64,000 bases of DNA from NCBI GenBank assembly GCA_014268975.2, contig CP077096.1, positions 2,579,501 through 2,643,500 of the forward strand, in the 5' to 3' direction. Within the stretch, counting starts at the first letter, position 1. The number at the start of each line of letters is the position of its first letter. Both the position numbers and the translations under genes were made by a program. Under the pieces are notes generated by a model. It had not been told where the DNA came from. It was given only the letters and a program-made list of their open reading frames with translations, and did not search any database. Of this stretch, positions 1-64,000 are shown piece after piece. Source of the stretch: Pseudomonas wayambapalatensis. Its GTDB lineage: Bacteria > Pseudomonadota > Gammaproteobacteria > Pseudomonadales > Pseudomonadaceae.

Positions 1-738
1 TTCATCCTGTTCGAACGGGTCAAGGGGCGCTTGCAGCTCACCCGTGAGGCCGAGATCCTGATGCCGGCGATCGACAAGGTATTTCGTGACCTTGATGACG
101 TGCGCCGACTGTCACGTAGCCTCAGGCACCAATCCAGAGGGGTGCTACGTATTGGCTGCATCCCGTCGCTTGGCCTGAAAGTGCTGCCCCGAACCCTGGC
201 CTTGAGTCAGCGAGACAACCCCGGACTTTCACTGGATCTGATCACCGCCCACAGCGAGCAACTGGCCCAGGCGCTGTTGGCGCGGGAGATTTCAATCGCC
301 TTCATGTTCAATGCTCAGGCGCGCCCCGGCCTGAAGACCCTTGCACTGCATGAAGTCGAGTTGGTCTGCCACGATGGCAGCCATGACGAGACCCCTGTTG
401 CCCTCGAATCCATCGATCCCGAGCGGATTGTCGGCTTGCCAGCCTCCGACCCGCTGGGCGAATTGATCCGGCCGTGGTTTACAGGAAGCGAAGGCCGTAT
501 TCAGGTGCAGACGTATTATGTGGCCTGCGCCCTGGCGCAAGCCGGAGCGGGGGTTGCCTTGATCGATGAATTCACTGCCGACGCCTTGCTCAGGCCAGGT
601 CAAAGCGTGCGCAGGATTCGGCCTCGGTTGCCGGTGATGTTGACGGCTGTAGTGCATGAGGCTGCTGCGTTGTCGAAACTGGAGAAGGACTTCATCGATC
701 TACTGCGCGGCGTGGCAGCGAACAGAGGCGTGGCCTGA
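1..738 (+). CDS. LysR-family transcriptional regulator, 5'-truncated by the window edge
   Basis: The reading frame is open from base 1, so the true start and most of the N-terminal helix-turn-helix lie outside the window. The first visible residues (FERVKGRLQLTREAE) match the end of a LysR winged helix, where the wing leads into a long linker helix. The remaining ~210 residues form the type-2 periplasmic-binding-like effector domain (RGVLRIGCIPSLGL begins the first strand). The gene ends just before a convergent acetyltransferase gene. The target and effector cannot be told, because the usual divergent target would lie upstream of the window. Confidence 0.85.
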   Translation, partial: FILFERVKGRLQLTREAEILMPAIDKVFRDLDDVRRLSRSLRHQSRGVLRIGCIPSLGLKVLPRTLALSQRDNPGLSLDLITAHSEQLAQALLAREISIAFMFNAQARPGLKTLALHEVELVCHDGSHDETPVALESIDPERIVGLPASDPLGELIRPWFTGSEGRIQVQTYYVACALAQAGAGVALIDEFTADALLRPGQSVRRIRPRLPVMLTAVVHEAAALSKLEKDFIDLLRGVAANRGVA

Positions 739-740
739 GT

Positions 741-1196
741 TCAGGCGTTGTGCATCAGCAGCTTTTCGAAGTACACCCGGTTGAAGCCGTCCTCGCTACG
801 CCGTGCGATCTCGACATAGCCGAGCCTGGGGTAGAGGCTGAGGTTCTCGGTCATTCGCTCGTTGGTATAGAGCTGCACTGCATTCAGCCCGAGCTGGCGC
901 GCGCGGCTTTCGCACAGGGTGATCAGCGCCTTGCCGACACCCCGTCCGCTGGCACTGGGCAGCACGGCCACGTTTTCCAGCAGCATGTGGTTGTCGTGGG
1001 GGTAGAACACGATGAAACCCTGCAGGCTGGCCTGCTCGTCCAGGGCCACGTGGACCCAGCCAGTCGCGATCTGGCTGGCGTAGTCGGCCTGCATGGGGGC
1101 AGGCTTGCGTCCGATCAGCGGGATATAACGGGCGTAGGCTTGCTCGGCGCAGGCCTGGATGGCGGGGTGGTCGGCGAGTGCGGCGGGGCGGATCAT
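741..1196 (-). CDS. GNAT-family N-acetyltransferase
   Basis: This 151-residue protein has the single-domain GNAT layout: an N-terminal MIRPAALADHPAI strand-helix, a central strand (LLENVAVLPSASG) and the acetyl-CoA pyrophosphate loop RGVGKAL (the R/Q-x-x-G-x-G/A signature) around residues 84-92. The C-terminal part (NLSLYPRLGYVEIARR) is the usual alpha4-beta6-beta7 region. It probably acetylates an amine on a small molecule or protein in the cytoplasm; nothing in the sequence fixes the substrate. It is convergent with the LysR fragment and 14 bp downstream of the nuclease-like gene, so the two may be co-transcribed. Confidence 0.85.
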   Translation of the reverse strand: MIRPAALADHPAIQACAEQAYARYIPLIGRKPAPMQADYASQIATGWVHVALDEQASLQGFIVFYPHDNHMLLENVAVLPSASGRGVGKALITLCESRARQLGLNAVQLYTNERMTENLSLYPRLGYVEIARRSEDGFNRVYFEKLLMHNA

Positions 1197-1210
1197 GTTG
1201 GGTCTCCTGT

Positions 1211-2524
1211 TCAGGCTGGCGCCCGCATCGTGCTGTGCGAGAGGGGCGAGATCGACCAGAGCCTGGTGTTCTGCTCCTCGATCCTTTTCAGCAGTTCTAC
1301 AAGCGACAACCCTGTGGCGATGGGCACCCGGCGCAGTTGGCTGTCACCGAACGAGCTGAATCGAGCGTCGATCTGTACAAGCTGCTGCTGCAATGCCTTG
1401 GCATCCTGCACATCAACGTAGGCAGCTGCGTTGCGGACCAGCCAGAGTGTAAATCGAGTCTGGTCGCTGTTCGAGAACCGTACGCACATGTAGACCGGCC
1501 ACAGATTTCCATCTGTTTGTTCCCAGCCAGAGGGGCACAGGTTCAGCCAGACACGAGCGTGTTCGACGCTGGACAGCGGTATCGTCGGCAGGCGCTTGTG
1601 AATGGCGGTCTTGACCGATGTCATGCCTCTGGTGTCGCGCAGCGTCTGGATGACGTCCTTGTTCTGCAGCATGAACATCAAGGTATTACCAGGGTTCTGG
1701 GCATGCAGCCAGTTCTTCTCGATACGTTGCGAACTGGGCTTGAGCAGCTCTTTTATCGCGACCGGATGCTTCCAGTGAAGGGCCGCGGCCAGTTCGTTGC
1801 AGCGCTTGGTTTCCGGGCTCTGCCAGTCGCTCTGCCTGTTGCAGTAACTCACCACCAGCCTGGCGGCTGCATTGCCGCGCTCAACGTGCACAAGCGCGCG
1901 ATCGGCCGAGGTCTTCAGCCACTCGTAGCCCAGATGAAGCCAGGAACCGGCACACGGGCGTAGTTTGCTGTCTTCAGCGTAGAAGTCACGGTCCAGGGCA
2001 ATGTAGACCTGCGCGTAATCGCTCAAATGGGATGACTTGGCAGCCAGTGCGGTGAAACTTTCGCGATATCTATTGAGTTGGGCGGCGGTGTGCCCTCTGC
2101 GCGACTTGTTCTCTATCAGCAGAATGAACTTGTTCTGTGGGTCGATGATGAACAGGTCCACGCGTTCGGAGGGCTGCATGCCCAATTCCCGTGCATAGAA
2201 AGCCGCTCCGAAACTGGAAATACGGATTCGCGAGGGTGGCCATTCTTTGAAAAACTTTGCGGTGTTATAGCGGTTGTCCAGCCCGCTTTCGCCACCGGCT
2301 GCGCGCATCGAGGCGGCCATCAGCAAGTCGCGCAGGATCTGGTCGCCTTGCCCGTGCCCCTCTCGCGGGTCGAACATCCAACCAAGAATATCGGAGTGCT
2401 GGTTCTCGTGGAGGGAGATGACGTCGAGTATTTCATCGCCGGTTCGCTGCAACTCGCAGAGCGAGATGAGGTCCTGGTCGGCCATGAATTGCTCTAGTGC
2501 TGTGTCGAGGTCGGTAACATCCAT
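1211..2524 (-). CDS. PD-(D/E)XK nuclease superfamily protein (PDDEXK_4-like)
   Basis: A 437-residue protein. Residues ~38-65 contain ENQHSDILGWMFDPREGHG, and ~120-140 carry VDLFIIDPQNKFILLIENKS. The latter reads as the D-x(n)-E-x-K core of a PD-(D/E)XK fold (Asp, then Glu and Lys in IENK). A Q-x-x-x-Y motif follows (QLNRYRESF), as in many members of the superfamily. The C-terminal half has no motif I recognise. Proteins of this kind are usually uncharacterised; proposed roles are DNA cleavage in defence or repair. No methylase, helicase or other defence partner is adjacent. The start is the ATG at the end of the open frame; no strong ribosome-binding site is obvious. Confidence 0.7.
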   Translation of the reverse strand: MDVTDLDTALEQFMADQDLISLCELQRTGDEILDVISLHENQHSDILGWMFDPREGHGQGDQILRDLLMAASMRAAGGESGLDNRYNTAKFFKEWPPSRIRISSFGAAFYARELGMQPSERVDLFIIDPQNKFILLIENKSRRGHTAAQLNRYRESFTALAAKSSHLSDYAQVYIALDRDFYAEDSKLRPCAGSWLHLGYEWLKTSADRALVHVERGNAAARLVVSYCNRQSDWQSPETKRCNELAAALHWKHPVAIKELLKPSSQRIEKNWLHAQNPGNTLMFMLQNKDVIQTLRDTRGMTSVKTAIHKRLPTIPLSSVEHARVWLNLCPSGWEQTDGNLWPVYMCVRFSNSDQTRFTLWLVRNAAAYVDVQDAKALQQQLVQIDARFSSFGDSQLRRVPIATGLSLVELLKRIEEQNTRLWSISPLSHSTMRAPA

Positions 2525-2759
2525 TTTGTTGGCCCGATGGGTAATCGAAACCTGCGAGTGTCGTGAAGCAGAGGGGCGGCACGTTCCGTTGCAGGAGGCG
2601 GTGCAATCTACCTGACCATCTGCGGCCAGGGAAGCGCCGAATTAGAGAAGAAGGGGCTTGTCGGCTCTTGCGGTTCGAGGCGGAGAGTGCTGCACGTTAC
2701 GTTACACATGAGAGCGCCCCGGCCGATGCCTGACGGCACCAGCCAGGACGCTCCCTCAC

Positions 2760-3101
2760 TTATTGCCTGTGAATACCGACGATGTTCGCAGCCCCCCCTT
2801 CCATACGGAAATCGAAGCCGACCTTGTCACCGACCTTCAGCCCTTCGAGCTGCTCGGAGCTGGCCTTGAAGCCCATGGTCATCGCCGGCCACTGCAGTGC
2901 TGCCACAGGCCCATGGGCCAGCGTCACCTTGCCGTGCTCGGTGTCGATCGCCTTGACCGTGCCCTCGGCATGCGCGCTTGGCGCCGCCTGGCTGGCCGAC
3001 ATGTCCATGCCCTCCATCGCCATGCCTTCCATGCTTTGCTGGGCTTGCGCGCCGGAGGCGAAGGCGACCATCAATACAGCGCCGAGGTACAGATTTTTCA
3101 T
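2760..3101 (-). CDS. cusF: Periplasmic copper-binding protein, CusF-like
   Basis: A 113-residue precursor with a signal peptide ending near ASGAQA-Q (residues 1-20), a Met-rich linker ([14 protein letters not shown], ~23-36) and a small OB-fold. That domain carries WPAMTM (residues 71-76), the Trp and two Met used by CusF to bind Cu(I)/Ag(I). The ATG at 3101 is preceded by a GGAG box and overlaps the stop of the upstream cusA by 4 bp (ATGA), so this is the last gene of the operon. The inferred role is passing periplasmic Cu(I) to the CusB/CusA pump. A longer in-frame extension upstream is the antisense-free shadow of cusA and is not used. Confidence 0.9.
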
Positions 3102-6100
3102 TGGGTTTCTCCTGGTTGGGGGGTATCGGTTACGGCAAGATCGCGGCGCCTGATCAGCCAGTACGCGGCGGGAATCACGAACAACGAGAGCAGCGGGGCG
3201 GTCAGCATGCCGCCGATCATGGGCACGGCGATGCGGCTCATCACTTCGCTGCCGGTGCCGCTGCTCCAGAGAATCGGCAACAACCCCGCGACGATCACTG
3301 CCACGGTCATTGCCTTGGGCCGGATACGCTGCACGGCGCCCTGGCGAATTGCCTCGCGCAGTGCCGCTTCGGACCGCTCGCCAGCGGCCTGGCGCTCGGC
3401 CCAGGCGTTGTTCAGGTAGATCAGCATGATCACCCCGAACTCCGCCGCGACCCCGGCCAGGGCAATGAAGCCGACCCCGGTGGCCACAGACAGGTTGAAA
3501 CCCATCAGGTACAGCAGCCACACCCCGCCCGTCAGGGCGAAGGGCAGGGTGCCCATGATCAGCAGCGCCTCGCCGAGGCGGCCGAAGGTCAGGTAGAGCA
3601 GCACGAAGATGATCGCCAGGGTTGCCGGGACCACCCAGGCCAGGCGGGCATTGGCGCGTCCCAGGTATTCGAATTGGCCGGAGTAGCTCAGGCTCATGCC
3701 CGGCTCGAGCTTGACCTCACGATCCACGGCCTGGCGCAGGTCGGCGACCACCGAGGACAGGTCGCGGCCACGCACGTCGATGTACACCCACCCGGAGGGG
3801 CGGGCGTTCTCGCTCTTGAGCATTGGCGGGCCTTCGGCAATGCGCACCTGTGCCACGCTGGCAAGGGTGATCTGGCCGCCCAGGGCGGTGTAGATCGGCA
3901 ACTCGCGCAGTGCCTGGACCGAGTCGCGCCACTCGCGCGGGTAGCGCAGGCTGATCGGGTAGCGCGCCAGGCCCTCGACCGTTTCACCCACCGTTTCGCC
4001 ACCGATGGCACCGGCGACGATGGCCTGCACGTCGGCGATGTTCAGGCCATAGCGCGCCGCAGCCTGGCGATCGATGTCCAGGTCGATGTAGCGCCCGCCG
4101 GTGAGGCGCTCGGCCAACGCTGAGGTGACGCCCGCGACGCCCTTGGCTGCGCGCTCGACCGCCTGGGTGGCTCGGTCGATCTGGGCCAGGTCGCTGCCGG
4201 CCACCTTGACCCCGATCGGGCTCTTGATACCGGTGGCGAGCATGTCGATGCGGTTGCGGATCGGCGCAATCCAGATGTTGGTGAGCCCCGGCACGCGCAC
4301 GGTGCGGTCGAGTTCCTCGACCAGCTTTTCGCTGGTCATGCCTGGGCGCCACTGATCCTTGGGCTTGAGTCGCACGAGGGTTTCGAACATCTCCAGCGGC
4401 GCCGGGTCGGTGGCCGACTCGGCGCGCCCGGCCTTGCCGAACACACTGGCCACCTCGGGTACGGTGCGGATCAGGCGGTCGGTACGTTGCAACAACTCCG
4501 CGGCGTTTTGCGCCGACAGCCCAGGCAGGGCGGACGGCATGTACAACAGGTCGCCTTCATCCAGCGGTGGCAGGAACTCGCCGCCCAGGTGGCTCAGCGG
4601 CCACAGGCTGCTGAGCAGCACCAGCAGTGCCCCGGCCAGGGTCAGCAACGGCCTGCGCAGCACCTGCTCCAGGGCTGGCCGGTAGAGGCGGATCAGCCCG
4701 CGATTGAGCGGATTGCGCGCTTCCGCCGGCAGGGGCCCGCGGATCCAGTACCCCATCAGTACCGGCACCAGGGTCACCGCCAGCCCTGCAGCGGCGGCCA
4801 TGGCGTAGGTCTTGGTGAACGCCAGCGGTGCGAACAGCCGCCCCTCCTGGGCCTGCAGGGTGAATACCGGAACGAACGACAGGGTGATGATCATCAGGCT
4901 GAAGAACAGCGCAGGTCCGACTTCTATCGCCGCCTCGGTCATCACCCGCCAGTGCTGCTCACCGCGCAGCACCTGCCCGGGATGCCGCGCATGCCAGGCC
5001 TCGACATGCTTGTGCGCGTTCTCGATCATCACCACGGCCCCGTCCACCATCGCGCCGATGGCGATGGCGATGCCCCCCAGCGACATGATGTTGGCGTTGA
5101 TGCCCTGGTGACGCATGACGATCAGTGCGATCAGCACCCCCACCGGCAACGACACGATCGCCACCAGCGAGGAGCGCAAGTGCCAGAGAAACGCGGCACA
5201 GACCAGCGCGACGACGATGAACTCCTCGAGCAGCTTGTGGCTGAGGTTGTCCACCGCGCGGTCGATCAGTTGGCTGCGGTCATAGGTGGTGACCAGCTCC
5301 ACGCCGGTCGGCAGGCTGTTCTTGAGCACCTCGAGCTTGTCCTTGACGCGCCCGATGGCCTCGCGGGCATTCTTGCCGCTGCGCAGGATCACCACGCCAC
5401 CAACGGCCTCGCCTTGGCCATCCAGCTCGCCGATACCGCGGCGCTCCTGCGGGCCAAGCTGGACCCTGGCTACATCGCCCAAGGTTACCGGTGAGCCATT
5501 GGCCGCCAGACGCAAGGGGATGGCGCGAAAGTCATCGAGCGTTTTCAGGTAGCCCGAGGCGCGCACCATGAACTCCGCCTCGGCCTGTTCCAGCACGCCG
5601 CCGCCGGTCTCCTGGTTGGCCTTGCCGATGGCCTGCGCCACCTCGTCCTGGGTGATGCCCAGGCTTGCCATGCGCAGGGGGTCGAGCACCACCTGATACT
5701 GCTTGACCATGCCACCGATACTCGCGACTTCGGCCACATCGGGCAGGGTCTTGAGCTCGAAGCGCAGGAACCAGTCCTGCAGGCTGCGCAACTGCGCAAG
5801 ATCGTGCCCACCGCTGCGGTCGACCAGTGCGTACTGATAGATCCAGCCCACCCCCGTGGCATCCGGGCCAAGCACAGGCTTGGCCGTGGCCGGCAGGCGC
5901 GACTGCACCTGGCTCAGGTACTCCAGCACGCGCGAACGGGCCCAGTACAGGTCGGTGCCGTCCTCGAACAGCACGTAGACGAAGCTGTCGCCGAACGCCG
6001 AGAAACCGCGCACGGTCTTGGCCCCCGGCACCGAAAGCATGGTGGTGGTCAGCGGGTAGGTGACCTGGTTCTCGACGATCTGCGGGGCCTGCCCGGGGTA

Positions 6101-6256
6101 GGAGGTGCGGATGATCACCTGCACATCCGACAGGTCCGGCAAGGCATCGATGGGCAGGCTGCGCAGGGAAACCACGCCCCAGGCTGCCAGGAGCAGCGTG
6201 GCCAGCAGCACGAGGATGCGGTTGCCGACCGACCAGCGAATCAGTTTCGCGATCAT
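3098..6256 (-). CDS. cusA: CusA/CzcA-family heavy-metal efflux RND transporter, inner-membrane pump
   Basis: A 1052-residue RND permease, the normal size for CusA/CzcA. It starts [18 protein letters not shown], the first transmembrane helix. A large periplasmic porter domain follows (~35-335), then a helix bundle, a second porter domain (~560-860) and five C-terminal helices. [16 protein letters not shown] (~400) is the heavy-metal RND signature of helix TM4, with the proton-relay acidic residues. The pump exports Cu(I)/Ag(I) with CusB and CusC using the proton gradient. It overlaps cusB by 4 bp upstream and cusF by 4 bp downstream, which points to translational coupling. Confidence 0.95.
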
Positions 6257-7494
6257 GGTCGAGCCTCCTGCGGGGCAGGCATCGAGTCCGGCGCGGTGGT
6301 GGCCTCGATGCCCTTGAGGCTGGCCTCGGAGTCGATCAGGAACTGCCCCGATGCGACGACCTTCTGGCCTGCCTGCAACCCCTGCAGCACGGCGACCTGG
6401 CCGCCGCTCTCCTGGCCCAGCAGCACCTCGACCGGGCGGAAGCGGCCCTGGTCCTCGGCGAGCATCACCAGGTCGCGCTTGCCGGTACGGATGACGGCCT
6501 CGGCCGGCAGCGTCAGGCCCTCATCGTCTGGCGCTTCCGGGCTCAGGGTCACCTGTGCCGTCATGCCGGGTCGCAGTCGTCCCTCGCGGTTGGGCAGCTC
6601 GATGCGCAGGCGCAAGGTGCGGCTTTGCGGATCGGCATCCGCCAGCAGGGCGGTCAGTGTGCCGCTCACCGTCTCGCCGGGATACGCCGGCAGACGCGCC
6701 TGCACCGCCTGGGCCTCGCGCAGACCCTGGGCCAGGGCTTCGGGTACCGCGGCTTCGAGCCACACCTGGGCGATACCGTTGATCCGCGCCAGCGTCGCGC
6801 CCGGCGTCAGGGTCATGCCCGGTCGCAGGTCCAGGCTCTGCAGCGAACCCGCGCTGGGCGCCACCAGGGTCACCCACTGCTGCACCTTGCCACTGCGCGC
6901 GACTCGCTCGATCAGCTCGGCAGGCATGCCGGCCAACAGCAACCGCTGGCGCGCAGCAGCCTGCAACCCTGCATCGCCGGTACGGCGCAGTGCGAGAAAC
7001 TCCTCCTGCAACCCGGCCCATTCCGGTGTCAGCACATCGGCCAGCGGTGCGCCCTTGGCCACCACATCGCCGGTAGCGCGCCCGTAGGTGCGCTCGACGA
7101 AGCCCCCAGTGCGTGCCTGCAATACGCTGAAGTCTCGTTCGTCGAAGGCCAGCATGCCGCTGACCTGCAACGTGCGTCGCAGGGGGCTGCGCGTCACGGT
7201 CGCCAGGCGCACCCCGAGATTCTGCTGAATGCCCTGGGTGATCTGCACCGCCGGTTGCCCCTGACCGGCATCACCCTCGGCATACTTGGCCACCAGTTGC
7301 ATGTCCATGAAGGGCGACTTGCCCGGTGCCGGGAAATGCTGCTGCGGGTACATCGGGTCATACCAGTACAGCGCCCTCTGTTCTGCCGGTGCCGCCGCCG
7401 TGGCCGGGCCGCCTTTGAGGGCGAGCCCGTAGCCGGCGCTGGCACCGACCGCCAGGGCCAGCACCGCGATCAAGCCGATGGATGTGTGTTTCAT
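6253..7494 (-). CDS. cusB: CusB-like periplasmic adaptor (membrane fusion) protein
   Basis: A 413-residue adaptor with an N-terminal membrane anchor (residues 5-25). It carries the CusB-specific [18 protein letters not shown] motif at ~45-62, followed by [12 protein letters not shown], a Met-containing metal-binding stretch. The rest is barrel-sandwich/lipoyl and beta-barrel domains of the HlyD type ([20 protein letters not shown]). It links the CusA pump to the CusC channel and takes metal from CusF. I chose the ATG at 7494 because it overlaps the cusC stop by 4 bp and opens directly into the anchor helix; the open frame extends 21 codons further upstream without a signal. Confidence 0.92.
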
Positions 7495-8744
7495 GCCTGC
7501 ACCTCGCCATAGATGAAGTGCAGTCGTGCAGCGGTCGCCGCCAACTGCCCTTGCCAATCGATATCCTGCAATTGCGCTTCGACCCGCTGGCGACGGGCTG
7601 CGAGCAGATCGCCCAACGTCGACTTGCCGGACCGGTAATCGGCCAGGGCCAGGCGCACCCGTTCTTCGGCCAGGGGTAGCAACGTCTCGCGACTGCGCGT
7701 GACGGCCCGTTGCAGGCGCTGGTATTCGGCCAGGTCCGTTTCCAGTTGCGCGGTGTGCTCGCGCAGTGCGGCTTGCTGCTCATCCTCGAGCTGACGTACC
7801 TGGGCCTGGCGGGCGGCGATGGTCGGGTCCTGGCGCGAGCCGGTGAACAGCGGTAGTTGGAAGCTGACTTGCAGGCTGACCATGTTGCTGAATGCCGGGC
7901 CGCGTCGCTGGTAGTCCAGCTCCCAGCCCCAGTCAGATTTCTTCTCGGCCTGTGCCTGGTGCACCTGCGCCTGGGCTTCGCGGGTCATGGCGCCATAGGC
8001 GGCCAGTTCCGGGTGCACATGCAGGGCGTGCAGGTATGCCGGGGCATCCACTGCCCATTGCGGGAAGCTGCGCGCCAGGGCCTCGCCGTCCTGGCCGATC
8101 CAGCGTTTGAGGGCCGCACGTGCCTGGGAGGCCTGGCTGAGCAACTGGTCTTTCTGCTCATCCAGTTGCGCGGCCTCCTGCCCAGGTGCCAGGGCATCGG
8201 ACGCAGTGCCGCCACCACCGGCCAGGCGCGCCCGTACTGCGGCGTCCAACAGGCGGTTCTCGTGGTAGAACGCTTCGAACTGCTGCAGCTTGCGCTGCAC
8301 CGTGTAGGCCGCGATCCAGGCATGGGCCGTGCCTGCGCGCACTTTCAGGCGTTCTACCAAGGCTTCGGCATCGGCCCGCTCGACGGTCGCCCGGGCGGTC
8401 TCGACCCGCGCCTTGCGCTTGTCGCGGTTGGGCACCTCCTGGGCCAGGCCGACCACTTGCATGGTCATGAAGTCGCGGTTCGTGCTCCAGCGGTCGCTGC
8501 CGTCCACCGGCAGGTTCTGCAGCCCGAGGTTCAGGCGTGGATCGGGCAATTCACCGGCTGGCAGCACCGCATTGCGTGCCGCAGTGACCTGCTCCTGGCG
8601 CGCCTGCAGGGAAGGGGCGTTGCGTTCGGCCAGTCGCAGGGCATCGTCCAGGGACAATGCAGTGGCCTGCGCCGACAGTGCCGGCAGCAGGATCAGCAGG
8701 GTGGCCGCAAGCGTCCACCCTGCTTGGAAACGTAGGGGAGTCAT
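7491..8744 (-). CDS. cusC: CusC-like outer-membrane efflux channel (TolC family)
   Basis: A protein of ~417 residues with a signal peptide (cleavage near LSAQA-TALS). Two repeats of the outer-membrane efflux protein fold follow: SLDDALRLAERNAPSLQARQ at the start, and long alpha-helical segments rich in Q, A, E and L. It forms the outer-membrane duct of the CusCBA pump. Two in-frame ATGs lie six bases apart (8750 and 8744); an AAGGA box stands 9 bp before the second, which I prefer. It is the first of four tightly overlapping genes (order C-B-A-F). The length is short for TolC but normal for metal-efflux CzcC/CusC relatives. Confidence 0.9.
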   Translation of the reverse strand: MTPLRFQAGWTLAATLLILLPALSAQATALSLDDALRLAERNAPSLQARQEQVTAARNAVLPAGELPDPRLNLGLQNLPVDGSDRWSTNRDFMTMQVVGLAQEVPNRDKRKARVETARATVERADAEALVERLKVRAGTAHAWIAAYTVQRKLQQFEAFYHENRLLDAAVRARLAGGGGTASDALAPGQEAAQLDEQKDQLLSQASQARAALKRWIGQDGEALARSFPQWAVDAPAYLHALHVHPELAAYGAMTREAQAQVHQAQAEKKSDWGWELDYQRRGPAFSNMVSLQVSFQLPLFTGSRQDPTIAARQAQVRQLEDEQQAALREHTAQLETDLAEYQRLQRAVTRSRETLLPLAEERVRLALADYRSGKSTLGDLLAARRQRVEAQLQDIDWQGQLAATAARLHFIYGEVQA

Positions 8745-8833
8745 GGACATGATTCCTTGAAAACACTCGCGCACAGGCGCATGCCAGTGCCTGGCCGCAA
8801 GGACAGGGCAATGGAGTGAGGGTCAGCAAGGGA

Positions 8834-9187
8834 TCAGGCGCGCGGAGGACGCCAGCGATCAGGCGGTGCGCGCGACAGCAGGCTGTGGGCGTAGCTGTCC
8901 GAGGGGCGTGGGGTGGCGAAGGTCAGGGCAGGTGTCGCGAGGCTGACCTGCAAGGTGGTGGCGGTCTTGCACTCTTGGCCGGCCTTGCAGGCCTTGGAGG
9001 CGTGCTGCGAGGAAGATTTGCCGTTGTCCTTGTCCTGGCAGCAGTCATGGTCCATCCCCGCCATCATGCTCATGCCCATGGCCTGCATGGGGCAGGGTTC
9101 GGCAGGCGACTCGATGCCCGCCATCCCGGAGAGGGGAAGCGAAAGCATCAAAAGCAGGATGATCAGGCGGCGCAGGGTGGCGGACAT
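8834..9187 (-). CDS. Small secreted Met/His/Cys-rich protein, CopL-like metal-binding candidate
   Basis: A 117-residue protein with an N-terminal hydrophobic signal (RRLIILLLMLSLPLSGMA). It is followed by a metal-ligand-rich stretch: PCPMQAMGMSMMAGMDHDCC, then two C-x(n)-C pairs (KACKAGQECK). The C-terminal tail is basic and low in complexity. It lies 89 bp upstream of cusC on the same strand and is probably the promoter-proximal gene of the copper operon. Comparable short proteins precede copper-resistance operons in Pseudomonas and Xanthomonas (CopL-type). The inferred role is copper binding in the periplasm; the assignment rests on composition and context rather than a clear domain. Confidence 0.75.
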   Translation of the reverse strand: MSATLRRLIILLLMLSLPLSGMAGIESPAEPCPMQAMGMSMMAGMDHDCCQDKDNGKSSSQHASKACKAGQECKTATTLQVSLATPALTFATPRPSDSYAHSLLSRAPPDRWRPPRA

Positions 9188-9249
9188 GGCGCGAGTCTAG
9201 CGGGGTTTGGGTTAGGGTAACATTAACAAAATGTGTCTGCGCCATCCCT

Positions 9250-9336
9250 CTGTAGGAGCGGGCTGGCCCGCGAAAAGGGCACTGCGGTGGATGGCACGGG
9301 CTACGCCTGTGTTCGCGGGCAAGCCCGCTCCTACAG
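9250..9336. repeat. Pair of inverted Pseudomonas REP palindromes
   Basis: Two facing copies of the REP unit (ctgtaggagcgggctggccc at 9250 and its inverted partner ending at 9336) enclose about 20 bp of spacer. Each unit folds into a hairpin on its own, and together they form a long cruciform. This is the typical extragenic pair (BIME-like) of the P. putida group. It sits between the copper operon promoter and the next gene and could stop transcription or bind gyrase/IHF. Confidence 0.85.
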
Positions 9337-9367
9337 AGATACGGGCTGGCCTTTGATGCCGGGCGGT

Positions 9368-9676
9368 TCAGTGAACGGCGCCGAACCCCGATCCTGGTAC
9401 CTGCCGTAATGCTCCGACCAGCGCATCGGCCTGTCCGAGCGCGACCTCAAGGCTGCGCATGCTGGCACTCATCAACTGACGTACCTCGGCATCGGCACAG
9501 GTATCGTGGGCGTGGTACGCGTCGGTATAGGCGTGGAGCATGAAGTGGCAGGCGTTGGACAGCACTTCCTCGATGGGGACCAGGCCTTCGAGAATGGCGG
9601 TTGAGAGGGATTTGCCGGCGGGGATCGCGAATTTGCGGAGAAGATTTTCGGGTGGGTCGGGGACGATTTTTTTCAT
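9368..9676 (-). CDS. Small Pseudomonas protein of unknown function (MKKIVPDPP family)
   Basis: A 102-residue acidic protein with no membrane segment. It opens MKKIVPDPPENLLRKFAIPA, an opening shared by a group of short proteins common in Pseudomonas (DUF3077/DUF6124-like; I cannot decide which). The body is mostly helical (IEEVLSNACHFMLHAYTDA). The ATG at 9676 has an AGGAAA box at the right spacing. The gene stands alone and is preceded by about 210 bp of strongly structured DNA, annotated separately, which probably forms its 5' leader. No function can be given. Confidence 0.7.
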   Translation of the reverse strand: MKKIVPDPPENLLRKFAIPAGKSLSTAILEGLVPIEEVLSNACHFMLHAYTDAYHAHDTCADAEVRQLMSASMRSLEVALGQADALVGALRQVPGSGFGAVH

Positions 9677-9683
9677 GTGATTT

Positions 9684-9896
9684 CCTGAATGCAGTGAGTG
9701 CTGCACCATCCGTTTCCACACGAAAGGGTGGCAGCTATACGCGGGGTGGAAACCCGAGAGCATTCAGGAAAGCTCGGTAGGCACAGGGCCTCCCGCGCAT
9801 AGCTGCCATGACGACACAACGCTGAATACTCTTCGGGTTTCCACACCCGGTCGCTGAACACCAGCGACCGGGGAAGCCTATTGGCCAGGCTTCCCC
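9684..9896 (-). ncRNA. Structured 5' leader / repeat element upstream of the small 102-residue protein gene
   Basis: Within 213 bp there are two perfect hairpins, 9847-9871 (10-bp stem) and 9870-9896 (10-bp stem). There are also two long inverted repeats whose arms interleave: 9729-9745 pairs with 9792-9808 (16 of 17), and 9746-9767 pairs with 9822-9846 (about 21 of 22). A third copy of the second arm is split over 9684-9721. Crossing arms mean either a pseudoknot or mutually exclusive folds. The element ends 7 bp before the start codon, so it could act as a cis-regulatory RNA. It might instead be a mobile repeat. Being an RNA is inference; the repeats are seen directly. Confidence 0.5.
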
Positions 9897-10028
9897 AGGA
9901 CAATCAGACGGGAGTCGACAGGTTGCGTAGGGTATTTCTCTGTGGTCATGGCTCTCTGTCGGACGTGGAGTAGTTCGCTGTAGGAATTAGCTCTTTATCG
10001 CGGCGCTTGCGGCAAGTCCAGGCTGTGC

Positions 10029-11006
10029 TCAGCGACCACGCCCCAGCGCATCCGGATTGGCCACATTCATCGGCGCACCCTCGAAAAACGCCCGCACATT
10101 GTCGAAAGCATCACCGAAGTACAGCTCGTAGCCCGCCTTCTCCACATACCCCAGGTGCGGCGTGCACAGCACGCGCGGGTGCTGGAGCAAGGGGTGGGCA
10201 GGGTCGAGCAGCGGTTCGCTCTCGTACACATCCAGTGCAGCGAAGCCCGGGCGTCCATTGTCCAGCGCCGCGAGCAGGGCACCCGGGGCGATCAGCTCGG
10301 CGCGGCTGACGTTCACCAGCAAGGCGTCGGGCTTCATGCGTGCCAGGTCATCGCCGGTCACGAGGTGGCGAGTGCTGTCGGACAGGCGCAGGTTGAGGCT
10401 GACAATGTCGGCGTCGGCAAAGAACGCCTCGCGCGAGGCTGCAGCCCGGTGGCCATCGGCCTGGGCAGCCGCGCGGCTGCTCTCGCTGCCCCATACCAGC
10501 ACCGGCATGTCGAAGGCCTGGGCGTAGCGCGCCAGGCGTTGGCCGATCTTGCCGTATCCCCAGATCCCCAAGGTCTGCCCCGCCAGGGCCTGGCCCAGGT
10601 TGACCTGCCAGCGCCCTTGCCTGAAGGCATCGATCGCCGGCACCAATTGACGGCGAGCGTTGAGGATCAGCGTCCATGCCAGCTCCGCCGGCGCCACCGG
10701 CGAGCCGCGGCCTTCGGTCACGACAACGCCACGTGCGGTGCAGGCTGCCAGGTCCAGATGGCTGGATACCTTGCCGGTCTGGCTGATCAGCTTGAGCTTG
10801 GGCAACCGATCGAGCAGCGCGGCGTCGATGCGCGTGCGCTCGCGGGTGAGCACCAGCGCGTCGGCATCGGCAAAGCGCTCGACGAGCTGGTCCTCGGTGG
10901 CCGGTTGCAGTTGATGGAGGACAGTGACCTGGTGGTTGCCCAGGCGGGCGAAGCAGTCGAGCGTGCGGATCACATTCTGGTAGTCGTCGGGGATGACAAT
11001 GTGCAT
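10029..11006 (-). CDS. D-2-hydroxyacid dehydrogenase family NAD(P)-dependent oxidoreductase
   Basis: A 325-residue protein with the two-domain layout of the D-isomer-specific 2-hydroxyacid dehydrogenases. The nucleotide-binding motif GIWGYGKIGQRLA is at ~147-159. Catalytic residues of the family are visible: Arg in VNVSRAELI (~230), Glu in DVYESEPL (~262) and His in TPHLGYVE (~285). It reduces a 2-keto acid or oxidises the D-hydroxy acid in the cytoplasm. The N-terminus (MHIVIPDDYQNVIRTLDCF) is like the SerA-related group annotated as phosphoglycerate dehydrogenase-like, but the C-terminal ACT domain of SerA is absent. The true substrate is unknown. The gene stands alone. Confidence 0.88.
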   Translation of the reverse strand: MHIVIPDDYQNVIRTLDCFARLGNHQVTVLHQLQPATEDQLVERFADADALVLTRERTRIDAALLDRLPKLKLISQTGKVSSHLDLAACTARGVVVTEGRGSPVAPAELAWTLILNARRQLVPAIDAFRQGRWQVNLGQALAGQTLGIWGYGKIGQRLARYAQAFDMPVLVWGSESSRAAAQADGHRAAASREAFFADADIVSLNLRLSDSTRHLVTGDDLARMKPDALLVNVSRAELIAPGALLAALDNGRPGFAALDVYESEPLLDPAHPLLQHPRVLCTPHLGYVEKAGYELYFGDAFDNVRAFFEGAPMNVANPDALGRGR

Positions 11007-11077
11007 GTGCGGCGGTCCGAGCGGGTCTGGGGGAGGTCAGACGATAGCCGAATTCGCCAGCGGTGCACGAGCCCTCT

Positions 11078-11485
11078 TCAGTGTGTATCGCCACCGCGCG
11101 ACAGCGCCTGGAGAACTGCCATCGCCTGGGCGGCGTCGCTGCTGGCGACAAAGATATGGTCGTGATAATAGGCGGCGATCACGTTGCAACTGATGCCCGC
11201 TTCTCCAAGTGCGCTGGCGAAGGCCGCAGTGAGGCCGACGGCATCGAGCGCGGAGTGGATGGTCAGGGTGATCCAGGCCGCGACGAAGCTGTACTCCAGG
11301 CCCAGCGCATCGGCGCGTGAACGGTCGAGGATCGCGGTCAAGCCTTCCTGCTCGCGGAAGCTGCCTAGCACTTCGCTGCCCTGCAAAGCTGCGCTGTCGG
11401 CCACGGTGCAGAACACGTATTCGCCGGGGTTGAGTTTGGGGCTCATGCCGCGCAGCAGCGCGGTGAGGGATTTTTCGCCTGACAT
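11078..11485 (-). CDS. ACT domain-containing protein
   Basis: A 135-residue protein made of two small ACT-like halves. The second carries WITLTIHSALDAVGLTAAFA and SCNVIAAYYHDHIFV, the strand-helix pattern of amino-acid-binding ACT domains. The first opens EKSLTALLRGMSPKLNPGEY, as in stand-alone ACT_7-type proteins. Such proteins are thought to sense amino acids, but members of this subfamily are unstudied. I use the ATG at 11485, where the conserved part begins; the open frame runs 56 codons further upstream through non-conserved sequence. It lies 71 bp upstream of the dehydrogenase gene on the same strand and may share its transcript. Confidence 0.8.
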   Translation of the reverse strand: MSGEKSLTALLRGMSPKLNPGEYVFCTVADSAALQGSEVLGSFREQEGLTAILDRSRADALGLEYSFVAAWITLTIHSALDAVGLTAAFASALGEAGISCNVIAAYYHDHIFVASSDAAQAMAVLQALSRGGDTH

Positions 11486-11666
11486 GGGGGAGCTCTGCGT
11501 CTGAAAAGTTCGCCAGTGTGCCTTGCCGGTACCGATCAGTAGAGCGAATGTTGCTGATGGCCGATTAGCCTGGCTTATGTAAACAACGATGGACGCGGGG
11601 TTGAGGCCCATGGAAGATTGATTCCCCTTTCCCGCCAGACTGTTCCCCCGCAAAGCGAGTGAAGCA

Positions 11667-12122
11667 ATGGATCTGAAATTCAGTCATGTCGATGTACTGG
11701 TCAGCGACCTCGAGGGCGCGTGTGCGTATTACGCACGGGTACTCGGTGCGCGGATCTCGAAAACCCTGGTCTGGGAGCGCGGCGGTCTGCATGTGCGCTA
11801 CGCCGTGGTGCTGATGGGGGCGGAGCGTTTCATGCTGGTCCAGCCGCTGGCAGGCAATCTCAAGACGCTGCTCGAGACCCAGGGGGAGGGCACCATCTAC
11901 CGCCATTGCTATTCCACTCCGGACATCGAGGTGGTGTACGACCAGCTGATGGCGCAAGGTGTTCAGCCCGAGGACGAAAATGGCAACCCGCTGGCCCGGA
12001 ATGACCTGCAAGCGCCGGGAGGCGGGCGGATCATCTGGTTGCCCAAGCAGTTCGGGCACTTTTCGATCGAGATCCTCGAGGCCGAGGGGCTGGAGCGCTT
12101 TATCGAAGAGGTGTTTGCCTGA
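11667..12122 (+). CDS. VOC (glyoxalase/bleomycin-resistance) family protein
   Basis: A 151-residue protein with the paired beta-alpha-beta-beta-beta modules of the vicinal-oxygen-chelate fold. HVDVLVSDLEGACAYYARVL is the first module, and the second starts near STPDIEVVYDQLMAQG. The metal ligands expected in VOC enzymes could be His8 in the first strand and Glu near FSIEIL at the C-terminus. The reaction (dioxygenase, isomerase or drug binding) cannot be read from the sequence. The gene is alone on its strand, 180 bp from the divergent ACT gene and convergent with the flavoprotein gene. Confidence 0.82.
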   Translation: MDLKFSHVDVLVSDLEGACAYYARVLGARISKTLVWERGGLHVRYAVVLMGAERFMLVQPLAGNLKTLLETQGEGTIYRHCYSTPDIEVVYDQLMAQGVQPEDENGNPLARNDLQAPGGGRIIWLPKQFGHFSIEILEAEGLERFIEEVFA

Positions 12123-12143
12123 CCCGGCATCGACCTCGATCGG

Positions 12144-13031
12144 TCAACGGAAGATCAGCGACTGATGCGCTGCACCGCCAGTGCGGGCACCATCACCCAC
12201 CGCAATTGCCACGTTCCCTGCGGCCACTGCCGCATCGCCGCAGGCGAACACACCTGACACGTTGGTTTCGCGCAAGGCATCGACCTTGATGAAGTCGCCG
12301 GTCGGCCCAGCCTCCAGGGCACAACCCAACTGCTGCGCCAGCGGGCTGGCGATACGCGTGCGTGGCTGGGTGAACAGGCCCGCCAGGGCTATCACCCGGC
12401 CGCTGGCCAAGGTCACCTCGGCGTGCTCGCCGCCCACCGATATCACCGCTTCGCGCTCGACCACCACACCGCGCTTGTCGAGCATCGCCTGCTGCTCGGC
12501 ATCGGGCTCGAAGATCTGATTGAGGAACAAGGTGGTCGGCCCCCAGTCGGGGACCAGCAATGCGTGGTGCATGGCCAAGGGTGAGGCGGCCAGAACGCCG
12601 ATCGCCGCACCTCCCATTTCATACCCATGACAGTACGGGCAATGCACCACGCTGCGGCCCCAGCGCTCCTGCAGACCGGGGACATCCGGCAGTTCATCGA
12701 CCACACCGGTGGCCAGTATCAACCGTGCGCCGGTGAAGGTCTGGCCATCGGCGCAGGTGACCGCGAAGCCTTGGTCAGCCTTGCTGGCCTCGACGGCTGC
12801 CTGTGCAAGCCACTCGACACTCGGGTAGGCAAGCAACTGCTCGCGTGCCTGACGAGCGATAAGGGCGGGGTCGGTGCCATCTTGAGCGAGGAAGCCGTGG
12901 GCGTTGCGGGCGAAGCGGTTGCGCCGCTGCCCGGCATCGATCACCAGCACCTTGCGCCGTGCCCGCGCCAGTTGCAGGCCGGCCGAGATACCGGCGTAGC
13001 TGCCGCCAACGATGATCACATCGAATTGCAT
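12144..13031 (-). CDS. NAD(P)/FAD-dependent oxidoreductase, thioredoxin-reductase-like
   Basis: A 295-residue flavoprotein. An FAD-binding GGSYAGISAGLQLAR motif sits at residues 9-23 (a GxxxxG variant of the Rossmann loop). The redox-active CPYC is followed by HGYE (~134-141). The second ATG-type motif before the C-terminus is VFACGDAAVAAGNVAIAVGD. CPYC replaces the CATC of true thioredoxin reductase, and the protein is shorter, so it belongs to the TrxR-like class often paired with Rrf2 or MarR regulators. The ATG at 13031 has a GGAG box 8 bp before it. It is divergent from an Rrf2-type regulator, which probably controls it in response to redox stress. Confidence 0.88.
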   Translation of the reverse strand: MQFDVIIVGGSYAGISAGLQLARARRKVLVIDAGQRRNRFARNAHGFLAQDGTDPALIARQAREQLLAYPSVEWLAQAAVEASKADQGFAVTCADGQTFTGARLILATGVVDELPDVPGLQERWGRSVVHCPYCHGYEMGGAAIGVLAASPLAMHHALLVPDWGPTTLFLNQIFEPDAEQQAMLDKRGVVVEREAVISVGGEHAEVTLASGRVIALAGLFTQPRTRIASPLAQQLGCALEAGPTGDFIKVDALRETNVSGVFACGDAAVAAGNVAIAVGDGARTGGAAHQSLIFR

Positions 13032-13060
13032 GGGAGGTTCTCCGGGAAAGTCTCGATACA

Positions 13061-13075
13061 ACGTAAGTTACGTAA
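13061..13075. promoter_or_regulatory. Palindromic operator candidate between the flavoprotein and Rrf2 genes
   Basis: acgtaagttacgt (13061-13073) is an inverted repeat around one central base, and the overlapping ttacgtaa (13068-13075) is a perfect 8-bp palindrome. It lies in the 121-bp divergent intergenic region, 30 bp from the flavoprotein start. This is where a repressor such as the adjacent Rrf2 protein would act. The binding partner is inferred from position only. Confidence 0.45.
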
Positions 13076-13152
13076 ATGAGCGCGTCAAGTGTCTCGTAAC
13101 CTTTGTTGTGTCGGGCGATACTGCGCGCACCTTCCTCGACGATTGCCCTCCC

Positions 13153-13599
13153 ATGAGAAACGACACCCGCCTGTCCCGCATGCTCCACGTGCTGATTCAC
13201 ATGGCGCGGCACGAACAGCCTGCAACGTCCGAAACCCTTGCGCAGATGCTTGGCACCAACCCGGTGGTGGTGCGGCGCACCATGGGGCTTTTGAAAAAGC
13301 AGGGCTATGTGCAGTCCGAAAAGGGCCACCGCGGCGGTTGGACATTGGCCCGCCCGCTGGAACAGATCACCCTGCTGGACATCCATCAAGCACTGGGGGC
13401 TTCGACGTTGTTCGCCATTGGCCTTGCGACCGATCACCCGCAATGCCTGGTCGAGCAGGCAGTGAACGCAGCGCTGACCGACGCCTTCAATGCAGCCCAG
13501 GTGCTGCTGCTCGAGCGCCTGGGGAGCGTGACCCTGGCGCAGTTGGCAGAAGATTTCGAACGGCGTTACCAGGGCTGTGTGCCCTCGGCCGAGGCGTGA
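13153..13599 (+). CDS. Rrf2-family transcriptional regulator
   Basis: A 148-residue protein with an N-terminal winged helix (SRMLHVLIHMARHEQPATSE, then LGTNPVVVRRTMGLLKKQGY as the recognition helix). A wing of the type GHRGGWTLARPLEQITLLDI is typical of Rrf2/YwnA regulators. The three-cysteine FeS cluster motif of IscR/NsrR is missing: only two cysteines are present (PQCLVE and GCVPS). Any sensing would therefore be thiol-based or ligand-based. The start ATG at 13153 begins the conserved part; in-frame codons upstream overlap the divergent promoter. It is divergent from the TrxR-like flavoprotein, its likely target. Confidence 0.85.
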   Translation: MRNDTRLSRMLHVLIHMARHEQPATSETLAQMLGTNPVVVRRTMGLLKKQGYVQSEKGHRGGWTLARPLEQITLLDIHQALGASTLFAIGLATDHPQCLVEQAVNAALTDAFNAAQVLLLERLGSVTLAQLAEDFERRYQGCVPSAEA

Positions 13600-13601
13600 T
13601 T

Positions 13602-13625
13602 TGCCGGTATCGATCGATACCGGCA
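13602..13625. terminator. Perfect 24-bp palindrome, bidirectional terminator candidate
   Basis: tgccggtatcga is followed directly by its exact reverse complement, giving a 24-bp perfect palindrome. It lies between the convergent ends of the Rrf2 gene (13599) and the OprD gene (13634). No T-run follows on either strand, so if it terminates it does so without the classical U-tract. Confidence 0.45.
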
Positions 13626-13633
13626 CAGGTCGG

Positions 13634-14887
13634 TCACCAAAGCACGATATCGTAGGTCAGGTAGAGCCGATTGCTATCGCGGCCACGTGCGAAATCCGAG
13701 CGGTACACGTAGTTGCGCAGCTTGGCGCCCAGCCCCTTGAACGGTCCGGATTGCACAACGTAGGCCAGTTCCGCGTCGCGTTCCCATTCGCGCAACCCGT
13801 CTTCGCCTGAGCGGTGGTTGTCGCCACTGAGGTAGCGGGTCATGAAGGTCAGTCCGGGAACCCCTGCGGCAGCGAAGTTGTAGGCATAGCTGGCCATCCA
13901 GGTCTTTTCGTCTTCCTCGATGAATTTTCCGATACCGACGTTGCTGAACGAATACACGGTCGCGCCGCTGATGTAGGGCAGGCCGGCGTCGCCGCGCAGC
14001 ACCTGGTAGCCGGTGCCGAAGGCATGGCCGCTGTGGCTGTAGGTCAGTTGCCCGCTGAGCATGTGGTTGTCGATGCGTCCGGCCTGGGCCGCGCCGTCGT
14101 CGCGGCTCCTGAAATAGCGCAGGTCGCTGGCAAGCGTGCCCCCGCCCAGCGGCAGGTCATGTTGAATGCCGGCGAAGTCCTGGCGGTAGAAGTCGCTCAA
14201 CTCGCCGTGGAAATAACTCAGGCGCAATTGCTTGCTGACCGCGTAGTCGGCGCCGCCGTAGCTGAAATCGCCGGATTCGCGACCGCTGTAGCCGTCCAGA
14301 AACAGCCCGGTGCTGTTCGATGAGTCGCGTAGCTTGAAGCGATCCAGATGTCCGAATGTGAGGGTGAGGTTGTCGAGGTCGTTGCTGACCAGTTGGCTGC
14401 CCTGGTAGGTCTGCGGCAGCAGGCGGGCGTCGTTGTAGACCAGCACGGGGGTCTTGGGCAGCAGTGTTCCGTGCTTGACGACTGTCTTGCCCAGGCGTGC
14501 CTTGGCAGTGACGCCGGCACTGGCGAATTCTTCGGCGGCGTGGCCGTCGTCGTGCACCGGCAGCAGGCCTGTGCCACTGCGTCCACGACCAGAGTCCAGG
14601 CGTACGCCAAGCAGGCCCGACGCATCGATGCCAAGCCCCAGGACACCCGGGGTATAGCCGGATTGATAATCGAGCAGAAAGCCTTGGGCCCATTCCACTC
14701 GTTCGCTCTTGGCGTTGGCGGCAGCACGGCTGCTCATGCCGTGTTCGTCACGGAAATTCTCGTTGAAATAGACGTTGCGCAGTTGCAGCTTCAGTGTGCT
14801 GTCATCGACGAAACCGGCAGCGCCAGCAACTGGCATGCAGCCGCAGAGCAGGGCACAGCCGGCCCCTCGCAGAACGATTCGAGACAT
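13634..14887 (-). CDS. OprD-family outer-membrane porin
   Basis: A 417-residue precursor with a signal peptide ending near AGAAG-FVDDS. The mature start FVDDSTLKLQLRNVYFNENF is the OprD-family opening strand. Further family features are WAQGFLLDYQSGYTPGVLGLGIDASGL-like segments and a final strand ending in YDIVLW (aromatic C-terminus for Bam assembly). It is an 18-stranded specific porin for small carboxylates or amino acids. It is followed by citrate/C4-dicarboxylate transporter genes and a PrpF-type isomerase on the same strand, so an OpdH-like role in tricarboxylate uptake is the best inference. Confidence 0.9.
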   Translation of the reverse strand: MSRIVLRGAGCALLCGCMPVAGAAGFVDDSTLKLQLRNVYFNENFRDEHGMSSRAAANAKSERVEWAQGFLLDYQSGYTPGVLGLGIDASGLLGVRLDSGRGRSGTGLLPVHDDGHAAEEFASAGVTAKARLGKTVVKHGTLLPKTPVLVYNDARLLPQTYQGSQLVSNDLDNLTLTFGHLDRFKLRDSSNSTGLFLDGYSGRESGDFSYGGADYAVSKQLRLSYFHGELSDFYRQDFAGIQHDLPLGGGTLASDLRYFRSRDDGAAQAGRIDNHMLSGQLTYSHSGHAFGTGYQVLRGDAGLPYISGATVYSFSNVGIGKFIEEDEKTWMASYAYNFAAAGVPGLTFMTRYLSGDNHRSGEDGLREWERDAELAYVVQSGPFKGLGAKLRNYVYRSDFARGRDSNRLYLTYDIVLW

Positions 14888-14947
14888 GATCGGTACTCTA
14901 ATGTGGGTCGCACAGAGGGCGGGCGCCAGTTGGCGCCGCGCAGTGGT

Positions 14948-16252
14948 TCAGACGAAGAAGGACAGGGCGCCGGTGAGCAGCGCCAACGCGGTGATCACCA
15001 GCGAGGTCAGCACCGCCCATTTCACCGTGGCCTTCTGGAAGTCACCGATGTCGCGGTCGACCATGCCCACAAGCAGCAGGGTCGAGGCCACCAGCGGGCT
15101 CATCAGGTGCACCGGTTGGCCGAGCACCGAAGCCCGGGCAATCTCCACAGGATCGATGCCGTAGGCTGCCGCAGCGTTGGCCAGGATCGGCACCACGCCG
15201 AAGTAGTAGGCATCGTTGGAGAGCACGAAGGTCAGCGGCATGCTGGTCAGCGCCACCACCAGCGGGAACCAGTGGCTCCAGGCCTCTGGGATCCAGTCCA
15301 CCAGCGTCTGGGCCAGCGCATCGACCATCTTGGTGCCGGAGAAGATGCCGGCGAAGATGCCCGCTGCGAACACCAGCAGCACCACGGTCATGGCGTTGCC
15401 GGAATGGGCGAGGATGCGTTCTTTCTGCACCTCGAGCTGCGGGTAGTTGATCATCAGTGCCGCGACGAAGCCGATCATGAACAGGATCGCAGCGTGCATC
15501 AGGCCCATGACCAGGGCACTCATCACGATGATCACCAGCACCAGGTTGACGTAGGCCAGGCGTGGGCGTTTGTGCGGGTTATCGCCGAGGATCTCCTTGA
15601 TGTAGCAGTTGCCGCCCCCGGACTCCAGCGCCACGTTGCCGATGCGTCGGCGTTCGGCACGACCGAGCAGGAACGCGGTGAACACCACCCAGGCGGCACC
15701 TCCGATCACCGTCGGCAGCATCGGGATGAAGTACTCGGTCGCATCCAGGCCAAGCGCGGCGATGGCGCGGGTCGCCGGGCCACCCCAAGGGCTCATGCCG
15801 CTCATGATGCTCAGCGACAGCATGGAAATCGTGGCCAGAATCATCGGGTTCATGCCGATGCGCTTGTACAGCGGCAGCATCGCCGCACAGGTGATCATGT
15901 AGGTGGTGGTACCGTCGCCGTCGAGGGCCACCAGCAATGACAGCAGCGCGGTGCCGATGGCGATCTTGATCGGGTCGCCATTGACCCGCTTGAGGATCTT
16001 GCGAATCAGCGGGTCGAACAGGCCGGCATCGATCATCAGGCCGAAGAACAGGATGGCGAACAGCAGCAGGGCGGCTGAAGGCGCAACCATCTTCAGGCCG
16101 TCGAGCATCATTTTGCCCAGGTCCGGGGCGAAGCCGCCGATGAGGGCAAAGACGATCGGCACCACAGTGAGCGCGACGATCGGGGACAGGCGTTTGCTCA
16201 TGATCAGGTAGGTGAAGGTCACCACCATGACCAGGCCTAGGAGTGCAAGCAT
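14948..16252 (-). CDS. CitMHS-family citrate/tricarboxylate:cation symporter
   Basis: A 434-residue inner-membrane protein with about 12 hydrophobic segments. MLALLGLVMVVTFTYLIMSK is the first helix, and DGDGTTTYMITCAAMLPLYK at ~120-140 contains the CitMHS signature. The second half repeats the fold (PLTFVLSNDAYYFGVVPILA). Characterised relatives in Bacillus import citrate bound to a divalent metal with protons. It is 61 bp downstream-facing from the OprD gene start and follows dctA and the PrpF gene on the same strand. All four could form one tricarboxylate-uptake unit, though the gaps (60-96 bp) allow internal promoters. Confidence 0.9.
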   Translation of the reverse strand: MLALLGLVMVVTFTYLIMSKRLSPIVALTVVPIVFALIGGFAPDLGKMMLDGLKMVAPSAALLLFAILFFGLMIDAGLFDPLIRKILKRVNGDPIKIAIGTALLSLLVALDGDGTTTYMITCAAMLPLYKRIGMNPMILATISMLSLSIMSGMSPWGGPATRAIAALGLDATEYFIPMLPTVIGGAAWVVFTAFLLGRAERRRIGNVALESGGGNCYIKEILGDNPHKRPRLAYVNLVLVIIVMSALVMGLMHAAILFMIGFVAALMINYPQLEVQKERILAHSGNAMTVVLLVFAAGIFAGIFSGTKMVDALAQTLVDWIPEAWSHWFPLVVALTSMPLTFVLSNDAYYFGVVPILANAAAAYGIDPVEIARASVLGQPVHLMSPLVASTLLLVGMVDRDIGDFQKATVKWAVLTSLVITALALLTGALSFFV

Positions 16253-16311
16253 GGGTCGTTTCTCTTGTTTTTATTGTCGTCATGGTCGCCTGGCGCGCAG
16301 GCGTCCGCCAG

Positions 16312-16330
16312 CCCCCGCCCGAGGCGGGGG
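16312..16330. terminator. GC-rich hairpin between dctA-like and CitMHS genes
   Basis: cccccgcc and ggcggggg separated by three bases form an 8-bp all-GC stem just after the stop of the dctA-like gene (minus strand). There is no clear U-tract, so it may be only an attenuating or RNA-stabilising hairpin within the operon. Confidence 0.4.
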
Positions 16331-16347
16331 ATCAAGTGAGGTGAATG

Positions 16348-17664
16348 TCAGTGAGTACGATGGGGTGGGGTTGCAGTCTGGGTAGGCTGCCAGGCCTGCT
16401 CGGCCGGGGTGTCGGCTTTGCCGTTGGCCAGGGTGCGCATGAGCGTTTCACGGTCGCAGGCGTTCTCCGACAACGAAATGACCACGGTGGCTACCGCATT
16501 GCTCGCCAGACTGGTGAGGGCCCGCGCCTCGGACATGAAGCGGTCGATACCGATCAGCAATGCAAGGCCGGCCAGCGGGATGTCGTGGATGACCGTAAGG
16601 GTCGAAGCCAAGGCGACGAAGCCGCTGCCGGTCACACCTGCAGCCCCTTTGGACGACAGCAGCATGATCGCCAGCATGGTCAGGATCTGGCCGAGGCTCA
16701 GGTCGATGTTGCAGGCCTGGGCGATGAACACCGCGGCCAGCGACAGGTAGATCGCGGTGCCGTCGAGGTTGAACGAGTAGCCGGTCGGTAGCACCAGGCC
16801 CACCACGCCTTTCTTGCAGCCAAGAGCCTGGAGCTTTTCCAGCATGCGTGGCAGCACCGGCTCTGTGGACGATGTCCCCAACACCACCAGGAACTCTTCG
16901 CGCAGGTAGCGCAGCAGCTTCCACAGGCTGAAGCCATGTGCCCGGCAGATGCCGCCCAGCACCACTATCACGAAGAAGGCGCAGGCAATGTACAAGGTGC
17001 CGATCAGCTTGGCCAAGGCGCCGAGCGAGGTGATCCCGTACTGGCCCACGGTGAAGGCCAGCGCGCCAAAGGCACCGATCGGGGCGAAGCGCATCAGGTA
17101 ACCGAAGATGCGGAACACCATCTGCGAGGCTGACTCCAGCACCTCCAGCACCGGCCTTGCGGATTCGCCCATGGCTGAGAGGGCAAAACCGCAGAGCACG
17201 GCGATGAACAGCACCGGCAGCACTTCGCCTTTGTCGAAGGCACCGATGAAGGTCTCGGGGATGATATGCATGAAGAAGTCCACCACGCCCAGTTTGGCGG
17301 CGGAGGTGGTGTATTGGCTCAGGCCCGCAGTGCTGAGGGTCGCTGGGTCGATGTTCATGCCCACGCCTGGACGGAACAGGTACACCGCGACCAGGCCGAT
17401 GATCAGGCTGACCACGGTCAACACCAGGAACAGCAACAAGGTCTTGCTCATCAGCCGACCCAGCGAACGGCGGTCGGTCATGCCGGCGATGCCGGTGACG
17501 ATGGTGCAGAACACCACGGGTGCGATCATCATCTTGATCAGCTTGATGAAGGCATCGCCCAGCGGCTTGAGCGCAACGGCCTGTTGCCCCCAGAAGTGTC
17601 CGACCACCACGCCTAGCAGGACGGCGCAGAGGATCTGGAAGTACAGCGATTTCATGAGTTTCAT
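16348..17664 (-). CDS. DctA-like dicarboxylate/amino acid:cation symporter (DAACS family)
   Basis: A 438-residue membrane protein of the DctA/GltP fold. It opens SLYFQILCAVLLGVVVGHFW, with LIKMMIAPVVFCTIVTGIAG at helix 2. The re-entrant loop HP1 reads VVLGTSSTEPVLPRML, and the TM7 region reads GLVLPTGYSFNLDGTAIYLS. In canonical DctA the HP1 loop is SSSESALP; here it is SSTEPVLP, so the substrate may differ from succinate/fumarate/malate. The ATG at 17664 has a GGTGATG box; an ATG three codons later is possible. It lies between a PrpF-type isomerase and a CitMHS transporter, which favours a di- or tricarboxylate substrate. Confidence 0.9.
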   Translation of the reverse strand: MKLMKSLYFQILCAVLLGVVVGHFWGQQAVALKPLGDAFIKLIKMMIAPVVFCTIVTGIAGMTDRRSLGRLMSKTLLLFLVLTVVSLIIGLVAVYLFRPGVGMNIDPATLSTAGLSQYTTSAAKLGVVDFFMHIIPETFIGAFDKGEVLPVLFIAVLCGFALSAMGESARPVLEVLESASQMVFRIFGYLMRFAPIGAFGALAFTVGQYGITSLGALAKLIGTLYIACAFFVIVVLGGICRAHGFSLWKLLRYLREEFLVVLGTSSTEPVLPRMLEKLQALGCKKGVVGLVLPTGYSFNLDGTAIYLSLAAVFIAQACNIDLSLGQILTMLAIMLLSSKGAAGVTGSGFVALASTLTVIHDIPLAGLALLIGIDRFMSEARALTSLASNAVATVVISLSENACDRETLMRTLANGKADTPAEQAWQPTQTATPPHRTH

Positions 17665-17720
17665 AAGGCATCACCCATTATTGAAGTTGTGCGGATGCGC
17701 TGGATGGAGCTAAATCGGGC

Positions 17721-18800
17721 TTAGCCTGCGAGTCGCCGCGTGGACGGTGCGTAGACGAACCCCGAGAACAATCGGCGTGCGGTCCGTACCACCGAAGCTT
17801 GCAAGGTCTGGCCATCGGCACCGGAGCGCGACAGGGCGATGTCGATGACCCCGCTTGGATGCTCCAGACGTACCTCACGCAGGGCCTGGGCCTGGTCGCC
17901 GAGCAGGTCGCCGATCACTGTGCCCGGGCTGACACAGGCAGTGGCCAGGCCGATAGCGCCGGTGATCGCCAGCGCCCGGTGGCAGTTGTGCGGCATGAAG
18001 TAACGAACCTGCAGCGTGCCGTCGAAGCGTGGGGCAGACACGACCACCGGCTTTGGGATCACCATGTTGCTCACATCTCCCAGGCCCATGGCCCGGCCGG
18101 CTTTCAGCCGCAGGGCTTCGAGGCGTTTGAGCAGCTTTGCATCGGCGTCCAGTTGAGCCGGGCTCTCGCTGCCCTCAAGCCCCAGGTGCCGGGCGTCGAC
18201 GATCATCATCGGCATGGCCATGTCGATGCAGGTGACTGGTACGCCATCGATCACCTGCTGGGACTGGCCAGTGGGGAACAGGCTGCCGGTCTTGCTGCCG
18301 ACGGCATCGAGGAATGTCAGGTGCACGGGGGCGGCTGTACCTGGAACGCCGTCGATGGCGGTACGACCCTCATAGCGCACGATGCCGCCAGGCGTCTGTA
18401 CCAGCGAGTTGACGAATGTACCGGTATTGAGGTTGCGGATGCGCACCAGCGTCTGGCCGTCGTCACCTTTGACCAGCCCTTGTTCGATGGCGAAGGGCCC
18501 GACCGCGCACAGCATATTGCCGCAGTTGGGCGCAGTATCGACACGGCGCTCGGCGACCATCACCTGCACGAACAGATAATCGACATCGGCATCGGGGTGC
18601 AGTGAAGGGCTGATGATCGCAACTTTGCTCGTCTGTGGGCTGCCACCGCCAATGCCGTCGATTTCCAGTTCATGGCCAGAGCCCATCAGGGATATCAGCA
18701 TCTCGTCGCGCTCGACGATATTGGACGGCAAGTCCCAGGCATGGAAGAAGGGGCCTTTGGAGGTCCCGCCGCGCATGAGCACACAAGGAATTCGTTGCAT
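17721..18800 (-). CDS. PrpF/GalD-type isomerase (4-oxalomesaconate tautomerase or aconitate isomerase-like)
   Basis: A 359-residue PrpF-family protein (tandem diaminopimelate-epimerase-like folds). MQRIPCVLMRGGTSKGPFFH is the family opening. GIGGGSPQTSKVAII (~50-65) and APNCGNMLCAVGPFA (~100-114, with the conserved Cys) build the active site; MPHNCHRALAITGAIGLAT lies in the second half. Known members are P. putida GalD (4-oxalomesaconate tautomerase, gallate pathway) and PrpF (2-methylaconitate/aconitate isomerisation). No gallate genes are nearby, while tricarboxylate transporters are, so aconitate isomerisation fits the context better. The ATG at 18800 begins the conserved part. It is divergent from a LysR regulator. 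Confidence 0.85.
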   Translation of the reverse strand: MQRIPCVLMRGGTSKGPFFHAWDLPSNIVERDEMLISLMGSGHELEIDGIGGGSPQTSKVAIISPSLHPDADVDYLFVQVMVAERRVDTAPNCGNMLCAVGPFAIEQGLVKGDDGQTLVRIRNLNTGTFVNSLVQTPGGIVRYEGRTAIDGVPGTAAPVHLTFLDAVGSKTGSLFPTGQSQQVIDGVPVTCIDMAMPMMIVDARHLGLEGSESPAQLDADAKLLKRLEALRLKAGRAMGLGDVSNMVIPKPVVVSAPRFDGTLQVRYFMPHNCHRALAITGAIGLATACVSPGTVIGDLLGDQAQALREVRLEHPSGVIDIALSRSGADGQTLQASVVRTARRLFSGFVYAPSTRRLAG

Positions 18801-18947
18801 GAAATCTAACTCTTGTTGATCAATGGGCATCATTGATGTGTCTGAGACAAGAGTGACAGGGGTGGATAAATCAATCCAATGCAAATATCGTCGCTATTAT
18901 TGCGTTTTATAAATAAATTGACGGCCAGTGTCTGAAAGAGAATCAGC

Positions 18948-19841
18948 ATGGAATATGAACTTCAGGACATACGATCTTTCGTGAAAATCGCCGAACTGGG
19001 TAGTTTTCACGAGGCAGCGGAGTTTTTGCATTTATCGCAGCCCGCCTTGAGCCGACGCATCAAGAAGCTCGAGGATGGCCTTGGGACACCCTTGCTCGAA
19101 CGCACCACGCGGCGGGTCGGGCTGACCAGTGTCGGGCGTGACTTTCTACCCAAGGCCCGGCGCCTGCTGGACGATTTCGAGGATTCGATCCTGAGCATTC
19201 GCGAGCTGGCCGAGCGCCAGACCGGGCAGGTGACTCTGGCCTGCATCCCCACGGCAGCGTTTTATTTCCTGCCCTCGGTGATTCGCCTCTACAACGAGCA
19301 GTACCCCAAGATTCGGATCCGCCTGCTCGACCTCAGTGCCAACGATGGGCTTGAGGCAGTGCTGCGTGGCGAGGCCGATTTCGGGATCAACATGATGAGC
19401 GGGCAGCATCCGGACATCGAGTTCGTCCCACTGGTGCAGGAACAGTTCGTGCTGGCCTGTCGGCGTGACCATGTGCTGGCCGGGCGCGTGTCTGTGAGCT
19501 GGACGGAGCTGGCAGAGCACCGGCTGATCGGGGTAGGGCGGCTGAGCGGCAACCGCATGCTGCTCGACCACGCGCTGTCGGGATTGGGGCTGCGGCCCAA
19601 ATGGTTCTACGAGGTGCAGCACCTGTCGACCTCGCTAGGTATGGTCGAGGCTGGGCTGGGGGTGTCGGCGATGCCGAGCCTGGCGATGCCGGCGGCCGAT
19701 CACCCGACCCTGGTCAGCGTGCCGCTGATCGAGCCTGAGGTGACTCGCACGCTGGGCCTTGTGTATCGCCGCGGCGCCTCATTGTCGCCAGCGGCGGAGA
19801 AGTTCGTCTCGATCCTGCTGGAACAGTGGCCGAACGTGTGA
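18948..19841 (+). CDS. LysR-family transcriptional regulator of the tricarboxylate cassette
   Basis: A 297-residue LysR protein with an N-terminal helix-turn-helix (ELGSFHEAAEFLHLSQPALS, then RRIKKLEDGLGTPLLERTTR). The effector domain begins at TGQVTLACIPTAAFYFLPSV. It is transcribed divergently from the PrpF-type gene with 147 bp between the starts. That region is AT-rich (around 18890-18920), as expected of a LysR-controlled promoter. By the usual LysR logic it activates the isomerase/transporter/porin genes on the other strand in response to the imported tricarboxylate. The effector is an inference. Confidence 0.9.
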   Translation: MEYELQDIRSFVKIAELGSFHEAAEFLHLSQPALSRRIKKLEDGLGTPLLERTTRRVGLTSVGRDFLPKARRLLDDFEDSILSIRELAERQTGQVTLACIPTAAFYFLPSVIRLYNEQYPKIRIRLLDLSANDGLEAVLRGEADFGINMMSGQHPDIEFVPLVQEQFVLACRRDHVLAGRVSVSWTELAEHRLIGVGRLSGNRMLLDHALSGLGLRPKWFYEVQHLSTSLGMVEAGLGVSAMPSLAMPAADHPTLVSVPLIEPEVTRTLGLVYRRGASLSPAAEKFVSILLEQWPNV

Positions 19842-19877
19842 TCCACCCTGTAGACAGGGCGGGCCGCAGCGCCTCGA

Positions 19878-20813
19878 TCAGCGAATCGCCACCGGGTTGA
19901 TGTTCACCTGGGTCGAGCCTTTGTAGAGCGGCTGGCCAAGCACGAACATGAACTCGAAGGCCTTGTCCTTGACCAGCGCCCGGGTATCGATCAGCTCGAG
20001 GTTGTAGATGCCGCGCTTGGCCAGCATGAACTGATTGACCGGGAACTCTTCGCCCGTGGGGTTCGGATACACCTCCGAGGCCCAGGTGTCACCGCCGAAG
20101 GCGACGATGCCCTGGTCGGCCAGCCATTGCGCAGCCGGCAGGTCGATGCCGGGCTCGGTGGCGAGGAACTGCGCGTTATCCTTGCCGATCAACTCCAGCC
20201 AGCCGGTGTTGAACAGCACCACATCGCCTTTGCGCAGGGTGATGTGCTGCTTTTTCAGCACGGCCTGGATGTCGGCGACGGTAAACGCGGTGCCGCCGGG
20301 AACGATGGCCTTGCCGTAGTGTGCGGTCATGTCCAGCACCACGCCGCGCGTCACCATCGGCGGCACCTTTTCGATGCCCAGCCTGGTCACGCCTTCGACC
20401 GTGACGAAATCGGCAGCCTTGTTGCCGTTGTAGTAGACGTTGTCGATGCCGATATGGCCGATGCCGTTGAGCTGGGTACCGACGCCGGTCCAGCCGTTGA
20501 CCAGTTCATCGTTGAAGGTGAACTTGTTGCGACCGAGGGTCTGGCCGGCCTGTTCGCCGGGCTGGATGTTGTAGAGGTGGAAGCTGCGGTGGCGGAAGGC
20601 CGGCAGGTCCTTGCTCACCGGCACGGCGAGGGGGTAGGTCTTGCCGGTCTTGATCAACTCGGCGGCCTGCTTGACCACCTCGGGGGTGAGCAGGTTGGCG
20701 GCGCCGATTTCATCCTGTGCGCCATAGGGCGAGGCTTGCCAGTCGGCGGCCAGTGCACTGTGCGCGGTTGCGGCCAGTGCGGTGGCCAGAAGCAGGGGTT
20801 TGAACGCTTTCAT
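19878..20813 (-). CDS. Exported cyclase-family (kynurenine formamidase-like) hydrolase
   Basis: A 311-residue precursor with a signal peptide (FKPLLLATALAATAHSALA-ADW, cleavage after residue ~21). The rest matches the cyclase/COG1878 fold: YGAQDEIGAANLLTPE at the mature start and GVGTQLNGIGHIG at ~115. Kynurenine formamidases carry H-x-x-T-H-x-D-x-x-x-H at that place; here the first His and the Asp are replaced (TQLNGIGH). This is seen in the diverged 'GTQ-DG-GH' branch of the family, so the metal site and the reaction may differ. The ATG at 20813 starts the signal peptide. It is a single gene, convergent with the LysR gene at 18948. Confidence 0.8.
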   Translation of the reverse strand: MKAFKPLLLATALAATAHSALAADWQASPYGAQDEIGAANLLTPEVVKQAAELIKTGKTYPLAVPVSKDLPAFRHRSFHLYNIQPGEQAGQTLGRNKFTFNDELVNGWTGVGTQLNGIGHIGIDNVYYNGNKAADFVTVEGVTRLGIEKVPPMVTRGVVLDMTAHYGKAIVPGGTAFTVADIQAVLKKQHITLRKGDVVLFNTGWLELIGKDNAQFLATEPGIDLPAAQWLADQGIVAFGGDTWASEVYPNPTGEEFPVNQFMLAKRGIYNLELIDTRALVKDKAFEFMFVLGQPLYKGSTQVNINPVAIR

Positions 20814-20932
20814 GGAATCTCCGAGGTGTGAAATGAAGCCGGGAGATTCTCGGCAGCAGGTGGCTTGGGAAAAAGTAGCGGTCGGGACAATCACTTTTGC
20901 CTGCGGGTCAACAGGGCTGCCCATCGCGGGAC

Positions 20933-20949
20933 AAGCCCGCTCCCACAGG
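20933..20949. repeat. Single REP half-unit
   Basis: atcgcgggacaagcccgctc and the following ccacag match the P. putida REP core. No partner unit stands within 100 bp, so it is a solitary element between the cyclase gene and the upstream LysR gene. Confidence 0.55.
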
Positions 20950-21030
20950 AATTGAGCTGGCTTTTAGATTGTTGGATGAGGCCGTTGCTCCTGCCATCAC
21001 GGTGTCCAGCCACCTGAGAACACTCGACAA

Positions 21031-21942
21031 TCACACCTCCAGGCACCGCTGCAACGCCTCGATAAACACCCCCTCTGCCCGACTCAAGCGTTGCTCGCGG
21101 TTCCACAGCAGGTGGATATCCACATCGGCAATGCCTTCATGCGGCGCCAGCTTCCAGAGCAACCCGGCCTGCACATCCGCTGCCACCACATGCTCGGGCA
21201 GGCAGCCTATACCGAACCCTGCGATCACCAGCCGACGCACCTCTTCAAGGCTCGGGGAGGACGCGACGATCCTGCCGGAGAATCCTTGCTGGTCGCGGAA
21301 GATGGTCAATGGCGAGAGCATGCCGCCAATCTGGTCGCTGGTGAAACTGACGAAATTCTCCCGTTGCAGGTCGCCTTCCTGGGCGCCGAACAGTGCGTGG
21401 TGCTTGCCGCAGAAGAAGGCATAGCGCTGGCGCAGGAACAGGCGCTGCTCCAGGCGCGGTTGCGCACGGCGGTTGAGGCTCAGGCCTGCGGTGGCGGTCT
21501 TTTCCTGCAGGGCCGCGACGATGTCGGAACTGCGCATCACGTCGATTTCCAACTCCACCCGAGGGTGCTGGCGATGAAAGTCGGCGAGAAAGTCGTCGAA
21601 GCGCTCGCTGACGATACGGCTGATCATCAGCAACCGCACCTTGCCCACCACTTCGTCAGCAGGTTGCTCCAGCAGCCCACCGATCTGCGACATCTGTCCA
21701 TACACCTCGCCGGCGAGCTGGAACAGTTGCTCGCCCGTTTCGGTGAGCACGAAGCGTGGGCCGCGGCGGGCGATGAGCTGGCGGCCGAGTTGTTCTTCCA
21801 GGCGTTTGAGCGCCTGGCTCACGGCCGGTTGCGTAAGGTGCAGGCGAGCGGCGGCGCGGCTGATGGAGAGTTCCTGGCCGATCACCCGAAAGGTGCGCAG
21901 CAGGTTCCAGTCGAGGCGGTCGTTGAGCAGGCGGTCGGACAT
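21031..21942 (-). CDS. LysR-family transcriptional regulator of the transporter/amidohydrolase cassette
   Basis: A 303-residue LysR protein. The helix-turn-helix is ELSISRAAARLHLTQPAVSQ followed by ALKRLEEQLGRQLIARRGPR. The effector-binding domain starts near VVGKVRLLMISRIVSE. It is divergent from the MHS transporter gene, with 213 bp between starts. That region is AT-rich near 21955-22010 (it includes attgactaatcat), a good place for the LysR site and the -35/-10 elements. It probably controls the transporter, M20 amidohydrolase and deacetylase genes; the effector is unknown. Confidence 0.88.
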   Translation of the reverse strand: MSDRLLNDRLDWNLLRTFRVIGQELSISRAAARLHLTQPAVSQALKRLEEQLGRQLIARRGPRFVLTETGEQLFQLAGEVYGQMSQIGGLLEQPADEVVGKVRLLMISRIVSERFDDFLADFHRQHPRVELEIDVMRSSDIVAALQEKTATAGLSLNRRAQPRLEQRLFLRQRYAFFCGKHHALFGAQEGDLQRENFVSFTSDQIGGMLSPLTIFRDQQGFSGRIVASSPSLEEVRRLVIAGFGIGCLPEHVVAADVQAGLLWKLAPHEGIADVDIHLLWNREQRLSRAEGVFIEALQRCLEV

Positions 21943-22048
21943 GATGGGCTCGAATGATAAGCATGGCTAATAGTTCGAATAATAAATAGAAAATTGACTA
22001 ATCATAGCCCCGGGTAGATAAATCAAGGGCATGCAGAGGGCCAGTGGG

Positions 22049-22066
22049 CGCGGGCTTGCCCGCGAA
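22049..22066. repeat. Solitary REP palindrome
   Basis: cgcgggcttgcccgcg is a self-complementary REP core lying between the divergent LysR and transporter genes. It is probably just a neutral insertion in the intergenic region. Confidence 0.55.
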
Positions 22067-22155
22067 AAGGCCACCCCTGCAGCAAGACCAAGCGCCAGAG
22101 AGCGCCACCGTGACCCTCAACTCCTGCCAGAACAACAAGCAAAGGAGCCAGCCCC

Positions 22156-23460
22156 ATGCAGCCTTCCGCTTCGCCCCAGCCGCGCCGGGCCGCGGCCGCC
22201 GCGTTCATCGGCACCATGATCGAATGGTACGACTTCTACATCTACGCCACCGCCGCCGCCCTGGTGTTCGGTGCCTTGTTCTTTCCTTCCGACAACAGCC
22301 TGTTCAGCACCATGGCGGCCTTCGGCACCTTCGCCGTCGGCTTTTTCGCCCGGCCATTGGGCGGCATCGTGTTCGGTCATGTGGGTGACCGCATCGGGCG
22401 CAAGAAATCCCTGGTCATCACCCTGCTGATGATGGGGGTGGTCACCATCGGGATCGGCCTGCTGCCGACCTACGCACAGATCGGCGCCACCGCACCGGTG
22501 CTGTTGATCCTGCTGCGTATCGTCCAGGGCATCGCCGTGGGTGGCGAGTGGGGTGGGGCGGTGTTGATGGCGGGCGAGCATGCGCCCAAGGGCCGGCGTA
22601 CCTTCTTCGCATCGTTCGCCCAACTGGGCAGCCCGGCGGGGCTGATCCTCTCGCTGCTGGCCTTTGGCGCCGTCACCCGCCTGCCGGAAGAAGACCTGAT
22701 GAGCTGGGGCTGGCGCCTGCCGTTCCTGGCCAGTGCGCTGTTGCTGCTGGTCGGCCTGGCGATTCGCCTGGGGGTCAACGAGTCGCCGGAGTTCATCGCC
22801 AGCCGCGAACAGGCGCTCAAGGCCCAGCGCAAGGAGCAGGCGCCGGTGCTGGAGGTGCTGCGTACCGCCTGGCGTCCGCTGTTGCTGTGCATCGGTGCCA
22901 ATACGCTGGGCATCGCCGGCGTCTACTTCACCAACACCTTCATGATCAGCTACACCACCCAGCATCTGCACCTGGAGCGCTCGCTGATCCTCGAATGCCT
23001 GTTCTTCGTGGCGATCATCCAGTTCTGTGTGCAGCCCATCGCGGCCTGGCTGTCGGAGAAGCTCGGCGCCACCCGCTTCCTTGCCCTGATGGCGCTGTTG
23101 GCGATGGCCTCGCCTTACCCGATGTTCGTGCTGGTCAGCTCCGGGCAGGGGCCGCTGATCGTGCTCGGTATCGCCCTGGCGGCTGCGTGCATGGCGTCGT
23201 TCTACGCGGTGATTGCTGGCTTCGTCAGCGGCATGTTCCAGACGCGCGTGCGCTACACCGCGATTTCCCTGGCCTACCAGGTGTGCGGCGCCATCGCCGG
23301 TGGCCTGACGCCGTTGATCGGCACCTGGCTTGCCCATCAGTTCAGTGGCCACTGGTGGCCGATGGCGCTGTTCTACACCTTGATCGCCAGCATCTCGCTG
23401 GTCTGTGTACTGGCCCTGGCGCGCCAGTATGCCCACAGCCAGCGCCTCGAGCTGGCCTGA
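22156..23460 (+). CDS. MHS-family (MFS) metabolite:proton symporter
   Basis: A 434-residue transporter with 12 predicted helices and the metabolite:H+ symporter signatures. These are GTMIEWYDFYIYATAAALVF in helix 1 and GHVGDRIGRKKSLVIT, the cytoplasmic loop between helices 2 and 3. The second-half loop (RVNESPEF-type, here GVNESPEFIAS) is also present. MHS members import organic acids, betaines or amino-acid derivatives. An AAAGGAGCC box lies 8 bp before the ATG. It is followed after 24 bp by the M20 amidohydrolase and then the deacetylase, so it probably brings in their substrate. Confidence 0.9.
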   Translation: MQPSASPQPRRAAAAAFIGTMIEWYDFYIYATAAALVFGALFFPSDNSLFSTMAAFGTFAVGFFARPLGGIVFGHVGDRIGRKKSLVITLLMMGVVTIGIGLLPTYAQIGATAPVLLILLRIVQGIAVGGEWGGAVLMAGEHAPKGRRTFFASFAQLGSPAGLILSLLAFGAVTRLPEEDLMSWGWRLPFLASALLLLVGLAIRLGVNESPEFIASREQALKAQRKEQAPVLEVLRTAWRPLLLCIGANTLGIAGVYFTNTFMISYTTQHLHLERSLILECLFFVAIIQFCVQPIAAWLSEKLGATRFLALMALLAMASPYPMFVLVSSGQGPLIVLGIALAAACMASFYAVIAGFVSGMFQTRVRYTAISLAYQVCGAIAGGLTPLIGTWLAHQFSGHWWPMALFYTLIASISLVCVLALARQYAHSQRLELA

Positions 23461-23484
23461 AATCCCGATTCGACTGGAGTACCC

Positions 23485-24729
23485 ATGATGTTGAAAAGCA
23501 ATGGCGAACGCCTGTGGGCGAGCCTGATGGCCATGGCCGAGGTGGGCGCTACCGCCCGTGGCGGCAGTTGCCGCCTGGCCTTGAGCGAGGACGACAAGGC
23601 CGGCCGCGAGCTGTTCGTCGGTTGGTGCCGCGAGGCTGGCCTGAGCCTGTCGGTGGATGCCATCGGTAACCTGTTCGCCCGACGCCCCGGCCTCGAGCCA
23701 CAGGCTGCGCCCGTGATGATGGGCAGCCACCTGGACACCCAGCCTGAAGGTGGACGCTTCGACGGCGTGTATGGGGTGCTGGCCGGCCTGGAAGTGGTGC
23801 GCCGCTTGAACGACCTCGGCATCCACACCCGCAAGCCGCTGGAAATCGCCGTGTGGACCAACGAAGAGGGCGCACGCTTCACCCCAGCGATGTTCGGCTC
23901 GGCGGTATTCACTGGCGTGCTCGATCTGCAGCAGGCCCTGGCGATCCAGGATGCCGATGGCATCAGTGTCGCCGAGGCGCTGGCCTCCACTGGCTATGCC
24001 GGTGAGCGGCCATTGGGCGGACCGGTGGACGCCTATTTTGAGGCGCACATCGAGCAGGGGCCGATCCTGAAAGACAACGCCAAGAGCATTGGCGTGGTGA
24101 CGGGCGGTCAGGCGATTCGCTGGCTCGACGTTACGGTCCAGGGCATGGCCGCCCACGCTGGCACCACGCCGATGGCGCTGCGCAAGGATGCGTTGTATGG
24201 CGCCGCGCGGATGATCCAGGCGGTGGAGCAACTGGCGGCCGACTTCGCCCCCGAAGGCCTGACCACGGTGGGCGAGCTGTCCATCGGCAAAGCGTCGCGC
24301 AATACCATCCCGGGCGTGGTGCGTTTTACCGTCGACCTGCGCCATCACCGCGACGAAGCCATCGAGGCCATGGAACGTCAACTGGGTGAGTTGCTGCAGG
24401 TTGTCGCCGCCCAGCGCGGCTTGCGTGTGAGCGTCGCGCGGCATTGGGTCAGCCCGGCCACCCCGTTCGATGCCGAGTGCGTGGCGGCGGTGCAGCACGC
24501 GGTCGATGCCCTCGGCCATACCCAGCAGCGGATCGTCAGTGGCGCCGGGCACGATGCGATTCTGCTGGCGCGCTACTGCCCGACAGCCATGATCTTCATC
24601 CCTTGCGTGGGCGGCCTGAGCCACAACGAAGCCGAAGACGTGCTGCCCGACGACGCCCGTAACGGCGCCGATGTATTGCTCAACGCCGTGCTGGCCCGTG
24701 CCGGCCGTGTCGAACCAGGAGAGGCCTGA
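23485..24729 (+). CDS. M20-family Zn amidohydrolase (N-carbamoyl-L-amino-acid hydrolase / allantoate amidohydrolase-like)
   Basis: A 414-residue enzyme of the hydantoinase/carbamoylase group of M20 peptidases. MGSHLDTQPEGGRFDGVYGV (~79-98) holds the first zinc ligand His and the bridging Asp. WTNEEGARFTPAMFGS (~128-143) holds the catalytic Glu pair. HIEQGPIL (~190) and GAGHDAILLARYCPTAMIF (~352-370) complete the site, with SHNEAE near the end. The family hydrolyses carbamoyl or ureido amides (N-carbamoyl amino acids, ureidoglycine, allantoate). The ATG at 23485 is preceded by a GGAG box. It lies between a transporter and a deacetylase-fold amidohydrolase, so the substrate may be an acylated amine or amino acid. 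Confidence 0.88.
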   Translation: MMLKSNGERLWASLMAMAEVGATARGGSCRLALSEDDKAGRELFVGWCREAGLSLSVDAIGNLFARRPGLEPQAAPVMMGSHLDTQPEGGRFDGVYGVLAGLEVVRRLNDLGIHTRKPLEIAVWTNEEGARFTPAMFGSAVFTGVLDLQQALAIQDADGISVAEALASTGYAGERPLGGPVDAYFEAHIEQGPILKDNAKSIGVVTGGQAIRWLDVTVQGMAAHAGTTPMALRKDALYGAARMIQAVEQLAADFAPEGLTTVGELSIGKASRNTIPGVVRFTVDLRHHRDEAIEAMERQLGELLQVVAAQRGLRVSVARHWVSPATPFDAECVAAVQHAVDALGHTQQRIVSGAGHDAILLARYCPTAMIFIPCVGGLSHNEAEDVLPDDARNGADVLLNAVLARAGRVEPGEA

Positions 24730-25751
24730 TGCGCTGCTATTTTCACCCCGAACAACTGCTGCACCATCCGCGCAGCTACTACTCCCGTGGTGCCATGCGC
24801 ACCCCTCAGGAAGTCCCTGAGCGCGCTCAGCGCCTACTGCAAGCGGCCCGCGACCTGGACATGGACATCCGCCAACCGCAGGATGCCGGCCTCGCGCCGC
24901 TCGCCGCGGTGCACGGCGAGCCCTACCTGGCCTTCCTCCAGGAGGCGCACGCGCGCTGGAAAGAAGTGCCCGAGGATTGGGGCGACGAAGTGATGTCGAA
25001 CATCTTCGTGCGCGAGCCCAACGCCTTGCGCGGCATCCTGGCCCAGGCGGCACGCTACCTGGCCGATGGCAGTTGCCCGGTGGGCGAGCAGACCTGGCGC
25101 TCGGCCTACTGGTCGGCGCAGAGTGCGGTCGCCGGGGCCCGGGCGATTCTCGACGGCGAGCGTGCAGCCTACGCCCTGTGCCGTCCGCCGGGGCACCATG
25201 CGCGCTTCGATGCCGCAGGCGGTTTCTGCTACCTCAACAATGCGGCCGTCGCTGCTCAAGTATTGCGCGAGCGCTACCACAAGGTCGCCGTGCTGGACAC
25301 CGACATGCACCACGGCCAGGGCATCCAGGAGATCTTCTACACGCGCAGCGATGTGCTGTATGTCTCGGTGCACGGTGATCCCACCAACTTCTACCCGGGC
25401 GTGGCCGGCTTTGCCGATGAGCGTGGCGCAGGCGAGGGCGAGGGTTACAACCTGAACTTGCCGATGGCCCATGGCGCGAGCGAGGGGGACTTCCTGGCGC
25501 AACTGGACATTGCCCTGGATGCGCTGAAGGATTTCGATGCCGAGGTGCTGGTGCTGTCGCTCGGTTTCGATATCTACGAACTCGATCCGCAGAGCAAGGT
25601 GGCGGTCACGACCCAGGGCTTCGCCACGCTTGGCGAGCGGATTCGCGAGCTGGGGCTGCCATGCCTGATCGTGCAGGAGGGCGGCTATCACCTGCAGAGC
25701 CTGGAGGCGAATGCTCAGGCGTTCTTCGCTCAAATGGATGATTGGCGCTGA
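24729..25751 (+). CDS. Histone-deacetylase-fold amidohydrolase (acetylpolyamine amidohydrolase-like)
   Basis: A 340-residue zinc hydrolase of the arginase/deacetylase superfamily. The charge-relay motif CRPPGHHARFDAAGGFCYLN is at ~148-167. The zinc-ligand motif VLDTDMHHGQGIQEIFY is at ~188-204, and LSLGFDIYELDP supplies the last Asp ligand (~278-289). QEGGYH carries the transition-state region near the end. The N-terminal part (RTPQEVPERAQRLL) is typical of acetylpolyamine amidohydrolases, which deacetylate acetylputrescine or related amines. Its ATG overlaps the TGA of the M20 gene by one base, so the two are translationally coupled. Confidence 0.9.
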   Translation: MRCYFHPEQLLHHPRSYYSRGAMRTPQEVPERAQRLLQAARDLDMDIRQPQDAGLAPLAAVHGEPYLAFLQEAHARWKEVPEDWGDEVMSNIFVREPNALRGILAQAARYLADGSCPVGEQTWRSAYWSAQSAVAGARAILDGERAAYALCRPPGHHARFDAAGGFCYLNNAAVAAQVLRERYHKVAVLDTDMHHGQGIQEIFYTRSDVLYVSVHGDPTNFYPGVAGFADERGAGEGEGYNLNLPMAHGASEGDFLAQLDIALDALKDFDAEVLVLSLGFDIYELDPQSKVAVTTQGFATLGERIRELGLPCLIVQEGGYHLQSLEANAQAFFAQMDDWR

Positions 25752-25809
25752 ATTTAGTATGCAAATGGATTGTTTTATGGCGTGGAGTCGCGTTTTTACT
25801 CACTAAAAC

Positions 25810-25836
25810 CGGGCAAGCTGCCGTGCAGCTCGCCCG
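25810..25836 (-). terminator. Rho-independent terminator after the GMC oxidoreductase gene
   Basis: cgggcaagctgc and gcagctcgcccg form a stem of about 11 bp with one mismatch and a short loop. On the minus strand it follows the GMC stop by 16 bp and is trailed by ggttttag. Since the deacetylase gene also ends 59 bp to the left, it may serve both directions. Confidence 0.65.
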
Positions 25837-25851
25837 ATTCGCCTGTGCCGC

Positions 25852-27507
25852 TCAGGCCGAGCGTCGTTGAGTCTCGGCCAGGATCGGGGCACTCTGCTCG
25901 ACCGATTCGAGAATCAGGTCTGCCCCTTTTTCTGCCACCATCATCACTGCTGCGTTGGTATTGCCTGAGGTCACATTGGGGAATACCGAGGCATCGACGA
26001 TGCGCAGCCCGTCCAGCCCATGCACCGCCAACCGCGCGTCCACCACGCTGGTCGACGGGTCGTTGCCCATCGCGCAACTGCCGCACAGGTGATAGATCGA
26101 CCCGCAGTTCTCGCGAAAGTACTGCAGCATGCTCGCGTCATCGTCCACTGCCGGGCCCGGCAGCACTTCCTCGACCGTGATCGCCCGCAACGCCGGGGCC
26201 TGCATGATCGAGCGCATCAGACGGCTGCCCTGGATGGCCTCGTCGATGTCTTTCTGCGTGCTCAGGTAGTTCGGATCGATCAGCGCAGGCTCACGCGGAT
26301 CGCGTGAGGCGATGCGGACTTCGCCGCGGCTGGTCGGTCGGCACGGATTGAAGCACAGCAGGAAACCCGAGTAAGGCTCCGGCTGCAGACTGGCCTTGTT
26401 GTTCTTGGGAATCTGGTACGACAGCGGGTTGAAGTACAACTGCAGGTTCGGGTGCGCCTGTTGGGCATCGCTGCGGAAGAACCCACCGGACTGGTTGACG
26501 CTCAGCGCCAGCGGCCCCTTGCGGGTCAGCAGGTATTGCAGGCCGAGCCGCAGCTTGCCCAGCAGCGAGCCGAACACATCGTTCAAGGTCGGGATATTGG
26601 CCTTGTAGTAGTAGCTCACGCACAGGTGGTCTTGCAGGTTCTTGCCCACTGCCGGTAAGTGGTGACGGGTGTCGATGCCGTGCCGGTCGAGCAGGGCGCG
26701 GTCGCCGATGCCGGAAAGTTGCAGGATCTTTGGGGTGTCCACCGCACCGGCCGCCAGGATCACCTCGCGCCGGGCACGGAACTCGCGCGCCATGCCGTTC
26801 TGCGAAATGCGTACGCCGACCGCGCGCCTGCCCTCGAGCAGCACCTGTTCGACCAAGGCGTGATGCTCGATGTGCAGGTTCGGACGACCCAGCGCCGGGT
26901 GCAGGTAGGCGAAGCTGCTGGAGCTGCGTCGTCCATCACGCACGTTGACGTCATAGATGCCGGCCCCTTCGAAGTGCTTGCCGTTGAAGTCTTCGCTGCG
27001 CGGATAGCCCAGTTGCTCGCAACCCTCGAGAAACACATCGCAGATCGGATGGGCCTGGCCTTTCATCGGGGTGATGCCGATCGGCCCGCTGGCGCCGTGG
27101 TATTCACTGGCCCCGGCCGGGTGCGATTCGAGCTTGCGAAAATACGGCAGCACGTCCTTGAACGACCAGCCCTCGGCGCCATTGGCGGCCCAGTCATCGA
27201 AATCATGGGCCTGGCCGCGCACGTAGATCATCGCGTTGATCGAACCCGAGCCGCCTTGCACCTTGCCGCGCGGTGCATACAGGTTGCGCCCGGCCAGATG
27301 GGCCTGGGGCTGGGTGTAGTACATCCAGTTGAAGGTGGGGTTGTAGTAGAGCTTGGCGAAGCCCACCGGCAGCTTGAACCATGGCGAGCTGTCCTTGCCG
27401 CCGGCTTCGAGCAGCAGCACGCTGTGGCGCCCCGACTCGCTCAGGCGCGCGGCGAGGATGCAGCCGGCCGAGCCTGCGCCGGCGATGATGTAGTCAAAAT
27501 CGTTCAT
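25852..27507 (-). CDS. GMC-family FAD-dependent oxidoreductase (choline/alcohol dehydrogenase-like)
   Basis: A 551-residue flavoenzyme. The FAD Rossmann motif is YIIAGAGSAGCILAARLSES (residues 5-24). The GMC signature 1 region is GRNLYAPRGKVQGGSGSINAM (~73-93, written across two conserved blocks). Signature 2 lies near AAGAVDTPKILQLSGIG. The C-terminal catalytic stretch has YHLCGSCAMG and VTSGNTNAAVMM, giving the His/Asn pair of the family. It oxidises an alcohol or polyol to aldehyde or ketone. It is the last gene after porin/LysR/aldehyde dehydrogenase/MFS/enolase genes on the same strand, so it likely works on the imported substrate of that cassette. Confidence 0.92.
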   Translation of the reverse strand: MNDFDYIIAGAGSAGCILAARLSESGRHSVLLLEAGGKDSSPWFKLPVGFAKLYYNPTFNWMYYTQPQAHLAGRNLYAPRGKVQGGSGSINAMIYVRGQAHDFDDWAANGAEGWSFKDVLPYFRKLESHPAGASEYHGASGPIGITPMKGQAHPICDVFLEGCEQLGYPRSEDFNGKHFEGAGIYDVNVRDGRRSSSSFAYLHPALGRPNLHIEHHALVEQVLLEGRRAVGVRISQNGMAREFRARREVILAAGAVDTPKILQLSGIGDRALLDRHGIDTRHHLPAVGKNLQDHLCVSYYYKANIPTLNDVFGSLLGKLRLGLQYLLTRKGPLALSVNQSGGFFRSDAQQAHPNLQLYFNPLSYQIPKNNKASLQPEPYSGFLLCFNPCRPTSRGEVRIASRDPREPALIDPNYLSTQKDIDEAIQGSRLMRSIMQAPALRAITVEEVLPGPAVDDDASMLQYFRENCGSIYHLCGSCAMGNDPSTSVVDARLAVHGLDGLRIVDASVFPNVTSGNTNAAVMMVAEKGADLILESVEQSAPILAETQRRSA

Positions 27508-27532
27508 GTATCGCTAACCCTGTGAATAGAGG

Positions 27533-27554
27533 GCCGCCCCGAGGCCGGGGCGGC
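27533..27554 (-). terminator. Strong GC hairpin between enolase-superfamily and GMC genes
   Basis: gccgccccg and cggggcggc enclose a four-base loop to make a nine-pair, all-strong stem 8 bp after the enolase-superfamily stop. No U-tract follows, so partial termination or protection of the upstream message is more likely than full termination. Confidence 0.45.
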
Positions 27555-27561
27555 TTGACGC

Positions 27562-28779
27562 TCAACCTTTGGCCGGCGAGGCGTCCTTGACGTCGACCGG
27601 ATGCGGCGCCATCTGCAGGTGCAGGCGCTCGCCTTCGTAGCCTGAGTGACGGCGTACCACGTCCATGTCCAGCTCGACCCCGAGGCCCGGCTCGCGGGAC
27701 GGGATGATGTAGCCGTCCTCCCATTGCAGGGGCTTGTTGAGGATTTCGGCGTGGAAGCCATCCCAGGTGCCGATGCTTTCCTGGATCAGGAAGTTCGGCG
27801 TGCAGGCCGCCAGCTGGAAACTCGCCGCCGCGCCGATCGGGCCGTTGTAGAGGTGCGGGGCGATCTGCGCGTAGTAGGCCTCGGCCATGCTGGCGATCTT
27901 CTTGCCCTCGAGCAGGCCGCCGCAGCGCCCGACGTTCATCTGCAGGATCGACGCTCCGCCCGCCTGCAGCAGCTTGAAGAACTCGTACTTGGTGGTCAGG
28001 CGCTCGCCGGTGGCAATCGGAATGCTGGTCTTGGCCGCGACCTGGGCCATGGCCTCTTCCTGGCCCGGTGGGATCGGCTCTTCGAACCACAGCGGATCGT
28101 ATTTTTCCAGGCGCTTGGCCAGGCGGATCGCCGACGACGGGACCATTTGCCCGTGGGTGCCGAACAGCAGGTCGCAACGGTTACCCACCGCTTCGCGGAT
28201 GCGTTTGCAGAAGGTTTCGCAGCGCTCCAGCACCTCCAGCGACAGCTGATGGCCGGAGAACGCGGTGTAGGGGCCGGCCGGGTCGAACTTCAGCGCGGTG
28301 AAGCCCAGTTGCATATTCTGCACGGCGCACTCGGCGGCCAGGTCCGGGTCGCTGTAGTCGTACTCGCCCTGGGCGTTGACCGGGTAGAGGTAGGTATAGG
28401 AGCGCAGGCGCTCGTGCACCTGGCCGCCGAGCAGCTCGTAGACCGGCTTGTTCGCGGCCTTGCCGATGATGTCCCAGCAGGCCATTTCTAGGCCGCTGAC
28501 CACGCCCATCATGGTCAGGTCCGGGCGCTGGGTGAAACCGCTGGAGTAGGCGCGGCGGAAGAAGCGCTCGATATGGTGCGGGTCCTGGTCGAGCAGGTAG
28601 CGCGCGAACACGTCCTCGATGACCGGCACCATGGCGCGCGGGTGGAAAGTCGCGGCGTAGATCTCGCCGACGCCCTCGATGCCGCAGTCGGTCTTGAGGG
28701 TGACGAACAGCCAGTACATGCCGCCGACATGCGGCGGTGGCACGGCCACCACGTGGGTTTGCAGGGATACGATCTTCAT
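27562..28779 (-). CDS. Mandelate racemase/muconate lactonizing (enolase superfamily) enzyme
   Basis: A 405-residue enzyme with the N-terminal capping domain (MKIVSLQTHVVAVPPPHVGG) and a (beta/alpha)7 barrel. Metal-ligand candidates are Glu in WFEEPIPPG (~233) and Glu in IATGERLTTKYEF (~258); PHLYNGPIGA supplies the barrel His (~310). At the place of the usual first ligand (D-x-N or D-F-H-G) it reads LLFGTHGQMVP, so Asp is replaced by Gly. This 'GTHGQ' branch includes sugar-acid dehydratases and cycloisomerases; the reaction is probably dehydration or cycloisomerisation of a sugar acid. The stop-proximal gap to the GMC gene is 54 bp, and the start overlaps the MFS stop by 4 bp. Confidence 0.87.
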   Translation of the reverse strand: MKIVSLQTHVVAVPPPHVGGMYWLFVTLKTDCGIEGVGEIYAATFHPRAMVPVIEDVFARYLLDQDPHHIERFFRRAYSSGFTQRPDLTMMGVVSGLEMACWDIIGKAANKPVYELLGGQVHERLRSYTYLYPVNAQGEYDYSDPDLAAECAVQNMQLGFTALKFDPAGPYTAFSGHQLSLEVLERCETFCKRIREAVGNRCDLLFGTHGQMVPSSAIRLAKRLEKYDPLWFEEPIPPGQEEAMAQVAAKTSIPIATGERLTTKYEFFKLLQAGGASILQMNVGRCGGLLEGKKIASMAEAYYAQIAPHLYNGPIGAAASFQLAACTPNFLIQESIGTWDGFHAEILNKPLQWEDGYIIPSREPGLGVELDMDVVRRHSGYEGERLHLQMAPHPVDVKDASPAKG

Positions 28780-30068
28780 GCTTTGCCCGCCTTGGACTTG
28801 ATGCGTTTGTTCAGGATGAGGGTGGCGACGACGCCGAGCAGGCCCATCACCACGACGTAGGAGAAGTAGATCTGGTAGCCGAAGAAGCCTGGGAAGTGAT
28901 CGATGATCCAGCCGTTGAGCAGGGGCAGGAACACGTCAGGCGAGTAGCCGACCAGGGAGATGATGCCGATCGCCAGGCCCGTGACCCGCAGCGGCACCTG
29001 GCAGTCGTCGAGGATGGCCCAGTACAGGCCGCGGATGGCGTAGGTCATCAGGCCGATGAAGATCACCAGGAACACCAGCACGCCCAGCACCCGCAGGCTC
29101 GGCAGCACGATCAGGCCGATCATGCCGACGGCGGCGAGGACCATGGCCCAGGCCAGCACGCCGGTCTTGGAGAAACGGTCACCCAGCCAGCCGCCGCCGA
29201 TGCCGCCCAGCGGGCGCATCCACAGCTTGATGGTGGTGATCAGGCCGGCGGCGGTGGCGCTGAGGCCGAAGCCGCCCTCTTGCAGGTAGGCCGAGAAGCT
29301 GTAGGTGGCCCAGAAGAAGTGGTAGCCGCAGAACACGATGGCGGTGACCAGCCACAGTTCCGGGATCGCCATCAGGGTGCGCAGGTCGTGCAGCAGGTTG
29401 GCCTTTTCGCGGGCCTTGATGGTGTCGGCCTTGACCTGCGGGTCGCGAACCAGCATCAGCGCCAGGCCCAGGATCACGCAGCAGGCGGCGTAGAAGTGGA
29501 TGACCCGGGTCAGGCCCACGGCACTGCCGCCGGCACTGTCGGCGACCTGGGCGAACAGGGCGATGGCGATGGTCGCCAGCAGCGCCTCGACCAGGCCTCG
29601 GCCGCCATCGAGCACACCGAAGAAGCGGCCTTGTTCGCTTTCGCCCGCGATCATCTTGACCCGCTTGATCAGCGAGGCCCAGAAGGTCAGGCCGGTGGTG
29701 ATGCCAAAGCCGCAGAAGATCGCCAGCAGCGCTTCGAAGCCTGGCAACTGGGCGTACCAGACGCCGAGCAGGCCGGTGCCGACCAGCGAGAAGCTGATCA
29801 GGAAGCGCGGTGAAATGCGGTCGGCGAGCCAGCCGCTGGGCAGGTAGCTGACCAGGAAGGCGGTGCCGAGGATCGAGTACAGGTAGCCCAGCTCGCTGTT
29901 GCTGATCGACAGCGCCTCGAGCATGGTGCTCTGATACACCTGGCGCAGGTACAGCATCGGGTAGATGGCGCCAGCGGCCAGCACCAGCAGGGCCAGTTGC
30001 AGGTAGCGCGAGAAGTTGGCAGAAGTGCTGGGCACGCTGAGCGCCTCGGTATTTATTGTTTTTTTCAT
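28776..30068 (-). CDS. MFS transporter (anion:cation symporter / glycerol-phosphate-like)
   Basis: A 430-residue, 12-helix MFS protein. The helix 2-3 loop reads SGWLADRISPRFLISFSLV, and central sequences such as VGYSPDVFLPLLNGWIIDH resemble the sugar-acid/hexuronate and glycerol-3-phosphate branch. The ATG at 30068 (MKKTINTEALS) begins shortly before the first helix; longer in-frame sequence upstream is low-complexity and unlikely to be translated. The stop overlaps the start of the enolase-superfamily gene by 4 bp (ATGA), which couples uptake to the first enzyme. Confidence 0.88.
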   Translation of the reverse strand: MKKTINTEALSVPSTSANFSRYLQLALLVLAAGAIYPMLYLRQVYQSTMLEALSISNSELGYLYSILGTAFLVSYLPSGWLADRISPRFLISFSLVGTGLLGVWYAQLPGFEALLAIFCGFGITTGLTFWASLIKRVKMIAGESEQGRFFGVLDGGRGLVEALLATIAIALFAQVADSAGGSAVGLTRVIHFYAACCVILGLALMLVRDPQVKADTIKAREKANLLHDLRTLMAIPELWLVTAIVFCGYHFFWATYSFSAYLQEGGFGLSATAAGLITTIKLWMRPLGGIGGGWLGDRFSKTGVLAWAMVLAAVGMIGLIVLPSLRVLGVLVFLVIFIGLMTYAIRGLYWAILDDCQVPLRVTGLAIGIISLVGYSPDVFLPLLNGWIIDHFPGFFGYQIYFSYVVVMGLLGVVATLILNKRIKSKAGKA

Positions 30069-30118
30069 TGTTGTTCTCGTGGGCGGATCTGTCGTCGGGG
30101 TTGTCGCAGGGCAGTGGA

Positions 30119-30145
30119 GCAGGGCACGCAGGCAGCGTGCCCTGC
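30119..30145 (-). terminator. Hairpin after the aldehyde dehydrogenase gene
   Basis: gcagggcacgc and gcgtgccctgc pair perfectly over 11 bp around a five-base loop, 5 bp after the aldehyde dehydrogenase stop. The lack of a T-run makes full intrinsic termination uncertain; it may set different expression levels for the two halves of the cassette. Confidence 0.5.
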
Positions 30146-30150
30146 GCGGG

Positions 30151-31575
30151 TCAGTACTTGAGGACCACCAGGCGGGTCTGGGTGAATTCGAGCATGCCGT
30201 GCTTGCCGTCATCGCCGCCCAACCCCGAGCGTTTCCAGCCGGCGTGGTAGCCCTGGTAGGGGTCGGCAGGGGTGCGGTTGACGTACAGCTCGCCGGCTTC
30301 GATGGCGTTGGCCAGCTTCATGGCGCTGCGGTAGTTCTCGCTGTAGAGCACCGACGACAGCCCGAACTGGTGGTCGTTGGCCATGGCCAGGGCTTGGTCG
30401 AGGGTGTCGTAGGCCACTACCGGCAGCACCGGGCCGAAGGTCTCTTCCTGGACGATCTCCATGTCCTGGCGGCAGCCGCTGAGCAGCGTGGCCGGGTAGA
30501 AGTTGCCCGGGCCCTCGGGCAGGTAGCCGCCGGCTTCGATGTGGGCCCCGGCCGCGACGGCGCGCTGCACCTTGGCGTGGATCTCCTCGCGCGAGCCTGC
30601 ACTGATCAGCGGGCCCATGCAGGCGGCATCCTCGGCGCGGTTGCCGATGCGCACGGCGGCGAATTTGTCGCGCAGCAGGGCGAGGAAGCGCTGGTGTACG
30701 CTGGCCTGCACATAGACGCGCTCGATGGCGGTGCACAGTTGGCCGCAGTGGGTGGTCTTGGAGGCGACGATGGCGGCGGCAGCGGCCTCCAGGTCGGCAT
30801 CGGGCTCGATGATGGCCGGGGTCTTGCCACCCAGTTCCAGCGACGGCTTGGCGATGTTGGCCTTGCAGTATTCGAGCACCGTGCGCCCGGCGCGTACGCT
30901 GCCGGTGAGGGTGATCATGCCGACCGCCGTCTGGGTGCAGAGGGTGGCGGCGACATCGTGCTGCATGGCCAGGATGTTGATCACCCCGTCGGGCAATTGC
31001 GCCTGCTGCACGGCGCGGGCGATGGCAAAGGCCGACAGTGGGGTGTTGTTGCTTGGGCGCACGACCACGGTGTTGCCGGCGATCAGCGCCGGGGCGACCT
31101 TGCGCAGCAGGGTGTAGACCGGGTAGTTGAACGGGATCAGGCAGGCGACCACGCCGATGGCTTCGCGCTTGAGCAGGATGGTTTCGTCGCGGGTGTCGCT
31201 GGGGATCACTTCGCCTTCGATGCGGCGTGCCCATTCGGCGTGGTAACGGGTGATCTCGGCGGCGTACAGCGCCTCGTTGCGGGCTTCGCCGGGGGCCTTG
31301 CCGGATTCGCAGGCCAGCGCTGCACCGATGTCGTCGGCGCAGGCTTCGAGGGCGTCGGCCAGGCGGCGCAGGTGCTGGGCACGCTCGATCGAGGGCAGGG
31401 CAGCCCAGCTGCGCTGGGCGCGGCTGGCGGCTTCGACGGCCTGGATGGCCTGGGCAGGGCTGGCAGCGCTGACGCTGCCGACCACCTCGTCGGTGGCCGG
31501 GTCGAACACGCTCAAAACGGGCTGTTCGGGGGCGACGACGAAGCGACCGTCGATGAAGTTGTGTTCTGTACGCAT
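30151..31575 (-). CDS. NAD(P)-dependent aldehyde dehydrogenase (AldA/lactaldehyde-type)
   Basis: A 474-residue aldehyde dehydrogenase. The cofactor-binding residues are in IPFNYPVYTLLRKVAPALIAG (broken here at the conserved FNYP, ~142-162). The general base Glu is in SLELGGKTPAII (~245), and the catalytic Cys is in THCGQLCTAIERV (~275-287). QEETFGPVLPVVAYD (~375) completes the family signature. The length and N-terminus (RTEHNFIDGRFV) fit AldA/glycolaldehyde-lactaldehyde dehydrogenases. It probably oxidises the aldehyde produced by the GMC enzyme or by cleavage of the sugar-acid product. The ATG at 31575 begins the conserved part. Confidence 0.92.
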   Translation of the reverse strand: MRTEHNFIDGRFVVAPEQPVLSVFDPATDEVVGSVSAASPAQAIQAVEAASRAQRSWAALPSIERAQHLRRLADALEACADDIGAALACESGKAPGEARNEALYAAEITRYHAEWARRIEGEVIPSDTRDETILLKREAIGVVACLIPFNYPVYTLLRKVAPALIAGNTVVVRPSNNTPLSAFAIARAVQQAQLPDGVINILAMQHDVAATLCTQTAVGMITLTGSVRAGRTVLEYCKANIAKPSLELGGKTPAIIEPDADLEAAAAAIVASKTTHCGQLCTAIERVYVQASVHQRFLALLRDKFAAVRIGNRAEDAACMGPLISAGSREEIHAKVQRAVAAGAHIEAGGYLPEGPGNFYPATLLSGCRQDMEIVQEETFGPVLPVVAYDTLDQALAMANDHQFGLSSVLYSENYRSAMKLANAIEAGELYVNRTPADPYQGYHAGWKRSGLGGDDGKHGMLEFTQTRLVVLKY

Positions 31576-31759
31576 GAAGGTGTCCGCTTGCGGGGTGAAC
31601 GGGCCCACAAGGGCTGGCGAGCGGGCACGGGGCGACGCGGGCTCAGCGGTTTTTCTTGTGGGTTATGGCGGACAATTTGTCGCAGGCAGGGGCGGGGAAC
31701 AAACGATTAATGCGTGGGGGTAATGTGCTTAAAACGCATGTTACTTGAGGGGGCGGCTT

Positions 31760-31776
31760 CGCGGGCTTGCCCGCGA
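31760..31776. repeat. Solitary REP palindrome
   Basis: cgcgggcttgcccgcgatgg is one REP core between the LysR gene end and the aldehyde dehydrogenase start. The rest of that 213-bp gap shows no other feature I can support. Confidence 0.5.
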
Positions 31777-31788
31777 TGGCGGCGCCGG

Positions 31789-32727
31789 CTATTCGCAGGC
31801 CGCCACTTCCGATGGCCCACCCAGGTTGCGCTCGGCCAGCCACACCTCCTGCATCAGCCACTCGCGAAACTGCTCCACATGCGCGGGCAATTGCTGGTCC
31901 GGGCGGGTCACGAACCAGTACGACTGGTGGCCGTCGACCTGCACGTCCAGCACCTGCACCAGTTGCCCGGCAGCCAGCTCCCTGGCGACCATCTGCCGGT
32001 CGGCGATGGTGATGCCGAGCCCGTCGATGGCGGCGCGAATGGCCATGTCCAGCAGGTCGAATTCATAGCCGCCACGCAGGTCAACGCCCTGGATCCTGGC
32101 AGCGTCCAGCCAGTGGCGCCAGGTCAGGAAGCGCTGGTCCTCGCGGGCCAGCACGTGCAGCAGGGGCATGTGATGCAGGTCGACCCGGCGCTCCTCCTGC
32201 TGGGCCAGCAGCGAGGGCGAACACACCGCGATGTGCCGTTCGTGCATCAGCAGCGAACTGTCCAGGCCGTCCCATTCGCCATTGCCAAAACGGATCGCGC
32301 AGTCGAGGGTGGCGATTTCCGCGAGGTTGTCCTGCAGTTGGGTGGTGAGTGTCACTTCTAGCCCCGGACACGCCTCGCGCAGGCGCCCAAGACGCGGCAG
32401 CAGCCAGCGGCTGGCGAAGGTTGGCGGGGCGTTGAGACGGATGCGCGTGGGGTGCTGGCGTTGCTGGATGCCGCGTACGGTCAGCTCGATACGGTCGAAC
32501 GATTGCTGCAGGGCATTGAGCAGCGTACGCCCGGCGTCGGTGAGCTGCAGGTGATGGTGGCGGCGCTGCAACAGCGATTCGCCAAGCTGTTCCTCGAGCT
32601 GGCGCACCTGGCGGCTGACGGCGCTTTGGGTGACGTTGAGCAGTTCGGCGGCGCGGGTGAAGCTGCCGGTGCTGCCGGCCACCTCGAAGGCTTTGAGGGC
32701 GTTGAGTGCCGGGATCTTGCGTTTCAC
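31789..32727 (-). CDS. LysR-family regulator (GcvA/AmpR branch) of the sugar-acid cassette
   Basis: A 312-residue LysR protein starting KRKIPALNALKAFEVAGSTG, the opening typical of the GcvA/AmpR/DsdC branch. Its helix-turn-helix is SFTRAAELLNVTQSAVSRQV. The effector domain contains APPTFASRWLLPRLGRLRE. I prefer the GTG at 32727, because an AGGAG box lies 9 bp upstream; an ATG 11 codons earlier has no such box. It sits between the porin gene and the aldehyde dehydrogenase gene on the same strand and probably activates the cassette. A close paralogue lies at 34160 on the other strand. Confidence 0.88.
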   Translation of the reverse strand: MKRKIPALNALKAFEVAGSTGSFTRAAELLNVTQSAVSRQVRQLEEQLGESLLQRRHHHLQLTDAGRTLLNALQQSFDRIELTVRGIQQRQHPTRIRLNAPPTFASRWLLPRLGRLREACPGLEVTLTTQLQDNLAEIATLDCAIRFGNGEWDGLDSSLLMHERHIAVCSPSLLAQQEERRVDLHHMPLLHVLAREDQRFLTWRHWLDAARIQGVDLRGGYEFDLLDMAIRAAIDGLGITIADRQMVARELAAGQLVQVLDVQVDGHQSYWFVTRPDQQLPAHVEQFREWLMQEVWLAERNLGGPSEVAACE

Positions 32728-32775
32728 TCGCCGTGTCTCCTGGTGGGAGTGGGGCCGCACAGCGGCCCGGGGTTT

Positions 32776-33945
32776 TCAGAAGTAATAGCCGATGTTCATG
32801 TACAGCTGGTTCTCCCAATGGTCGGTGCCGCCCTGGGCGAGGCTTTCGGTGTAGCTGCTGCCGCCGATGTACGGATCGTTGCGCCCGTTCAGCCACTCCA
32901 CCGCGATGTAGAAGCTGCGCACCGAGAACGAGGTGCCGAGGATGAAGCGTTCGGAACTGTCGAAGCCGGATGCAGACTTGTCGAAGCGGCTGTAGTTGCC
33001 ATACAGGGTGACTCCGCTGATCCAGTCGCCGAGAAAGGTGCCGGGCACGCTGTAGCTGAGGTCGCCGACGTACAGGTTACCGCGACTGGCGACGTTGTAG
33101 GTGCCGTCGTAGCCACCGAAGGTCACTCGCTCGCTGTTGTCCGGGTTGCGTGGCGACATCTGCTGGCGCGCGGCAAGCATCTGCACGCCCCAGGGGCCGT
33201 TCTTGCCCAGATAGTGCACGCCGATCACGTTGCGTCGGCCGTCGTCGTGGGTGTCGCGGTTTTCCAGGCGCGAGGTCAGGCCCGAGATGCCGGCCTCCGA
33301 TTGCCAGTCGCCGAGCTTGAACGAGCGCGCCAGGCGCGCCACGGCGATCTGCCGCTCCTGGTTGCGGCTGCCGTTGGCGACATAGTCGTCGGCCGAGGTC
33401 ACCACGCTGGAGTAGGTGGTGCCGTTGCTGGTGCCGCGGCCAGGCCAGGCGGGGCGTCCGTAGAGACCCAGTTGCAGGTTCCAGTCGCCTTGCTGGTGGA
33501 TGTACTTGGCGCCTACCGCCTCGACGTCCTCAAGCCCGATCACGTTGCCCAGGGTCTCGTAGAAGGTGCTGCCGAAATACGGCTGCAGGCCGAAGGGGAT
33601 CTTGTTCAGGCCGACCTGGACCTGGCGGTTCTCGTCGAACTTATAGCCGACCCAGACGTACTCGGCGAACTGGATATCGCCGACCTTGTCGCTGTACTGG
33701 TAGGGGTAGGCCTTGCCATAGAAGCGATAGCGCACTGCGCCGATCCAGCTCTCCGAGTCGTAGTTGGCGCGCAGCATGATGGTGTCCAGGCCGGCCTTGT
33801 CGATCTTGCGGTCCGGGTCGTGGTCAAAGCGTGCGCGGATCGCGCCGCCGACGTCGAGGTTCTCGGTGATCGGCACAGCCTGTGCTGCGGCGCTGAGGGT
33901 CAGCAGGACGGGAAGCAGGGTGTGACGCAACGGAAGTGCGGGCAT
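32776..33945 (-). CDS. Outer-membrane porin (phosphate-selective OprO/P-like fold)
   Basis: A 389-residue precursor with a signal peptide ending AAAQA-VPITEN. The mature protein is rich in alternating aromatic strands (WIGAVRYRFYGKAYPYQYSD, FAEYVWVGYKFDENRQVQVG) and ends WENQLYMNIGYYF, an aromatic C-terminus for outer-membrane insertion. NKIPFGLQPYFGSTFYET is typical of porins annotated as OprO/P-like carbohydrate or anion porins. It likely lets the substrate of the GMC/enolase/ALDH cassette cross the outer membrane. The ATG at 33945 begins the signal peptide. It is divergent from the LysR gene at 34160. Confidence 0.85.
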   Translation of the reverse strand: MPALPLRHTLLPVLLTLSAAAQAVPITENLDVGGAIRARFDHDPDRKIDKAGLDTIMLRANYDSESWIGAVRYRFYGKAYPYQYSDKVGDIQFAEYVWVGYKFDENRQVQVGLNKIPFGLQPYFGSTFYETLGNVIGLEDVEAVGAKYIHQQGDWNLQLGLYGRPAWPGRGTSNGTTYSSVVTSADDYVANGSRNQERQIAVARLARSFKLGDWQSEAGISGLTSRLENRDTHDDGRRNVIGVHYLGKNGPWGVQMLAARQQMSPRNPDNSERVTFGGYDGTYNVASRGNLYVGDLSYSVPGTFLGDWISGVTLYGNYSRFDKSASGFDSSERFILGTSFSVRSFYIAVEWLNGRNDPYIGGSSYTESLAQGGTDHWENQLYMNIGYYF

Positions 33946-33982
33946 GGGTGGGGGCACCTTTGGTGGTTTCTTGTCGTTATCG

Positions 33983-34023
33983 GGGCCGCTGTGCGGCCCA
34001 ATCGCGGGACAAGCCCGCGATTG
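33983..34023. repeat. Two adjacent hairpins (REP-like) upstream of the porin gene
   Basis: gggccgc-tgt-gcggccc (33983-33999) is followed at once by caatcgcggg-acaag-cccgcgattg (33999-34023), the latter a perfect 10-bp stem around a REP-like core. They lie in the divergent region between porin and LysR genes and could form back-to-back stems in the porin leader or insulate the two promoters. Confidence 0.6.
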
Positions 34024-34159
34024 GGGCGACCCTATCCAACGCCCGTGCCCCGGCACAAACGAGCATTACGCAGCGGTAACCCGAGAAAAACGCATGTTTG
34101 CAGGCAGTCGCGCCCCTGTAGAATCGCCCTACAAAAACAACGATCAGCAGAGCCCCACC

Positions 34160-35035
34160 ATGCGCACCCTGCCGCCTTTGAACATGCTCAAGGTCTTCGA
34201 GGAAGTTGCTCGCCACCGCAGCTTCAATCGCGCCGCCGATGCGCTGAACGTCACCCAGGGCGCCATCAGCCGACAGATCAAGCAGTTGGAGGATTACCTG
34301 GGCGTCGTGCTGTTCGTCCGCGGCCCGCGTGGCCTGACCCTGACCGAGGCAGGCAACGCCCTGGCCCCGCACCTGGGCGAGGCGTTCGATCGCATCGAGC
34401 GGGCGCTGGAGGCGGTGCGCGTGCCGAATCTGCGCCAGCGCCTGCGTATCCTTGCGCCACCGACCTGGGCCACCCGCTGGCTATCGCCACGCCTGCGCGG
34501 CTTCATGCAGCGCTACCCGGACATCAGCCTCAGCGTCACCAGCCAGCGTGATGACGAGCACCCCGGCGAACTCGACTGCCGCATCCTGTTCAGCCGTGAA
34601 GGCGAGGGCACGGGCAATCGCCGTTTGCTGGTGATGGAACGGCACATCGCCGTGGCCAGCCCCGAGCTGTTCCAGGATGGCCGTGAGCCTTGTCTGCGCG
34701 ATCACCCGCTGCTGCACATCCTCCACGAAGGCCGCCGCCTGCGGGTGTGGGAGAACTGGCTGGCGGCCACAGGGCGCAGCGATGTCGATGCCGACTGCGG
34801 CATCGAGTTCGGCACCCTCGACCAGGTGATCCACACCGCCCTGGCCGGCGGCGGCCTGGCGGTGATCGACCGGCAGATGATCGAGCGTGAGCTGGCCAGC
34901 GGCAGCCTGCTGCCGATCACCCCGGTGGAGGTGATCGGGCCTTATGGCTACTGGATGGAGGTGCCGGGTGACAAGCGCGGGTTGTCGAAGGTGGAGCGCT
35001 TTGCCGATTGGCTGGCAGTGGTGAGCAATCCTTGA
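34160..35035 (+). CDS. LysR-family regulator (GcvA branch), second regulator flanking the cassette
   Basis: A 291-residue LysR protein with the GcvA-type opening MRTLPPLNMLKVFEEVARHR and helix-turn-helix SFNRAADALNVTQGAISRQI. The effector domain begins near RQRLRILAPPTWATRWLSPR, clearly similar to the regulator at 31789, so the pair look like paralogues. The ATG at 34160 is the one at the start of the conserved region; in-frame sequence upstream overlaps the porin promoter. It is divergent from the porin gene, which is its probable target. Confidence 0.88.
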   Translation: MRTLPPLNMLKVFEEVARHRSFNRAADALNVTQGAISRQIKQLEDYLGVVLFVRGPRGLTLTEAGNALAPHLGEAFDRIERALEAVRVPNLRQRLRILAPPTWATRWLSPRLRGFMQRYPDISLSVTSQRDDEHPGELDCRILFSREGEGTGNRRLLVMERHIAVASPELFQDGREPCLRDHPLLHILHEGRRLRVWENWLAATGRSDVDADCGIEFGTLDQVIHTALAGGGLAVIDRQMIERELASGSLLPITPVEVIGPYGYWMEVPGDKRGLSKVERFADWLAVVSNP

Positions 35036-35052
35036 GATTGCGGCGTCTTTCT

Positions 35053-35078
35053 TCGCGGGCAGGCCTGCTCCCACAGGG
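35053..35078. repeat. REP unit
   Basis: ttcgcgggcaggcctgctcc followed by cacaggg is a degenerate REP unit directly after the LysR gene. Confidence 0.5.
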
Positions 35079-35079
35079 A

Positions 35080-35105
35080 TGGACTGCCCCCGAAAAGTTG
35101 GACAG
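35080..35105. mobile_element. Relic of an insertion-sequence end (IS3-family type)
   Basis: tggactgcccccgaaaagtt followed by ggacag resembles the terminal inverted repeats of IS3-family elements (tgaact/tggactg-ccccc-aaaagttggac). No transposase or second end is present in the 70 bp that follow before the next gene. It is either a solo end left by deletion or a chance match; the sequence alone does not decide. Confidence 0.35.
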
Positions 35106-35173
35106 TTCTCCTGTGCGTCAATGGGGCGGCCAGGCACCGTGGCTGCGTTCTCAATCGCTCCGCGCCTGGCCCA

Positions 35174-36133
35174 TCAGCGCTTGTCGAGGGCTGGCCCGGC
35201 CTGTCGGCGCAAGGCCTTGGCGCGTTTTTCGAGGATCAGGTAGGTGACCACCGCCAACAGCAGCGGGATCAGGTAGTACAACGTTCGATAGCCCAGCAGT
35301 GCGGCCACCAGCGTGCCCTGGCCGAGCTGGCCGTGAAGCAGGGCGAGGAACACGGCCTCCAGCACGCCGAGCCCGGCGGGTATATGGGCGACCACGCCCG
35401 CCACGCAACTGATCAGCAACACACCCAGCACCGAGGGATAGAACAGCTCCGGTGGCAGCAGCAGATGGATCAATGCCGCCATCAGCGCCCAGTTGCTTGC
35501 GCCCAGGGCCACTTGGCACAACGCCAGGCGCAGGCTCGGCAGGGTGACTTCATGCCCGCGCAGGTTCCACGTGCGCCGCTTGGCGAAGGCGCAGGCGAAC
35601 AGATAGGCCAACGCGACCACGATCATCAGGACGCCGATCAGGCGCAGGCCGCCAGCGCCTACCGTCCAGCTCTGCGGCAGCTTGACCAAGCCCAAGGCGA
35701 ATACGATGCCGGCCAACAGCAGGTAGCCCATCCAGTTGGTCAGCAGCCCCAGGGTGAGGATGCGGGTGATGGTCGGGGTGTCCAGGCCCAGCCTGCCGTA
35801 CAGGCGGTAACGCAGGGCCACGCCACCGACCCAGGTGGTGAAATTGAGGTTGAATGCATAGCAGACGAATGCTACCGGCAGCACCTGCCGGGCCGGCAGG
35901 CGGTGTCCGGTATAGGCGCGGGCGAGCAGGTCGTAGCTGGCGAACACCAGGTAGCTGCACAGAGCCAGCAGCAACCCCAGCACCAGGGTCGAGGGCCGGT
36001 AGGCCCGTAGCGACTGGCTGACTTCGTTCCAGTCCAGGTTGCGCGCCAGGGTGAACAGCAGTACCGGGATCAACACCAGGAACAGCACGGTCAGCAGGCG
36101 TTTGCCCCAGGTCTTCCAGCGTGCCGTGGCCAT
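35174..36133 (-). CDS. YbhN-like lysylphosphatidylglycerol synthase-type membrane protein (UPF0104)
   Basis: A 319-residue protein with about eight hydrophobic helices, including RLLTVLFLVLIPVLLFTLA and LVLGLLLALCSYLVFASYDL. It carries the UPF0104/LPG_synthase_TM pattern NFTTWVGGVALRYRLYGRLG (~116-135) and a C-terminal helical bundle with HIPAGLGVLEAVFLALLHG. It lacks the catalytic aminoacyl-transferase domain of MprF, so a flippase-like or lipid-transport role is the usual proposal. The ATG at 36133 overlaps the TGA of the clsB-like gene by one base. The order matches E. coli ybhP-clsB-ybhN. Confidence 0.85.
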   Translation of the reverse strand: MATARWKTWGKRLLTVLFLVLIPVLLFTLARNLDWNEVSQSLRAYRPSTLVLGLLLALCSYLVFASYDLLARAYTGHRLPARQVLPVAFVCYAFNLNFTTWVGGVALRYRLYGRLGLDTPTITRILTLGLLTNWMGYLLLAGIVFALGLVKLPQSWTVGAGGLRLIGVLMIVVALAYLFACAFAKRRTWNLRGHEVTLPSLRLALCQVALGASNWALMAALIHLLLPPELFYPSVLGVLLISCVAGVVAHIPAGLGVLEAVFLALLHGQLGQGTLVAALLGYRTLYYLIPLLLAVVTYLILEKRAKALRRQAGPALDKR

Positions 36134-37335
36134 CAGGTCTTGCCCTCTTGGTAGTCGGCCGGAGCCTCGCTTTCGCTTTGCAGCGACTGCAGGCGTTGCC
36201 GGTGTGCCGGTAACCAGCCAGCGATGCGCGGAAAATAGCGGGTGATGTGGAAGCCCAGGAAGACCAACGGGGCGCGCCACCAGTAGCCACGCACCATGCG
36301 CTCCAGCGTCACGGCCTTGCACTGCTCGCGGGTCAGTGCGCTCAAGTGCTGGTAGAGCAGATCGTTGAACGCACGGTCGCGGATCAGCAGGTTGGCTTCG
36401 AGGTTGAACGACAGGCTCAGCGGGTCGAGGTTGCTCGACCCCACCGTGGACCAGTCGTCGTCCACCAACGCCACCTTGCCGTGCAGCGGGCGCTGGCAGT
36501 ATTCGTGGATGCGCACATCGTCGCGCAACAGGTAGTTGTAGAGCAGCCGGGAGAGTGTGCGGACCCAGCGCATGTCTGGCTGCCCCTGGAGGATCAGGGT
36601 TACCTCGACCCCGCGCCGAGCGGCGTTGCGCAGCTCGCGCAGCAGGCGGTAGCCGGGGAAGAAGTAGGCGTTGGCCACGACGATACGCTGCCTGGCTTCA
36701 CGGAAGGCCTGCAGGTAGCAGACTTCGATATCGTTGCGATGGCGCCGGTTGTCGCGTTCCACCAGCACGGCACTGGCCGGGCCTGCAGCGATACCGTTCG
36801 GTTGGATTCGACTGGCGGCGTCCAGCACGGGGGCGAGCAATCGGCAAGAGGACGCGTGAAGCTGGCCCACCACGGGGCCGACGACCTCCACGGCATAGTC
36901 CTGTTTGGCCTGCGGGCCGAAATCGCCAAGGTGATCGGCGCTGTAATTGAGACCGCCGATGAACGCGCGCTGTCCGTCGATCACCAGGATCTTGCGGTGC
37001 AGGCGACGGAACAGGTTGGTGCGCATGCCGGCCAGCCGTGGTTGCGGATCGAACGAATGGAAACGGACCCCGGCCGCAGTCATCGAGGCGATGAACTCGT
37101 CGGGCAGGTCGGCGGTGCCGTAACCGTCCACGGCCACCTCGACCCTTACCCCACGCCGTGCGGCGTCGATCAGGGCCTGGCGCAAGGGCTGCCCGACCTT
37201 GTCGTCGTAGATGATGAAGGTTTCCAGGAGAATCTCCTCGCGAGCCTGGGCCATGGCCTCGAACACGCGTGGATAGTACTGCTCGCCGTTGATCAGCAAC
37301 TGGACGTGGTTGCCGTCGCTCCAGGACAGCTTCAT
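36133..37335 (-). CDS. clsB: Cardiolipin synthase ClsB-like (phospholipase D family)
   Basis: A 400-residue phospholipase-D enzyme with two HKD motifs: LHRKILVIDGQRAFIGGLN at ~128-146 and LHGKVALVDDDWSTVGSSN at ~300-318, each followed by the conserved G-G/S-N. ClsB joins phosphatidylglycerol and another phospholipid into cardiolipin at the inner membrane. It lacks the two N-terminal transmembrane helices of ClsA, as ClsB does. The ATG at 37335 overlaps the upstream endonuclease/phosphatase-family gene's TGA by 4 bp; the downstream YbhN-like gene overlaps by one base, so the three are translationally linked. Confidence 0.92.
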   Translation of the reverse strand: MKLSWSDGNHVQLLINGEQYYPRVFEAMAQAREEILLETFIIYDDKVGQPLRQALIDAARRGVRVEVAVDGYGTADLPDEFIASMTAAGVRFHSFDPQPRLAGMRTNLFRRLHRKILVIDGQRAFIGGLNYSADHLGDFGPQAKQDYAVEVVGPVVGQLHASSCRLLAPVLDAASRIQPNGIAAGPASAVLVERDNRRHRNDIEVCYLQAFREARQRIVVANAYFFPGYRLLRELRNAARRGVEVTLILQGQPDMRWVRTLSRLLYNYLLRDDVRIHEYCQRPLHGKVALVDDDWSTVGSSNLDPLSLSFNLEANLLIRDRAFNDLLYQHLSALTREQCKAVTLERMVRGYWWRAPLVFLGFHITRYFPRIAGWLPAHRQRLQSLQSESEAPADYQEGKT

Positions 37336-38105
37336 AGCGTCACCTGCGCTACCAGCGGGGCGTGGTCGGAGAGGTGCGTCCACGGGTATCTGGACAGCAC
37401 CCGGGCTTCGCAGGCCTGTGCGTTGCGCATATAGATGCGATCCAGGCGCAGCAGCGGCAGGCGGGCGGGAAAGCTGCGCGCCGGCTTGCCGAAGGCTTCG
37501 ACCAGATGCCTCGAGAGGCGCACATCTGCTTTCAGACGCCAGTCGTTGAAGTCGCCAGCGACGATGACCGGCTCGCCCGACGGCAGGCTGTCGAGCAACG
37601 CCAGCAGCAGGCCGACTTGCCGCTGGCGGTGCTCTTCGCGCAGACCCAGGTGCACGCAGATCGCGTGCACCTGCTCATGGCCGGGCACTTCGAGCTGGCA
37701 ATGCAGCAGGCCGCGTTCTTCGTTGCCGTGGATCGTGACGTCAAGGTTGTCGTGGGCGCGGATCGGAAACTTGGACAGCAGGGCGTTGCCATGGTCGCCA
37801 TGGGGATAGATCGCGTTGCGTCCGTAGGCGAACTGCGGCCACATGCTGTCGGCGAGGAATTCGTACTGAGGTGCCGTCGGCCAGGTCGGGTGGCGCTCGG
37901 CATGCTGCTGATGGCTGCCGTGTACCTCCTGCAGGAACACCAGGTCGGCCCCGGTAGCGCGTACCGCCTCACGCAGCTCCGGCAGGATGAAACGGCGGTT
38001 GAACAGGGTGAAACCCTTGTGCACGTTGAGGGTCAGCACCGTCAGGCGGTGTACGGCGGTCACCTTGTCGATGATGCAGCGGGGGGCGGGCAAAGTTCCG
38101 TTCAT
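37332..38105 (-). CDS. YbhP-like endonuclease/exonuclease/phosphatase family protein
   Basis: A 257-residue EEP-fold protein. Diagnostic motifs are TVLTLNVHKGF (~22-32, metal-binding Asn), VFLQEVHG (~55, Glu), VAGDFNDWR (~162, the D-x-N pair) and LSDHAPLVAQ (C-terminal D-H). The same fold serves DNases, inositol-phosphate phosphatases and sphingomyelinases. Being in an operon with clsB and ybhN, as in E. coli, suggests lipid head-group phosphoesters rather than DNA, but that is inference. The ATG at 38105 has an AGGAG box 5 bp before it and overlaps the DUF72 stop by 4 bp. Confidence 0.88.
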   Translation of the reverse strand: MNGTLPAPRCIIDKVTAVHRLTVLTLNVHKGFTLFNRRFILPELREAVRATGADLVFLQEVHGSHQQHAERHPTWPTAPQYEFLADSMWPQFAYGRNAIYPHGDHGNALLSKFPIRAHDNLDVTIHGNEERGLLHCQLEVPGHEQVHAICVHLGLREEHRQRQVGLLLALLDSLPSGEPVIVAGDFNDWRLKADVRLSRHLVEAFGKPARSFPARLPLLRLDRIYMRNAQACEARVLSRYPWTHLSDHAPLVAQVTL

Positions 38106-39019
38106 AGCGGCTCCTGCGGATCGACGCCGGGCTCTGTCACCAATTCGCCGTCAAGGCCGAGCTTGCCAAGCAGGCGACGGGCATCGTACGGGGCATGCAC
38201 TTTCTGGTCATTGTCGAAGTAGCAGTACACGTCACGGGAAGCGCGCTTTGCCGGGGCGCGGCGCACGACGCGCTGGGCATCCTCCGGCTGGCCGCCCGCA
38301 GCCCAGGCCTGGATACGCATACGCCAGCGGCGCAGCGCGCTGGCGGTATAGCCGCTGCTGTAGAGCTCGACATCGCCATGCAGGCGCAGGTACATGAAAT
38401 CGGCCGTGACTTCCTCGACATAGGGCCATTTGCCCGCGCTGTCAGCGACCACCAGGGCGACCTTGTGTTTGCGCAGCAGGTCGATGAAGGTATCGCAGAG
38501 GAAACTGGGGTGGCGGATTTCCACGGCGTGCCGCAGGCGTGAGTTGCCCTTGACGGTCGCCCCCCCGTTGCCTTGCAGGCGCTCGGCGGCCTGGCGGGCA
38601 AGGCGGCGGGCGGCAGAGCGGTCATGCGGGAGCTTGGCCAGAAAGTCGCTGAAGCGCTGCACGTCGAATTTCAGGTTAGGGGGAAACTGCCAGAGGAAAG
38701 GCCCAAGTTTGTCACCCAGCAGCAGCGGGCCCGACGCGAAGAAGTTGGCCAGCGCTTCGTCGATCTCGCGAAGCCTGCGCACATGGGTGATATAGCGTGG
38801 GGCCTTGACCGAGAACACGAAATCCTCTGGCGTCTCGTCACGCCAGCGGTCGTAGCGTTCCGGAGTCTGCAGCGCGTAGAACGAGCCATTGATCTCGATG
38901 CTGTTGACCGCCCGCGAGGCAAACGCCAGCTCGTCGTCCTGGCGCAGCCCCTTGGGGTAGAAGTCCTTGCGCCATGGGCCATAGCGCCAACCGGAAATAC
39001 CAATGCGGATCTCGCTCAC
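38102..39019 (-). CDS. DUF72 domain-containing protein
   Basis: A 305-residue protein of the DUF72 (YecE) family, a TIM-barrel-like fold. SEIRIGISGWRYGPWRKDFY is the family opening, with NSIEINGSFYALQTPERYDRW, then FVFSVKAPRYITH and FLWQFPPNLKFD. A late motif YCYFDNDQKVHAPYDARRL closes the domain. Function is unknown. A GTG at 39019 with AGGGGG just upstream gives the usual DUF72 start; an ATG nine codons earlier (39046) is the alternative. It overlaps the ybhP-like gene by 4 bp and so heads the four-gene lipid-related operon. Confidence 0.85.
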   Translation of the reverse strand: MSEIRIGISGWRYGPWRKDFYPKGLRQDDELAFASRAVNSIEINGSFYALQTPERYDRWRDETPEDFVFSVKAPRYITHVRRLREIDEALANFFASGPLLLGDKLGPFLWQFPPNLKFDVQRFSDFLAKLPHDRSAARRLARQAAERLQGNGGATVKGNSRLRHAVEIRHPSFLCDTFIDLLRKHKVALVVADSAGKWPYVEEVTADFMYLRLHGDVELYSSGYTASALRRWRMRIQAWAAGGQPEDAQRVVRRAPAKRASRDVYCYFDNDQKVHAPYDARRLLGKLGLDGELVTEPGVDPQEPL

Positions 39020-39098
39020 CACAGCCCCCTGTATTGATGTACTCATCAGTAGCGACCCGTGGCGGATCGAGAGGGTTCAGCAGGATTGACGAGTGGCG

Positions 39099-39263
39099 CT
39101 ACCTGGAAAGCGCCGGGCCTTCAGCCGGCGGATTGCTCTTCTGGGGGACCTGGCCTTCCGGCCATTCGGGTGCCTCTTGTTGGGGATCGGGCGCAGGTAT
39201 CTTCTCGCCGGGATCGTGTGGGACTTCATCGACATAAGGATCTGGATGATTGGGGTCGCTCAT
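39099..39263 (-). CDS. 54-residue proline-rich acidic protein of unknown function
   Basis: The frame from ATG at 39263 to TAG at 39099 encodes MSDPNHPDPYVDEVPHDPGE, then a Pro/Glu/Gln-rich remainder ending in PALSR: 54 residues with about 12 prolines and no hydrophobic segment. An AGGAG box lies 7 bp before the ATG. The gene lies 79 bp upstream of the DUF72 gene on the same strand and could lead its operon. It is short and low in complexity, so it is probably intrinsically disordered. Function unknown. Confidence 0.65.
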   Translation of the reverse strand: MSDPNHPDPYVDEVPHDPGEKIPAPDPQQEAPEWPEGQVPQKSNPPAEGPALSR

Positions 39264-39325
39264 GGTCGGTCTCCTGGGCAGGTAGGTCAGTCGCTTTTAT
39301 CAACCATGAGGGTGTACCTCTGGTC

Positions 39326-39347
39326 GAACACAGGAAGGCCTGTGTTC
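39326..39347. other. Perfect 9-bp hairpin in the 223-bp gap after the hybrid kinase
   Basis: gaacacagg and cctgtgttc pair around four bases. The gap lies between the hybrid kinase stop (39487) and the small proline-rich gene (39263). The hairpin is either a terminator without U-tract for the kinase or an operator for the small gene. I see nothing else in this stretch. Confidence 0.35.
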
Positions 39348-39486
39348 AGTTGTGACCAGGGCGCGAGTCATCGCACTGCAAAGATTCTCGGATTTCCAGA
39401 CCAGTTGCCTGAAGGACCGCCGGACAAAAATTTAGCGGGTGAACAACAGCAGTGCAGGGAGTGGCCTTCAGCGGTGCTGAGCCCGT

Positions 39487-42400
39487 TCAATAGGGCACCG
39501 ACCCGCACAGTGTCTCTATGGCCTCGACCAGGTCGTCATAGCCCACCGGTTTGTTCAGGTGGCGGTCGAAGCCCGACTGGCGTGAGCGGTACTGGTCGGC
39601 GCTGGCGCCGTAGCCGGTCAGGGCAATGGCCGGTGTGTAGCGCAGGTGTTCCAGGCCCCGTAGCGCCTTGATCAGGGCATGACCGTCCATTACCGGCATG
39701 CCGATATCGGACAGGATGATCTCGTAGCGTCCGTCGGCGGCGGCCTCGAGCGCTGCTTGCGGGTCGCTGTAGGCCTCGACATTCGCACCTTCCATCTCCA
39801 GCAACTGCTGCATGACCTCGAGGATTTCCTTCGAGTCGTCTACCAGCAGCACCTTGATACCATCCAGGCGTCCGTCGCTGGCCTGCTCGGGAGCATCTGG
39901 CGTGGCCTGGCGCTCGGGCGCGCACAACGGCAGGGAGACGGTGAAGGTGGTGCCGCAACCAAGCCCCGCAGAATACGCCGCGACCGTCCCGCCATGGGCC
40001 TCGACCAACTGGCGCACCAGCGACAGGCCGATACCCAGCCCTTCGCGGCTGTTGCCGGACAACTGCGGTGCGGCCTGGGTGAACAGGTCGAAAACGCTCT
40101 CGAGGCTATCCTCGGTCAGCCCCACGCCCTGGTCGATCACCTCTAGCTGGGCCTGGCTGTCTCGCCTGGCGAGCACCACGCGAATCTCGGTGCCTGCGGG
40201 GCTGAACTTCAAGGCGTTGTTCAGGAGGTTCCAGATGATCTGCTCGAGCCGCGTGCCATCGGCCTCGACGTGAACGGGCGCGCCATCGGCCGGCAACACC
40301 AGGCGCACGGTGCAAGTATGCTGCTCGTTGAGCACCACCGCATGGATCCCCTGCAGCACTGCGCACAGGTCGATCACCTCGGTCTTGAGCTTGAGCTTGC
40401 CGGTGCGGATGCGGGCGACATCGAGCAGGTCGTCGATGATTCGTGCCTGACTGGATACCGCATCACAGATGATCCCGACCGCCTTGCTGGCGGCACTGGC
40501 GGACTTCACCGAGGGCGAGCGCCGCAGGATCTCGGCGTTGAGCTGGATCAGGTTCAGCGGGTGCTTGAGTTCGTGGGACATGACGGCGAAGAACTCGTCC
40601 TTCATGTGGCTGCTGCTCTGCGACTCGGCCAGTTGCTTGCTCTGTTCGTCGTGCAGGCGCTTGTGGCCGGTGAGGTCGCGGGCGATCTTCACGTAGCCGC
40701 GCAGGCTGCTGCCCTTGAGGCGGGACACTTCGCCGCTGCAGTAGAAGCGGCTGCCATCCTTGCGCACGTGCCAGCGCTCGTCCTGGCCGCGGCCATGGAG
40801 GCGGGCGCTGCGCAGCTCGCGCTCTGGCACACCGCTGGCCTGGTCCTGCTCGGTGAAGATCAGTTGGTAGTGGTGGCCGAGGACTTCGTCCTTGCCATAG
40901 CCGAAAATCAGCGCGGCACCGGTATTCCAGTCAGTGATCAGGCCGTGTTCATCAAGCAGGATGATGGCGAAGTCATGGGTGCTTTCCGCTACCAGGCGCA
41001 TGCGTTCCTCGCCCTGGCGCAAGCGTTCCTCCGCGGCGCGGCTCTGGCTGATGTCGATGAAGGTCAGTACGGTGCCATCGACATTGCGCTCGCTGGCCCG
41101 GTAGGGCAGCAAGCGGGCCAGGTACCAGTGCTGGTTGTGGCCGACCACCTCGCGTTCGATAGTGGTCTCGCGCTCGACCACCGCACGGGCGTCGTCGGCC
41201 AGGCCAGGGTAGTCGAGACGATGGGTGATATCGAGTAGCGAGCGCCCGGTGTCCACCGGCAGCATGCTGAAGATGTCCGCGGCGCGGGGCGTGAACCAGC
41301 GGATGCACAGGTTGCGGTCGACGAAGACCGTGGCGATGTCGGTCGAGGCGATCAGGTTGCTGAGGTAGTCGTTGACCTTGTCGGTCTCCTCGACCTTGGT
41401 CTTGAGCTCGTAGTTGACCGTCAGCAATTCTTCGTTGATCGACTGCAGCTCTTCCTTGCTGGTTTCCAGTTCCTCGCTGGCCGAACGCAGCTCCTCGTTG
41501 ATCGCTTGCATTTCCTCGTTGGAGGCAGTCAGCTCCTGGCTGGAAAACTCCGATTGCTCAATGGTCTCCTGCAGTTGCAGCCGCGTGCGATGCAGTTCGC
41601 GCTCCAGGTTGCTCAACACCATGCCTTCGGTCTGCTCGACGGCGGCGCTGGTACTGGCGCTGCTGTCGACTTCGATCGCCTGGAACACCACCAGCAGGCA
41701 GTCGGTGCCACTGGGGTCGTCCTGGTGCGGCTGCACCAGGATTTGCACGGCCGTGGGATGTTCGTCGAGGCTGACCGAGACACTGCGCGAGGTCACCGCC
41801 TGGCCGCTGCCTTGCGCCTGCAGCAAGGTACTGCGCAAGGCCGGTCGCAACGGCGCGATGATCAGGCTGAGCAGGTTGTGGCTGAGCTCGCCACCGGCGT
41901 GGTGCAAGAAGCGCCCGACACCTTCACTCATGTGCAGGATATTGCCCTCGGTATCGATCACCAGGCTGGGCGGCGTGCAGCGGGCGAGGGCGCGGTGATG
42001 GATCTCGGCGTAGGACAAGCGGCGACTGCTGCGTGCGCGAGCCGGTGGTGCGAGCGCAGGCTCCGGGGCCTGCAGGCGCGGCGGATGGCTGGTGGTCTGC
42101 ACTTCCCGGGCGCGGAAGATGCGGTTGCGTTTGTCCACGGCGACGAACAGGTCGGCCGCAAGGTCCGTCGACTCGGAGCTGCCAAGGAACAGATGGCCGC
42201 CTGGACGCAGGGCGAAATGGAACAGGCGCAGGATATCGCGCTGCACCTCGCGGTCCAGGTAGATCAGCAGGTTGCGGCAGACGATCAGGTCGAGCTGGGA
42301 GAATGGCGGATCGGACAGCAGGTTGTGACGGGCGAACAGGACCTTTTCCCTGATTTCCTTGCGCACCCGCAAGTGCTGGTCCTCCTTGATGAAGAACTGG

Positions 42401-43614
42401 CGCAGGCGTGCCGCCGACACGTCGGTGGCGATGGCGTCCGGATACCGGCCGGCGCGACCGATGTTGATGGCGCGTTCGTCGAGGTCGGTGGCGAATACCT
42501 GTACTTGGGCGCTGCGCTGTTCCACCGCCAACTGCTCGGTCACCAGCATCGCCAGGCTATAGGCCTCCTCGCCGGTGGAGCAGCCTGCTGACCAGAGGCG
42601 TACCTCGTGCGCGGACTCTTCACTGGCATCCTTGTTGACCAGGCCCGGCATCACATGGCGCTGCAACGCCTCGAACGCCTCGCGATCGCGGAAGAAGTTG
42701 GTCACTCCGATCAGCATGTCGGCCAGCAGTGCCCGCGACTCCTCCGGGTGGTGCTGCAGGAAGTCGAGATAGCCGGCCAGCTCTGTCTGGCCGGTGACAT
42801 GCAGGCGGCGTTCCAGGCGGCGCAGTACGGTGGCGCGCTTGTAGTGGCTGAAGTCGTGTCCGGTCTCGCCTTGCAGCGTCAGCAGGATCTCATCCAGCAG
42901 CGGGTCGCTCGCCGCCGGATCACCCTCGCGCTCTCCCAATGGCGGCGGCAGGCTGTCGTCTTCGATTTCCGGCAGTTTCACCTGGCGCGCCGTGCGCCAC
43001 AACTCGACCAGGCGCGCAGGCATTTCAGCTACTGGCAGCAGCAGGTCAACCATGCCGGTGGCCAGCGCCGCACGGGGCATGTCGGGGTACTCGGCATCAT
43101 CGGGTGCCTGCACCAGGGTCACGCCACCTTGTTCCTTGATGCGCGACAGGCCTACGGCGCCGTCGCTGCCGGTTCCCGAGAGCACCACGCAGAATGCATG
43201 GTCCTTGTGCACGTCGGCCAGGTCGCGAAAGAACAGGTCGATGGCCACATGATCGCCGCGGCCGCGCTTGGCTGGGCTGACCCGCAGGTAGCCGTCGTTG
43301 GTCGACAGGCGATTGGCTGGCGAGATCACGTAGACATGGTTGCGTTCGATCGGCACCGGCTCGCTGACCTGGCGTACCGGCATGCGGGTGACCGCCTGGA
43401 TGATCCGGTCAGCCTGGCTCTGGTGATGGGGGGAGAGGTGCAGGACGACAACGAACGCCATGCCGGAGTCGTCCGGGGCGTGCCGGAAGAACCGGCGGAT
43501 CGCTTCCAGGCCGCCGGCCGAGGCGCCGATGCCGACCACGGGGAAACCCAGATGGCTGGGGCTGAGCGCCGGATTGTGCGGCGAGGCGAGGGACGGTTTG
43601 CTGGACGACTTCAT
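39487..43614 (-). CDS. CheB-CheR-PAS-histidine kinase-receiver fusion protein
   Basis: A 1375-residue soluble protein. Domains in order: CheB methylesterase (~25-215; Ser in GIGASAGGLEA, His in VLHLSPHH, Asp in GTGSDGAVGL); CheR methyltransferase (~235-490; SAM loop WSAGCSTGEEAYSLAM); a PAS-like region (~590-690); a long Gln/Glu coiled coil (~715-800, QELTASNEEMQAINEELRSA); two PAS domains (~805-1020); HisKA with phospho-His in MSHELKHPLNL; an HATPase; and a receiver with phospho-Asp in ILSDIGMPVMDG. No CheA/MCP genes are adjacent. Such fusions pair glutamyl (de)methylation domains with a kinase; targets are unknown. The ATG at 43614 has an AAGG box; earlier in-frame codons look untranslated. 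Confidence 0.9.
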   Translation of the reverse strand: MKSSSKPSLASPHNPALSPSHLGFPVVGIGASAGGLEAIRRFFRHAPDDSGMAFVVVLHLSPHHQSQADRIIQAVTRMPVRQVSEPVPIERNHVYVISPANRLSTNDGYLRVSPAKRGRGDHVAIDLFFRDLADVHKDHAFCVVLSGTGSDGAVGLSRIKEQGGVTLVQAPDDAEYPDMPRAALATGMVDLLLPVAEMPARLVELWRTARQVKLPEIEDDSLPPPLGEREGDPAASDPLLDEILLTLQGETGHDFSHYKRATVLRRLERRLHVTGQTELAGYLDFLQHHPEESRALLADMLIGVTNFFRDREAFEALQRHVMPGLVNKDASEESAHEVRLWSAGCSTGEEAYSLAMLVTEQLAVEQRSAQVQVFATDLDERAINIGRAGRYPDAIATDVSAARLRQFFIKEDQHLRVRKEIREKVLFARHNLLSDPPFSQLDLIVCRNLLIYLDREVQRDILRLFHFALRPGGHLFLGSSESTDLAADLFVAVDKRNRIFRAREVQTTSHPPRLQAPEPALAPPARARSSRRLSYAEIHHRALARCTPPSLVIDTEGNILHMSEGVGRFLHHAGGELSHNLLSLIIAPLRPALRSTLLQAQGSGQAVTSRSVSVSLDEHPTAVQILVQPHQDDPSGTDCLLVVFQAIEVDSSASTSAAVEQTEGMVLSNLERELHRTRLQLQETIEQSEFSSQELTASNEEMQAINEELRSASEELETSKEELQSINEELLTVNYELKTKVEETDKVNDYLSNLIASTDIATVFVDRNLCIRWFTPRAADIFSMLPVDTGRSLLDITHRLDYPGLADDARAVVERETTIEREVVGHNQHWYLARLLPYRASERNVDGTVLTFIDISQSRAAEERLRQGEERMRLVAESTHDFAIILLDEHGLITDWNTGAALIFGYGKDEVLGHHYQLIFTEQDQASGVPERELRSARLHGRGQDERWHVRKDGSRFYCSGEVSRLKGSSLRGYVKIARDLTGHKRLHDEQSKQLAESQSSSHMKDEFFAVMSHELKHPLNLIQLNAEILRRSPSVKSASAASKAVGIICDAVSSQARIIDDLLDVARIRTGKLKLKTEVIDLCAVLQGIHAVVLNEQHTCTVRLVLPADGAPVHVEADGTRLEQIIWNLLNNALKFSPAGTEIRVVLARRDSQAQLEVIDQGVGLTEDSLESVFDLFTQAAPQLSGNSREGLGIGLSLVRQLVEAHGGTVAAYSAGLGCGTTFTVSLPLCAPERQATPDAPEQASDGRLDGIKVLLVDDSKEILEVMQQLLEMEGANVEAYSDPQAALEAAADGRYEIILSDIGMPVMDGHALIKALRGLEHLRYTPAIALTGYGASADQYRSRQSGFDRHLNKPVGYDDLVEAIETLCGSVPY

Positions 43615-43690
43615 GGCATCAGCCTTGTTCGGACCTGGAAATGGCCTGGGGCGAATCGCCGGGCACTGGGCGCAGATTATAGGCTGGCGC

Positions 43691-43918
43691 TCACTTTGGC
43701 GATGAGCGGTTGCCCTCAAGGAGGGCCAGATGCTCGATGGCCTCCTGATAACGCTCGGCTGCCTTGCGCCGCAGCTCCTGGTAATGGCCGAAGTCGAAGG
43801 CGTCGAGCCCGACGCCTTCGAGTAGGGCAAAGGCTGCGCGGTCGAGTTCATAGGCGCTGGCGAACAGCCGGCGATTCTGCTCCAGAGCGAGCTGTTGGCA
43901 GGCGCGGGTCATGGGCAT
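43691..43918 (-). CDS. Small soluble helical protein of unknown function
   Basis: A 75-residue protein (MPMTRACQQLALEQNRRLFA and a helical remainder with ELRRKAAERYQEAIEHLALL). Two ATGs lie six bases apart at 43918 and 43912; GGAG stands 5 bp before the first. It lies 76 bp upstream of the hybrid kinase on the same strand and could be co-transcribed with it. On its other side it is divergent from the light-regulon arm; the TGTACA boxes lie about 160-200 bp upstream of it, so it could also respond to that regulator. I do not recognise a family. Confidence 0.6.
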   Translation of the reverse strand: MPMTRACQQLALEQNRRLFASAYELDRAAFALLEGVGLDAFDFGHYQELRRKAAERYQEAIEHLALLEGNRSSPK

Positions 43919-44074
43919 GGGAGCTCCGGTAGCCGAGGTGGTATTCAGACCTATGACTACCGCGCAGGCAAATAAGTGCGAACGTTTTGACCGGATAGCT
44001 CGACCGGCAGCTCTTTTCGATTTCGGCTGCGACCAACGACTGTGCCCGTGGCTTGGAGGCGAATGGCAAAAAAC

Positions 44075-44119
44075 TGTACATGCCAATAAAATATCTGTAC
44101 ATCATGCTATCTTTGTACA
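44075..44119. promoter_or_regulatory. Three TGTACA boxes: LitR/PplR-type operator upstream of the + arm
   Basis: TGTACA occurs at 44075-44080, 44096-44101 and 44114-44119. The second and third are separated by exactly 12 bp, which fits the T(G/A)TACA-N12-TGTA(C/T)A consensus I recall for class II LitR (PplR) proteins of P. putida. The boxes end 25 bp before the start of the chalcone-isomerase-like gene, so a bound protein would cover its promoter. The same arrangement recurs at 52150-52224 upstream of the opposing arm. Confidence 0.75.
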
Positions 44120-44144
44120 GTATTGGGCCGCGCTTGAGGTCAAT

Positions 44145-44681
44145 ATGGTTCACCGTGCTCGTTGGACGTGCCTTTGCCTGCTGATCGTTGCGTTTTCGGC
44201 GACGGCGGACTGGCGCTCGCAGTTGCCCGGTGCGCAGCGGTTGGGTGCGGGTGAGTTCACTTGGTTCGGCCTGCGTCTTTACACCGCCCAGCTATGGACG
44301 CTGGCGCCGGCGCTGGACTGGAACCAGCCGTTCGCCCTCGAGCTTCTCTATCACCGGTCGTTGTCCAAGGACACGCTGGTACAGGCCAGCCTCGAGGAAA
44401 TGCATCGTCTCAACGCTGGCGGCATTGCGCCGCAGCAACGCCCGGCTTGGACCCAGGCGCTTGAAGCGGCATTCGTGGACGTGCGCCCCGGGATGCGAAT
44501 TACAGGCTTGTACCTGCCGGGGCAGGGTTGCCGCTTTTACGTCGACGGTGAATTGAGCCGCGAAATCACTGACCCGGCCTTTGCCCGGGCGTTCTTTGCC
44601 ATCTGGCTCGATCCACGTGCCAGGGATCCACAACTGCGTCAGCGCCTGCTCGGGCTGGCTGGCAGTGAACGAGGACGCTGA
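44145..44681 (+). CDS. Chalcone isomerase-like exported protein
   Basis: A 178-residue precursor with a signal peptide (ARWTCLCLLIVAFSATA-DWR). The mature part matches the bacterial chalcone-isomerase-like domain: GAQRLGAGEFTWFGLRLYTA near the start, ALELLYHRSLSKDTLVQASLEEM-type central helices, and FFAIWLDPRARDPQLRQRLL at the end. Bacterial members probably bind fatty acids or similar hydrophobic ligands rather than chalcones. The ATG at 44145 has TGAGGT 4 bp before it and lies 25 bp after the TGTACA boxes. It is the first gene of the + arm, followed after 2 bp by the DUF3833 gene. Confidence 0.85.
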   Translation: MVHRARWTCLCLLIVAFSATADWRSQLPGAQRLGAGEFTWFGLRLYTAQLWTLAPALDWNQPFALELLYHRSLSKDTLVQASLEEMHRLNAGGIAPQQRPAWTQALEAAFVDVRPGMRITGLYLPGQGCRFYVDGELSREITDPAFARAFFAIWLDPRARDPQLRQRLLGLAGSERGR

Positions 44682-44683
44682 AT

Positions 44684-45220
44684 ATGTACAAAGCACTGTT
44701 GCTGGCGTTGTGTCTGCTTCTGGGCAGCTGTGGCAATGTCGGGGTCGAACGCTATGCCCAGGAGCAGCCCAAGCTCGACCTGGTGGCGTTCTTCTCGCGG
44801 CCGGTACAGGCCTGGGGGATGTTCCAGAAGCGCTCCGGTGAGGTAATCAAGCGCTTTCATGTGCGCATCGATAGCCGTCGTGAAGGTGAGCATCTGATCC
44901 TCGAAGAACATTTTCTGTACAGCGATGGCACCCGTCAGGAACGCACCTGGCGGTTAGTGCCCGACGGCCCTGGCCGCTGGCGCGGAACGGCGGGGGACGT
45001 CATTGGCGAGGCGAGGGGGGAAGTGGCGGGTAACGCGTTGCGCTGGCGTTATCAGCTTGACCTGCCTGTCGATGGGCGTAACTGGCAAGTGGACCTGGAC
45101 GACTGGATGTACCTGATGGATGACGACACCCTGATCAATCGCTCGAGTATGAGCAAGCTGGGCGTGGAAATCGGCCAGATCACCCTGTTCTTCCGCCGCC
45201 TCCCGGAGAGTACGCCGTGA
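44684..45220 (+). CDS. DUF3833 lipoprotein
   Basis: A 178-residue lipoprotein precursor: KALLLALCLLLGSCGN has a lipobox LLGSC with the acylated Cys at residue ~17. The DUF3833 domain follows (KLDLVAFFSRPVQAWGMFQK, RWRLVPDGPGRWRGTAGDV-type strands, and the WMYLMDDDTLINRSSMSKLG stretch). It is probably a lipocalin-like lipid-binding protein anchored in a membrane facing the periplasm. It occurs next to cryptochrome/CFA-synthase genes in many proteobacteria, as it does here. It overlaps the next gene by 4 bp (GTGA). Confidence 0.88.
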   Translation: MYKALLLALCLLLGSCGNVGVERYAQEQPKLDLVAFFSRPVQAWGMFQKRSGEVIKRFHVRIDSRREGEHLILEEHFLYSDGTRQERTWRLVPDGPGRWRGTAGDVIGEARGEVAGNALRWRYQLDLPVDGRNWQVDLDDWMYLMDDDTLINRSSMSKLGVEIGQITLFFRRLPESTP

Positions 45221-45522
45221 ACCTGGTCACGCTGTTTCAATGGGTCACGACCGGCGAAGCGAAGGCGCTGGAACTGCTGTCGCTGGAGGGCGGCTTCTAC
45301 CTCCTGCGTGCCTTGACCGACGCTGGCCCCGTGACTCTCAACGATGCCCATGGGCAGCCCCTGCGCGTGCGCTCCACCACCGAGCTACGCCAGTTGCTGA
45401 CGGGCCTGCCATCCGTGCCCTGCACGCTGGTGCAGCACGTGGTACATGATGAGATGTGCGGGCAACGTGACGGCCCCATCGAACCGCTGCGCGTCCCGAT
45501 AACGCTCGCCAGCCAGTGGTAG
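45217..45522 (+). CDS. Unknown 101-residue protein of the light-regulon operon
   Basis: The GTG at 45217 overlaps the DUF3833 stop by 4 bp. The protein has no signal peptide or membrane helix. It contains TTGEAKALELLSLEGGFYLL and a central LDRRWP-free segment LNDAHGQPLRVRSTTELRQLL, resembling the small 'DUF6482-like' helical proteins, though I cannot confirm that. The next reading frame (cryptochrome) opens 9 bp downstream, so it is firmly within the operon. Its constant position between a lipoprotein and a photolyase-like gene hints at a role in the light response, but no function is known to me. Confidence 0.6.
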   Translation: MNLVTLFQWVTTGEAKALELLSLEGGFYLLRALTDAGPVTLNDAHGQPLRVRSTTELRQLLTGLPSVPCTLVQHVVHDEMCGQRDGPIEPLRVPITLASQW

Positions 45523-45530
45523 GCGAAACG

Positions 45531-47057
45531 ATGCGCCTGGGCCTGGTGCTGGGTGACCAGCTGTCGTTCGACCTGGCGAGCCTGAGCGCTCTCGATCCTG
45601 CCCGTGACGCTATCTTGATGGCGGAGGTGGAGGGTGAGGCCCGGTACGTGCCGCACCATCCACTGAAGATCGTTCTGATTTTCAGCGCCATGCGGCACTT
45701 CGCTCGGTGCCTGCGCGAGCGGGGTTGGCAAGTGCACTATGTCGAGCTCGATGCTGCAGGCAACAGCGGCAGCATCGTTGGCGAGTTGTGTCGCTGGCAA
45801 CAGGCCTTGGGCGCCACGCAGATCCACCTGACCGAGTGCGGCGAGTGGCGTCTGGAGCAGGCATTGCGTGATGCCGGGTTGCCGCTGGTGTGGCACCGTG
45901 ACCGGCGTTTTCTGTGCTCGCGCGAAGCCTTTGGGCGCTGGGCCGCTGAGCGGCGCCAACTGCGCATGGAGCACTTCTACCGTGGCATGCGCAAGCGCAC
46001 CGGCCTGCTGATGGAGCTCGATGGCAGCCCGGCAGGTGGAGCCTGGAATTTCGATGCCGACAATCGCAAGCCGTTGCCGCGTCAGCTACGTGGCCCATTC
46101 GCTGCGCATTTTGCGCAGGACGAGATCACAGCAGCGGTGCAGGCGCTGGTAGGTCAGCGCTTCAGCGACCACTACGGGGCCACCGACGGCTTCGACTATC
46201 CAGTAACCCATGCCCAGGCCCAGCAGCTCTGGCAACACTTTCTAGAGTTTGGCCTGGCGGCTTTCGGGGACTACCAGGATGCGATGGCCGAGGGCGAGCC
46301 GTATCTGTTTCATGCACGTATCAGTGCAGCGCTCAACATCGGGCTTCTGGATGTGCGTAGCCTGTGTGAAGACGTCGACAGGGCGTGGCGCGAGCGGCGA
46401 GTGCCGCTCAATGCAGCCGAAGGCTTCATCCGCCAACTGATAGGCTGGCGCGAGTATGTGCGCGGGATCTATTGGCTGCGCATGCCGGAGTACGCCGGGC
46501 TCAATCACCTGGGCAACGAGCGGGCGTTGCCGGAATTCTACTGGACCGGGCAAACCCGTATGCGCTGCATGGCGCAAGCCATCGGGCAGACCTTGCGGCT
46601 GGGTTACGCGCACCACATCCAGCGGCTGATGGTGACCGGAAACTTCGCCTTACTGGCAGGTATCGTGCCGACGGCGATTTGTGAGTGGTATCTGGCGGTC
46701 TACATGGACGCTTTCGACTGGGTCGAGCTGCCCAACACGCTTGGCATGGTGATGCATGCCGACGGTGGCTACCTTGGGTCCAAGCCCTACTGTGCGAGTG
46801 GTCGTTACATCCAGCGCATGTCCGACCATTGCGCGTCTTGCAGTTACCGGGTTGGCCAGGTAACCGAGGAGGATGCTTGCCCGTTCAATGCCCTGTACTG
46901 GCATTTTCTCATTCGCCATCGCACCGTGCTTTCGGCTAACCCGCGGCTGGCGCTGGCCTATCGTGGGCTCGATGGCATGTCGGCCAGCCGTCGCGATGCC
47001 GTATGGCAACGCGGCCAGTCATTGTTGGCGCGACTGGATGCCGGGCAGCCGATATGA
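45531..47057 (+). CDS. Iron-sulfur bacterial cryptochrome/photolyase (CryB/PhrB-related, FeS-BCP)
   Basis: A 508-residue protein of the 'deoxyribodipyrimidine photolyase-related' family. [20 protein letters not shown] is the antenna-domain start. The FAD-binding helical domain includes [20 protein letters not shown] and [20 protein letters not shown]. Four cysteines of the [4Fe-4S] cluster are visible: YC in [16 protein letters not shown], then HC and SC in [12 protein letters not shown], and AC in [12 protein letters not shown]. Members repair (6-4) photoproducts or act as cryptochromes and bind a ribolumazine antenna. An upstream GTG (45516) is possible; the ATG at 45531 matches the family start. 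Its stop overlaps the DUF2256 ATG. Confidence 0.92.
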
Positions 47058-47236
47058 AAAAGAGCCTGTTGCCCAGCAAGATCTGTGTGGTCTGTGGCCT
47101 GCCGTTCAACTGGCGCAAGCGCTGGGCGCGCTGCTGGGAACAGGTGCGCTATTGCTCTGAGCGATGCCGCAGGTCAGCGCCACGCCGCCAGGCGCAAGAG
47201 CAGGGGCAAGGTGAAGGCCCAGATGGGCGCCAGTAG
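47054..47236 (+). CDS. DUF2256 zinc-finger-like small protein
   Basis: A 60-residue protein: [20 protein letters not shown] then [10 protein letters not shown] gives C-x2-C, a single C and C-x3-C, a compact zinc-binding pattern that defines DUF2256. It is basic and usually follows a cryptochrome gene, as here, where its ATG overlaps the cryptochrome TGA by 4 bp. A role with nucleic acid or as partner of the photolyase is inference. Its 3' end overlaps the opposing DUF2878 gene by 63 bp (47174-47236), a convergent coding overlap. Confidence 0.85.
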
Positions 47237-47662
47237 CAGGCCGGTTTCCAGCGTGCCCAAGGGCAATCCCACCCCGGCCAGCCTCGCGCCCGCCAAGTAA
47301 GCCAGTGGGCCGCTGATTGCGCCCAGCAGTGCACCGAGCCGCCAGTCCCTGGCGATCCATGCCAGGCTGTGGCGCATGCCGCTGGCCAGCACCAGCCACA
47401 GCAGCGCGAGCCACAGTGGCAGCGGCCAGGCATCGAACGCGAATACCCCCAGCGCTCCCAGCACCGTATCAAGCAGGCAGCCGGCCAAGGTAACGCGCCA
47501 CAGCGCCTTGAACTCGCCGCTGTCGTCCCGGCTCAGGCGCAGGTGCACGCCCAGGCCGAGGATCACCAGCAGCAAGAGCCAGGGCCGTTCTGCACCCAGT
47601 ACGCAGGCCCACCAGCCGACCTGCAACCAAAGGGCATTGGCGACCAGCCTGCCGCCGTGCAT
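47174..47662 (-). CDS. DUF2878 membrane protein
   Basis: A 162-residue inner-membrane protein with about five hydrophobic helices ([57 protein letters not shown] and two more), the DUF2878 pattern. The ATG at 47662 overlaps the TGA of the CFA-synthase-like gene by one base, making it the last gene of the minus arm. It accompanies cfa-like, DUF1365 and FAD-oxidoreductase genes in many proteobacteria. The function is unknown; a membrane part of the lipid-modifying pathway is an inference. Confidence 0.85.
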
Positions 47663-48927
47663 CAGGCATGGCCTGGCAAGGGCGCACGACGTGCCTGGGG
47701 CGCGGCCAACAGCAGGTGGGCAACGCCGATGGCGCGCTCCTCGAAGCCGCCTTGGCAGTAGCACAAGTAGAATTCCCACAGGCGCTGGAACATGTCGTCG
47801 TAGCCCAGGTCGGCCAGCGCCGTGCGTGCCTGACGCAGGTTTTCCCGCCAATGCTGCAGGGTGAGGGCGTAGTCCTGGCCGAAATCCTCCATATGTACAA
47901 GGTTCAGCGCAGTGTGCCGGCTGGCAGTGTCGAGCATCACGCTCAGCGAAGGCAGGGCGCCTCCGGGGAAAATGTAGCGCTGGATGAAGTCCACCGAGCG
48001 CCGTGCCTGGTCGTAGCGTTGGTCGCGAATGGTGATGGCCTGCAGCAGCATCAGGCCATCGGGCTTGAGCAGCGCGGCACACTGGCGGAAGTACACCGGC
48101 AGATAACGATGGCCGACCGCTTCGATCATCTCGATCGATACCAGTTTGTCGAAACGGCCTTCCAGGTCGCGGTAGTCCTCGCGAAGTACCGTTATGCGCT
48201 GCTCCAGGCCCAGCGCCCGAACGCGGTCCAGGGTATGGCTGTACTGCGCTTCGGAGAGGGTGGTGGTGGTAACCCTGCAGCCGTATCGGGTGGCGGCGTG
48301 AATCGCCAGGGAGCCCCAACCGCAGCCAATTTCCAGCAGGTGATCGTCAGGGCATAGCTCAAGTTTCTGGCAGATGCGCTCCAGCTTGTTCACCTGAGCG
48401 TGTTCCAGTGTCTGCCCGGGATGCTCGAACTGGGCTGCCGAATACATCATGGTGGGGTCCAGCAGCCGCTCGAACAGGGCGTTGCCGAGGTCGTAGTGCG
48501 CCAGAATGTTGCGTCGGGCACCGCGCCTGCTATTGCGGTTGAGCCGGTGCAGCAGCCGCAGGGCAGGGCGGCCGAGGCGCGCCAGGCCGCCCTCGAGCGC
48601 GTCGAGCACTTCAAGGTTGGCGACGAACAGGCGCGTCACCCGCGCAAGGTCCGGGCTGCGCCAATAGCCGTGGATGTAGGCTTCGCCAGCACCGATCGAG
48701 CCATTGCCGGCGATCAGGCTCCAGGTGGCGTCATCGAGCACCTCCACCTCGGCCTGCAACGGGCTCTCGGTATCGCCAAAACTCCACTGCTGGCCGTGGC
48801 ACAGCAGGCGCAAGTGACCGTGGCGCAGCTTGCCCATTTGGGCGAGCACGGCGCTTCGTGCCAGACCGCCGAGCAACGGCGCAAGGCCGGCGAACTTGCT
48901 AACGCTCAGGGTGTGATTCGACATCAT
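47662..48927 (-). CDS. Cyclopropane-fatty-acid-synthase-like SAM methyltransferase
   Basis: A protein of ~421 residues of the CFA/mycolic-acid methyltransferase family. The SAM-binding loop is HLLEIGCGWGSLAIHAATRY (~200-219). RNILAHYDLGNALFERLLDP and TMMYSAAQF (~140-165) match the lipid-binding N-domain boundary. SIEMIEAVGHRYLPVYF lines the active site. It methylates the double bond of acyl chains in membrane phospholipids. Its neighbours DUF1365, FAD oxidoreductase and SDR resemble the light/singlet-oxygen clusters tied to unusual (furan or methylated) fatty acids. Two ATGs are adjacent (48927, 48924) after a GAGG box; it overlaps the DUF1365 end by 29 bp. Confidence 0.9.
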   Translation of the reverse strand: MMSNHTLSVSKFAGLAPLLGGLARSAVLAQMGKLRHGHLRLLCHGQQWSFGDTESPLQAEVEVLDDATWSLIAGNGSIGAGEAYIHGYWRSPDLARVTRLFVANLEVLDALEGGLARLGRPALRLLHRLNRNSRRGARRNILAHYDLGNALFERLLDPTMMYSAAQFEHPGQTLEHAQVNKLERICQKLELCPDDHLLEIGCGWGSLAIHAATRYGCRVTTTTLSEAQYSHTLDRVRALGLEQRITVLREDYRDLEGRFDKLVSIEMIEAVGHRYLPVYFRQCAALLKPDGLMLLQAITIRDQRYDQARRSVDFIQRYIFPGGALPSLSVMLDTASRHTALNLVHMEDFGQDYALTLQHWRENLRQARTALADLGYDDMFQRLWEFYLCYCQGGFEERAIGVAHLLLAAPQARRAPLPGHA

Positions 48928-49708
48928 TCGTGTCCTCGCAGGAGTGGCCGAGCGCCAAGTGATTCTGGCGGGCAGTGTGGTCATGGATGGGGGTGCGTTT
49001 GAACAGCAGGCGCAGTGCCTGCCAGTAGATAGCCGAGAGGGTGCGCAGGCTCATCCACGGGAAGGCCAGGATGTATCGATGCAGGCCGGCGCGGTCCAAA
49101 GGCTGGCGCTGCAAGGCGAGGTCTGCCTTGAACACCGTGCGCTCGTGTTGCCGGTTCTCCATATGGATACGTATATGTTGCGCATCCAGGGAGAAGCGAA
49201 AGCGATAGTCCATGTCCAGTGGCATGAACGGCGACACGTGGAAGGCCTTCGCCACCGTGAAGGGTGTGCCGAGGTTGTCGTGCACCGGCAGCACGTAGTG
49301 GAAGCGTTCACGCCAGGGGGTGTTTCGTACTTCCAGCAGGATCGCCACCAGGTTCGCGTCGCGGTCATGGCAGAAATAGAAACTCACCGGGTTGAACGAC
49401 AGCCCCCAGCAGCGCAGTTGCGTGAGCAGGTGGACCGGGCCTTCGGGCATATCCCCCGTGGCCTGGCGGACGATCAAGCGCGCGGCCTGTGCCAGCGTCT
49501 GTCCCTGCTGGGTCAGCGCTGGCAGGTAGTCGGTCTGGCGAAAGCTGAGCGGTGCCAGGCGCCAGCGCCCTAGCCAGCGTGACAGGCTCATCAGCCAGGT
49601 TTGCTCGTCCAGATCCAGGTAGAACATGCCTGTTCGATAGCGGAACGCGTGGGCGCGCGGCGTCAAGCGACGGTGGCTGATCCAGCCCAGGCAGAGGCTG
49701 CTGTTCAC
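48899..49708 (-). CDS. DUF1365 protein
   Basis: A 269-residue protein of the DUF1365 family: SLCLGWISHRRLTPRAHAFR at the start, LLTQLRCWGLSFNPVSFYFC (~95-114) and FHVSPFMPLDMDYRF-type motifs. The start is a GTG (49708) overlapping the TGA of the FAD oxidoreductase gene. DUF1365 proteins have no established activity; they nearly always sit between an amine-oxidase-like flavoprotein and a CFA-like methyltransferase, as here, which suggests a step on acyl chains of phospholipids. Confidence 0.9.
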   Translation of the reverse strand: MNSSLCLGWISHRRLTPRAHAFRYRTGMFYLDLDEQTWLMSLSRWLGRWRLAPLSFRQTDYLPALTQQGQTLAQAARLIVRQATGDMPEGPVHLLTQLRCWGLSFNPVSFYFCHDRDANLVAILLEVRNTPWRERFHYVLPVHDNLGTPFTVAKAFHVSPFMPLDMDYRFRFSLDAQHIRIHMENRQHERTVFKADLALQRQPLDRAGLHRYILAFPWMSLRTLSAIYWQALRLLFKRTPIHDHTARQNHLALGHSCEDTNDVESHPER

Positions 49709-50952
49709 AGCTGCACCCCGAAATGCGCGGCCACCTTCAGCGCACTGACCACACCGTCCTCGTGAAAACCATTTCCCCAGTAGGCACCACAGAAGTAGCT
49801 GTGCTGCTGGCCTTGCAGCTCTGACTGCCGAGCCTGCGCCGCGGACGCGGCGAGGCTGTACTGCGGATGGGCGTACTGAAAGCGGGCAATCACCTGCGCA
49901 GGGTCTATCAATGCGGTCTGGTTGAGGCTCACGCAGAAGGTGGTCGGTGCCTGGATACCTTGCAGGATATTCATGTTGTAGGTCAGCGCGGCGGGAGCCT
50001 GCTGTGGGCCTCCCAGGCGGTAGTTCCAGCTCGCCCAGGCGCGCTTGCGGCGCGGCAGCAGGCGGGAGTCGGTGTGCAGTACGACATCGTTGCTGGCGTA
50101 GCCGATGGCCCCGAGCACGGCACGTTCCTGTGTGCTGGGGCTTTCCAGCATGGCCAGGGCCTGGTCGCTATGGCAGGCGAACACCACGGTGTCGAAGCGT
50201 TCGGTGCCGGCTGCGCTCACGACGGTCACGCCACCTTCGTCGCGGCTGACCCGGTGAACCTTGCAGTCCAGGCGGATGCTGTCAGCGAAGGGGCGGCACA
50301 GTGGTGCGATGTAGCTGCTCGAACCACCTTTGATGACCCGCCACTGTGGACGGTGGTTGACCGACAGCAAGCCGTGGTTGCGACAGAAACGGACGAAGAA
50401 CTCGAGGGGGAAGTGGAGCATGTCGGCGCGGGACATCGACCAGATGGCCGATCCCATCGGCACGATATAGTGGTCGATGAAGCGCTGCCCATAGCCCTGC
50501 GCCTGAAGGTAGCTACCCAGCGTGGTGTTGGCATCGATACGCTGGCTGTCCAGGTCGGTCAGTGCCTGGCGGTTGAAGCGCAGAATATCCCGCAGCATTC
50601 CCCAGAAGCCTGGGGAGATCAGGTTGCGGCGTTGTGCGAACAGTGTGTTCAGGTCGTGGCCATTGTACTCAAGGCCTGTGGCCGGGTCATGCACGGAAAA
50701 ACTCATTTCGGTGGGCTGTGAGGTGACCTTGAGCTGGTCGAGCAGCCGAATGAAGTTGGGGTAGGTCCAGTCGTTGAACACGATGAAGCCGGTGTCTATT
50801 GCATGGCGCTGGCCCTTCCAGACCACATCGAGGGTGTGTGTGTGGCCACCGATCCAGCGCTCGGCTTCGAAAACCGTGACCTGGTGGTTGCGCGACAGCA
50901 GATGGGCGCAAGTCAGCCCGGCGATGCCGCTGCCGATGATTGCTATACGCAT
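49705..50952 (-). CDS. FAD-dependent oxidoreductase (amine oxidase/desaturase-like)
   Basis: A 415-residue flavoprotein starting RIAIIGSGIAGLTCAHLLSR, an N-terminal FAD Rossmann motif (GxGxxG). GGHTHTLDVVWKGQRHAIDT and TGFIVFNDWTYPNFIRLLDQ are typical of the branch linked to DUF1365 and CFA-like genes; PFADSIRLDCKVHRVSRDEG is mid-protein. In similar clusters such flavoproteins act on fatty-acyl chains, for example as desaturase-like enzymes in furan-fatty-acid formation, but that link is inferred from context. It overlaps DUF1365 by 4 bp and is 3 bp from the SDR gene. Confidence 0.9.
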   Translation of the reverse strand: MRIAIIGSGIAGLTCAHLLSRNHQVTVFEAERWIGGHTHTLDVVWKGQRHAIDTGFIVFNDWTYPNFIRLLDQLKVTSQPTEMSFSVHDPATGLEYNGHDLNTLFAQRRNLISPGFWGMLRDILRFNRQALTDLDSQRIDANTTLGSYLQAQGYGQRFIDHYIVPMGSAIWSMSRADMLHFPLEFFVRFCRNHGLLSVNHRPQWRVIKGGSSSYIAPLCRPFADSIRLDCKVHRVSRDEGGVTVVSAAGTERFDTVVFACHSDQALAMLESPSTQERAVLGAIGYASNDVVLHTDSRLLPRRKRAWASWNYRLGGPQQAPAALTYNMNILQGIQAPTTFCVSLNQTALIDPAQVIARFQYAHPQYSLAASAAQARQSELQGQQHSYFCGAYWGNGFHEDGVVSALKVAAHFGVQL

Positions 50953-50955
50953 GAA

Positions 50956-51711
50956 TCAACCTTCCTGTTCATGACGGGCGAGGCGTTGCCCCAGGGCCAG
51001 ACGCAGACGCGCCGGTAGCGCACCGAGCAGGCGCAATACACAGGTGAAAAGACCGGGGAAGTTGATTTCCACGGGGCGGTGGGGCAAGCGCCTGGCGATG
51101 TGTCGGGCGGCGCGCTGCGCACTCCACAGCTGCGGCATGGGGAAGTCGTTGCGGCGTGTCAAAGGTGTGTCGACAAAGCCAGGGCTGACCAAGGTGACTG
51201 CGATACCCTCGCGGGCCAGGTCGATCCGCTGTGATTCCATCAAATAGCGCACCGCCGCCTTGGAGGCGCCATAGGCACCGGCGCGGGGCAAGGCCAGCCA
51301 GGTCACCGAGCTGCCCATCACCACCAGGTGAGGGCGCTGGCCCTTGCGAAGCAGGGGCAGTGCCGATGCCATGCAGTAGGCGACACTGAGCAGGTTGGTG
51401 CGCATCACGCGCTCGACCAGCGCCGGATCGAACTGCCCCGGCTCCAGGTATTCGCAGGTGCCGGCATTGAGAATGACCATGTCCAGGCCTCCCCAGGCCT
51501 GTTCGATCTGCGCGGTGATCGCGGCGATATCCTCTGGGTCGTCAAGATCGCCGATGGCCAGCAGTACCTGCCCAGGAAACTGTTCGGCCAGGGGTGCAAG
51601 GCGATTGGCCTGGCGTGCGCCCAGGGCCACTTGATGGCCTTGCTCCAGCAGGATGCGAGCGAGCTCGGCACCGATACCGCTGCTAGCGCCGGTCAACCAG
51701 CAGCGGCTCAT
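50956..51711 (-). CDS. Short-chain dehydrogenase/reductase
   Basis: A 251-residue SDR: TGASSGIGAELARILLEQGH (cofactor motif TGxxxGIG at residues 8-15), LNAGTCE (NAG motif), GSSVTW with the catalytic Ser, and YGASKAAVRYL with the Y-x-x-x-K pair (~148-152). The C-terminal NFPGLFTCVLRLLGALPARL is hydrophobic and may touch the membrane. It oxidises or reduces a carbonyl/alcohol with NAD(P)(H), probably on an acyl intermediate given the operon. The ATG at 51711 overlaps the TGA of the NTF2-like gene by 4 bp. Confidence 0.9.
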   Translation of the reverse strand: MSRCWLTGASSGIGAELARILLEQGHQVALGARQANRLAPLAEQFPGQVLLAIGDLDDPEDIAAITAQIEQAWGGLDMVILNAGTCEYLEPGQFDPALVERVMRTNLLSVAYCMASALPLLRKGQRPHLVVMGSSVTWLALPRAGAYGASKAAVRYLMESQRIDLAREGIAVTLVSPGFVDTPLTRRNDFPMPQLWSAQRAARHIARRLPHRPVEINFPGLFTCVLRLLGALPARLRLALGQRLARHEQEG

Positions 51712-52130
51712 GCCAGCCTGCCTTTGAGCCAGCGGATTGCGCCGCCCATGATCGGAAGGTGTTCGTAGATGAGGGCGCCGGCGTCGAAATAGTCCTGGTG
51801 AAAATGCACACGGTCGCGCCAGTGCAGGCAACTGCACCCTTGCAGCGTGATCTGCCGACCCCCGGCCAGGCGTGGGTGGCGGAAGTGCAGGGTCCAGCGC
51901 AAGTAGCCCTGACCGGGGCTTACCTCGTCGGCGCTGATGAAGGCATAGCGGATATCGCTGGCGTTGGCGTACAACTGCTCGAAGTAGGCTCGCAGCGCCT
52001 GCAGGCCCTGTATGTGGTGCAGAGGGTCGCGAAAAGTAATGTCCTCGCTGTACAGGTTTTCCAGCCTGTCGAGGTTAGCGCCATCGAGACTGGCGAAGCG
52101 CTCGGCGAATTGCTGTAGGTAGGCAGACAT
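51708..52130 (-). CDS. NTF2-like (SnoaL) fold protein
   Basis: A 140-residue protein with the cone-shaped NTF2-like fold: FAERFASLDGANLDRLENLY, then SEDITFRDPLHHIQGLQALR. A late HFHQDYFDAGALIYEHLPIM carries the conserved D-Y/F-x-D-x-G. Members act as small enzymes or ligand binders. It is the first gene of the minus arm; two TGTACA-type operators end about 20 bp upstream of its ATG, so the whole arm (NTF2, SDR, FAD oxidoreductase, DUF1365, CFA-like, DUF2878) probably starts here. Confidence 0.88.
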   Translation of the reverse strand: MSAYLQQFAERFASLDGANLDRLENLYSEDITFRDPLHHIQGLQALRAYFEQLYANASDIRYAFISADEVSPGQGYLRWTLHFRHPRLAGGRQITLQGCSCLHWRDRVHFHQDYFDAGALIYEHLPIMGGAIRWLKGRLA

Positions 52131-52149
52131 GCTGGGCTCCAGGTAATCC

Positions 52150-52224
52150 TGTACAAAATATATTTGTTGTACAGGTATAGCTGAAGCCCAAGGATTAATC
52201 TATACAGATTGAGGGTTGTGTATA
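52150..52224. promoter_or_regulatory. Two LitR/PplR-type operators upstream of the minus arm
   Basis: TGTACA (52150-52155), 12 bp, TGTACA (52168-52173) makes the first site. TATACA (52201-52206), 12 bp, TGTATA (52219-52224) makes the second. Both match T(G/A)TACA-N12-TGTA(C/T)A exactly, and their centres are 51 bp apart. They fill the 100-bp gap between the NTF2-like start (52130) and the LOV stop (52231), so they should control the minus arm; the AT-rich spacers may hold the -10 element. Confidence 0.78.
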
Positions 52225-52230
52225 GATTTT

Positions 52231-52686
52231 TTAGCGCTCGTCCTGCCCGAGCTGACGGCGCAGCAGGGCCAGTTCAGCCTCCAGCTCGCGCACATTTTCC
52301 TCGGCGCAAACCTGTGCTGTCACATCGCGCTGGATGCCGATGTAGTACGTCAGCTGGTCTGCCTCGTTGTACACGGGGGTGATGGACAGCTCGTTCCAGA
52401 ACAGGCTTCCGTCCTTGCGATAGTTGCGCAGTACCTGACGGCAGGGGCTGCCATCGCGGATCGCAGCGCGGATGCTAGCGAGGCCTTCCTGGTCATGATT
52501 CTCGCCCTGCAGGAAACGGCAATCCTGATAGAGGATGTCGTCGGCGGCATAGCCGGTCAGTCGCTCGAAGGCGGGGTTGACGTAGATGAGGATGCTGTCG
52601 TCGCCCTCCTGCTCGGCAACGACGATGCCATCGTTCGAATGCTCTACCATCAGTTGAAGGAGTTTCGCGGGGATCATAGGGCCCAC
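52231..52686 (-). CDS. Short LOV blue-light photoreceptor
   Basis: A 151-residue protein made of one LOV (PAS) core with short N- and C-terminal helices. YVNPAFERLTGYAADDILYQ leads to DCRFLQGENHDQE, the LOV signature with the flavin-adduct Cys (~residue 53). RNYRKDGSLFWNELSITPVY and YYIGIQRDVTAQV are the rest of the FMN pocket. The C-terminal helix (VRELEAELALLRRQLGQ) can coil with a partner. It closely resembles the P. putida short LOV proteins (PpSB1/PpSB2-LOV). It has no output domain, so it must act through a partner, probably the MerR-type regulator encoded divergently. Confidence 0.93.
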   Translation of the reverse strand: MGPMIPAKLLQLMVEHSNDGIVVAEQEGDDSILIYVNPAFERLTGYAADDILYQDCRFLQGENHDQEGLASIRAAIRDGSPCRQVLRNYRKDGSLFWNELSITPVYNEADQLTYYIGIQRDVTAQVCAEENVRELEAELALLRRQLGQDER

Positions 52687-52830
52687 CTACAGGCGTTTTA
52701 TATGCGAGATGCGCAGATTGCTTCTATGTGGAAGACCTCGGCGCCGTTGGTTGCATGATGGACCATGGAGGCTCGCCGCAGAAAGTCCATATGAGTTTAG
52801 AATGCTCGATCTACCGGATATTCTCTGATT

Positions 52831-53718
52831 ATGACTGACACCACCCCACCCGATTTGCTACCCATGCGCGATGTGGTCAGCTTGACCGGCATCAATCCGG
52901 TCACGTTGCGCGCCTGGGAGCGGCGCCATGGGTTGATGCGCCCGCAGCGCACCGAGGGCGGCCATCGCTTGTACACCGCCCGGGATGTGCAACGCATACG
53001 CGACATCCTGCGTTGGACTGCCAACGGCCTGCCTATCAGCAAGGTCGGCGACAGGCTCGCCGGCCGGCCTGAGGCACCAGTGCAGCAGCCCTCGGCCTTC
53101 GACGAATGGCGAGACGCTGTGGTGCGTGCATCCGAGGCGTTCGATGCACAGGCGTTGGAGGGGATTCATGGCCAGTTGTTCACTCTGTTTCCCAAGACCT
53201 CCGTGCTGCGTGAAGTGCTGATGCCGGTTTGGTATGAGTTGGCGTCAGGAGCGGCTCCAGGCCAGCGTAGCCAATGGCTGTTTCTCGATACGTTCCTGCG
53301 TGCCCGCTTGCTTGCGCGCCTGCACTTGAATCAGATCCCCGCGCCGCGGGTGCTGCTGGCAAGCACCGAGGGGCACGCCGAATTCGAGGTGCTGTGCGCT
53401 GGGCTGATGTTGAGCAGCGAGCAACAGCGCATCGACGTACTGGGCTGCGGGCAGTCGTTGGAAGACTTGCCGTTATTGTGTACGGCCATGCAGCCCGCGG
53501 CGCTGGTGATAAAAGTCCAGGCGCCGGTAAGCACCGCCTTGGCCAGGCGCTTGCGGACCTTGCAGATGGACATTGCCTGCCCGCTGGCCTTGGTTGGCGA
53601 GCGGTTGGCTGATTCGCTGCACGCGTTGAGTGGAATCCCGTTGTGCCTGCTGGACGAGGGAGGCGTTGATGCTGCGCGCAGGCTGAGCGCGTTGCACCGT
53701 GGCGCGCTTGACCTTTGA
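52831..53718 (+). CDS. MerR-family regulator, class II LitR/PplR-like (no B12 ligands)
   Basis: A 295-residue regulator with an N-terminal MerR helix-turn-helix (RDVVSLTGINPVTLRAWERR, then HGLMRPQRTEGGHRLYTARD). A helical and Rossmann-like region follows, recalling the cobalamin-binding domain of CarH/LitR (LLASTEGHAEFEVLCAGLML, IDVLGCGQSLEDL). The W-x9-E-H motif that holds adenosylcobalamin in CarH is absent: the place reads SGAAPGQRSQWLFLD. Light sensing must therefore come from elsewhere, consistent with the neighbouring LOV protein. It probably binds the TGTACA-type sites in front of both arms. Divergent from the LOV gene, 144 bp apart. Confidence 0.88.
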   Translation: MTDTTPPDLLPMRDVVSLTGINPVTLRAWERRHGLMRPQRTEGGHRLYTARDVQRIRDILRWTANGLPISKVGDRLAGRPEAPVQQPSAFDEWRDAVVRASEAFDAQALEGIHGQLFTLFPKTSVLREVLMPVWYELASGAAPGQRSQWLFLDTFLRARLLARLHLNQIPAPRVLLASTEGHAEFEVLCAGLMLSSEQQRIDVLGCGQSLEDLPLLCTAMQPAALVIKVQAPVSTALARRLRTLQMDIACPLALVGERLADSLHALSGIPLCLLDEGGVDAARRLSALHRGALDL

Positions 53719-53836
53719 CCCAAACGCCTGATCCTGATCTGGATGTTGGCGCGTTAAGCCGGCCTAGGCTCCAAACATGGAACTTTGCCCCACGGATTGG
53801 CTTCCCTTGTTCAAAGGCCAAGCTGAGGAGAGCAGC

Positions 53837-53998
53837 ATGAAGAAAGAGACCCAGACTAAAAAGCCGAGGGCGCAGACCGGGACTCAGGGGGAGGAGGAGC
53901 GAGACAACGACGCCCATCGTCCGGACGGATCTACCGGTACATCACATGACTCGACGGCGCAAAAAACGGCCCGTGATCATGGTCAGCACAAACGCTGA
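53837..53998 (+). CDS. 53-residue highly charged protein of unknown function
   Basis: The frame from ATG 53837 encodes MKKETQTKKPRAQTGTQGEE and a similarly polar remainder (DHGQHKR at the end), with no hydrophobic residues to speak of. A GAGGAG box lies 6 bp before the ATG. It is probably disordered. It follows the MerR gene by 118 bp and is trailed by a hairpin, so it may be its own small transcription unit. No family recognised. Confidence 0.55.
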   Translation: MKKETQTKKPRAQTGTQGEEERDNDAHRPDGSTGTSHDSTAQKTARDHGQHKR

Positions 53999-54018
53999 AA
54001 CTGCCACCCGAAAGGGTT

Positions 54019-54043
54019 GAGGCTCGCCACGTTTGCGAGCCTC
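54019..54043. terminator. Hairpin after the 53-residue protein gene
   Basis: gaggctcgc and gcgagcctc pair over nine bases around a seven-base loop, 21 bp after the stop at 53998. There is no U-tract. It is placed as expected for a terminator; the following 125 bp before the next gene show nothing else I can support. Confidence 0.45.
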
Positions 54044-54169
54044 TGGGGCGGAGCAGGGAAATCGCAGGTGTGTCGTCAATTGCATGGAATTCTCGGTCCC
54101 ATCGCCTGTTCTACCGGACTCAGCTCCTGGCTCATCTCGTAGCTCGGACCCCACTTTCCGGAGCAGCGA

Positions 54170-54694
54170 ATGCCTCGAATCATTACCCCAGCGACCCCTG
54201 AACACGAGATCAGCGAGCACAACGCCAGGATGTTCGGCTCTCCCAAGGAGCGTCTTGACTTCTACCGTCGCGAGATCCAGTACGAAACCAGCATCCTGGC
54301 CAATCGCACGGATGCCTACCTGGCGGCGCAATCGTTCCTGGTCATCGCGTTCGTCTCTTCCATGGGCAACCTCAATCAAGGGTGGGGCGAAATGTTCACC
54401 CTGATCGTGCCGGCGTTCCTCGCCTTGCTCGGGGTATTGAGCTCGCTCAACGCCTGGCCTGGCATACGGGCTGCGTACAACATCATCGATCACTGGCAGC
54501 TCAAGCAAAGCCACCTGCTGCGCAGCGAGCCGTTGATGGGGCTGGCGTACGACGAGTCGCCGCTGTTCTGCGAGGCAGAGACCTCGCGTGCAGGGCATCG
54601 AAAATCGCTGCTGTTTTCGCTTCGCACGCCGTGGATCTTTCTGGTTTTCTGGATGCTGCTGGGAAGCTACTCGGTCTACATCCAACTGGCCTGA
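54170..54694 (+). CDS. RipA-like small membrane protein
   Basis: A 174-residue protein with two transmembrane helices in the middle (AAQSFLVIAFVSSMGNL and FTLIVPAFLALLGVLSSL) and one at the C-terminus (PWIFLVFWMLLGSYSVYIQL). The N-terminal part is soluble and charged (SPKERLDFYRREIQYETSIL). This matches the RipA-family octameric membrane proteins named in sequence databases, though I am only moderately sure. The role is unknown. No operon partner is adjacent. Confidence 0.65.
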   Translation: MPRIITPATPEHEISEHNARMFGSPKERLDFYRREIQYETSILANRTDAYLAAQSFLVIAFVSSMGNLNQGWGEMFTLIVPAFLALLGVLSSLNAWPGIRAAYNIIDHWQLKQSHLLRSEPLMGLAYDESPLFCEAETSRAGHRKSLLFSLRTPWIFLVFWMLLGSYSVYIQLA

Positions 54695-54828
54695 ACGCAT
54701 CGATCCTGGAGGTTCGAGTACCCAGAGCCTGCCGCTGGCTGAACGGGCGAGATGCGCCGCAGCATCAAGCTCAGCACCTTCAGTCTTTGGATAGTCTGCA
54801 TTCGGCCAGCGCCAACGATCAGGAGACG

Positions 54829-54945
54829 CTAGCCAGCAAGGGCCTTGATCAATTGTTCGTTGAATGCGGGTATATGGTCAGGCTTACGGCTGGTGATCAG
54901 GTTGCCGTCCACCACGACCTCTTCATCGACCCAACGGCCACCTGC
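54829..54945 (-). pseudogene. C-terminal relic of a PfpI/DJ-1-family protein
   Basis: On the minus strand, codons from 54945 to the TAG at 54829 read [20 protein letters not shown] then [18 protein letters not shown]. This matches the last ~38 residues of PfpI/YhbO-type deglycase/protease proteins (the [12 protein letters not shown]-x-T-S-R block). A TGA stands two codons upstream of the first conserved residue, and no other part of the ~180-residue protein is present. The catalytic Cys region is missing, so it cannot be functional. The rest of the 405-bp stretch 54695-55099 holds nothing I recognise. Confidence 0.75.
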
Positions 54946-55099
54946 ATTTCACTGGTGAGAAGTTCCAATGCCATGCGTCAGCGGCCTGCTAGGCAGACCA
55001 ATGGACAATAAATAGACGGGCTGTGCGGGTAGACAACTGCGGTTGAACATTGCGCGCAGCTCAGGCTCTCACAAGCAGAGGTATAACGAGGCCGCCATC

Positions 55100-55342
55100 A
55101 TGAGCATCGAACGCAGCATTCCCGAACTTGAAGCCTGGTACGCACAGTACGACGACGTCAGTTACCGGCGCGAGTCGCCGGATGCCTACCACCATGAACT
55201 GGTTCGCACCGCCGAGGCGCTGCGTGACGATGGTGCCATCGACTGGGATGACTGGCTGGCGCTGAAGGCATTGGCCGATCAGGCCCATATCCGGGCACTG
55301 GAAGACGCCGTCCAGGCCCACGTAAACGACCCTGACGCATGA
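55100..55342 (+). CDS. 80-residue acidic protein of unknown function
   Basis: The ATG at 55100 follows a CGAGG box. The protein (SIERSIPELEAWYAQYDDVS then RRESPDAYHHELVRTAEALR) is acidic, helical and without membrane segments. Its stop overlaps the xthA ATG by 4 bp (ATGA), so it is translationally coupled to exonuclease III. It could be a partner of that repair enzyme, but nothing beyond position suggests it. Confidence 0.6.
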   Translation: MSIERSIPELEAWYAQYDDVSYRRESPDAYHHELVRTAEALRDDGAIDWDDWLALKALADQAHIRALEDAVQAHVNDPDA

Positions 55343-56136
55343 AAGCGCTGAAGATTGCCACCTTCAATATCAATGGCATCCGCAGCCGCCTGCCCGCGTT
55401 GTTGGCCTGGCTGGCGAGGGAGCAACCGGACATCGTCTGCCTGCAGGAATTGAAGGCGGCCGATCAACAGTTTCCTCGCGAGGCGCTTGAAGCGGCGGGT
55501 TATGGCTGCCTTTACCAAGGGCAACCCTCTTGGAACGGCGTTGCAATCCTGGCGCGCGATAGCGAACCGCTGGAGGTCCGTCGTGGGCTGCCCGGCATGG
55601 AGGACGACGAGCAGAGCCGCTATCTCGAAGCTGCGGTGCATGGCGTGCTGGTGGGCTGTCTGTATCTGCCCAATGGCAACCCGCAACCCGGCCCGAAGTT
55701 CGATTACAAATTGCGCTGGTTCGAGTGCCTGATCAAGCATGCCCAGGCACTGCATGGCAGCAGCCATCCCACGGTGCTGGCGGGCGATTTCAATGTCGTG
55801 CCGACTGATCTGGATATCTACAACCCACGCTCGTGGCTCAAGGACGCGCTGCTGCAACCTGAGTCACGGGCGTGCTTCGAACAGTTGCTGGCGCAGGGCT
55901 GGGTCGATGCTGTTCGCCACCTGTACCCAGAGCAGCGCATCTACACGTTTTGGGATTATTTTCGCAATCACTGGGCGCGCAATGCCGGACTGCGGATCGA
56001 CCACTTGCTGCTCAATCCCGACCTCGCCCCCTTTCTGAAGCGGGCGGGTGTGGATGCCTGGGTACGCAACGAGGCCAAGGCCAGCGATCATGCGCCGGTC
56101 TGGATCGAACTGGGCAGGCGCCGCCAGCAACGTTAG
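55339..56136 (+). CDS. xthA: Exodeoxyribonuclease III
   Basis: A 265-residue AP endonuclease/exonuclease of the EEP fold. KIATFNINGIRSRLPALLAW starts the protein (metal-binding Asn). CLQELKA holds the metal-binding Glu (~34), VLAGDFNVVPTDLDIYNPRS holds the D-x-N pair (~150), and RIDHLLLNP plus SDHAPVWIEL carry the catalytic Asp and His at the end. It cuts DNA 5' of abasic sites and degrades 3' ends in base-excision repair. The length is normal. The start overlaps the preceding 80-residue gene by 4 bp. Confidence 0.95.
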   Translation: MKALKIATFNINGIRSRLPALLAWLAREQPDIVCLQELKAADQQFPREALEAAGYGCLYQGQPSWNGVAILARDSEPLEVRRGLPGMEDDEQSRYLEAAVHGVLVGCLYLPNGNPQPGPKFDYKLRWFECLIKHAQALHGSSHPTVLAGDFNVVPTDLDIYNPRSWLKDALLQPESRACFEQLLAQGWVDAVRHLYPEQRIYTFWDYFRNHWARNAGLRIDHLLLNPDLAPFLKRAGVDAWVRNEAKASDHAPVWIELGRRRQQR

Positions 56137-56164
56137 CGGTCAGCGTTTCGGTCGACACCGTCGC

Positions 56165-56656
56165 TCAGATGACGATGTAGTCGCTGCGCTGCAGCGTGCC
56201 TCGATGTTCGCCCTCGACCAGGTGCACGTAGCGGCCGTCGACCAGGTCCACCGGCAGGCAGTCATCGACATCCACCACTGTATCGGTGTGCGGCTTCAGC
56301 CAACCAGCTGCCATGCGTTGCTTGCCAATCTGCTTGGCGGCAGCCTTGTGGGGAGCCGTTACCAGCAAGTAGCGGTGATCCTCGCCAAACACGCCAGGTG
56401 CGTAGCCTCCCAGGTTCAACAAGAACAAGCGCATGGCGCCGGGCGGTGGTGCGGCGTGGCCGAGCTCGACGCGATAGCCATCCACACCGTGGACTTCCAG
56501 CCAGGAATCGATGTGCAAGCCTTTAGGGCTGCCGAACCAGGCGCTGCGCAGCTGCGGGTAGGTCTGGTCGAGCGAGTCTGCGTGGGCGAAGACTACGTCG
56601 TGGACTTCGATGCTGGCCCGAGGATGTCTTCCTCCGAGCATGACAACGTAGAGCAT
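56165..56656 (-). CDS. DUF1543 protein
   Basis: A 163-residue soluble protein: LYVVMLGGRHPRASIEVHDV at the start (a DUF1543 hallmark) and GLHIDSWLEVHGVDGYRVEL in the middle. The C-terminal half is a second copy-like region (LGGYAPGVFGEDHRYLLVTA). Function unknown. The ATG at 56656 starts the conserved part; the frame continues open upstream through IS and integrase debris, so the longer reading is not a real protein. The promoter must lie in the short segment before the relic at 56789. Confidence 0.82.
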   Translation of the reverse strand: MLYVVMLGGRHPRASIEVHDVVFAHADSLDQTYPQLRSAWFGSPKGLHIDSWLEVHGVDGYRVELGHAAPPPGAMRLFLLNLGGYAPGVFGEDHRYLLVTAPHKAAAKQIGKQRMAAGWLKPHTDTVVDVDDCLPVDLVDGRYVHLVEGEHRGTLQRSDYIVI

Positions 56657-56788
56657 GGGTGAGCCTGTGATACGGGTCAGGGGGGCATATGTTGGCATAG
56701 CGCTTGATTGATTGCTCGGCGGGGTGTGGGCATTTGGCAAGTACCGATAGGAGATATGAGATTTTCGACGTCGCAGCGCACATTCACT

Positions 56789-56914
56789 AGGCTCTGTACG
56801 AAAAGCGTTGATACTCGGGATGGTGTCAGAAATTTTGTGTTCGGGCATAACATGGGTAAGAGGTGCATGTATGCCAACCCAAAAGAAACCCTTGCGTGAC
56901 CTGCCCAAAATCCC
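56789..56914 (+). mobile_element. Left-end relic of an IS256-family element
   Basis: ggctctgtacgaaaag (56790-56805) is followed by an IS256-like subterminal region. An ATG at 56871 then opens MPTQKKPLRDLPKIP, the typical N-terminus of IS256 transposases. The match stops after 14-15 codons near 56914, where the sequence changes to unrelated DNA. Only ~125 bp of the ~1.3-kb element remain. The 16-bp end is identical to the right end of the IS427-type element at 61711-62656. Confidence 0.6.
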
Positions 56915-57079
56915 GTTGCCGGTCTCATCCACCACTCGGTGTTTGTACCGTTCATGTAGAAGCAGGAGTGCCTGGTCGGGCAGCGGTACGATGTGTTTGC
57001 TCTTGTCTAGGTACCGCGTTTCGCTGATCATGTAACGCCAGTCGGCACTGATCAGGTCGACGTCTTCCCAGCCATCTTC
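56915..57079 (-). pseudogene. Tyrosine-recombinase (phage/ICE integrase) relic
   Basis: Read on the minus strand, the open stretch encodes WEDVDLISADWRYMISETRY then KSKHIVPLPDQALLLLHERY. It resembles the first part of the integrase catalytic domain (W-E-x-I/V-D-L ... W-R-x-x-x-x-K/E-T ... H-I-V-P-L-S-x-Q-A). A TGA lies five codons before the first conserved residue, and the downstream H-x-x-R and Tyr motifs are lost at the IS256 junction (56914). It marks an old integration site. The 184 bp from 57080 to the IS at 57264 hold nothing I recognise. Confidence 0.5.
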
Positions 57080-57263
57080 ACCATTTCACCGAAGAACCTT
57101 CTGAAATGCCTCTAGAGCGTTACTCCTGGTGCGTGAAAGCAAAAATGAACGCCTCAGAAATGTCCACGAGACCCCGCGCAGGATGCAGGATCGATAAATG
57201 GCGATTCCTGAAAGCCATTGTGATGGGGCACTCCGGACTGCAAGTGAACGTAGCAGGCCTTAG

Positions 57264-58450
57264 GGAAACTCCGAACAACTTGCTCATCAGCCGGAAATGG
57301 GCGGTTTAGGGGTACCGAAAAGCCTGATTTTCAGCCGCTGGTCAATGAAAAATCAAGGCAAAGCCTTGGTTATCTGCCCTCACGGGCGCACCTCTCCCGC
57401 AGCAGACAATAATTGCCGGCGCACCCTCCACAGATTCGACAGAGCAAACAGCGTGGTCAGTTGCGCCGTGTTCCTGGCCAACCCACGGAAGCGGGTTTTC
57501 ACATAACCGAACTGGCGCTTGATCACGCGAAAGGGGGGGCTCGACTTTCGCCCGCGTCTGCGCTTTGACCTTCTCGATCTGACGTTTGGCTTTGTAGAGC
57601 ACGCTGTGTTTGCTCAAGTGCTTGTAGGTGCTGCGTCGCACAGCGATCTGCCAGATCACTTGCCGACTGTCGTGCTCAGGCCGTTTCTCTACGCCAGTGT
57701 AACCCGCATCGGCACAGACAACGTTTTCGTCACCGTGCAACAGATGAGCGACCTCCGTCACGTCAGCCACGTTGGCGGCGGTGCCATGGACGTTATGTAC
57801 CAGGCCCGATTCAGTGTCGGCTCCGATATGCGCTTTCATGCCGAAGAAGTATTGGTTTCTCTTCTTCGCCTGGTGCATTTCCGGATCGCGTTTGCCTTCC
57901 TTGTTCTTTGTCGAACTGGGCGCGTGGATGATGGTGGCGTTGACAATGGTGTCCTGACGCAACGACAGGCCTTTGTCTTACAGGTACTTGTTGATGGTTT
58001 CCAGAATCCCTGCCGCGAGCTGATGCTTCTCCAGCGGGTGCCGGAAATTCATGATGGTGGTGTCTTCGGGGATAGGAGCGCTGAGCGTCAGGCGAGCAAA
58101 CTGGCGTATCGACGTGATTTCGTTCAATGCTTCTTCCATGGCCGGATCGCTCAGCGAAAACCAGTTCTGCAGCAGGTGAATACGCAGCATGGTTTCCAGT
58201 GGGTACGGCTTGCGCCCACCGTCGGCCATTGGGTAATGCGGCTCGATCAATGCCACCAAACCGCTCCACGGCACCACCTGCACCATCTCGTCCAGGAAGC
58301 GCTCGCGGCGGGTTTGCTTGCGCTTACCGGCGTACTCGAAATCGGAAAAGCTCATCTGACTCATGGGATGGCGGGCTTGTAGAGGGCAGTTGGACGGAGG
58401 GCTATTTCAGCACAGGTCAGGCGGCCTGTGCCGACTTGATCGGAGAATCC
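57264..58450 (-). mobile_element. Decayed IS5-family (IS5 group) insertion sequence
   Basis: This 1187-bp element has imperfect inverted ends: ggaaactccgaacaac at 57264, and the right end reading inward ggattctccgatcaag from 58450. Flanks are TTAG (57260-57263) and CTAG (58451-58454), which fit the YTAR target preference of the IS5 group but differ at one base. It carries one transposase gene with two disabling lesions (see the pseudogene), so it cannot move by itself. It is inserted 150 bp upstream of a TonB receptor gene. Confidence 0.82.
57380..58364 (-). pseudogene. IS5-family transposase, interrupted by a stop codon and a frameshift
   Basis: The N-terminal part (ATG 58364) reads SQMSFSDFEYAGKRKQTRRE and PWSGLVALIEPHYP, typical of IS5 transposases, and continues to INKYL followed by TAA at 57978-57980. 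The same frame resumes as KGLSLRQDTIVNATIIHAPS, with the first DDE Asp in the D/N-A-T-I-I block. The second Asp lies in VCADAGYTGVEK. At about 57530 a C7 run replaces the expected sequence of one base fewer (KVE-H-PFRV in the family), shifting the frame. The family C-terminus is found in another frame, ending at 57380. The transposase should be inactive. Confidence 0.85.
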
Positions 58451-58473
58451 CTAGCGGAGCCAGTTTGTTACTG

Positions 58474-58520
58474 AGTGTTATAAGATGTAATTGCGCGGCT
58501 TAATTATGATATAACATTGC
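58474..58520. promoter_or_regulatory. AT-rich dyad upstream of the TonB receptor, Zur-box-like
   Basis: tgttata (58476-58482) and tataaca (58510-58516) are inverted half-sites. Each resembles one half of the gamma-proteobacterial Zur box (tgttata-n-tataaca), but neither is paired with a good second half next to it. They sit 85-125 bp before the receptor ATG, where a repressor would act. Zinc control fits the neighbouring hemB relic but remains weak on sequence alone; another metal regulator is possible. Confidence 0.3.
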
Positions 58521-58600
58521 AATATGGTCAGGCTCAGACCTGCAGTACCGCTTGACCCTGCGATCAGCCGCACCTTCACGCCTGCAGTTCAGGAGCCTCC

Positions 58601-60676
58601 ATGAGATTCACCTCGGCCTCCATTGCCGTAGTCACGGCATTGGTAACCCCAGACCTCCTTGCCGATCAGGCTGGCAACTCAACGATCATCCTCGGCGAAG
58701 TGAACATCACGCAGAAAGCCGGCGTGGCACTAAGCACGGAAAATGTACTCACCTCAGTCGACGTCATGGGCGGTGACCAGGTTGAGGACAAGAACGTGAT
58801 GAATAGCTGGCAACTACTAGGCCAGATGCCAGGTATTCAACTGACCGAGACGGGGCAGGGGGCTGAGTCGGGCAAGGCCACTTTCCGAGCCTTCAATGGC
58901 GAGGGCTACATTAACGGCATCAAGACACTGATTGATGGGGTGCCGAGCAATGTAAACAGCGGCAACCAGCGTTTCATCGACATGATTTTCCCGCTGGAAA
59001 TCGATTACATAGAGGTAGTGCGCGGCACCAACGATCCGCGTTACGGCCTGCACAACATCGGCGGCAACATCAACTTTGCGACACGTCAGGGCGGTAACTA
59101 TGCAGACAGCCGTCTGACTTACGGCAGCTTCGATACCCGTGAAGTGCAAATTGCCCTCGGCCACGAGGAAGGTAACTTTGCGCAGAACTACATGTTGGCC
59201 AAACAGGACACCAACGGTTCACGCGATCACAGCAACTCCAACAAGTATTCCCTGGGTGGCAAGTGGTTCCTCAGCAATGATGAGCAAAATTTCCGCATAG
59301 GTGCCATTGCACGTCTGTACCATCAACAAGCGGACGAAGGCGGGTTCCTCACCCGCGAAGAGTTGCATGCCAGCCGTACCGATTCACCCGCCAAGAATGA
59401 CAATGATCGCAGTGATAGGGACATGAAGCAGTTGAGTCTGCACATGGATTGGCAACTGCGCGATGATCTGAACCTCAGCAGCAAGTTGTATTACAACAGC
59501 TACAATGATGACCGCTCCATCACCTTCACCAGTTACGAGCCCGGCAACGGGCCGCGTCAGCGTCGCTTCTGGGATGAGCAGCAGCGCGGGATGCTCAGTA
59601 ACCTGACCTGGCGTGTGAATGACCTGTTGACCCTGGATGGCGGCATCAACTATGAAGAACAGCATAACGAGTACGAGCGCAGGCGCTTCAACTTCAGCGT
59701 ACCCACCAACTTCGATGCGCCGCCAGCGCGCGTTCAAAACGATGACCACTACACGCTTCGTAACCTGGGTGGTTACGTACAGGCGGTTATCCAGCCAAGT
59801 GACTCGTTGAAGATCATCCCGGCGATGCGCGTTGACAAGTTCAGTGGCAACACCAACATCTCAAGCACCAACAATGGTGTGACCGTGAGTGCCAAGGGGC
59901 ATTTGCAGGACTACGGCTGGATCGAGCAACCCAAACTCAGTGTGGTGTACAGCGTTAATGATGATATCGACGTCTACGCCAACTGGGGGCGTACGTTCCA
60001 GGTGCTGACTGGCAATGCAAACCCTGCATACCTCGTCAATGGCGCCGGTTCCTATAATCCGTCGATCAACACGGGCAAGGAAGTGGGGTTGAAATTTCGG
60101 CCTGCCGAGGGCACCGAGGCACGCGTTGCCGTTTGGCAGCAGGACGCTACCGACGAGGTAGCGAACATGCCAGCCATCGATTCGACCGTTGGCTTGGGTG
60201 AAACTCGGCGTCGCGGTATCGATATGCAGTTCACGTCACGTTTGAACGATCAATGGACAGTGTGGGGTTTCCACGCAATCCAGGAAGCAAAAGTGATGAA
60301 GGGCAACGATGCGAACAGCAACTCCCTCAAGGGCAAAGAAGTATTTTCGACGCCGCGTTACATCAGTAACCTGGGTGTGGAATATCGTATGAACGACGAT
60401 TGGCGCTTCGGCATGCAGGCGCGTGCACAGGGCGACTATTACATTGACTCGAACAACGAAGCGGGCAAGTTTGGTGGTTTTGCCGTGCTCGATGCGAACG
60501 TCAGCTATCGAATCAGTGCTTCTACGAGCGTGGATCTGCAGGTCAAGAACCTGACGGATCGCGAATACGAATACGTCTGGTACGATAACTTCTGGTGGCC
60601 AGCTGGCGAAGAGCAACCTATGTTCTCACCGGCACCCGGTCGGTCTGCGTTCGTTTCACTCAACATGAAGCTGTGA
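58601..60676 (+). CDS. TonB-dependent outer-membrane receptor
   Basis: A 691-residue receptor. The signal peptide ends near LLA-DQAG. The plug domain contains GVALSTENVLTSVDVMGGDQ, then GYINGIKTLIDGVPSNVNSG and IDYIEVVRGTNDPRYGLHNIGG-type motifs up to ~residue 165. A 22-strand barrel follows and ends VNLTD-type NLTDREYEYVW... and FVSLNMKL. The codon use and lower GC than the flanks suggest transfer. The substrate cannot be read directly; a zinc or other metal chelate is possible from the context (see findings). An AGGAG box lies 6 bp before the ATG. An IS sits upstream and a hemB relic downstream. Confidence 0.9.
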   Translation: MRFTSASIAVVTALVTPDLLADQAGNSTIILGEVNITQKAGVALSTENVLTSVDVMGGDQVEDKNVMNSWQLLGQMPGIQLTETGQGAESGKATFRAFNGEGYINGIKTLIDGVPSNVNSGNQRFIDMIFPLEIDYIEVVRGTNDPRYGLHNIGGNINFATRQGGNYADSRLTYGSFDTREVQIALGHEEGNFAQNYMLAKQDTNGSRDHSNSNKYSLGGKWFLSNDEQNFRIGAIARLYHQQADEGGFLTREELHASRTDSPAKNDNDRSDRDMKQLSLHMDWQLRDDLNLSSKLYYNSYNDDRSITFTSYEPGNGPRQRRFWDEQQRGMLSNLTWRVNDLLTLDGGINYEEQHNEYERRRFNFSVPTNFDAPPARVQNDDHYTLRNLGGYVQAVIQPSDSLKIIPAMRVDKFSGNTNISSTNNGVTVSAKGHLQDYGWIEQPKLSVVYSVNDDIDVYANWGRTFQVLTGNANPAYLVNGAGSYNPSINTGKEVGLKFRPAEGTEARVAVWQQDATDEVANMPAIDSTVGLGETRRRGIDMQFTSRLNDQWTVWGFHAIQEAKVMKGNDANSNSLKGKEVFSTPRYISNLGVEYRMNDDWRFGMQARAQGDYYIDSNNEAGKFGGFAVLDANVSYRISASTSVDLQVKNLTDREYEYVWYDNFWWPAGEEQPMFSPAPGRSAFVSLNMKL

Positions 60677-60713
60677 CCCGTATGGACTCATTCACCTGGC
60701 AGGTATGAGGGCG

Positions 60714-61046
<333 letters not shown>

Positions 61047-61060
61047 TCATGGCCGGCGGG

Positions 61061-61710
61061 TCACTGGTAGCTCATGGTGAAGGTCAGCAGTGAGTTCGCG
61101 GTGCCAGGCTGCACCGGGCTGGATATCTGGTAGTACGAGGCCCTCAGCGGGATGCTGTAAGTGCCGCCTGTGGTTTTGTTGTAGTTGGTCAAGGTGAGTG
61201 GCGTATTGTACTTCAGTGGGCTGCCGTTGCCGTCTTTCAGTTGTACGCCGATACCTGCTGCGGACGAGTCGGCGGATAGCGCTATCACGCCGTTGCTGCC
61301 GTCGAGTACGCCCGTGGGAGGGGTGAACTGGTACTGGATGGCGTTCGAGCCGGCCGGGCAGGCACTGATGTCGACGTTGAAGGCAACGGCGGGCGTGGTC
61401 GAGCCGACTCCGGTGAATTCCGATTGTTTGTGGGAGCCGAGGTCGACGTCGACATCTGCGGTCCGGCAGGCAGCAACGTTGATGGTGGTGGTGCTGACCA
61501 GAAATGACTTGCGGCCATTTTGCGCAATGTCATAAGGGCCAAACTTCGCGGGCGCGCTGATCAGTGCTGCCTCGAGCATTACCCCGCCCGTGACAGTACC
61601 GGCCCGTATGGTGCCGGTCTTCACCAGAGCCATTTGCACTTGTCCACCATTGTTATTGATGGTCGAGTGGGATGTAATGTTGGTGGCGTTGCCTTGCCAG
61701 GGAGATGCTA
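61061..61710 (-). pseudogene. Fimbrial subunit/adhesin gene truncated by the IS427-type element
   Basis: The frame is open from the IS edge at 61710 to the TGA at 61061. It encodes NATNITSHSTINNNGGQVQM, then LVKTGTIRAGTVTGGVMLEA and a pilin-like body ending SLLTFTMSYQ, the alternating beta-strand end of type 1 (chaperone-usher) fimbrial subunits. Two Cys (AACRTAD and ISACPAG) could form the pilin disulfide. The length (~215 residues left) and the position of a putative N-terminal lectin part, now lost, suggest a two-domain tip adhesin. No matching N-terminal half is seen beyond the IS. No chaperone or usher gene is present. Confidence 0.75.
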
Positions 61711-62656
61711 GGCTCTGTACGAAATCCCGAGAAACCTAATCGTCGCTCCTCCAGCGCTGAGATTTTGCAGAGTCACGCGCCATTAACGGAAAGGAATTCT
61801 GTGATGGCAAGGCGCTACGAACTCACGGACGAGGCCTGGGATGTGGTCTCCGATCTCTTCATCGAAACCCGTGGCCGAGGCCGGCCTCGACTAAGCGACC
61901 GCCTGATGCTCGATGGCGTGCTGTGGGTGCTCTGCTCGGGTGCTGCATGGCGAGATATGCCTGAGCGCTTCGGCCCATGGTCAACGGTGTATCAACGGTT
62001 TCGGGGCTGGCGAAACCAAGGGACTTTCGAGCAGATGCTCAAACGTCTTCACCTGAGATTGAATGAGCAATGCTTGATCGATCTGCAAACCTGGATGATC
62101 GACTCAACCGCAGTACGCGCAACCCGAGCCTCATCTGGTGCCGGGAAAAAAGGGGGCCTGACGAGCCTGCCGATCATGCTCTAGGTCGCAGTCGCGGCGG
62201 CCTGACTACCAAAATCCACATGCTTTGCGACGCCAACGGAACACCGCTGCGCTTTCTCCTTTCTAGCGGTCAAGCCAGTGACATCAGCTACGCACAACCA
62301 CTGTTGGACGAGGTCAGCATTCCATCGACCCAACGTGGCCGCCCGCGCAAGCGCTGCAAATGGCTGCTCGCCGACAAGGGTTACGACGCGAAGCACTACG
62401 CCGCTACTGCGATCAATATCGAATGCAGCCCGTCATCCCGTTGCGCTCGATGAAGCGCAAGCCCAAGCCTGGCTTACCAAGACTGTTTGACCGGCCCAAA
62501 TAGCGACAGCGCAACATCATTGAGCGCATGTTTGGCTGGCTGAAAGAGAACCGCCGGATAGTGACCCGCTTCGACAAGCTCGCGAAAAGTTATGCCGCGA
62601 TGGTCTCACTGGCTTGCTCCATGCGGTGTTTGCGACATCTCTTTTCGTACAGAGCC
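61711..62656 (+). mobile_element. IS5-family, IS427-type insertion sequence
   Basis: A 946-bp element with inverted ends ggctctgtacgaaatc (61711) and, reading inward from 62656, ggctctgtacgaaaag: 14 of 16 identical. It is flanked by TA on both sides (61709-61710 and 62657-62658), the dinucleotide target duplication of the IS427 group. It carries a two-frame transposase with a slippery A6G at about 62144-62152. This copy is damaged (see pseudogene). It has inserted into the fimbrial gene. Confidence 0.9.
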
Positions 62657-62659
62657 TAG
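61804..62659 (+). pseudogene. IS427-type transposase (orfA/orfB), damaged
   Basis: orfA starts at ATG 61804 (ARRYELTDEAWDVVSDLFIE) and ends at TAG 62182-62184; its WMIDSTAVRAT holds the first DDE Asp. After the AAAAAAGG slip the orfB frame reads GRSRGGLTTKIHMLCDANGT and WLLADKGYDAKH (second Asp). A base then appears to be missing near 62396: the family continues in the next frame as RRYCDQYRMQPVIPLRSMKR. That frame meets TAG in RPK-stop-RQRN, before IIERMFGWLKENRR (third catalytic Glu). The last frame runs through the right end and stops at TAG formed by the TA target duplication. Inactive. Confidence 0.85.
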
Positions 62660-62875
62660 GCATTTTTTGACTGCCCTAACTGTGGTGCTAGCGCTAACCA
62701 CGTGCCTTGGCCTGGTGGATCGAAGAGTTAGATGTCCGCTTGCCCCGTTGGGTACCAGCCCATGCGGGTGAACATTGACTGTCAAGGCGGGTGACAGGTT
62801 CCAGCTGGCCCGTGCTCGCCTCTAGCCTGCAAATTTTGGGCGTCTGTCACGAGCTCTGGGGGAGCGTCCGGATAA

Positions 62876-62950
62876 AATCGTAGCGCTGCGATTAATAATC
62901 CAGTAGGCTTTCTGAAAAATCGTAGCGCTACGATTCTGCTTCGTAGCGCT
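62876..62950. promoter_or_regulatory. Three phased palindromic operators upstream of the aldolase gene
   Basis: aatcgtagcgctgcgatt (62876-62893, one mismatch), aatcgtagcgctacgatt (62918-62935, perfect 18-bp palindrome) and a half copy tcgtagcgct (62941-62950) share the core cgtagcgct. Their centres are 42 and 21 bp apart, four and two helical turns, so bound dimers would lie on one face of the DNA. The last one ends 26 bp before the aldolase ATG. The form fits a LacI- or GntR-type repressor, whose gene is not in this window. The rest of 62659-62875 shows nothing recognisable. Confidence 0.7.
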
Positions 62951-62976
62951 GGTTGATCAACCCTCAGGAGGTCACC

Positions 62977-63780
62977 ATGTCCACTGCTGTCACGCCCCCC
63001 GTCTTCACTCTTCTGCTGAAACGCCAATCTGCACTGCTCGGTACCTGGCTCATGTCCGCATCGGCCAGTACGGCAGAAGCACTGGGATACGCAGGCTTCG
63101 ACTGGCTGCTGGTGGACATGGAGCACGTACCGATCGAGTTCCGCGATCTCTGGCACATTTTGCAGGCCATTCAGTGCACCGGTGCGCAGCCGATCGTGCG
63201 GGTGGCCGCCAATGACCCCGTGCTGCTCAAGCGCGCACTGGACCTGGGCTCGACCAATGTGATGGTGCCGTTCGTGGAGAATGCCGAGCAGGCCAGGGCA
63301 GCGGTCAGCGCGATCAAGTATCCACCCATGGGCACCCGCGGCTTCGCTGCCGTGCACCGCGCCAGCCGCTACGGCACCTGGAAGGGCTACGGTCAGCAGG
63401 CCAATGACTCGGTGTGCTGCATCCTGCAGATCGAGACCGCCACCGCGTTGGCCAACCTCGAGGAAATCGCGGCCGTGCCGGGTGTCGATGCGCTGTTCCT
63501 CGGCCCGGGCGACCTGTCGAGTGTCTGTGGCCATATCGGCAACCCGGCGCACCCTCATATCCAGGCCATGATCAGCGACGCGATCGTGCGCTGCAAAGCC
63601 ATCGGCATGCCCATCGGCATCGTTGGCGGCACGCCGGAGCTGGTCGGCAGCTACCTGGAGCAGGGCTACGCCTTCGCCGCTGTGGCCTCGGACATGGCGA
63701 TGATGATGAGCAAGGCCAATGAACTGCTGGTGGCCCTGAAAGGCCGCCAGGCGCCCGAAGCGGTAGCCACGGCCTACTGA
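62977..63780 (+). CDS. HpaI/GarL-type class II aldolase (HpcH/HpaI family)
   Basis: A 267-residue aldolase: LLGTWLMSASASTAEALGYA at the start, then FDWLLVDMEHVPIEF (the D-x-E-H catalytic block, ~44-58). QPIVRVAANDPVLLKRALDL follows; Glu in QIETATAL (~150) and Asp in LFLGPGDLSS (~175) are the metal ligands. The family cleaves 2-keto-3-deoxy-glucarate or 4-hydroxy-2-oxo-heptanedioate to pyruvate (or a related keto acid) and an aldehyde. The ATG at 62977 follows a perfect AGGAGG-type box. The next gene is a GudP-like MFS, so a hexarate (glucarate/galactarate) pathway is the best guess. Confidence 0.9.
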   Translation: MSTAVTPPVFTLLLKRQSALLGTWLMSASASTAEALGYAGFDWLLVDMEHVPIEFRDLWHILQAIQCTGAQPIVRVAANDPVLLKRALDLGSTNVMVPFVENAEQARAAVSAIKYPPMGTRGFAAVHRASRYGTWKGYGQQANDSVCCILQIETATALANLEEIAAVPGVDALFLGPGDLSSVCGHIGNPAHPHIQAMISDAIVRCKAIGMPIGIVGGTPELVGSYLEQGYAFAAVASDMAMMMSKANELLVALKGRQAPEAVATAY

Positions 63781-63886
63781 CTGCTACCGTTGCGCCCCGC
63801 GCAGGCTACCTCCGTGTTGCAGTAGCCGATTGAGCATCCCTACAAGAACAACAAACCGGCGCCATCGCGCACCGGAAGGACTCTCG

Positions 63887-64000
63887 ATGAATCAGGCACC
63901 CATTTCCGGCCAGGTCGCGGCCAGCGCCGCGGCAACGGTGACGCCTTCACGGACGCGCTACTGGATCATCCTTATCCTGTTCCTCGTCTCGACGCTGAAC
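63887..64000 (+). CDS. MFS transporter, 3'-truncated by the window edge (GudP/GarP-like)
   Basis: The ATG at 63887 has a GGAAGGA box. Only 38 residues are in the window: NQAPISGQVAASAAATVTPS, then RTRYWIILILFLVSTLN, the polar N-terminus and start of helix 1 found in anion:cation symporters for hexarates (R-T/R-Y-x-I-L-x-x-L-F-L-V-T/S-x-I/L-N). It lies 106 bp after the aldolase gene and would import its pathway substrate. The rest is outside the window, so the family is only a likely assignment. Confidence 0.7.
   Translation, partial: MNQAPISGQVAASAAATVTPSRTRYWIILILFLVSTLN

Follow-up and report, generated by a model that had tools for sequence, protein, structure and literature searches.

Two convergent operons beside a LOV-LitR gene pair

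The window analysed here, a 64,000-nucleotide stretch of the Pseudomonas wayambapalatensis genome (GenBank assembly GCA_014268975.2, contig CP077096.1, positions 2,579,501 to 2,643,500), contains two convergent operons next to adjacent LOV and LitR genes. Pfam searches upheld the gene list of the initial annotation but not its order, as the chalcone-isomerase-like gene (44145..44681; Chalcone_3, PF16036, E 1.7e-12), whose product has a signal-peptide-like N-terminus as judged by eye, comes first on the plus strand and the DUF3833 lipoprotein gene (44684..45220; E 4.5e-67) second. These genes are followed by one for a 101-amino acid protein (45217..45522) that had been left without a family and that belongs to DUF6482 (Pfam E 3e-16), by a gene for a CryB-like FeS-type cryptochrome/photolyase (45531..47057; PF04244), and by a small DUF2256 gene (47054..47236), the 3' end of which overlaps the convergent DUF2878 gene; neither terminators nor sigma-70-like promoters were found between the converging ends (46900-47500). 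The four cluster cysteines of the cryptochrome (C348, C436, C439, and C452, numbered from the codon at 45525) satisfy the spacing given for FeS-BCP proteins in PMC3204975, i.e., 86-89 residues from Cys1 to Cys2 and 12-15 residues between Cys3 and Cys4; of seven relatives with a CRYB match, the five that were read, i.e., all but L002 and L004, have the same four cysteines.

The minus-strand operon begins with a gene for an NTF2/SnoaL-like protein (51708..52130) and continues with genes for a short-chain dehydrogenase (50956..51711; Pfam), a UfaD-like FAD oxidoreductase/desaturase (49705..50952; profile matches), a UfaO-like DUF1365 protein (48899..49708; Pfam E 3.4e-77), a UfaM-like SAM-dependent fatty-acyl methyltransferase of the CMAS family (47662..48924; profile matches), and, last, a DUF2878 protein (47174..47662). 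By family, the operon thus combines the DUF1365, FAD/NAD-binding desaturase, and SAM methylase components of the ufaM-ufaD-ufaO pathway of Rhodobacter and Rhodopseudomonas, in which the Ufa chemistry has been demonstrated (PMC7380195) and which yields 11Me-12t-18:1, 11Me-10t,12t-18:2, and 9M5-FuFA. The gene order is that of Rhodopseudomonas palustris RPA2571-2570-2569, i.e., ufaD-ufaO-ufaM, a set that suffices for production of furan fatty acids (PMC7380195); DUF1365, initially described as having no known activity, is UfaO (PMC7380195). Alternatively, the CFA-like enzyme could be an ordinary cyclopropane synthase, such that the operon would yield cyclopropane rather than furan fatty acids, as its CMAS family match and its best NCBIfam match, a cyclopropane synthase model, would suggest. 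We regard this as unlikely, however, since the score of the enzyme is nowhere near the cut-offs of the NCBIfam cyclopropane synthase models (268.9 versus 400 bits for the best model), a separate CFA-type gene (39% identity) is located at 210044, and the gene follows homologues of UfaD and UfaO, as in R. palustris.

Upstream of the minus-strand operon lies a minus-strand gene for a short LOV blue-light receptor (52231..52686; 151 amino acids), which consists of a PAS domain only and carries DCRFLQG, which we take to be the photoactive cysteine motif; its best NCBIfam match is the YtvA family, at a score under the cut-off of that model. The adjacent plus-strand gene (52831..53718) encodes a class II LitR-type MerR regulator (MerR_1, E 3.3e-14), and the intergenic region between the two genes contains, as far as repeats are concerned, only one weak palindrome. 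A B12-binding match was not found for this LitR at E values up to 10, a search in which HMMER filters may drop weak matches, and the CarH model scored 77 bits versus a cut-off of 400; the protein is hence a MerR-type helix-turn-helix regulator without a complete B12-binding module. By contrast, a B12-binding_2 domain is found in Pseudomonas mendocina PmlR1 and PmlR2 (PMC9758184). The same domain was matched at E 6.4e-6 in the LitR paralogue of locus L001 and at 0.054 in that of L082, and was not among the matches listed for the LitR in the window. A PADLOC match of the window LitR (mad1, 28 bits, to the helix-turn-helix part) was not taken as meaningful.

Operator sites in the window and in the genome

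All motifs reported in the initial annotation were found at the positions given there. The plus-strand operon is preceded by TGTACA-N12-TGTACA at 44096-44119, with a -10-like TATCTT inside its N12, and the minus-strand operon by TGTACA-N12-TGTACA at 52150-52173 (Site 2) and TATACA-N12-TGTATA at 52201-52224 (Site 1). All three agree with the class II LitR operator T(G/A)TACA-N12-TGTA(C/T)A, and both sequence and spacing are the same as those of the DNase I-footprinted sites of PMC9758184. The operators, described initially as identical, share their hexamers at two of the sites but differ in the intervening 12 bases. Likewise, a distance of 20-30 bp upstream of the first gene applies only to the nearest site of each operon; 25 bp separate the end of the plus-strand site (44119) from the first ATG (44145) and 19 bp separate 52150 from the ATG at 52130, whereas Site 1 ends 70 bp from that ATG. 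An extra TGTACA at 44075-44080 was considered as a third operator half and rejected, because the distance of such upstream half-sites differs among relatives (N15 here and in L005, N16 in L008, N25-26 in L009 and L014, and absent elsewhere).

Chance is a poor account of these sites: the window contains three exact TRTACA-N12-TGTAYA sites versus none in 200 Markov shuffles, and the whole 5.25-Mb genome contains five versus one for the pattern read backwards. Across 149 Pseudomonas genomes, 519 exact sites were found versus 23 for the reversed control, with at least one exact site in 146 genomes. At up to one mismatch, 13 sites versus 7 in the reversed control were counted in the genome, so that single-mismatch sites are mostly noise, with the exception of the site at 4851843, located 50 bp from an exact site at 4851893; we thus counted as genomic operators the five exact sites and 4851843. 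The two exact sites outside the window both fall in a RudS-LitR-photolyase locus at 4.85 Mb, such that all five lie within light-type loci. The initial view of a regulon limited to two arms accordingly proved too narrow, as two more operator-bearing promoters are found at 4.85 Mb.

A conserved two-site promoter in relatives

For comparison, we used the 80 best-scoring loci among at least 585 with a confirmed FAD oxidoreductase relative, mostly from Pseudomonas and close genera; several are MAGs or contig ends, and all were kept in the counts of operators, gene orders, and promoters. Exact operators occur in 78 of the 80 loci. Half-site distances peak at N12 (156 cases; 4 at N11 and 11 at N13), as compared to a single pair over all distances of 0-60 in the reversed control. 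The distance from one site to the next is 49-51 bp in 54 cases, 52 bp in one, and 18 bp in one, giving 55 site pairs with a spacing of 49-52 bp; further half-site peaks at N25-27 and N43-47 are the expected product of these pairs. A peak at N21 (17 cases) was rejected as a second operator type, since it represents one conserved promoter found in 17 Pseudomonas-type loci, approximately 1.2-1.4 kb upstream of the RudS site pair.

In the window, the putative minus-strand promoter (52185..52212) would consist of a -35 element TCAATC (52212-52207), a 16-bp spacer, and a -10 element TGGGCT (52190-52185), with transcription expected to start near 52178, 48 bp before the ATG. Site 1 thus covers the -35 and Site 2 falls between this predicted start and the ATG. 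TCAATC is a poor -35 match, whereas the corresponding position reads TTGACT in 47 of the 55 two-site promoters of relatives; the -10 position reads TATGAT in 36 of the 55. The P. mendocina promoter P6650 is TTGACT-N16-TATGAT with a start 48 bp before the ATG (PMC9758184), and it shares with the window promoter the two sites, the 16-bp spacer, and the 48 bp from the (here expected) start to the ATG. The two-site promoter therefore appears as a fixed module across Pseudomonas relatives, i.e., operator, TTGACT-N16-TATGAT, and a second operator 50 bp on.

Closer promoter inspection covered 19 chosen loci on the NTF2 side and 15 on the chalcone isomerase side. In the inspected chalcone isomerase set, an exact site lies upstream of the chalcone-isomerase-like gene in 10 of the 15 loci, and the five others comprise L003 and L059, with incomplete genes, L011, with an N13 spacing, and L046 and L019, with other spacings. 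In the 80-locus set, an exact site lies just upstream of the NTF2-like gene in 15 of the 17 loci in which this gene comes first, with two sites in 11; in PmlR1-type loci, where the operon is longer and the NTF2-like gene is internal to it, an exact site is found within 200 bp of RudS in 52 of 56, with two in 41. Exact operators were absent from 11 ufa or DUF3833 loci of other families (L083-L093).

Relationship to the published light-responsive LitR-LOV system

Taken together, the window very probably carries a Pseudomonas class II LitR/short-LOV light regulon. Points against this assignment are the missing B12-binding_2 match of the window LitR, the poor -35 of the minus-strand promoter, a third LitR/LOV locus (L082) with no operator at up to one mismatch, and the 11 loci of other families lacking exact operators. 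The regulatory system is not new: operator binding, repression, anti-repression, and light induction have all been demonstrated in P. mendocina, in which these operators mediate repression by class II LitR, the blue-light-activated short LOV protein removes LitR, and ufaM, phrB, and cryB are light induced (PMC9758184). The blue-light program proposed in the initial annotation, combining LOV and a LitR-type MerR regulator with acyl chain methylation or furan formation and a photolyase-type protein, is hence borne out by that study, which also reports the same program for Pseudomonas putida KT2440, in which CryB and UfaM are among 19 light-induced genes. What this analysis recovers from raw sequence is thus a published blue-light switch; new here are the 80-locus operator survey, the linkage of DUF3833 and DUF2878 to ufaO, and the fold predictions described below.

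The window shares with the P. mendocina PmlR1/PmlR2-PmSB-LOV system the operator sequence, the two-site promoter geometry, and the LOV-LitR adjacency, as well as an operon, light induced in P. mendocina, that combines SDR, FAD oxidoreductase, and ufaM genes, and a cryB gene that is light regulated there (PMC9758184). The two differ in operon layout. In P. mendocina, a single nine-gene operon (PME6650-PME6610), in a region with pmlR1 and phrB, holds the ufa genes, with ufa and phrB under one promoter (PMC9758184), whereas here RudS-LitR-photolyase at 4.85 Mb and NTF2-like through DUF2878 in the window are separate, each with its own two-site promoter, and the cryB operon and the LOV-LitR pair adjoin the latter. 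We infer from these gene orders that a longer RudS-LitR-phrB-ufa operon was split, with the ufa operon as the detached part, and that the two-site promoter, now present in a separate copy before the ufa operon, was apparently re-used as a module in this event. The PmlR1-type loci and PMC11417400 indicate that PME6650 is probably RudS and not the NTF2-like gene; equating the latter with PME6650 was dropped because the PmlR1-type operator pair precedes RudS while the NTF2-like gene lies further inside the operon.

By analogy with P. mendocina, LitR is assigned the role of repressor and LOV that of light-dependent anti-repressor, and the same control would operate in this genome. In the dark, LitR would occupy the T(G/A)TACA-N12-TGTA(C/T)A operators and keep RNA polymerase off. 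For the NTF2-like gene, these operators are Site 1, which overlaps the -35, and Site 2, which follows the expected transcription start; for the chalcone-isomerase-like gene, there is one site, which probably covers the -10. In blue light, a LOV cysteine-flavin adduct would allow LOV to bind and remove LitR, and both convergent operons would be transcribed. The minus-strand operon would then make methylated and furan phospholipid acyl chains via UfaM, UfaD, and UfaO, chains that protect against singlet oxygen, and the plus-strand operon would supply the FeS-type cryptochrome/photolyase and two exported proteins of lipid-binding type.

Which LitR acts on these operators is less certain. The genome encodes three regulators of LitR type along with two short LOV proteins, as does P. 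putida KT2440 (PplR1-3 and PpSB-LOV) with the same operator consensus, and, according to PMC9758184, the three PplRs act jointly and have similar helix-turn-helix domains; the operators could hence be bound mainly by other LitR paralogue(s), with the neighbouring LitR-LOV pair mainly serving other targets. This reading carries some weight, but we lean against it because LitR, LOV, and the operator-bearing operon are also adjacent in L002-L004, L006-L009, L013, and L014. The third LitR/LOV locus of the genome (L082), which includes a FolM-like SDR, has no operator at up to one mismatch and one at two mismatches (10784), more than 1 kb past the SDR. TGTACA is moreover a palindrome that other regulators could read, such that the repeats might serve a different regulator, with the light genes beside them by coincidence; this is highly improbable, however, given the exact match to PmlR2 sites whose replacement abolished binding (PMC9758184) and the location of the other exact genomic sites next to RudS, LitR, and photolyase genes.

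In Vibrio cholerae, blue light raises photolyase genes and a CFA-type synthase; the title of PMC5241685 names MerR and ChrR as mediators, and the available excerpt does not mention a short LOV partner. In Rhodobacter sphaeroides, the ufa genes are responsive to singlet oxygen and are raised by deletion of chrR, without LitR or LOV involvement in the excerpt of PMC7380195.

Candidate partners in lipid handling

DUF3833 and DUF2878 are linked to ufaO across bacterial families. The chalcone-isomerase-like protein is predicted to adopt a CHI/plant fatty-acid-binding-protein fold and the DUF3833 lipoprotein, probably anchored in the outer membrane, a lipocalin-like beta-barrel; Foldseek and VIA matches were taken as evidence of shared folds only. 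We tentatively propose, as a possibility about which we are rather doubtful, that the plus-strand operon represents the second half of a furan-lipid system, in which these two proteins would act in the periplasm as carriers or presenters of acyl chains of the furan or methylated kind, with a light response covering the outer membrane too and DUF2878 as a further partner. If true, this would assign functions to DUF3833, DUF2878, and this Chalcone_3 subgroup, which, because they are found with furan fatty acid genes across families, are concrete candidates for handling antioxidant furan lipids.

Operators and gene content of the two arms

The initial annotation had described three operators upstream of two convergent arms, and all three are present as exact matches: TGTACA-N12-TGTACA at 44096-44119 before the + arm and at 52150-52173 (Site 2) before the - arm, and TATACA-N12-TGTATA at 52201-52224 (Site 1), also before the - arm, together with an additional TGTACA at 44075. 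The window contains three exact TRTACA-N12-TGTAYA matches, as compared to none in 200 Markov shuffles. The 5.25-Mb genome has five, versus one for the reversed control, in which the pattern is read backwards; the remaining two genomic sites are at 4850779 and 4851893, and a partner of the latter with one mismatch is found at 4851843, 50 bp away. Of 149 genomes of the window's genus, which is Pseudomonas as judged from its protein relatives, 146 carry one or more exact sites, with 519 sites in total versus 23 for the reversed pattern.

By Pfam assignment, the + arm encodes, in order, a Chalcone_3 protein (chalcone-isomerase-like, CHI), a DUF3833 lipoprotein, DUF6482, a DPRP/FeS-type cryptochrome (cryB), and DUF2256, while the - arm encodes a SnoaL/NTF2-like protein, an SDR, an FAD oxidoreductase, DUF1365, a CMAS methyltransferase, and DUF2878; a PAS/LOV-only protein and a MerR regulator lie at the end of the region. 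The cryptochrome carries four cysteines with the spacing described for FeS-BCPs in the available text of PMC3204975. DUF2256 (+) and DUF2878 (-) overlap tail to tail by 63 bp, including stops (47174-47236), and overlaps of 36-63 bp were also found, by coordinates, in five related loci (L002, L007, L008, L013, and L046). A small - strand ORF (43691-44086; no Pfam match when tested as 43694-43933) is divergent from the + arm and could share its operator region, and a large ORF encoding a CheB-CheR-PAS-histidine kinase-receiver hybrid (39487-43851) adjoins this arm.

Correspondence to a published light-responsive system

The proposal that both arms form one blue-light regulon is supported, as essentially right, by the P. 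mendocina system as described in the accessible portions of PMC9758184, but the system is already published. According to these portions, the LitR-family protein PmlR2 has a footprint covering two TGTACA-N12-TGTACA sites at PME6650, one over the -35 and the other between the transcription start and the ATG; binding is lost once both Site 2 hexamers are replaced, and in vitro transcription is repressed by PmlR2, a repression relieved by blue-light-activated PmSB-LOV, which binds PmlR2. PME6650 to PME6610 form a nine-gene operon, phrB and ufaM were 25- to 33-fold up in light by qRT-PCR, and PME7070-cryB is listed as another light-responsive unit. The same portions cite T(G/A)TACA-N12-TGTA(C/T)A as the P. 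putida PplR1 consensus and 19 light-induced genes in KT2440, with CryB, UfaM, PhrB, and FolE named.

With regard to the chemistry, the consulted sections of PMC7380195 show that 9M5-FuFA, a furan fatty acid, is made from cis-vaccenate chains by UfaM, UfaD (an NAD/FAD-binding desaturase), and UfaO (a DUF1365 protein). After transfer into R. sphaeroides, the R. palustris genes for M, D, and O (RPA2569, RPA2571, and RPA2570, respectively) are sufficient. The - arm shares the D-O-M order with the R. palustris genes, a likeness by family and order, and its methyltransferase scores far below the NCBIfam cyclopropane synthase cut-offs; another CFA-type gene (39%) is located at genome position 210044. 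For Aeromonas salmonicida, the part of PMC10012899 consulted lists riboflavin as lowering an NTF2-SDR-FAD-DUF1365-cfa-DUF2878 operon.

Promoter anatomy and operon organization

Upstream of the NTF2-like gene, Site 1, which holds TCAATC at the -35 place (52207-52212), is followed by a 16-bp spacer, by TGGGCT in the -10 position, and by Site 2, with an expected start, by position, 48 bp from the ATG. For P6650, the available portion of PMC9758184 gives TTGACT-N16-TATGAT and places the start 48 bp ahead of the ATG. Among 55 two-site promoters in 80 related loci (the best 80 of 585 confirmed relatives, collected via the window FAD oxidoreductase), 47 have TTGACT at the -35 place and 36 have TATGAT at the -10 place. 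The -35 is likewise degenerate in the nearest relatives, L002-L004 (TCTTCT, TTAATT, and TATTTC), with operator halves retained, and this perhaps reflects a weaker promoter in the window's lineage. The + arm operator probably covers the -10, since its N12 holds a -10-like element in the window and several relatives.

PME6650 is probably RudS rather than the counterpart of the NTF2-like gene: the operator pair precedes RudS in P. mendocina-like gene orders, and the accessible text of PMC11417400 mentions an operon holding PhrB, LitR, and RudS. The NTF2-like gene is thus an inner gene of a longer operon in these loci. By contrast, the operon is split in the window lineage, with a two-site promoter on each part (in the window and in L001, a further light-type locus of this genome), which may have arisen by promoter copying. 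This assignment of PME6650 leaves the odds of our reading unchanged, since the promoter module itself is a closer match than it first seemed.

L001 (4780-9926; genome 4850779-4855925) encodes an FAD amine-oxidase-type protein, RudS (2-thiouracil desulfurase plus DUF1722; a tRNA 4-thiouridine desulfidase), LitR, a DNA photolyase, and an SDR, with one operator before the first gene and a pair before RudS. At L082 (6121-8157; genome 4776120-4778156), a second short LOV gene (72% identical) adjoins a third LitR gene (45%), with no operator within one mismatch; a FolM-like SDR gene (L082:9052-9741) is nearby, and beside it a small protein (9992-10381) matches Pfam HopJ (E 1e-36), a family name only.

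Conservation across related loci

An exact operator was found in 78 of the 80 loci (1.59 Mb). TRTACA-TGTAYA distances peak at N12 (156 cases, whereas N11 has 4 and N13 has 11), as compared to a single reversed-control pair over all distances from 0 to 60. N11 or N13 operators, seen in L006, L011, L013, and L046, suggest a small tolerance of half-site spacing. The spacing of neighbouring sites is 49-51 bp in 54 cases, with single cases of 52 and 18 bp, and site pairs of this kind produce further half-site peaks at N25-27 and N43-47. A peak at N21 (17) represents a single conserved promoter located upstream of the RudS pair at a distance of about 1.2-1.4 kb; a diverged version of it precedes the FAD amine-oxidase-type gene of L001. 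This is probably another light promoter, carrying one and a half operators. This TGTACA-N21-TGTACA element ends in GCGTAGTCTGTACA in L034, L037, L038, and 14 other loci.

The NTF2-like gene occupies the first position in 17 loci (L002-L014, L016, L017, L046, and L059), with an exact site just upstream in 15 and two sites in 11. Among 56 loci with the P. mendocina-like order (RudS-LitR-phrB-ufa), a site is located no more than 200 bp from RudS in 52, and two sites in 41; none lies within this distance in L022, L028, L030, and L031. The compact layout, in which LitR-LOV and NTF2 to DUF2878 converge on DUF3833-CHI, is shared by L002, L004, L005 (LitR-LOV displaced), L007-L009, L013, and L014, and by L003 with an incomplete CHI gene. 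cryB is optional in the + arm: L002, L004, L007, L008, L011, L013, and L046 carry it, while the arm lacks it in L003, L005, L009, L014, L016, L017, L019, and L059. In L086, from another family of the class, matches to LOV, LitR, photolyase, CHI-like, DUF3833, UfaM-O-D, SDR, and NTF2-like proteins form one cluster, which has no exact TGTACA operator.

DUF3833, DUF2878, and Chalcone_3 proteins

Linkage was assessed with one genome for each family of the window's class (75 genomes, the window's own among them), and 23 of these encode DUF1365. Ten of the 12 genomes with DUF3833 also encode DUF1365 (hypergeometric p 6e-5; exceptions G204 and G206), and in each of these 10 the two genes share a contig at a distance of up to 10 kb. 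DUF2878 is encoded in 13 genomes, 11 with DUF1365 (p 1.5e-5; exceptions G196 and G216); the two are no more than 10 kb apart in nine and on different contigs in two. Chalcone_3 matches, found in 21 genomes, mostly form a higher-scoring group distant from these genes; seven of the eight weakest-scoring matches are within 6 kb of DUF3833, and 5 of the 12 DUF3833 genomes have no match near DUF3833.

The available text naming DUF3833 gives no function for it. It is modelled as a beta-barrel (pLDDT 93), and the calycin-type barrels nitrobindin, DUF3598, and CpeS (Z about 13-15) are among the best matches, with a designed barrel at the top rank and FABPs at Z about 9-10. For Chalcone_3, the model (pLDDT 89) has matches among chalcone isomerases and CHI-like proteins and to the Arabidopsis fatty-acid-binding protein FAP1. 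By fold, these two linked proteins are thus putatively of the lipid-binding type. Among 24 DUF3833 sequences, at least 90% retain the lipobox cysteine.
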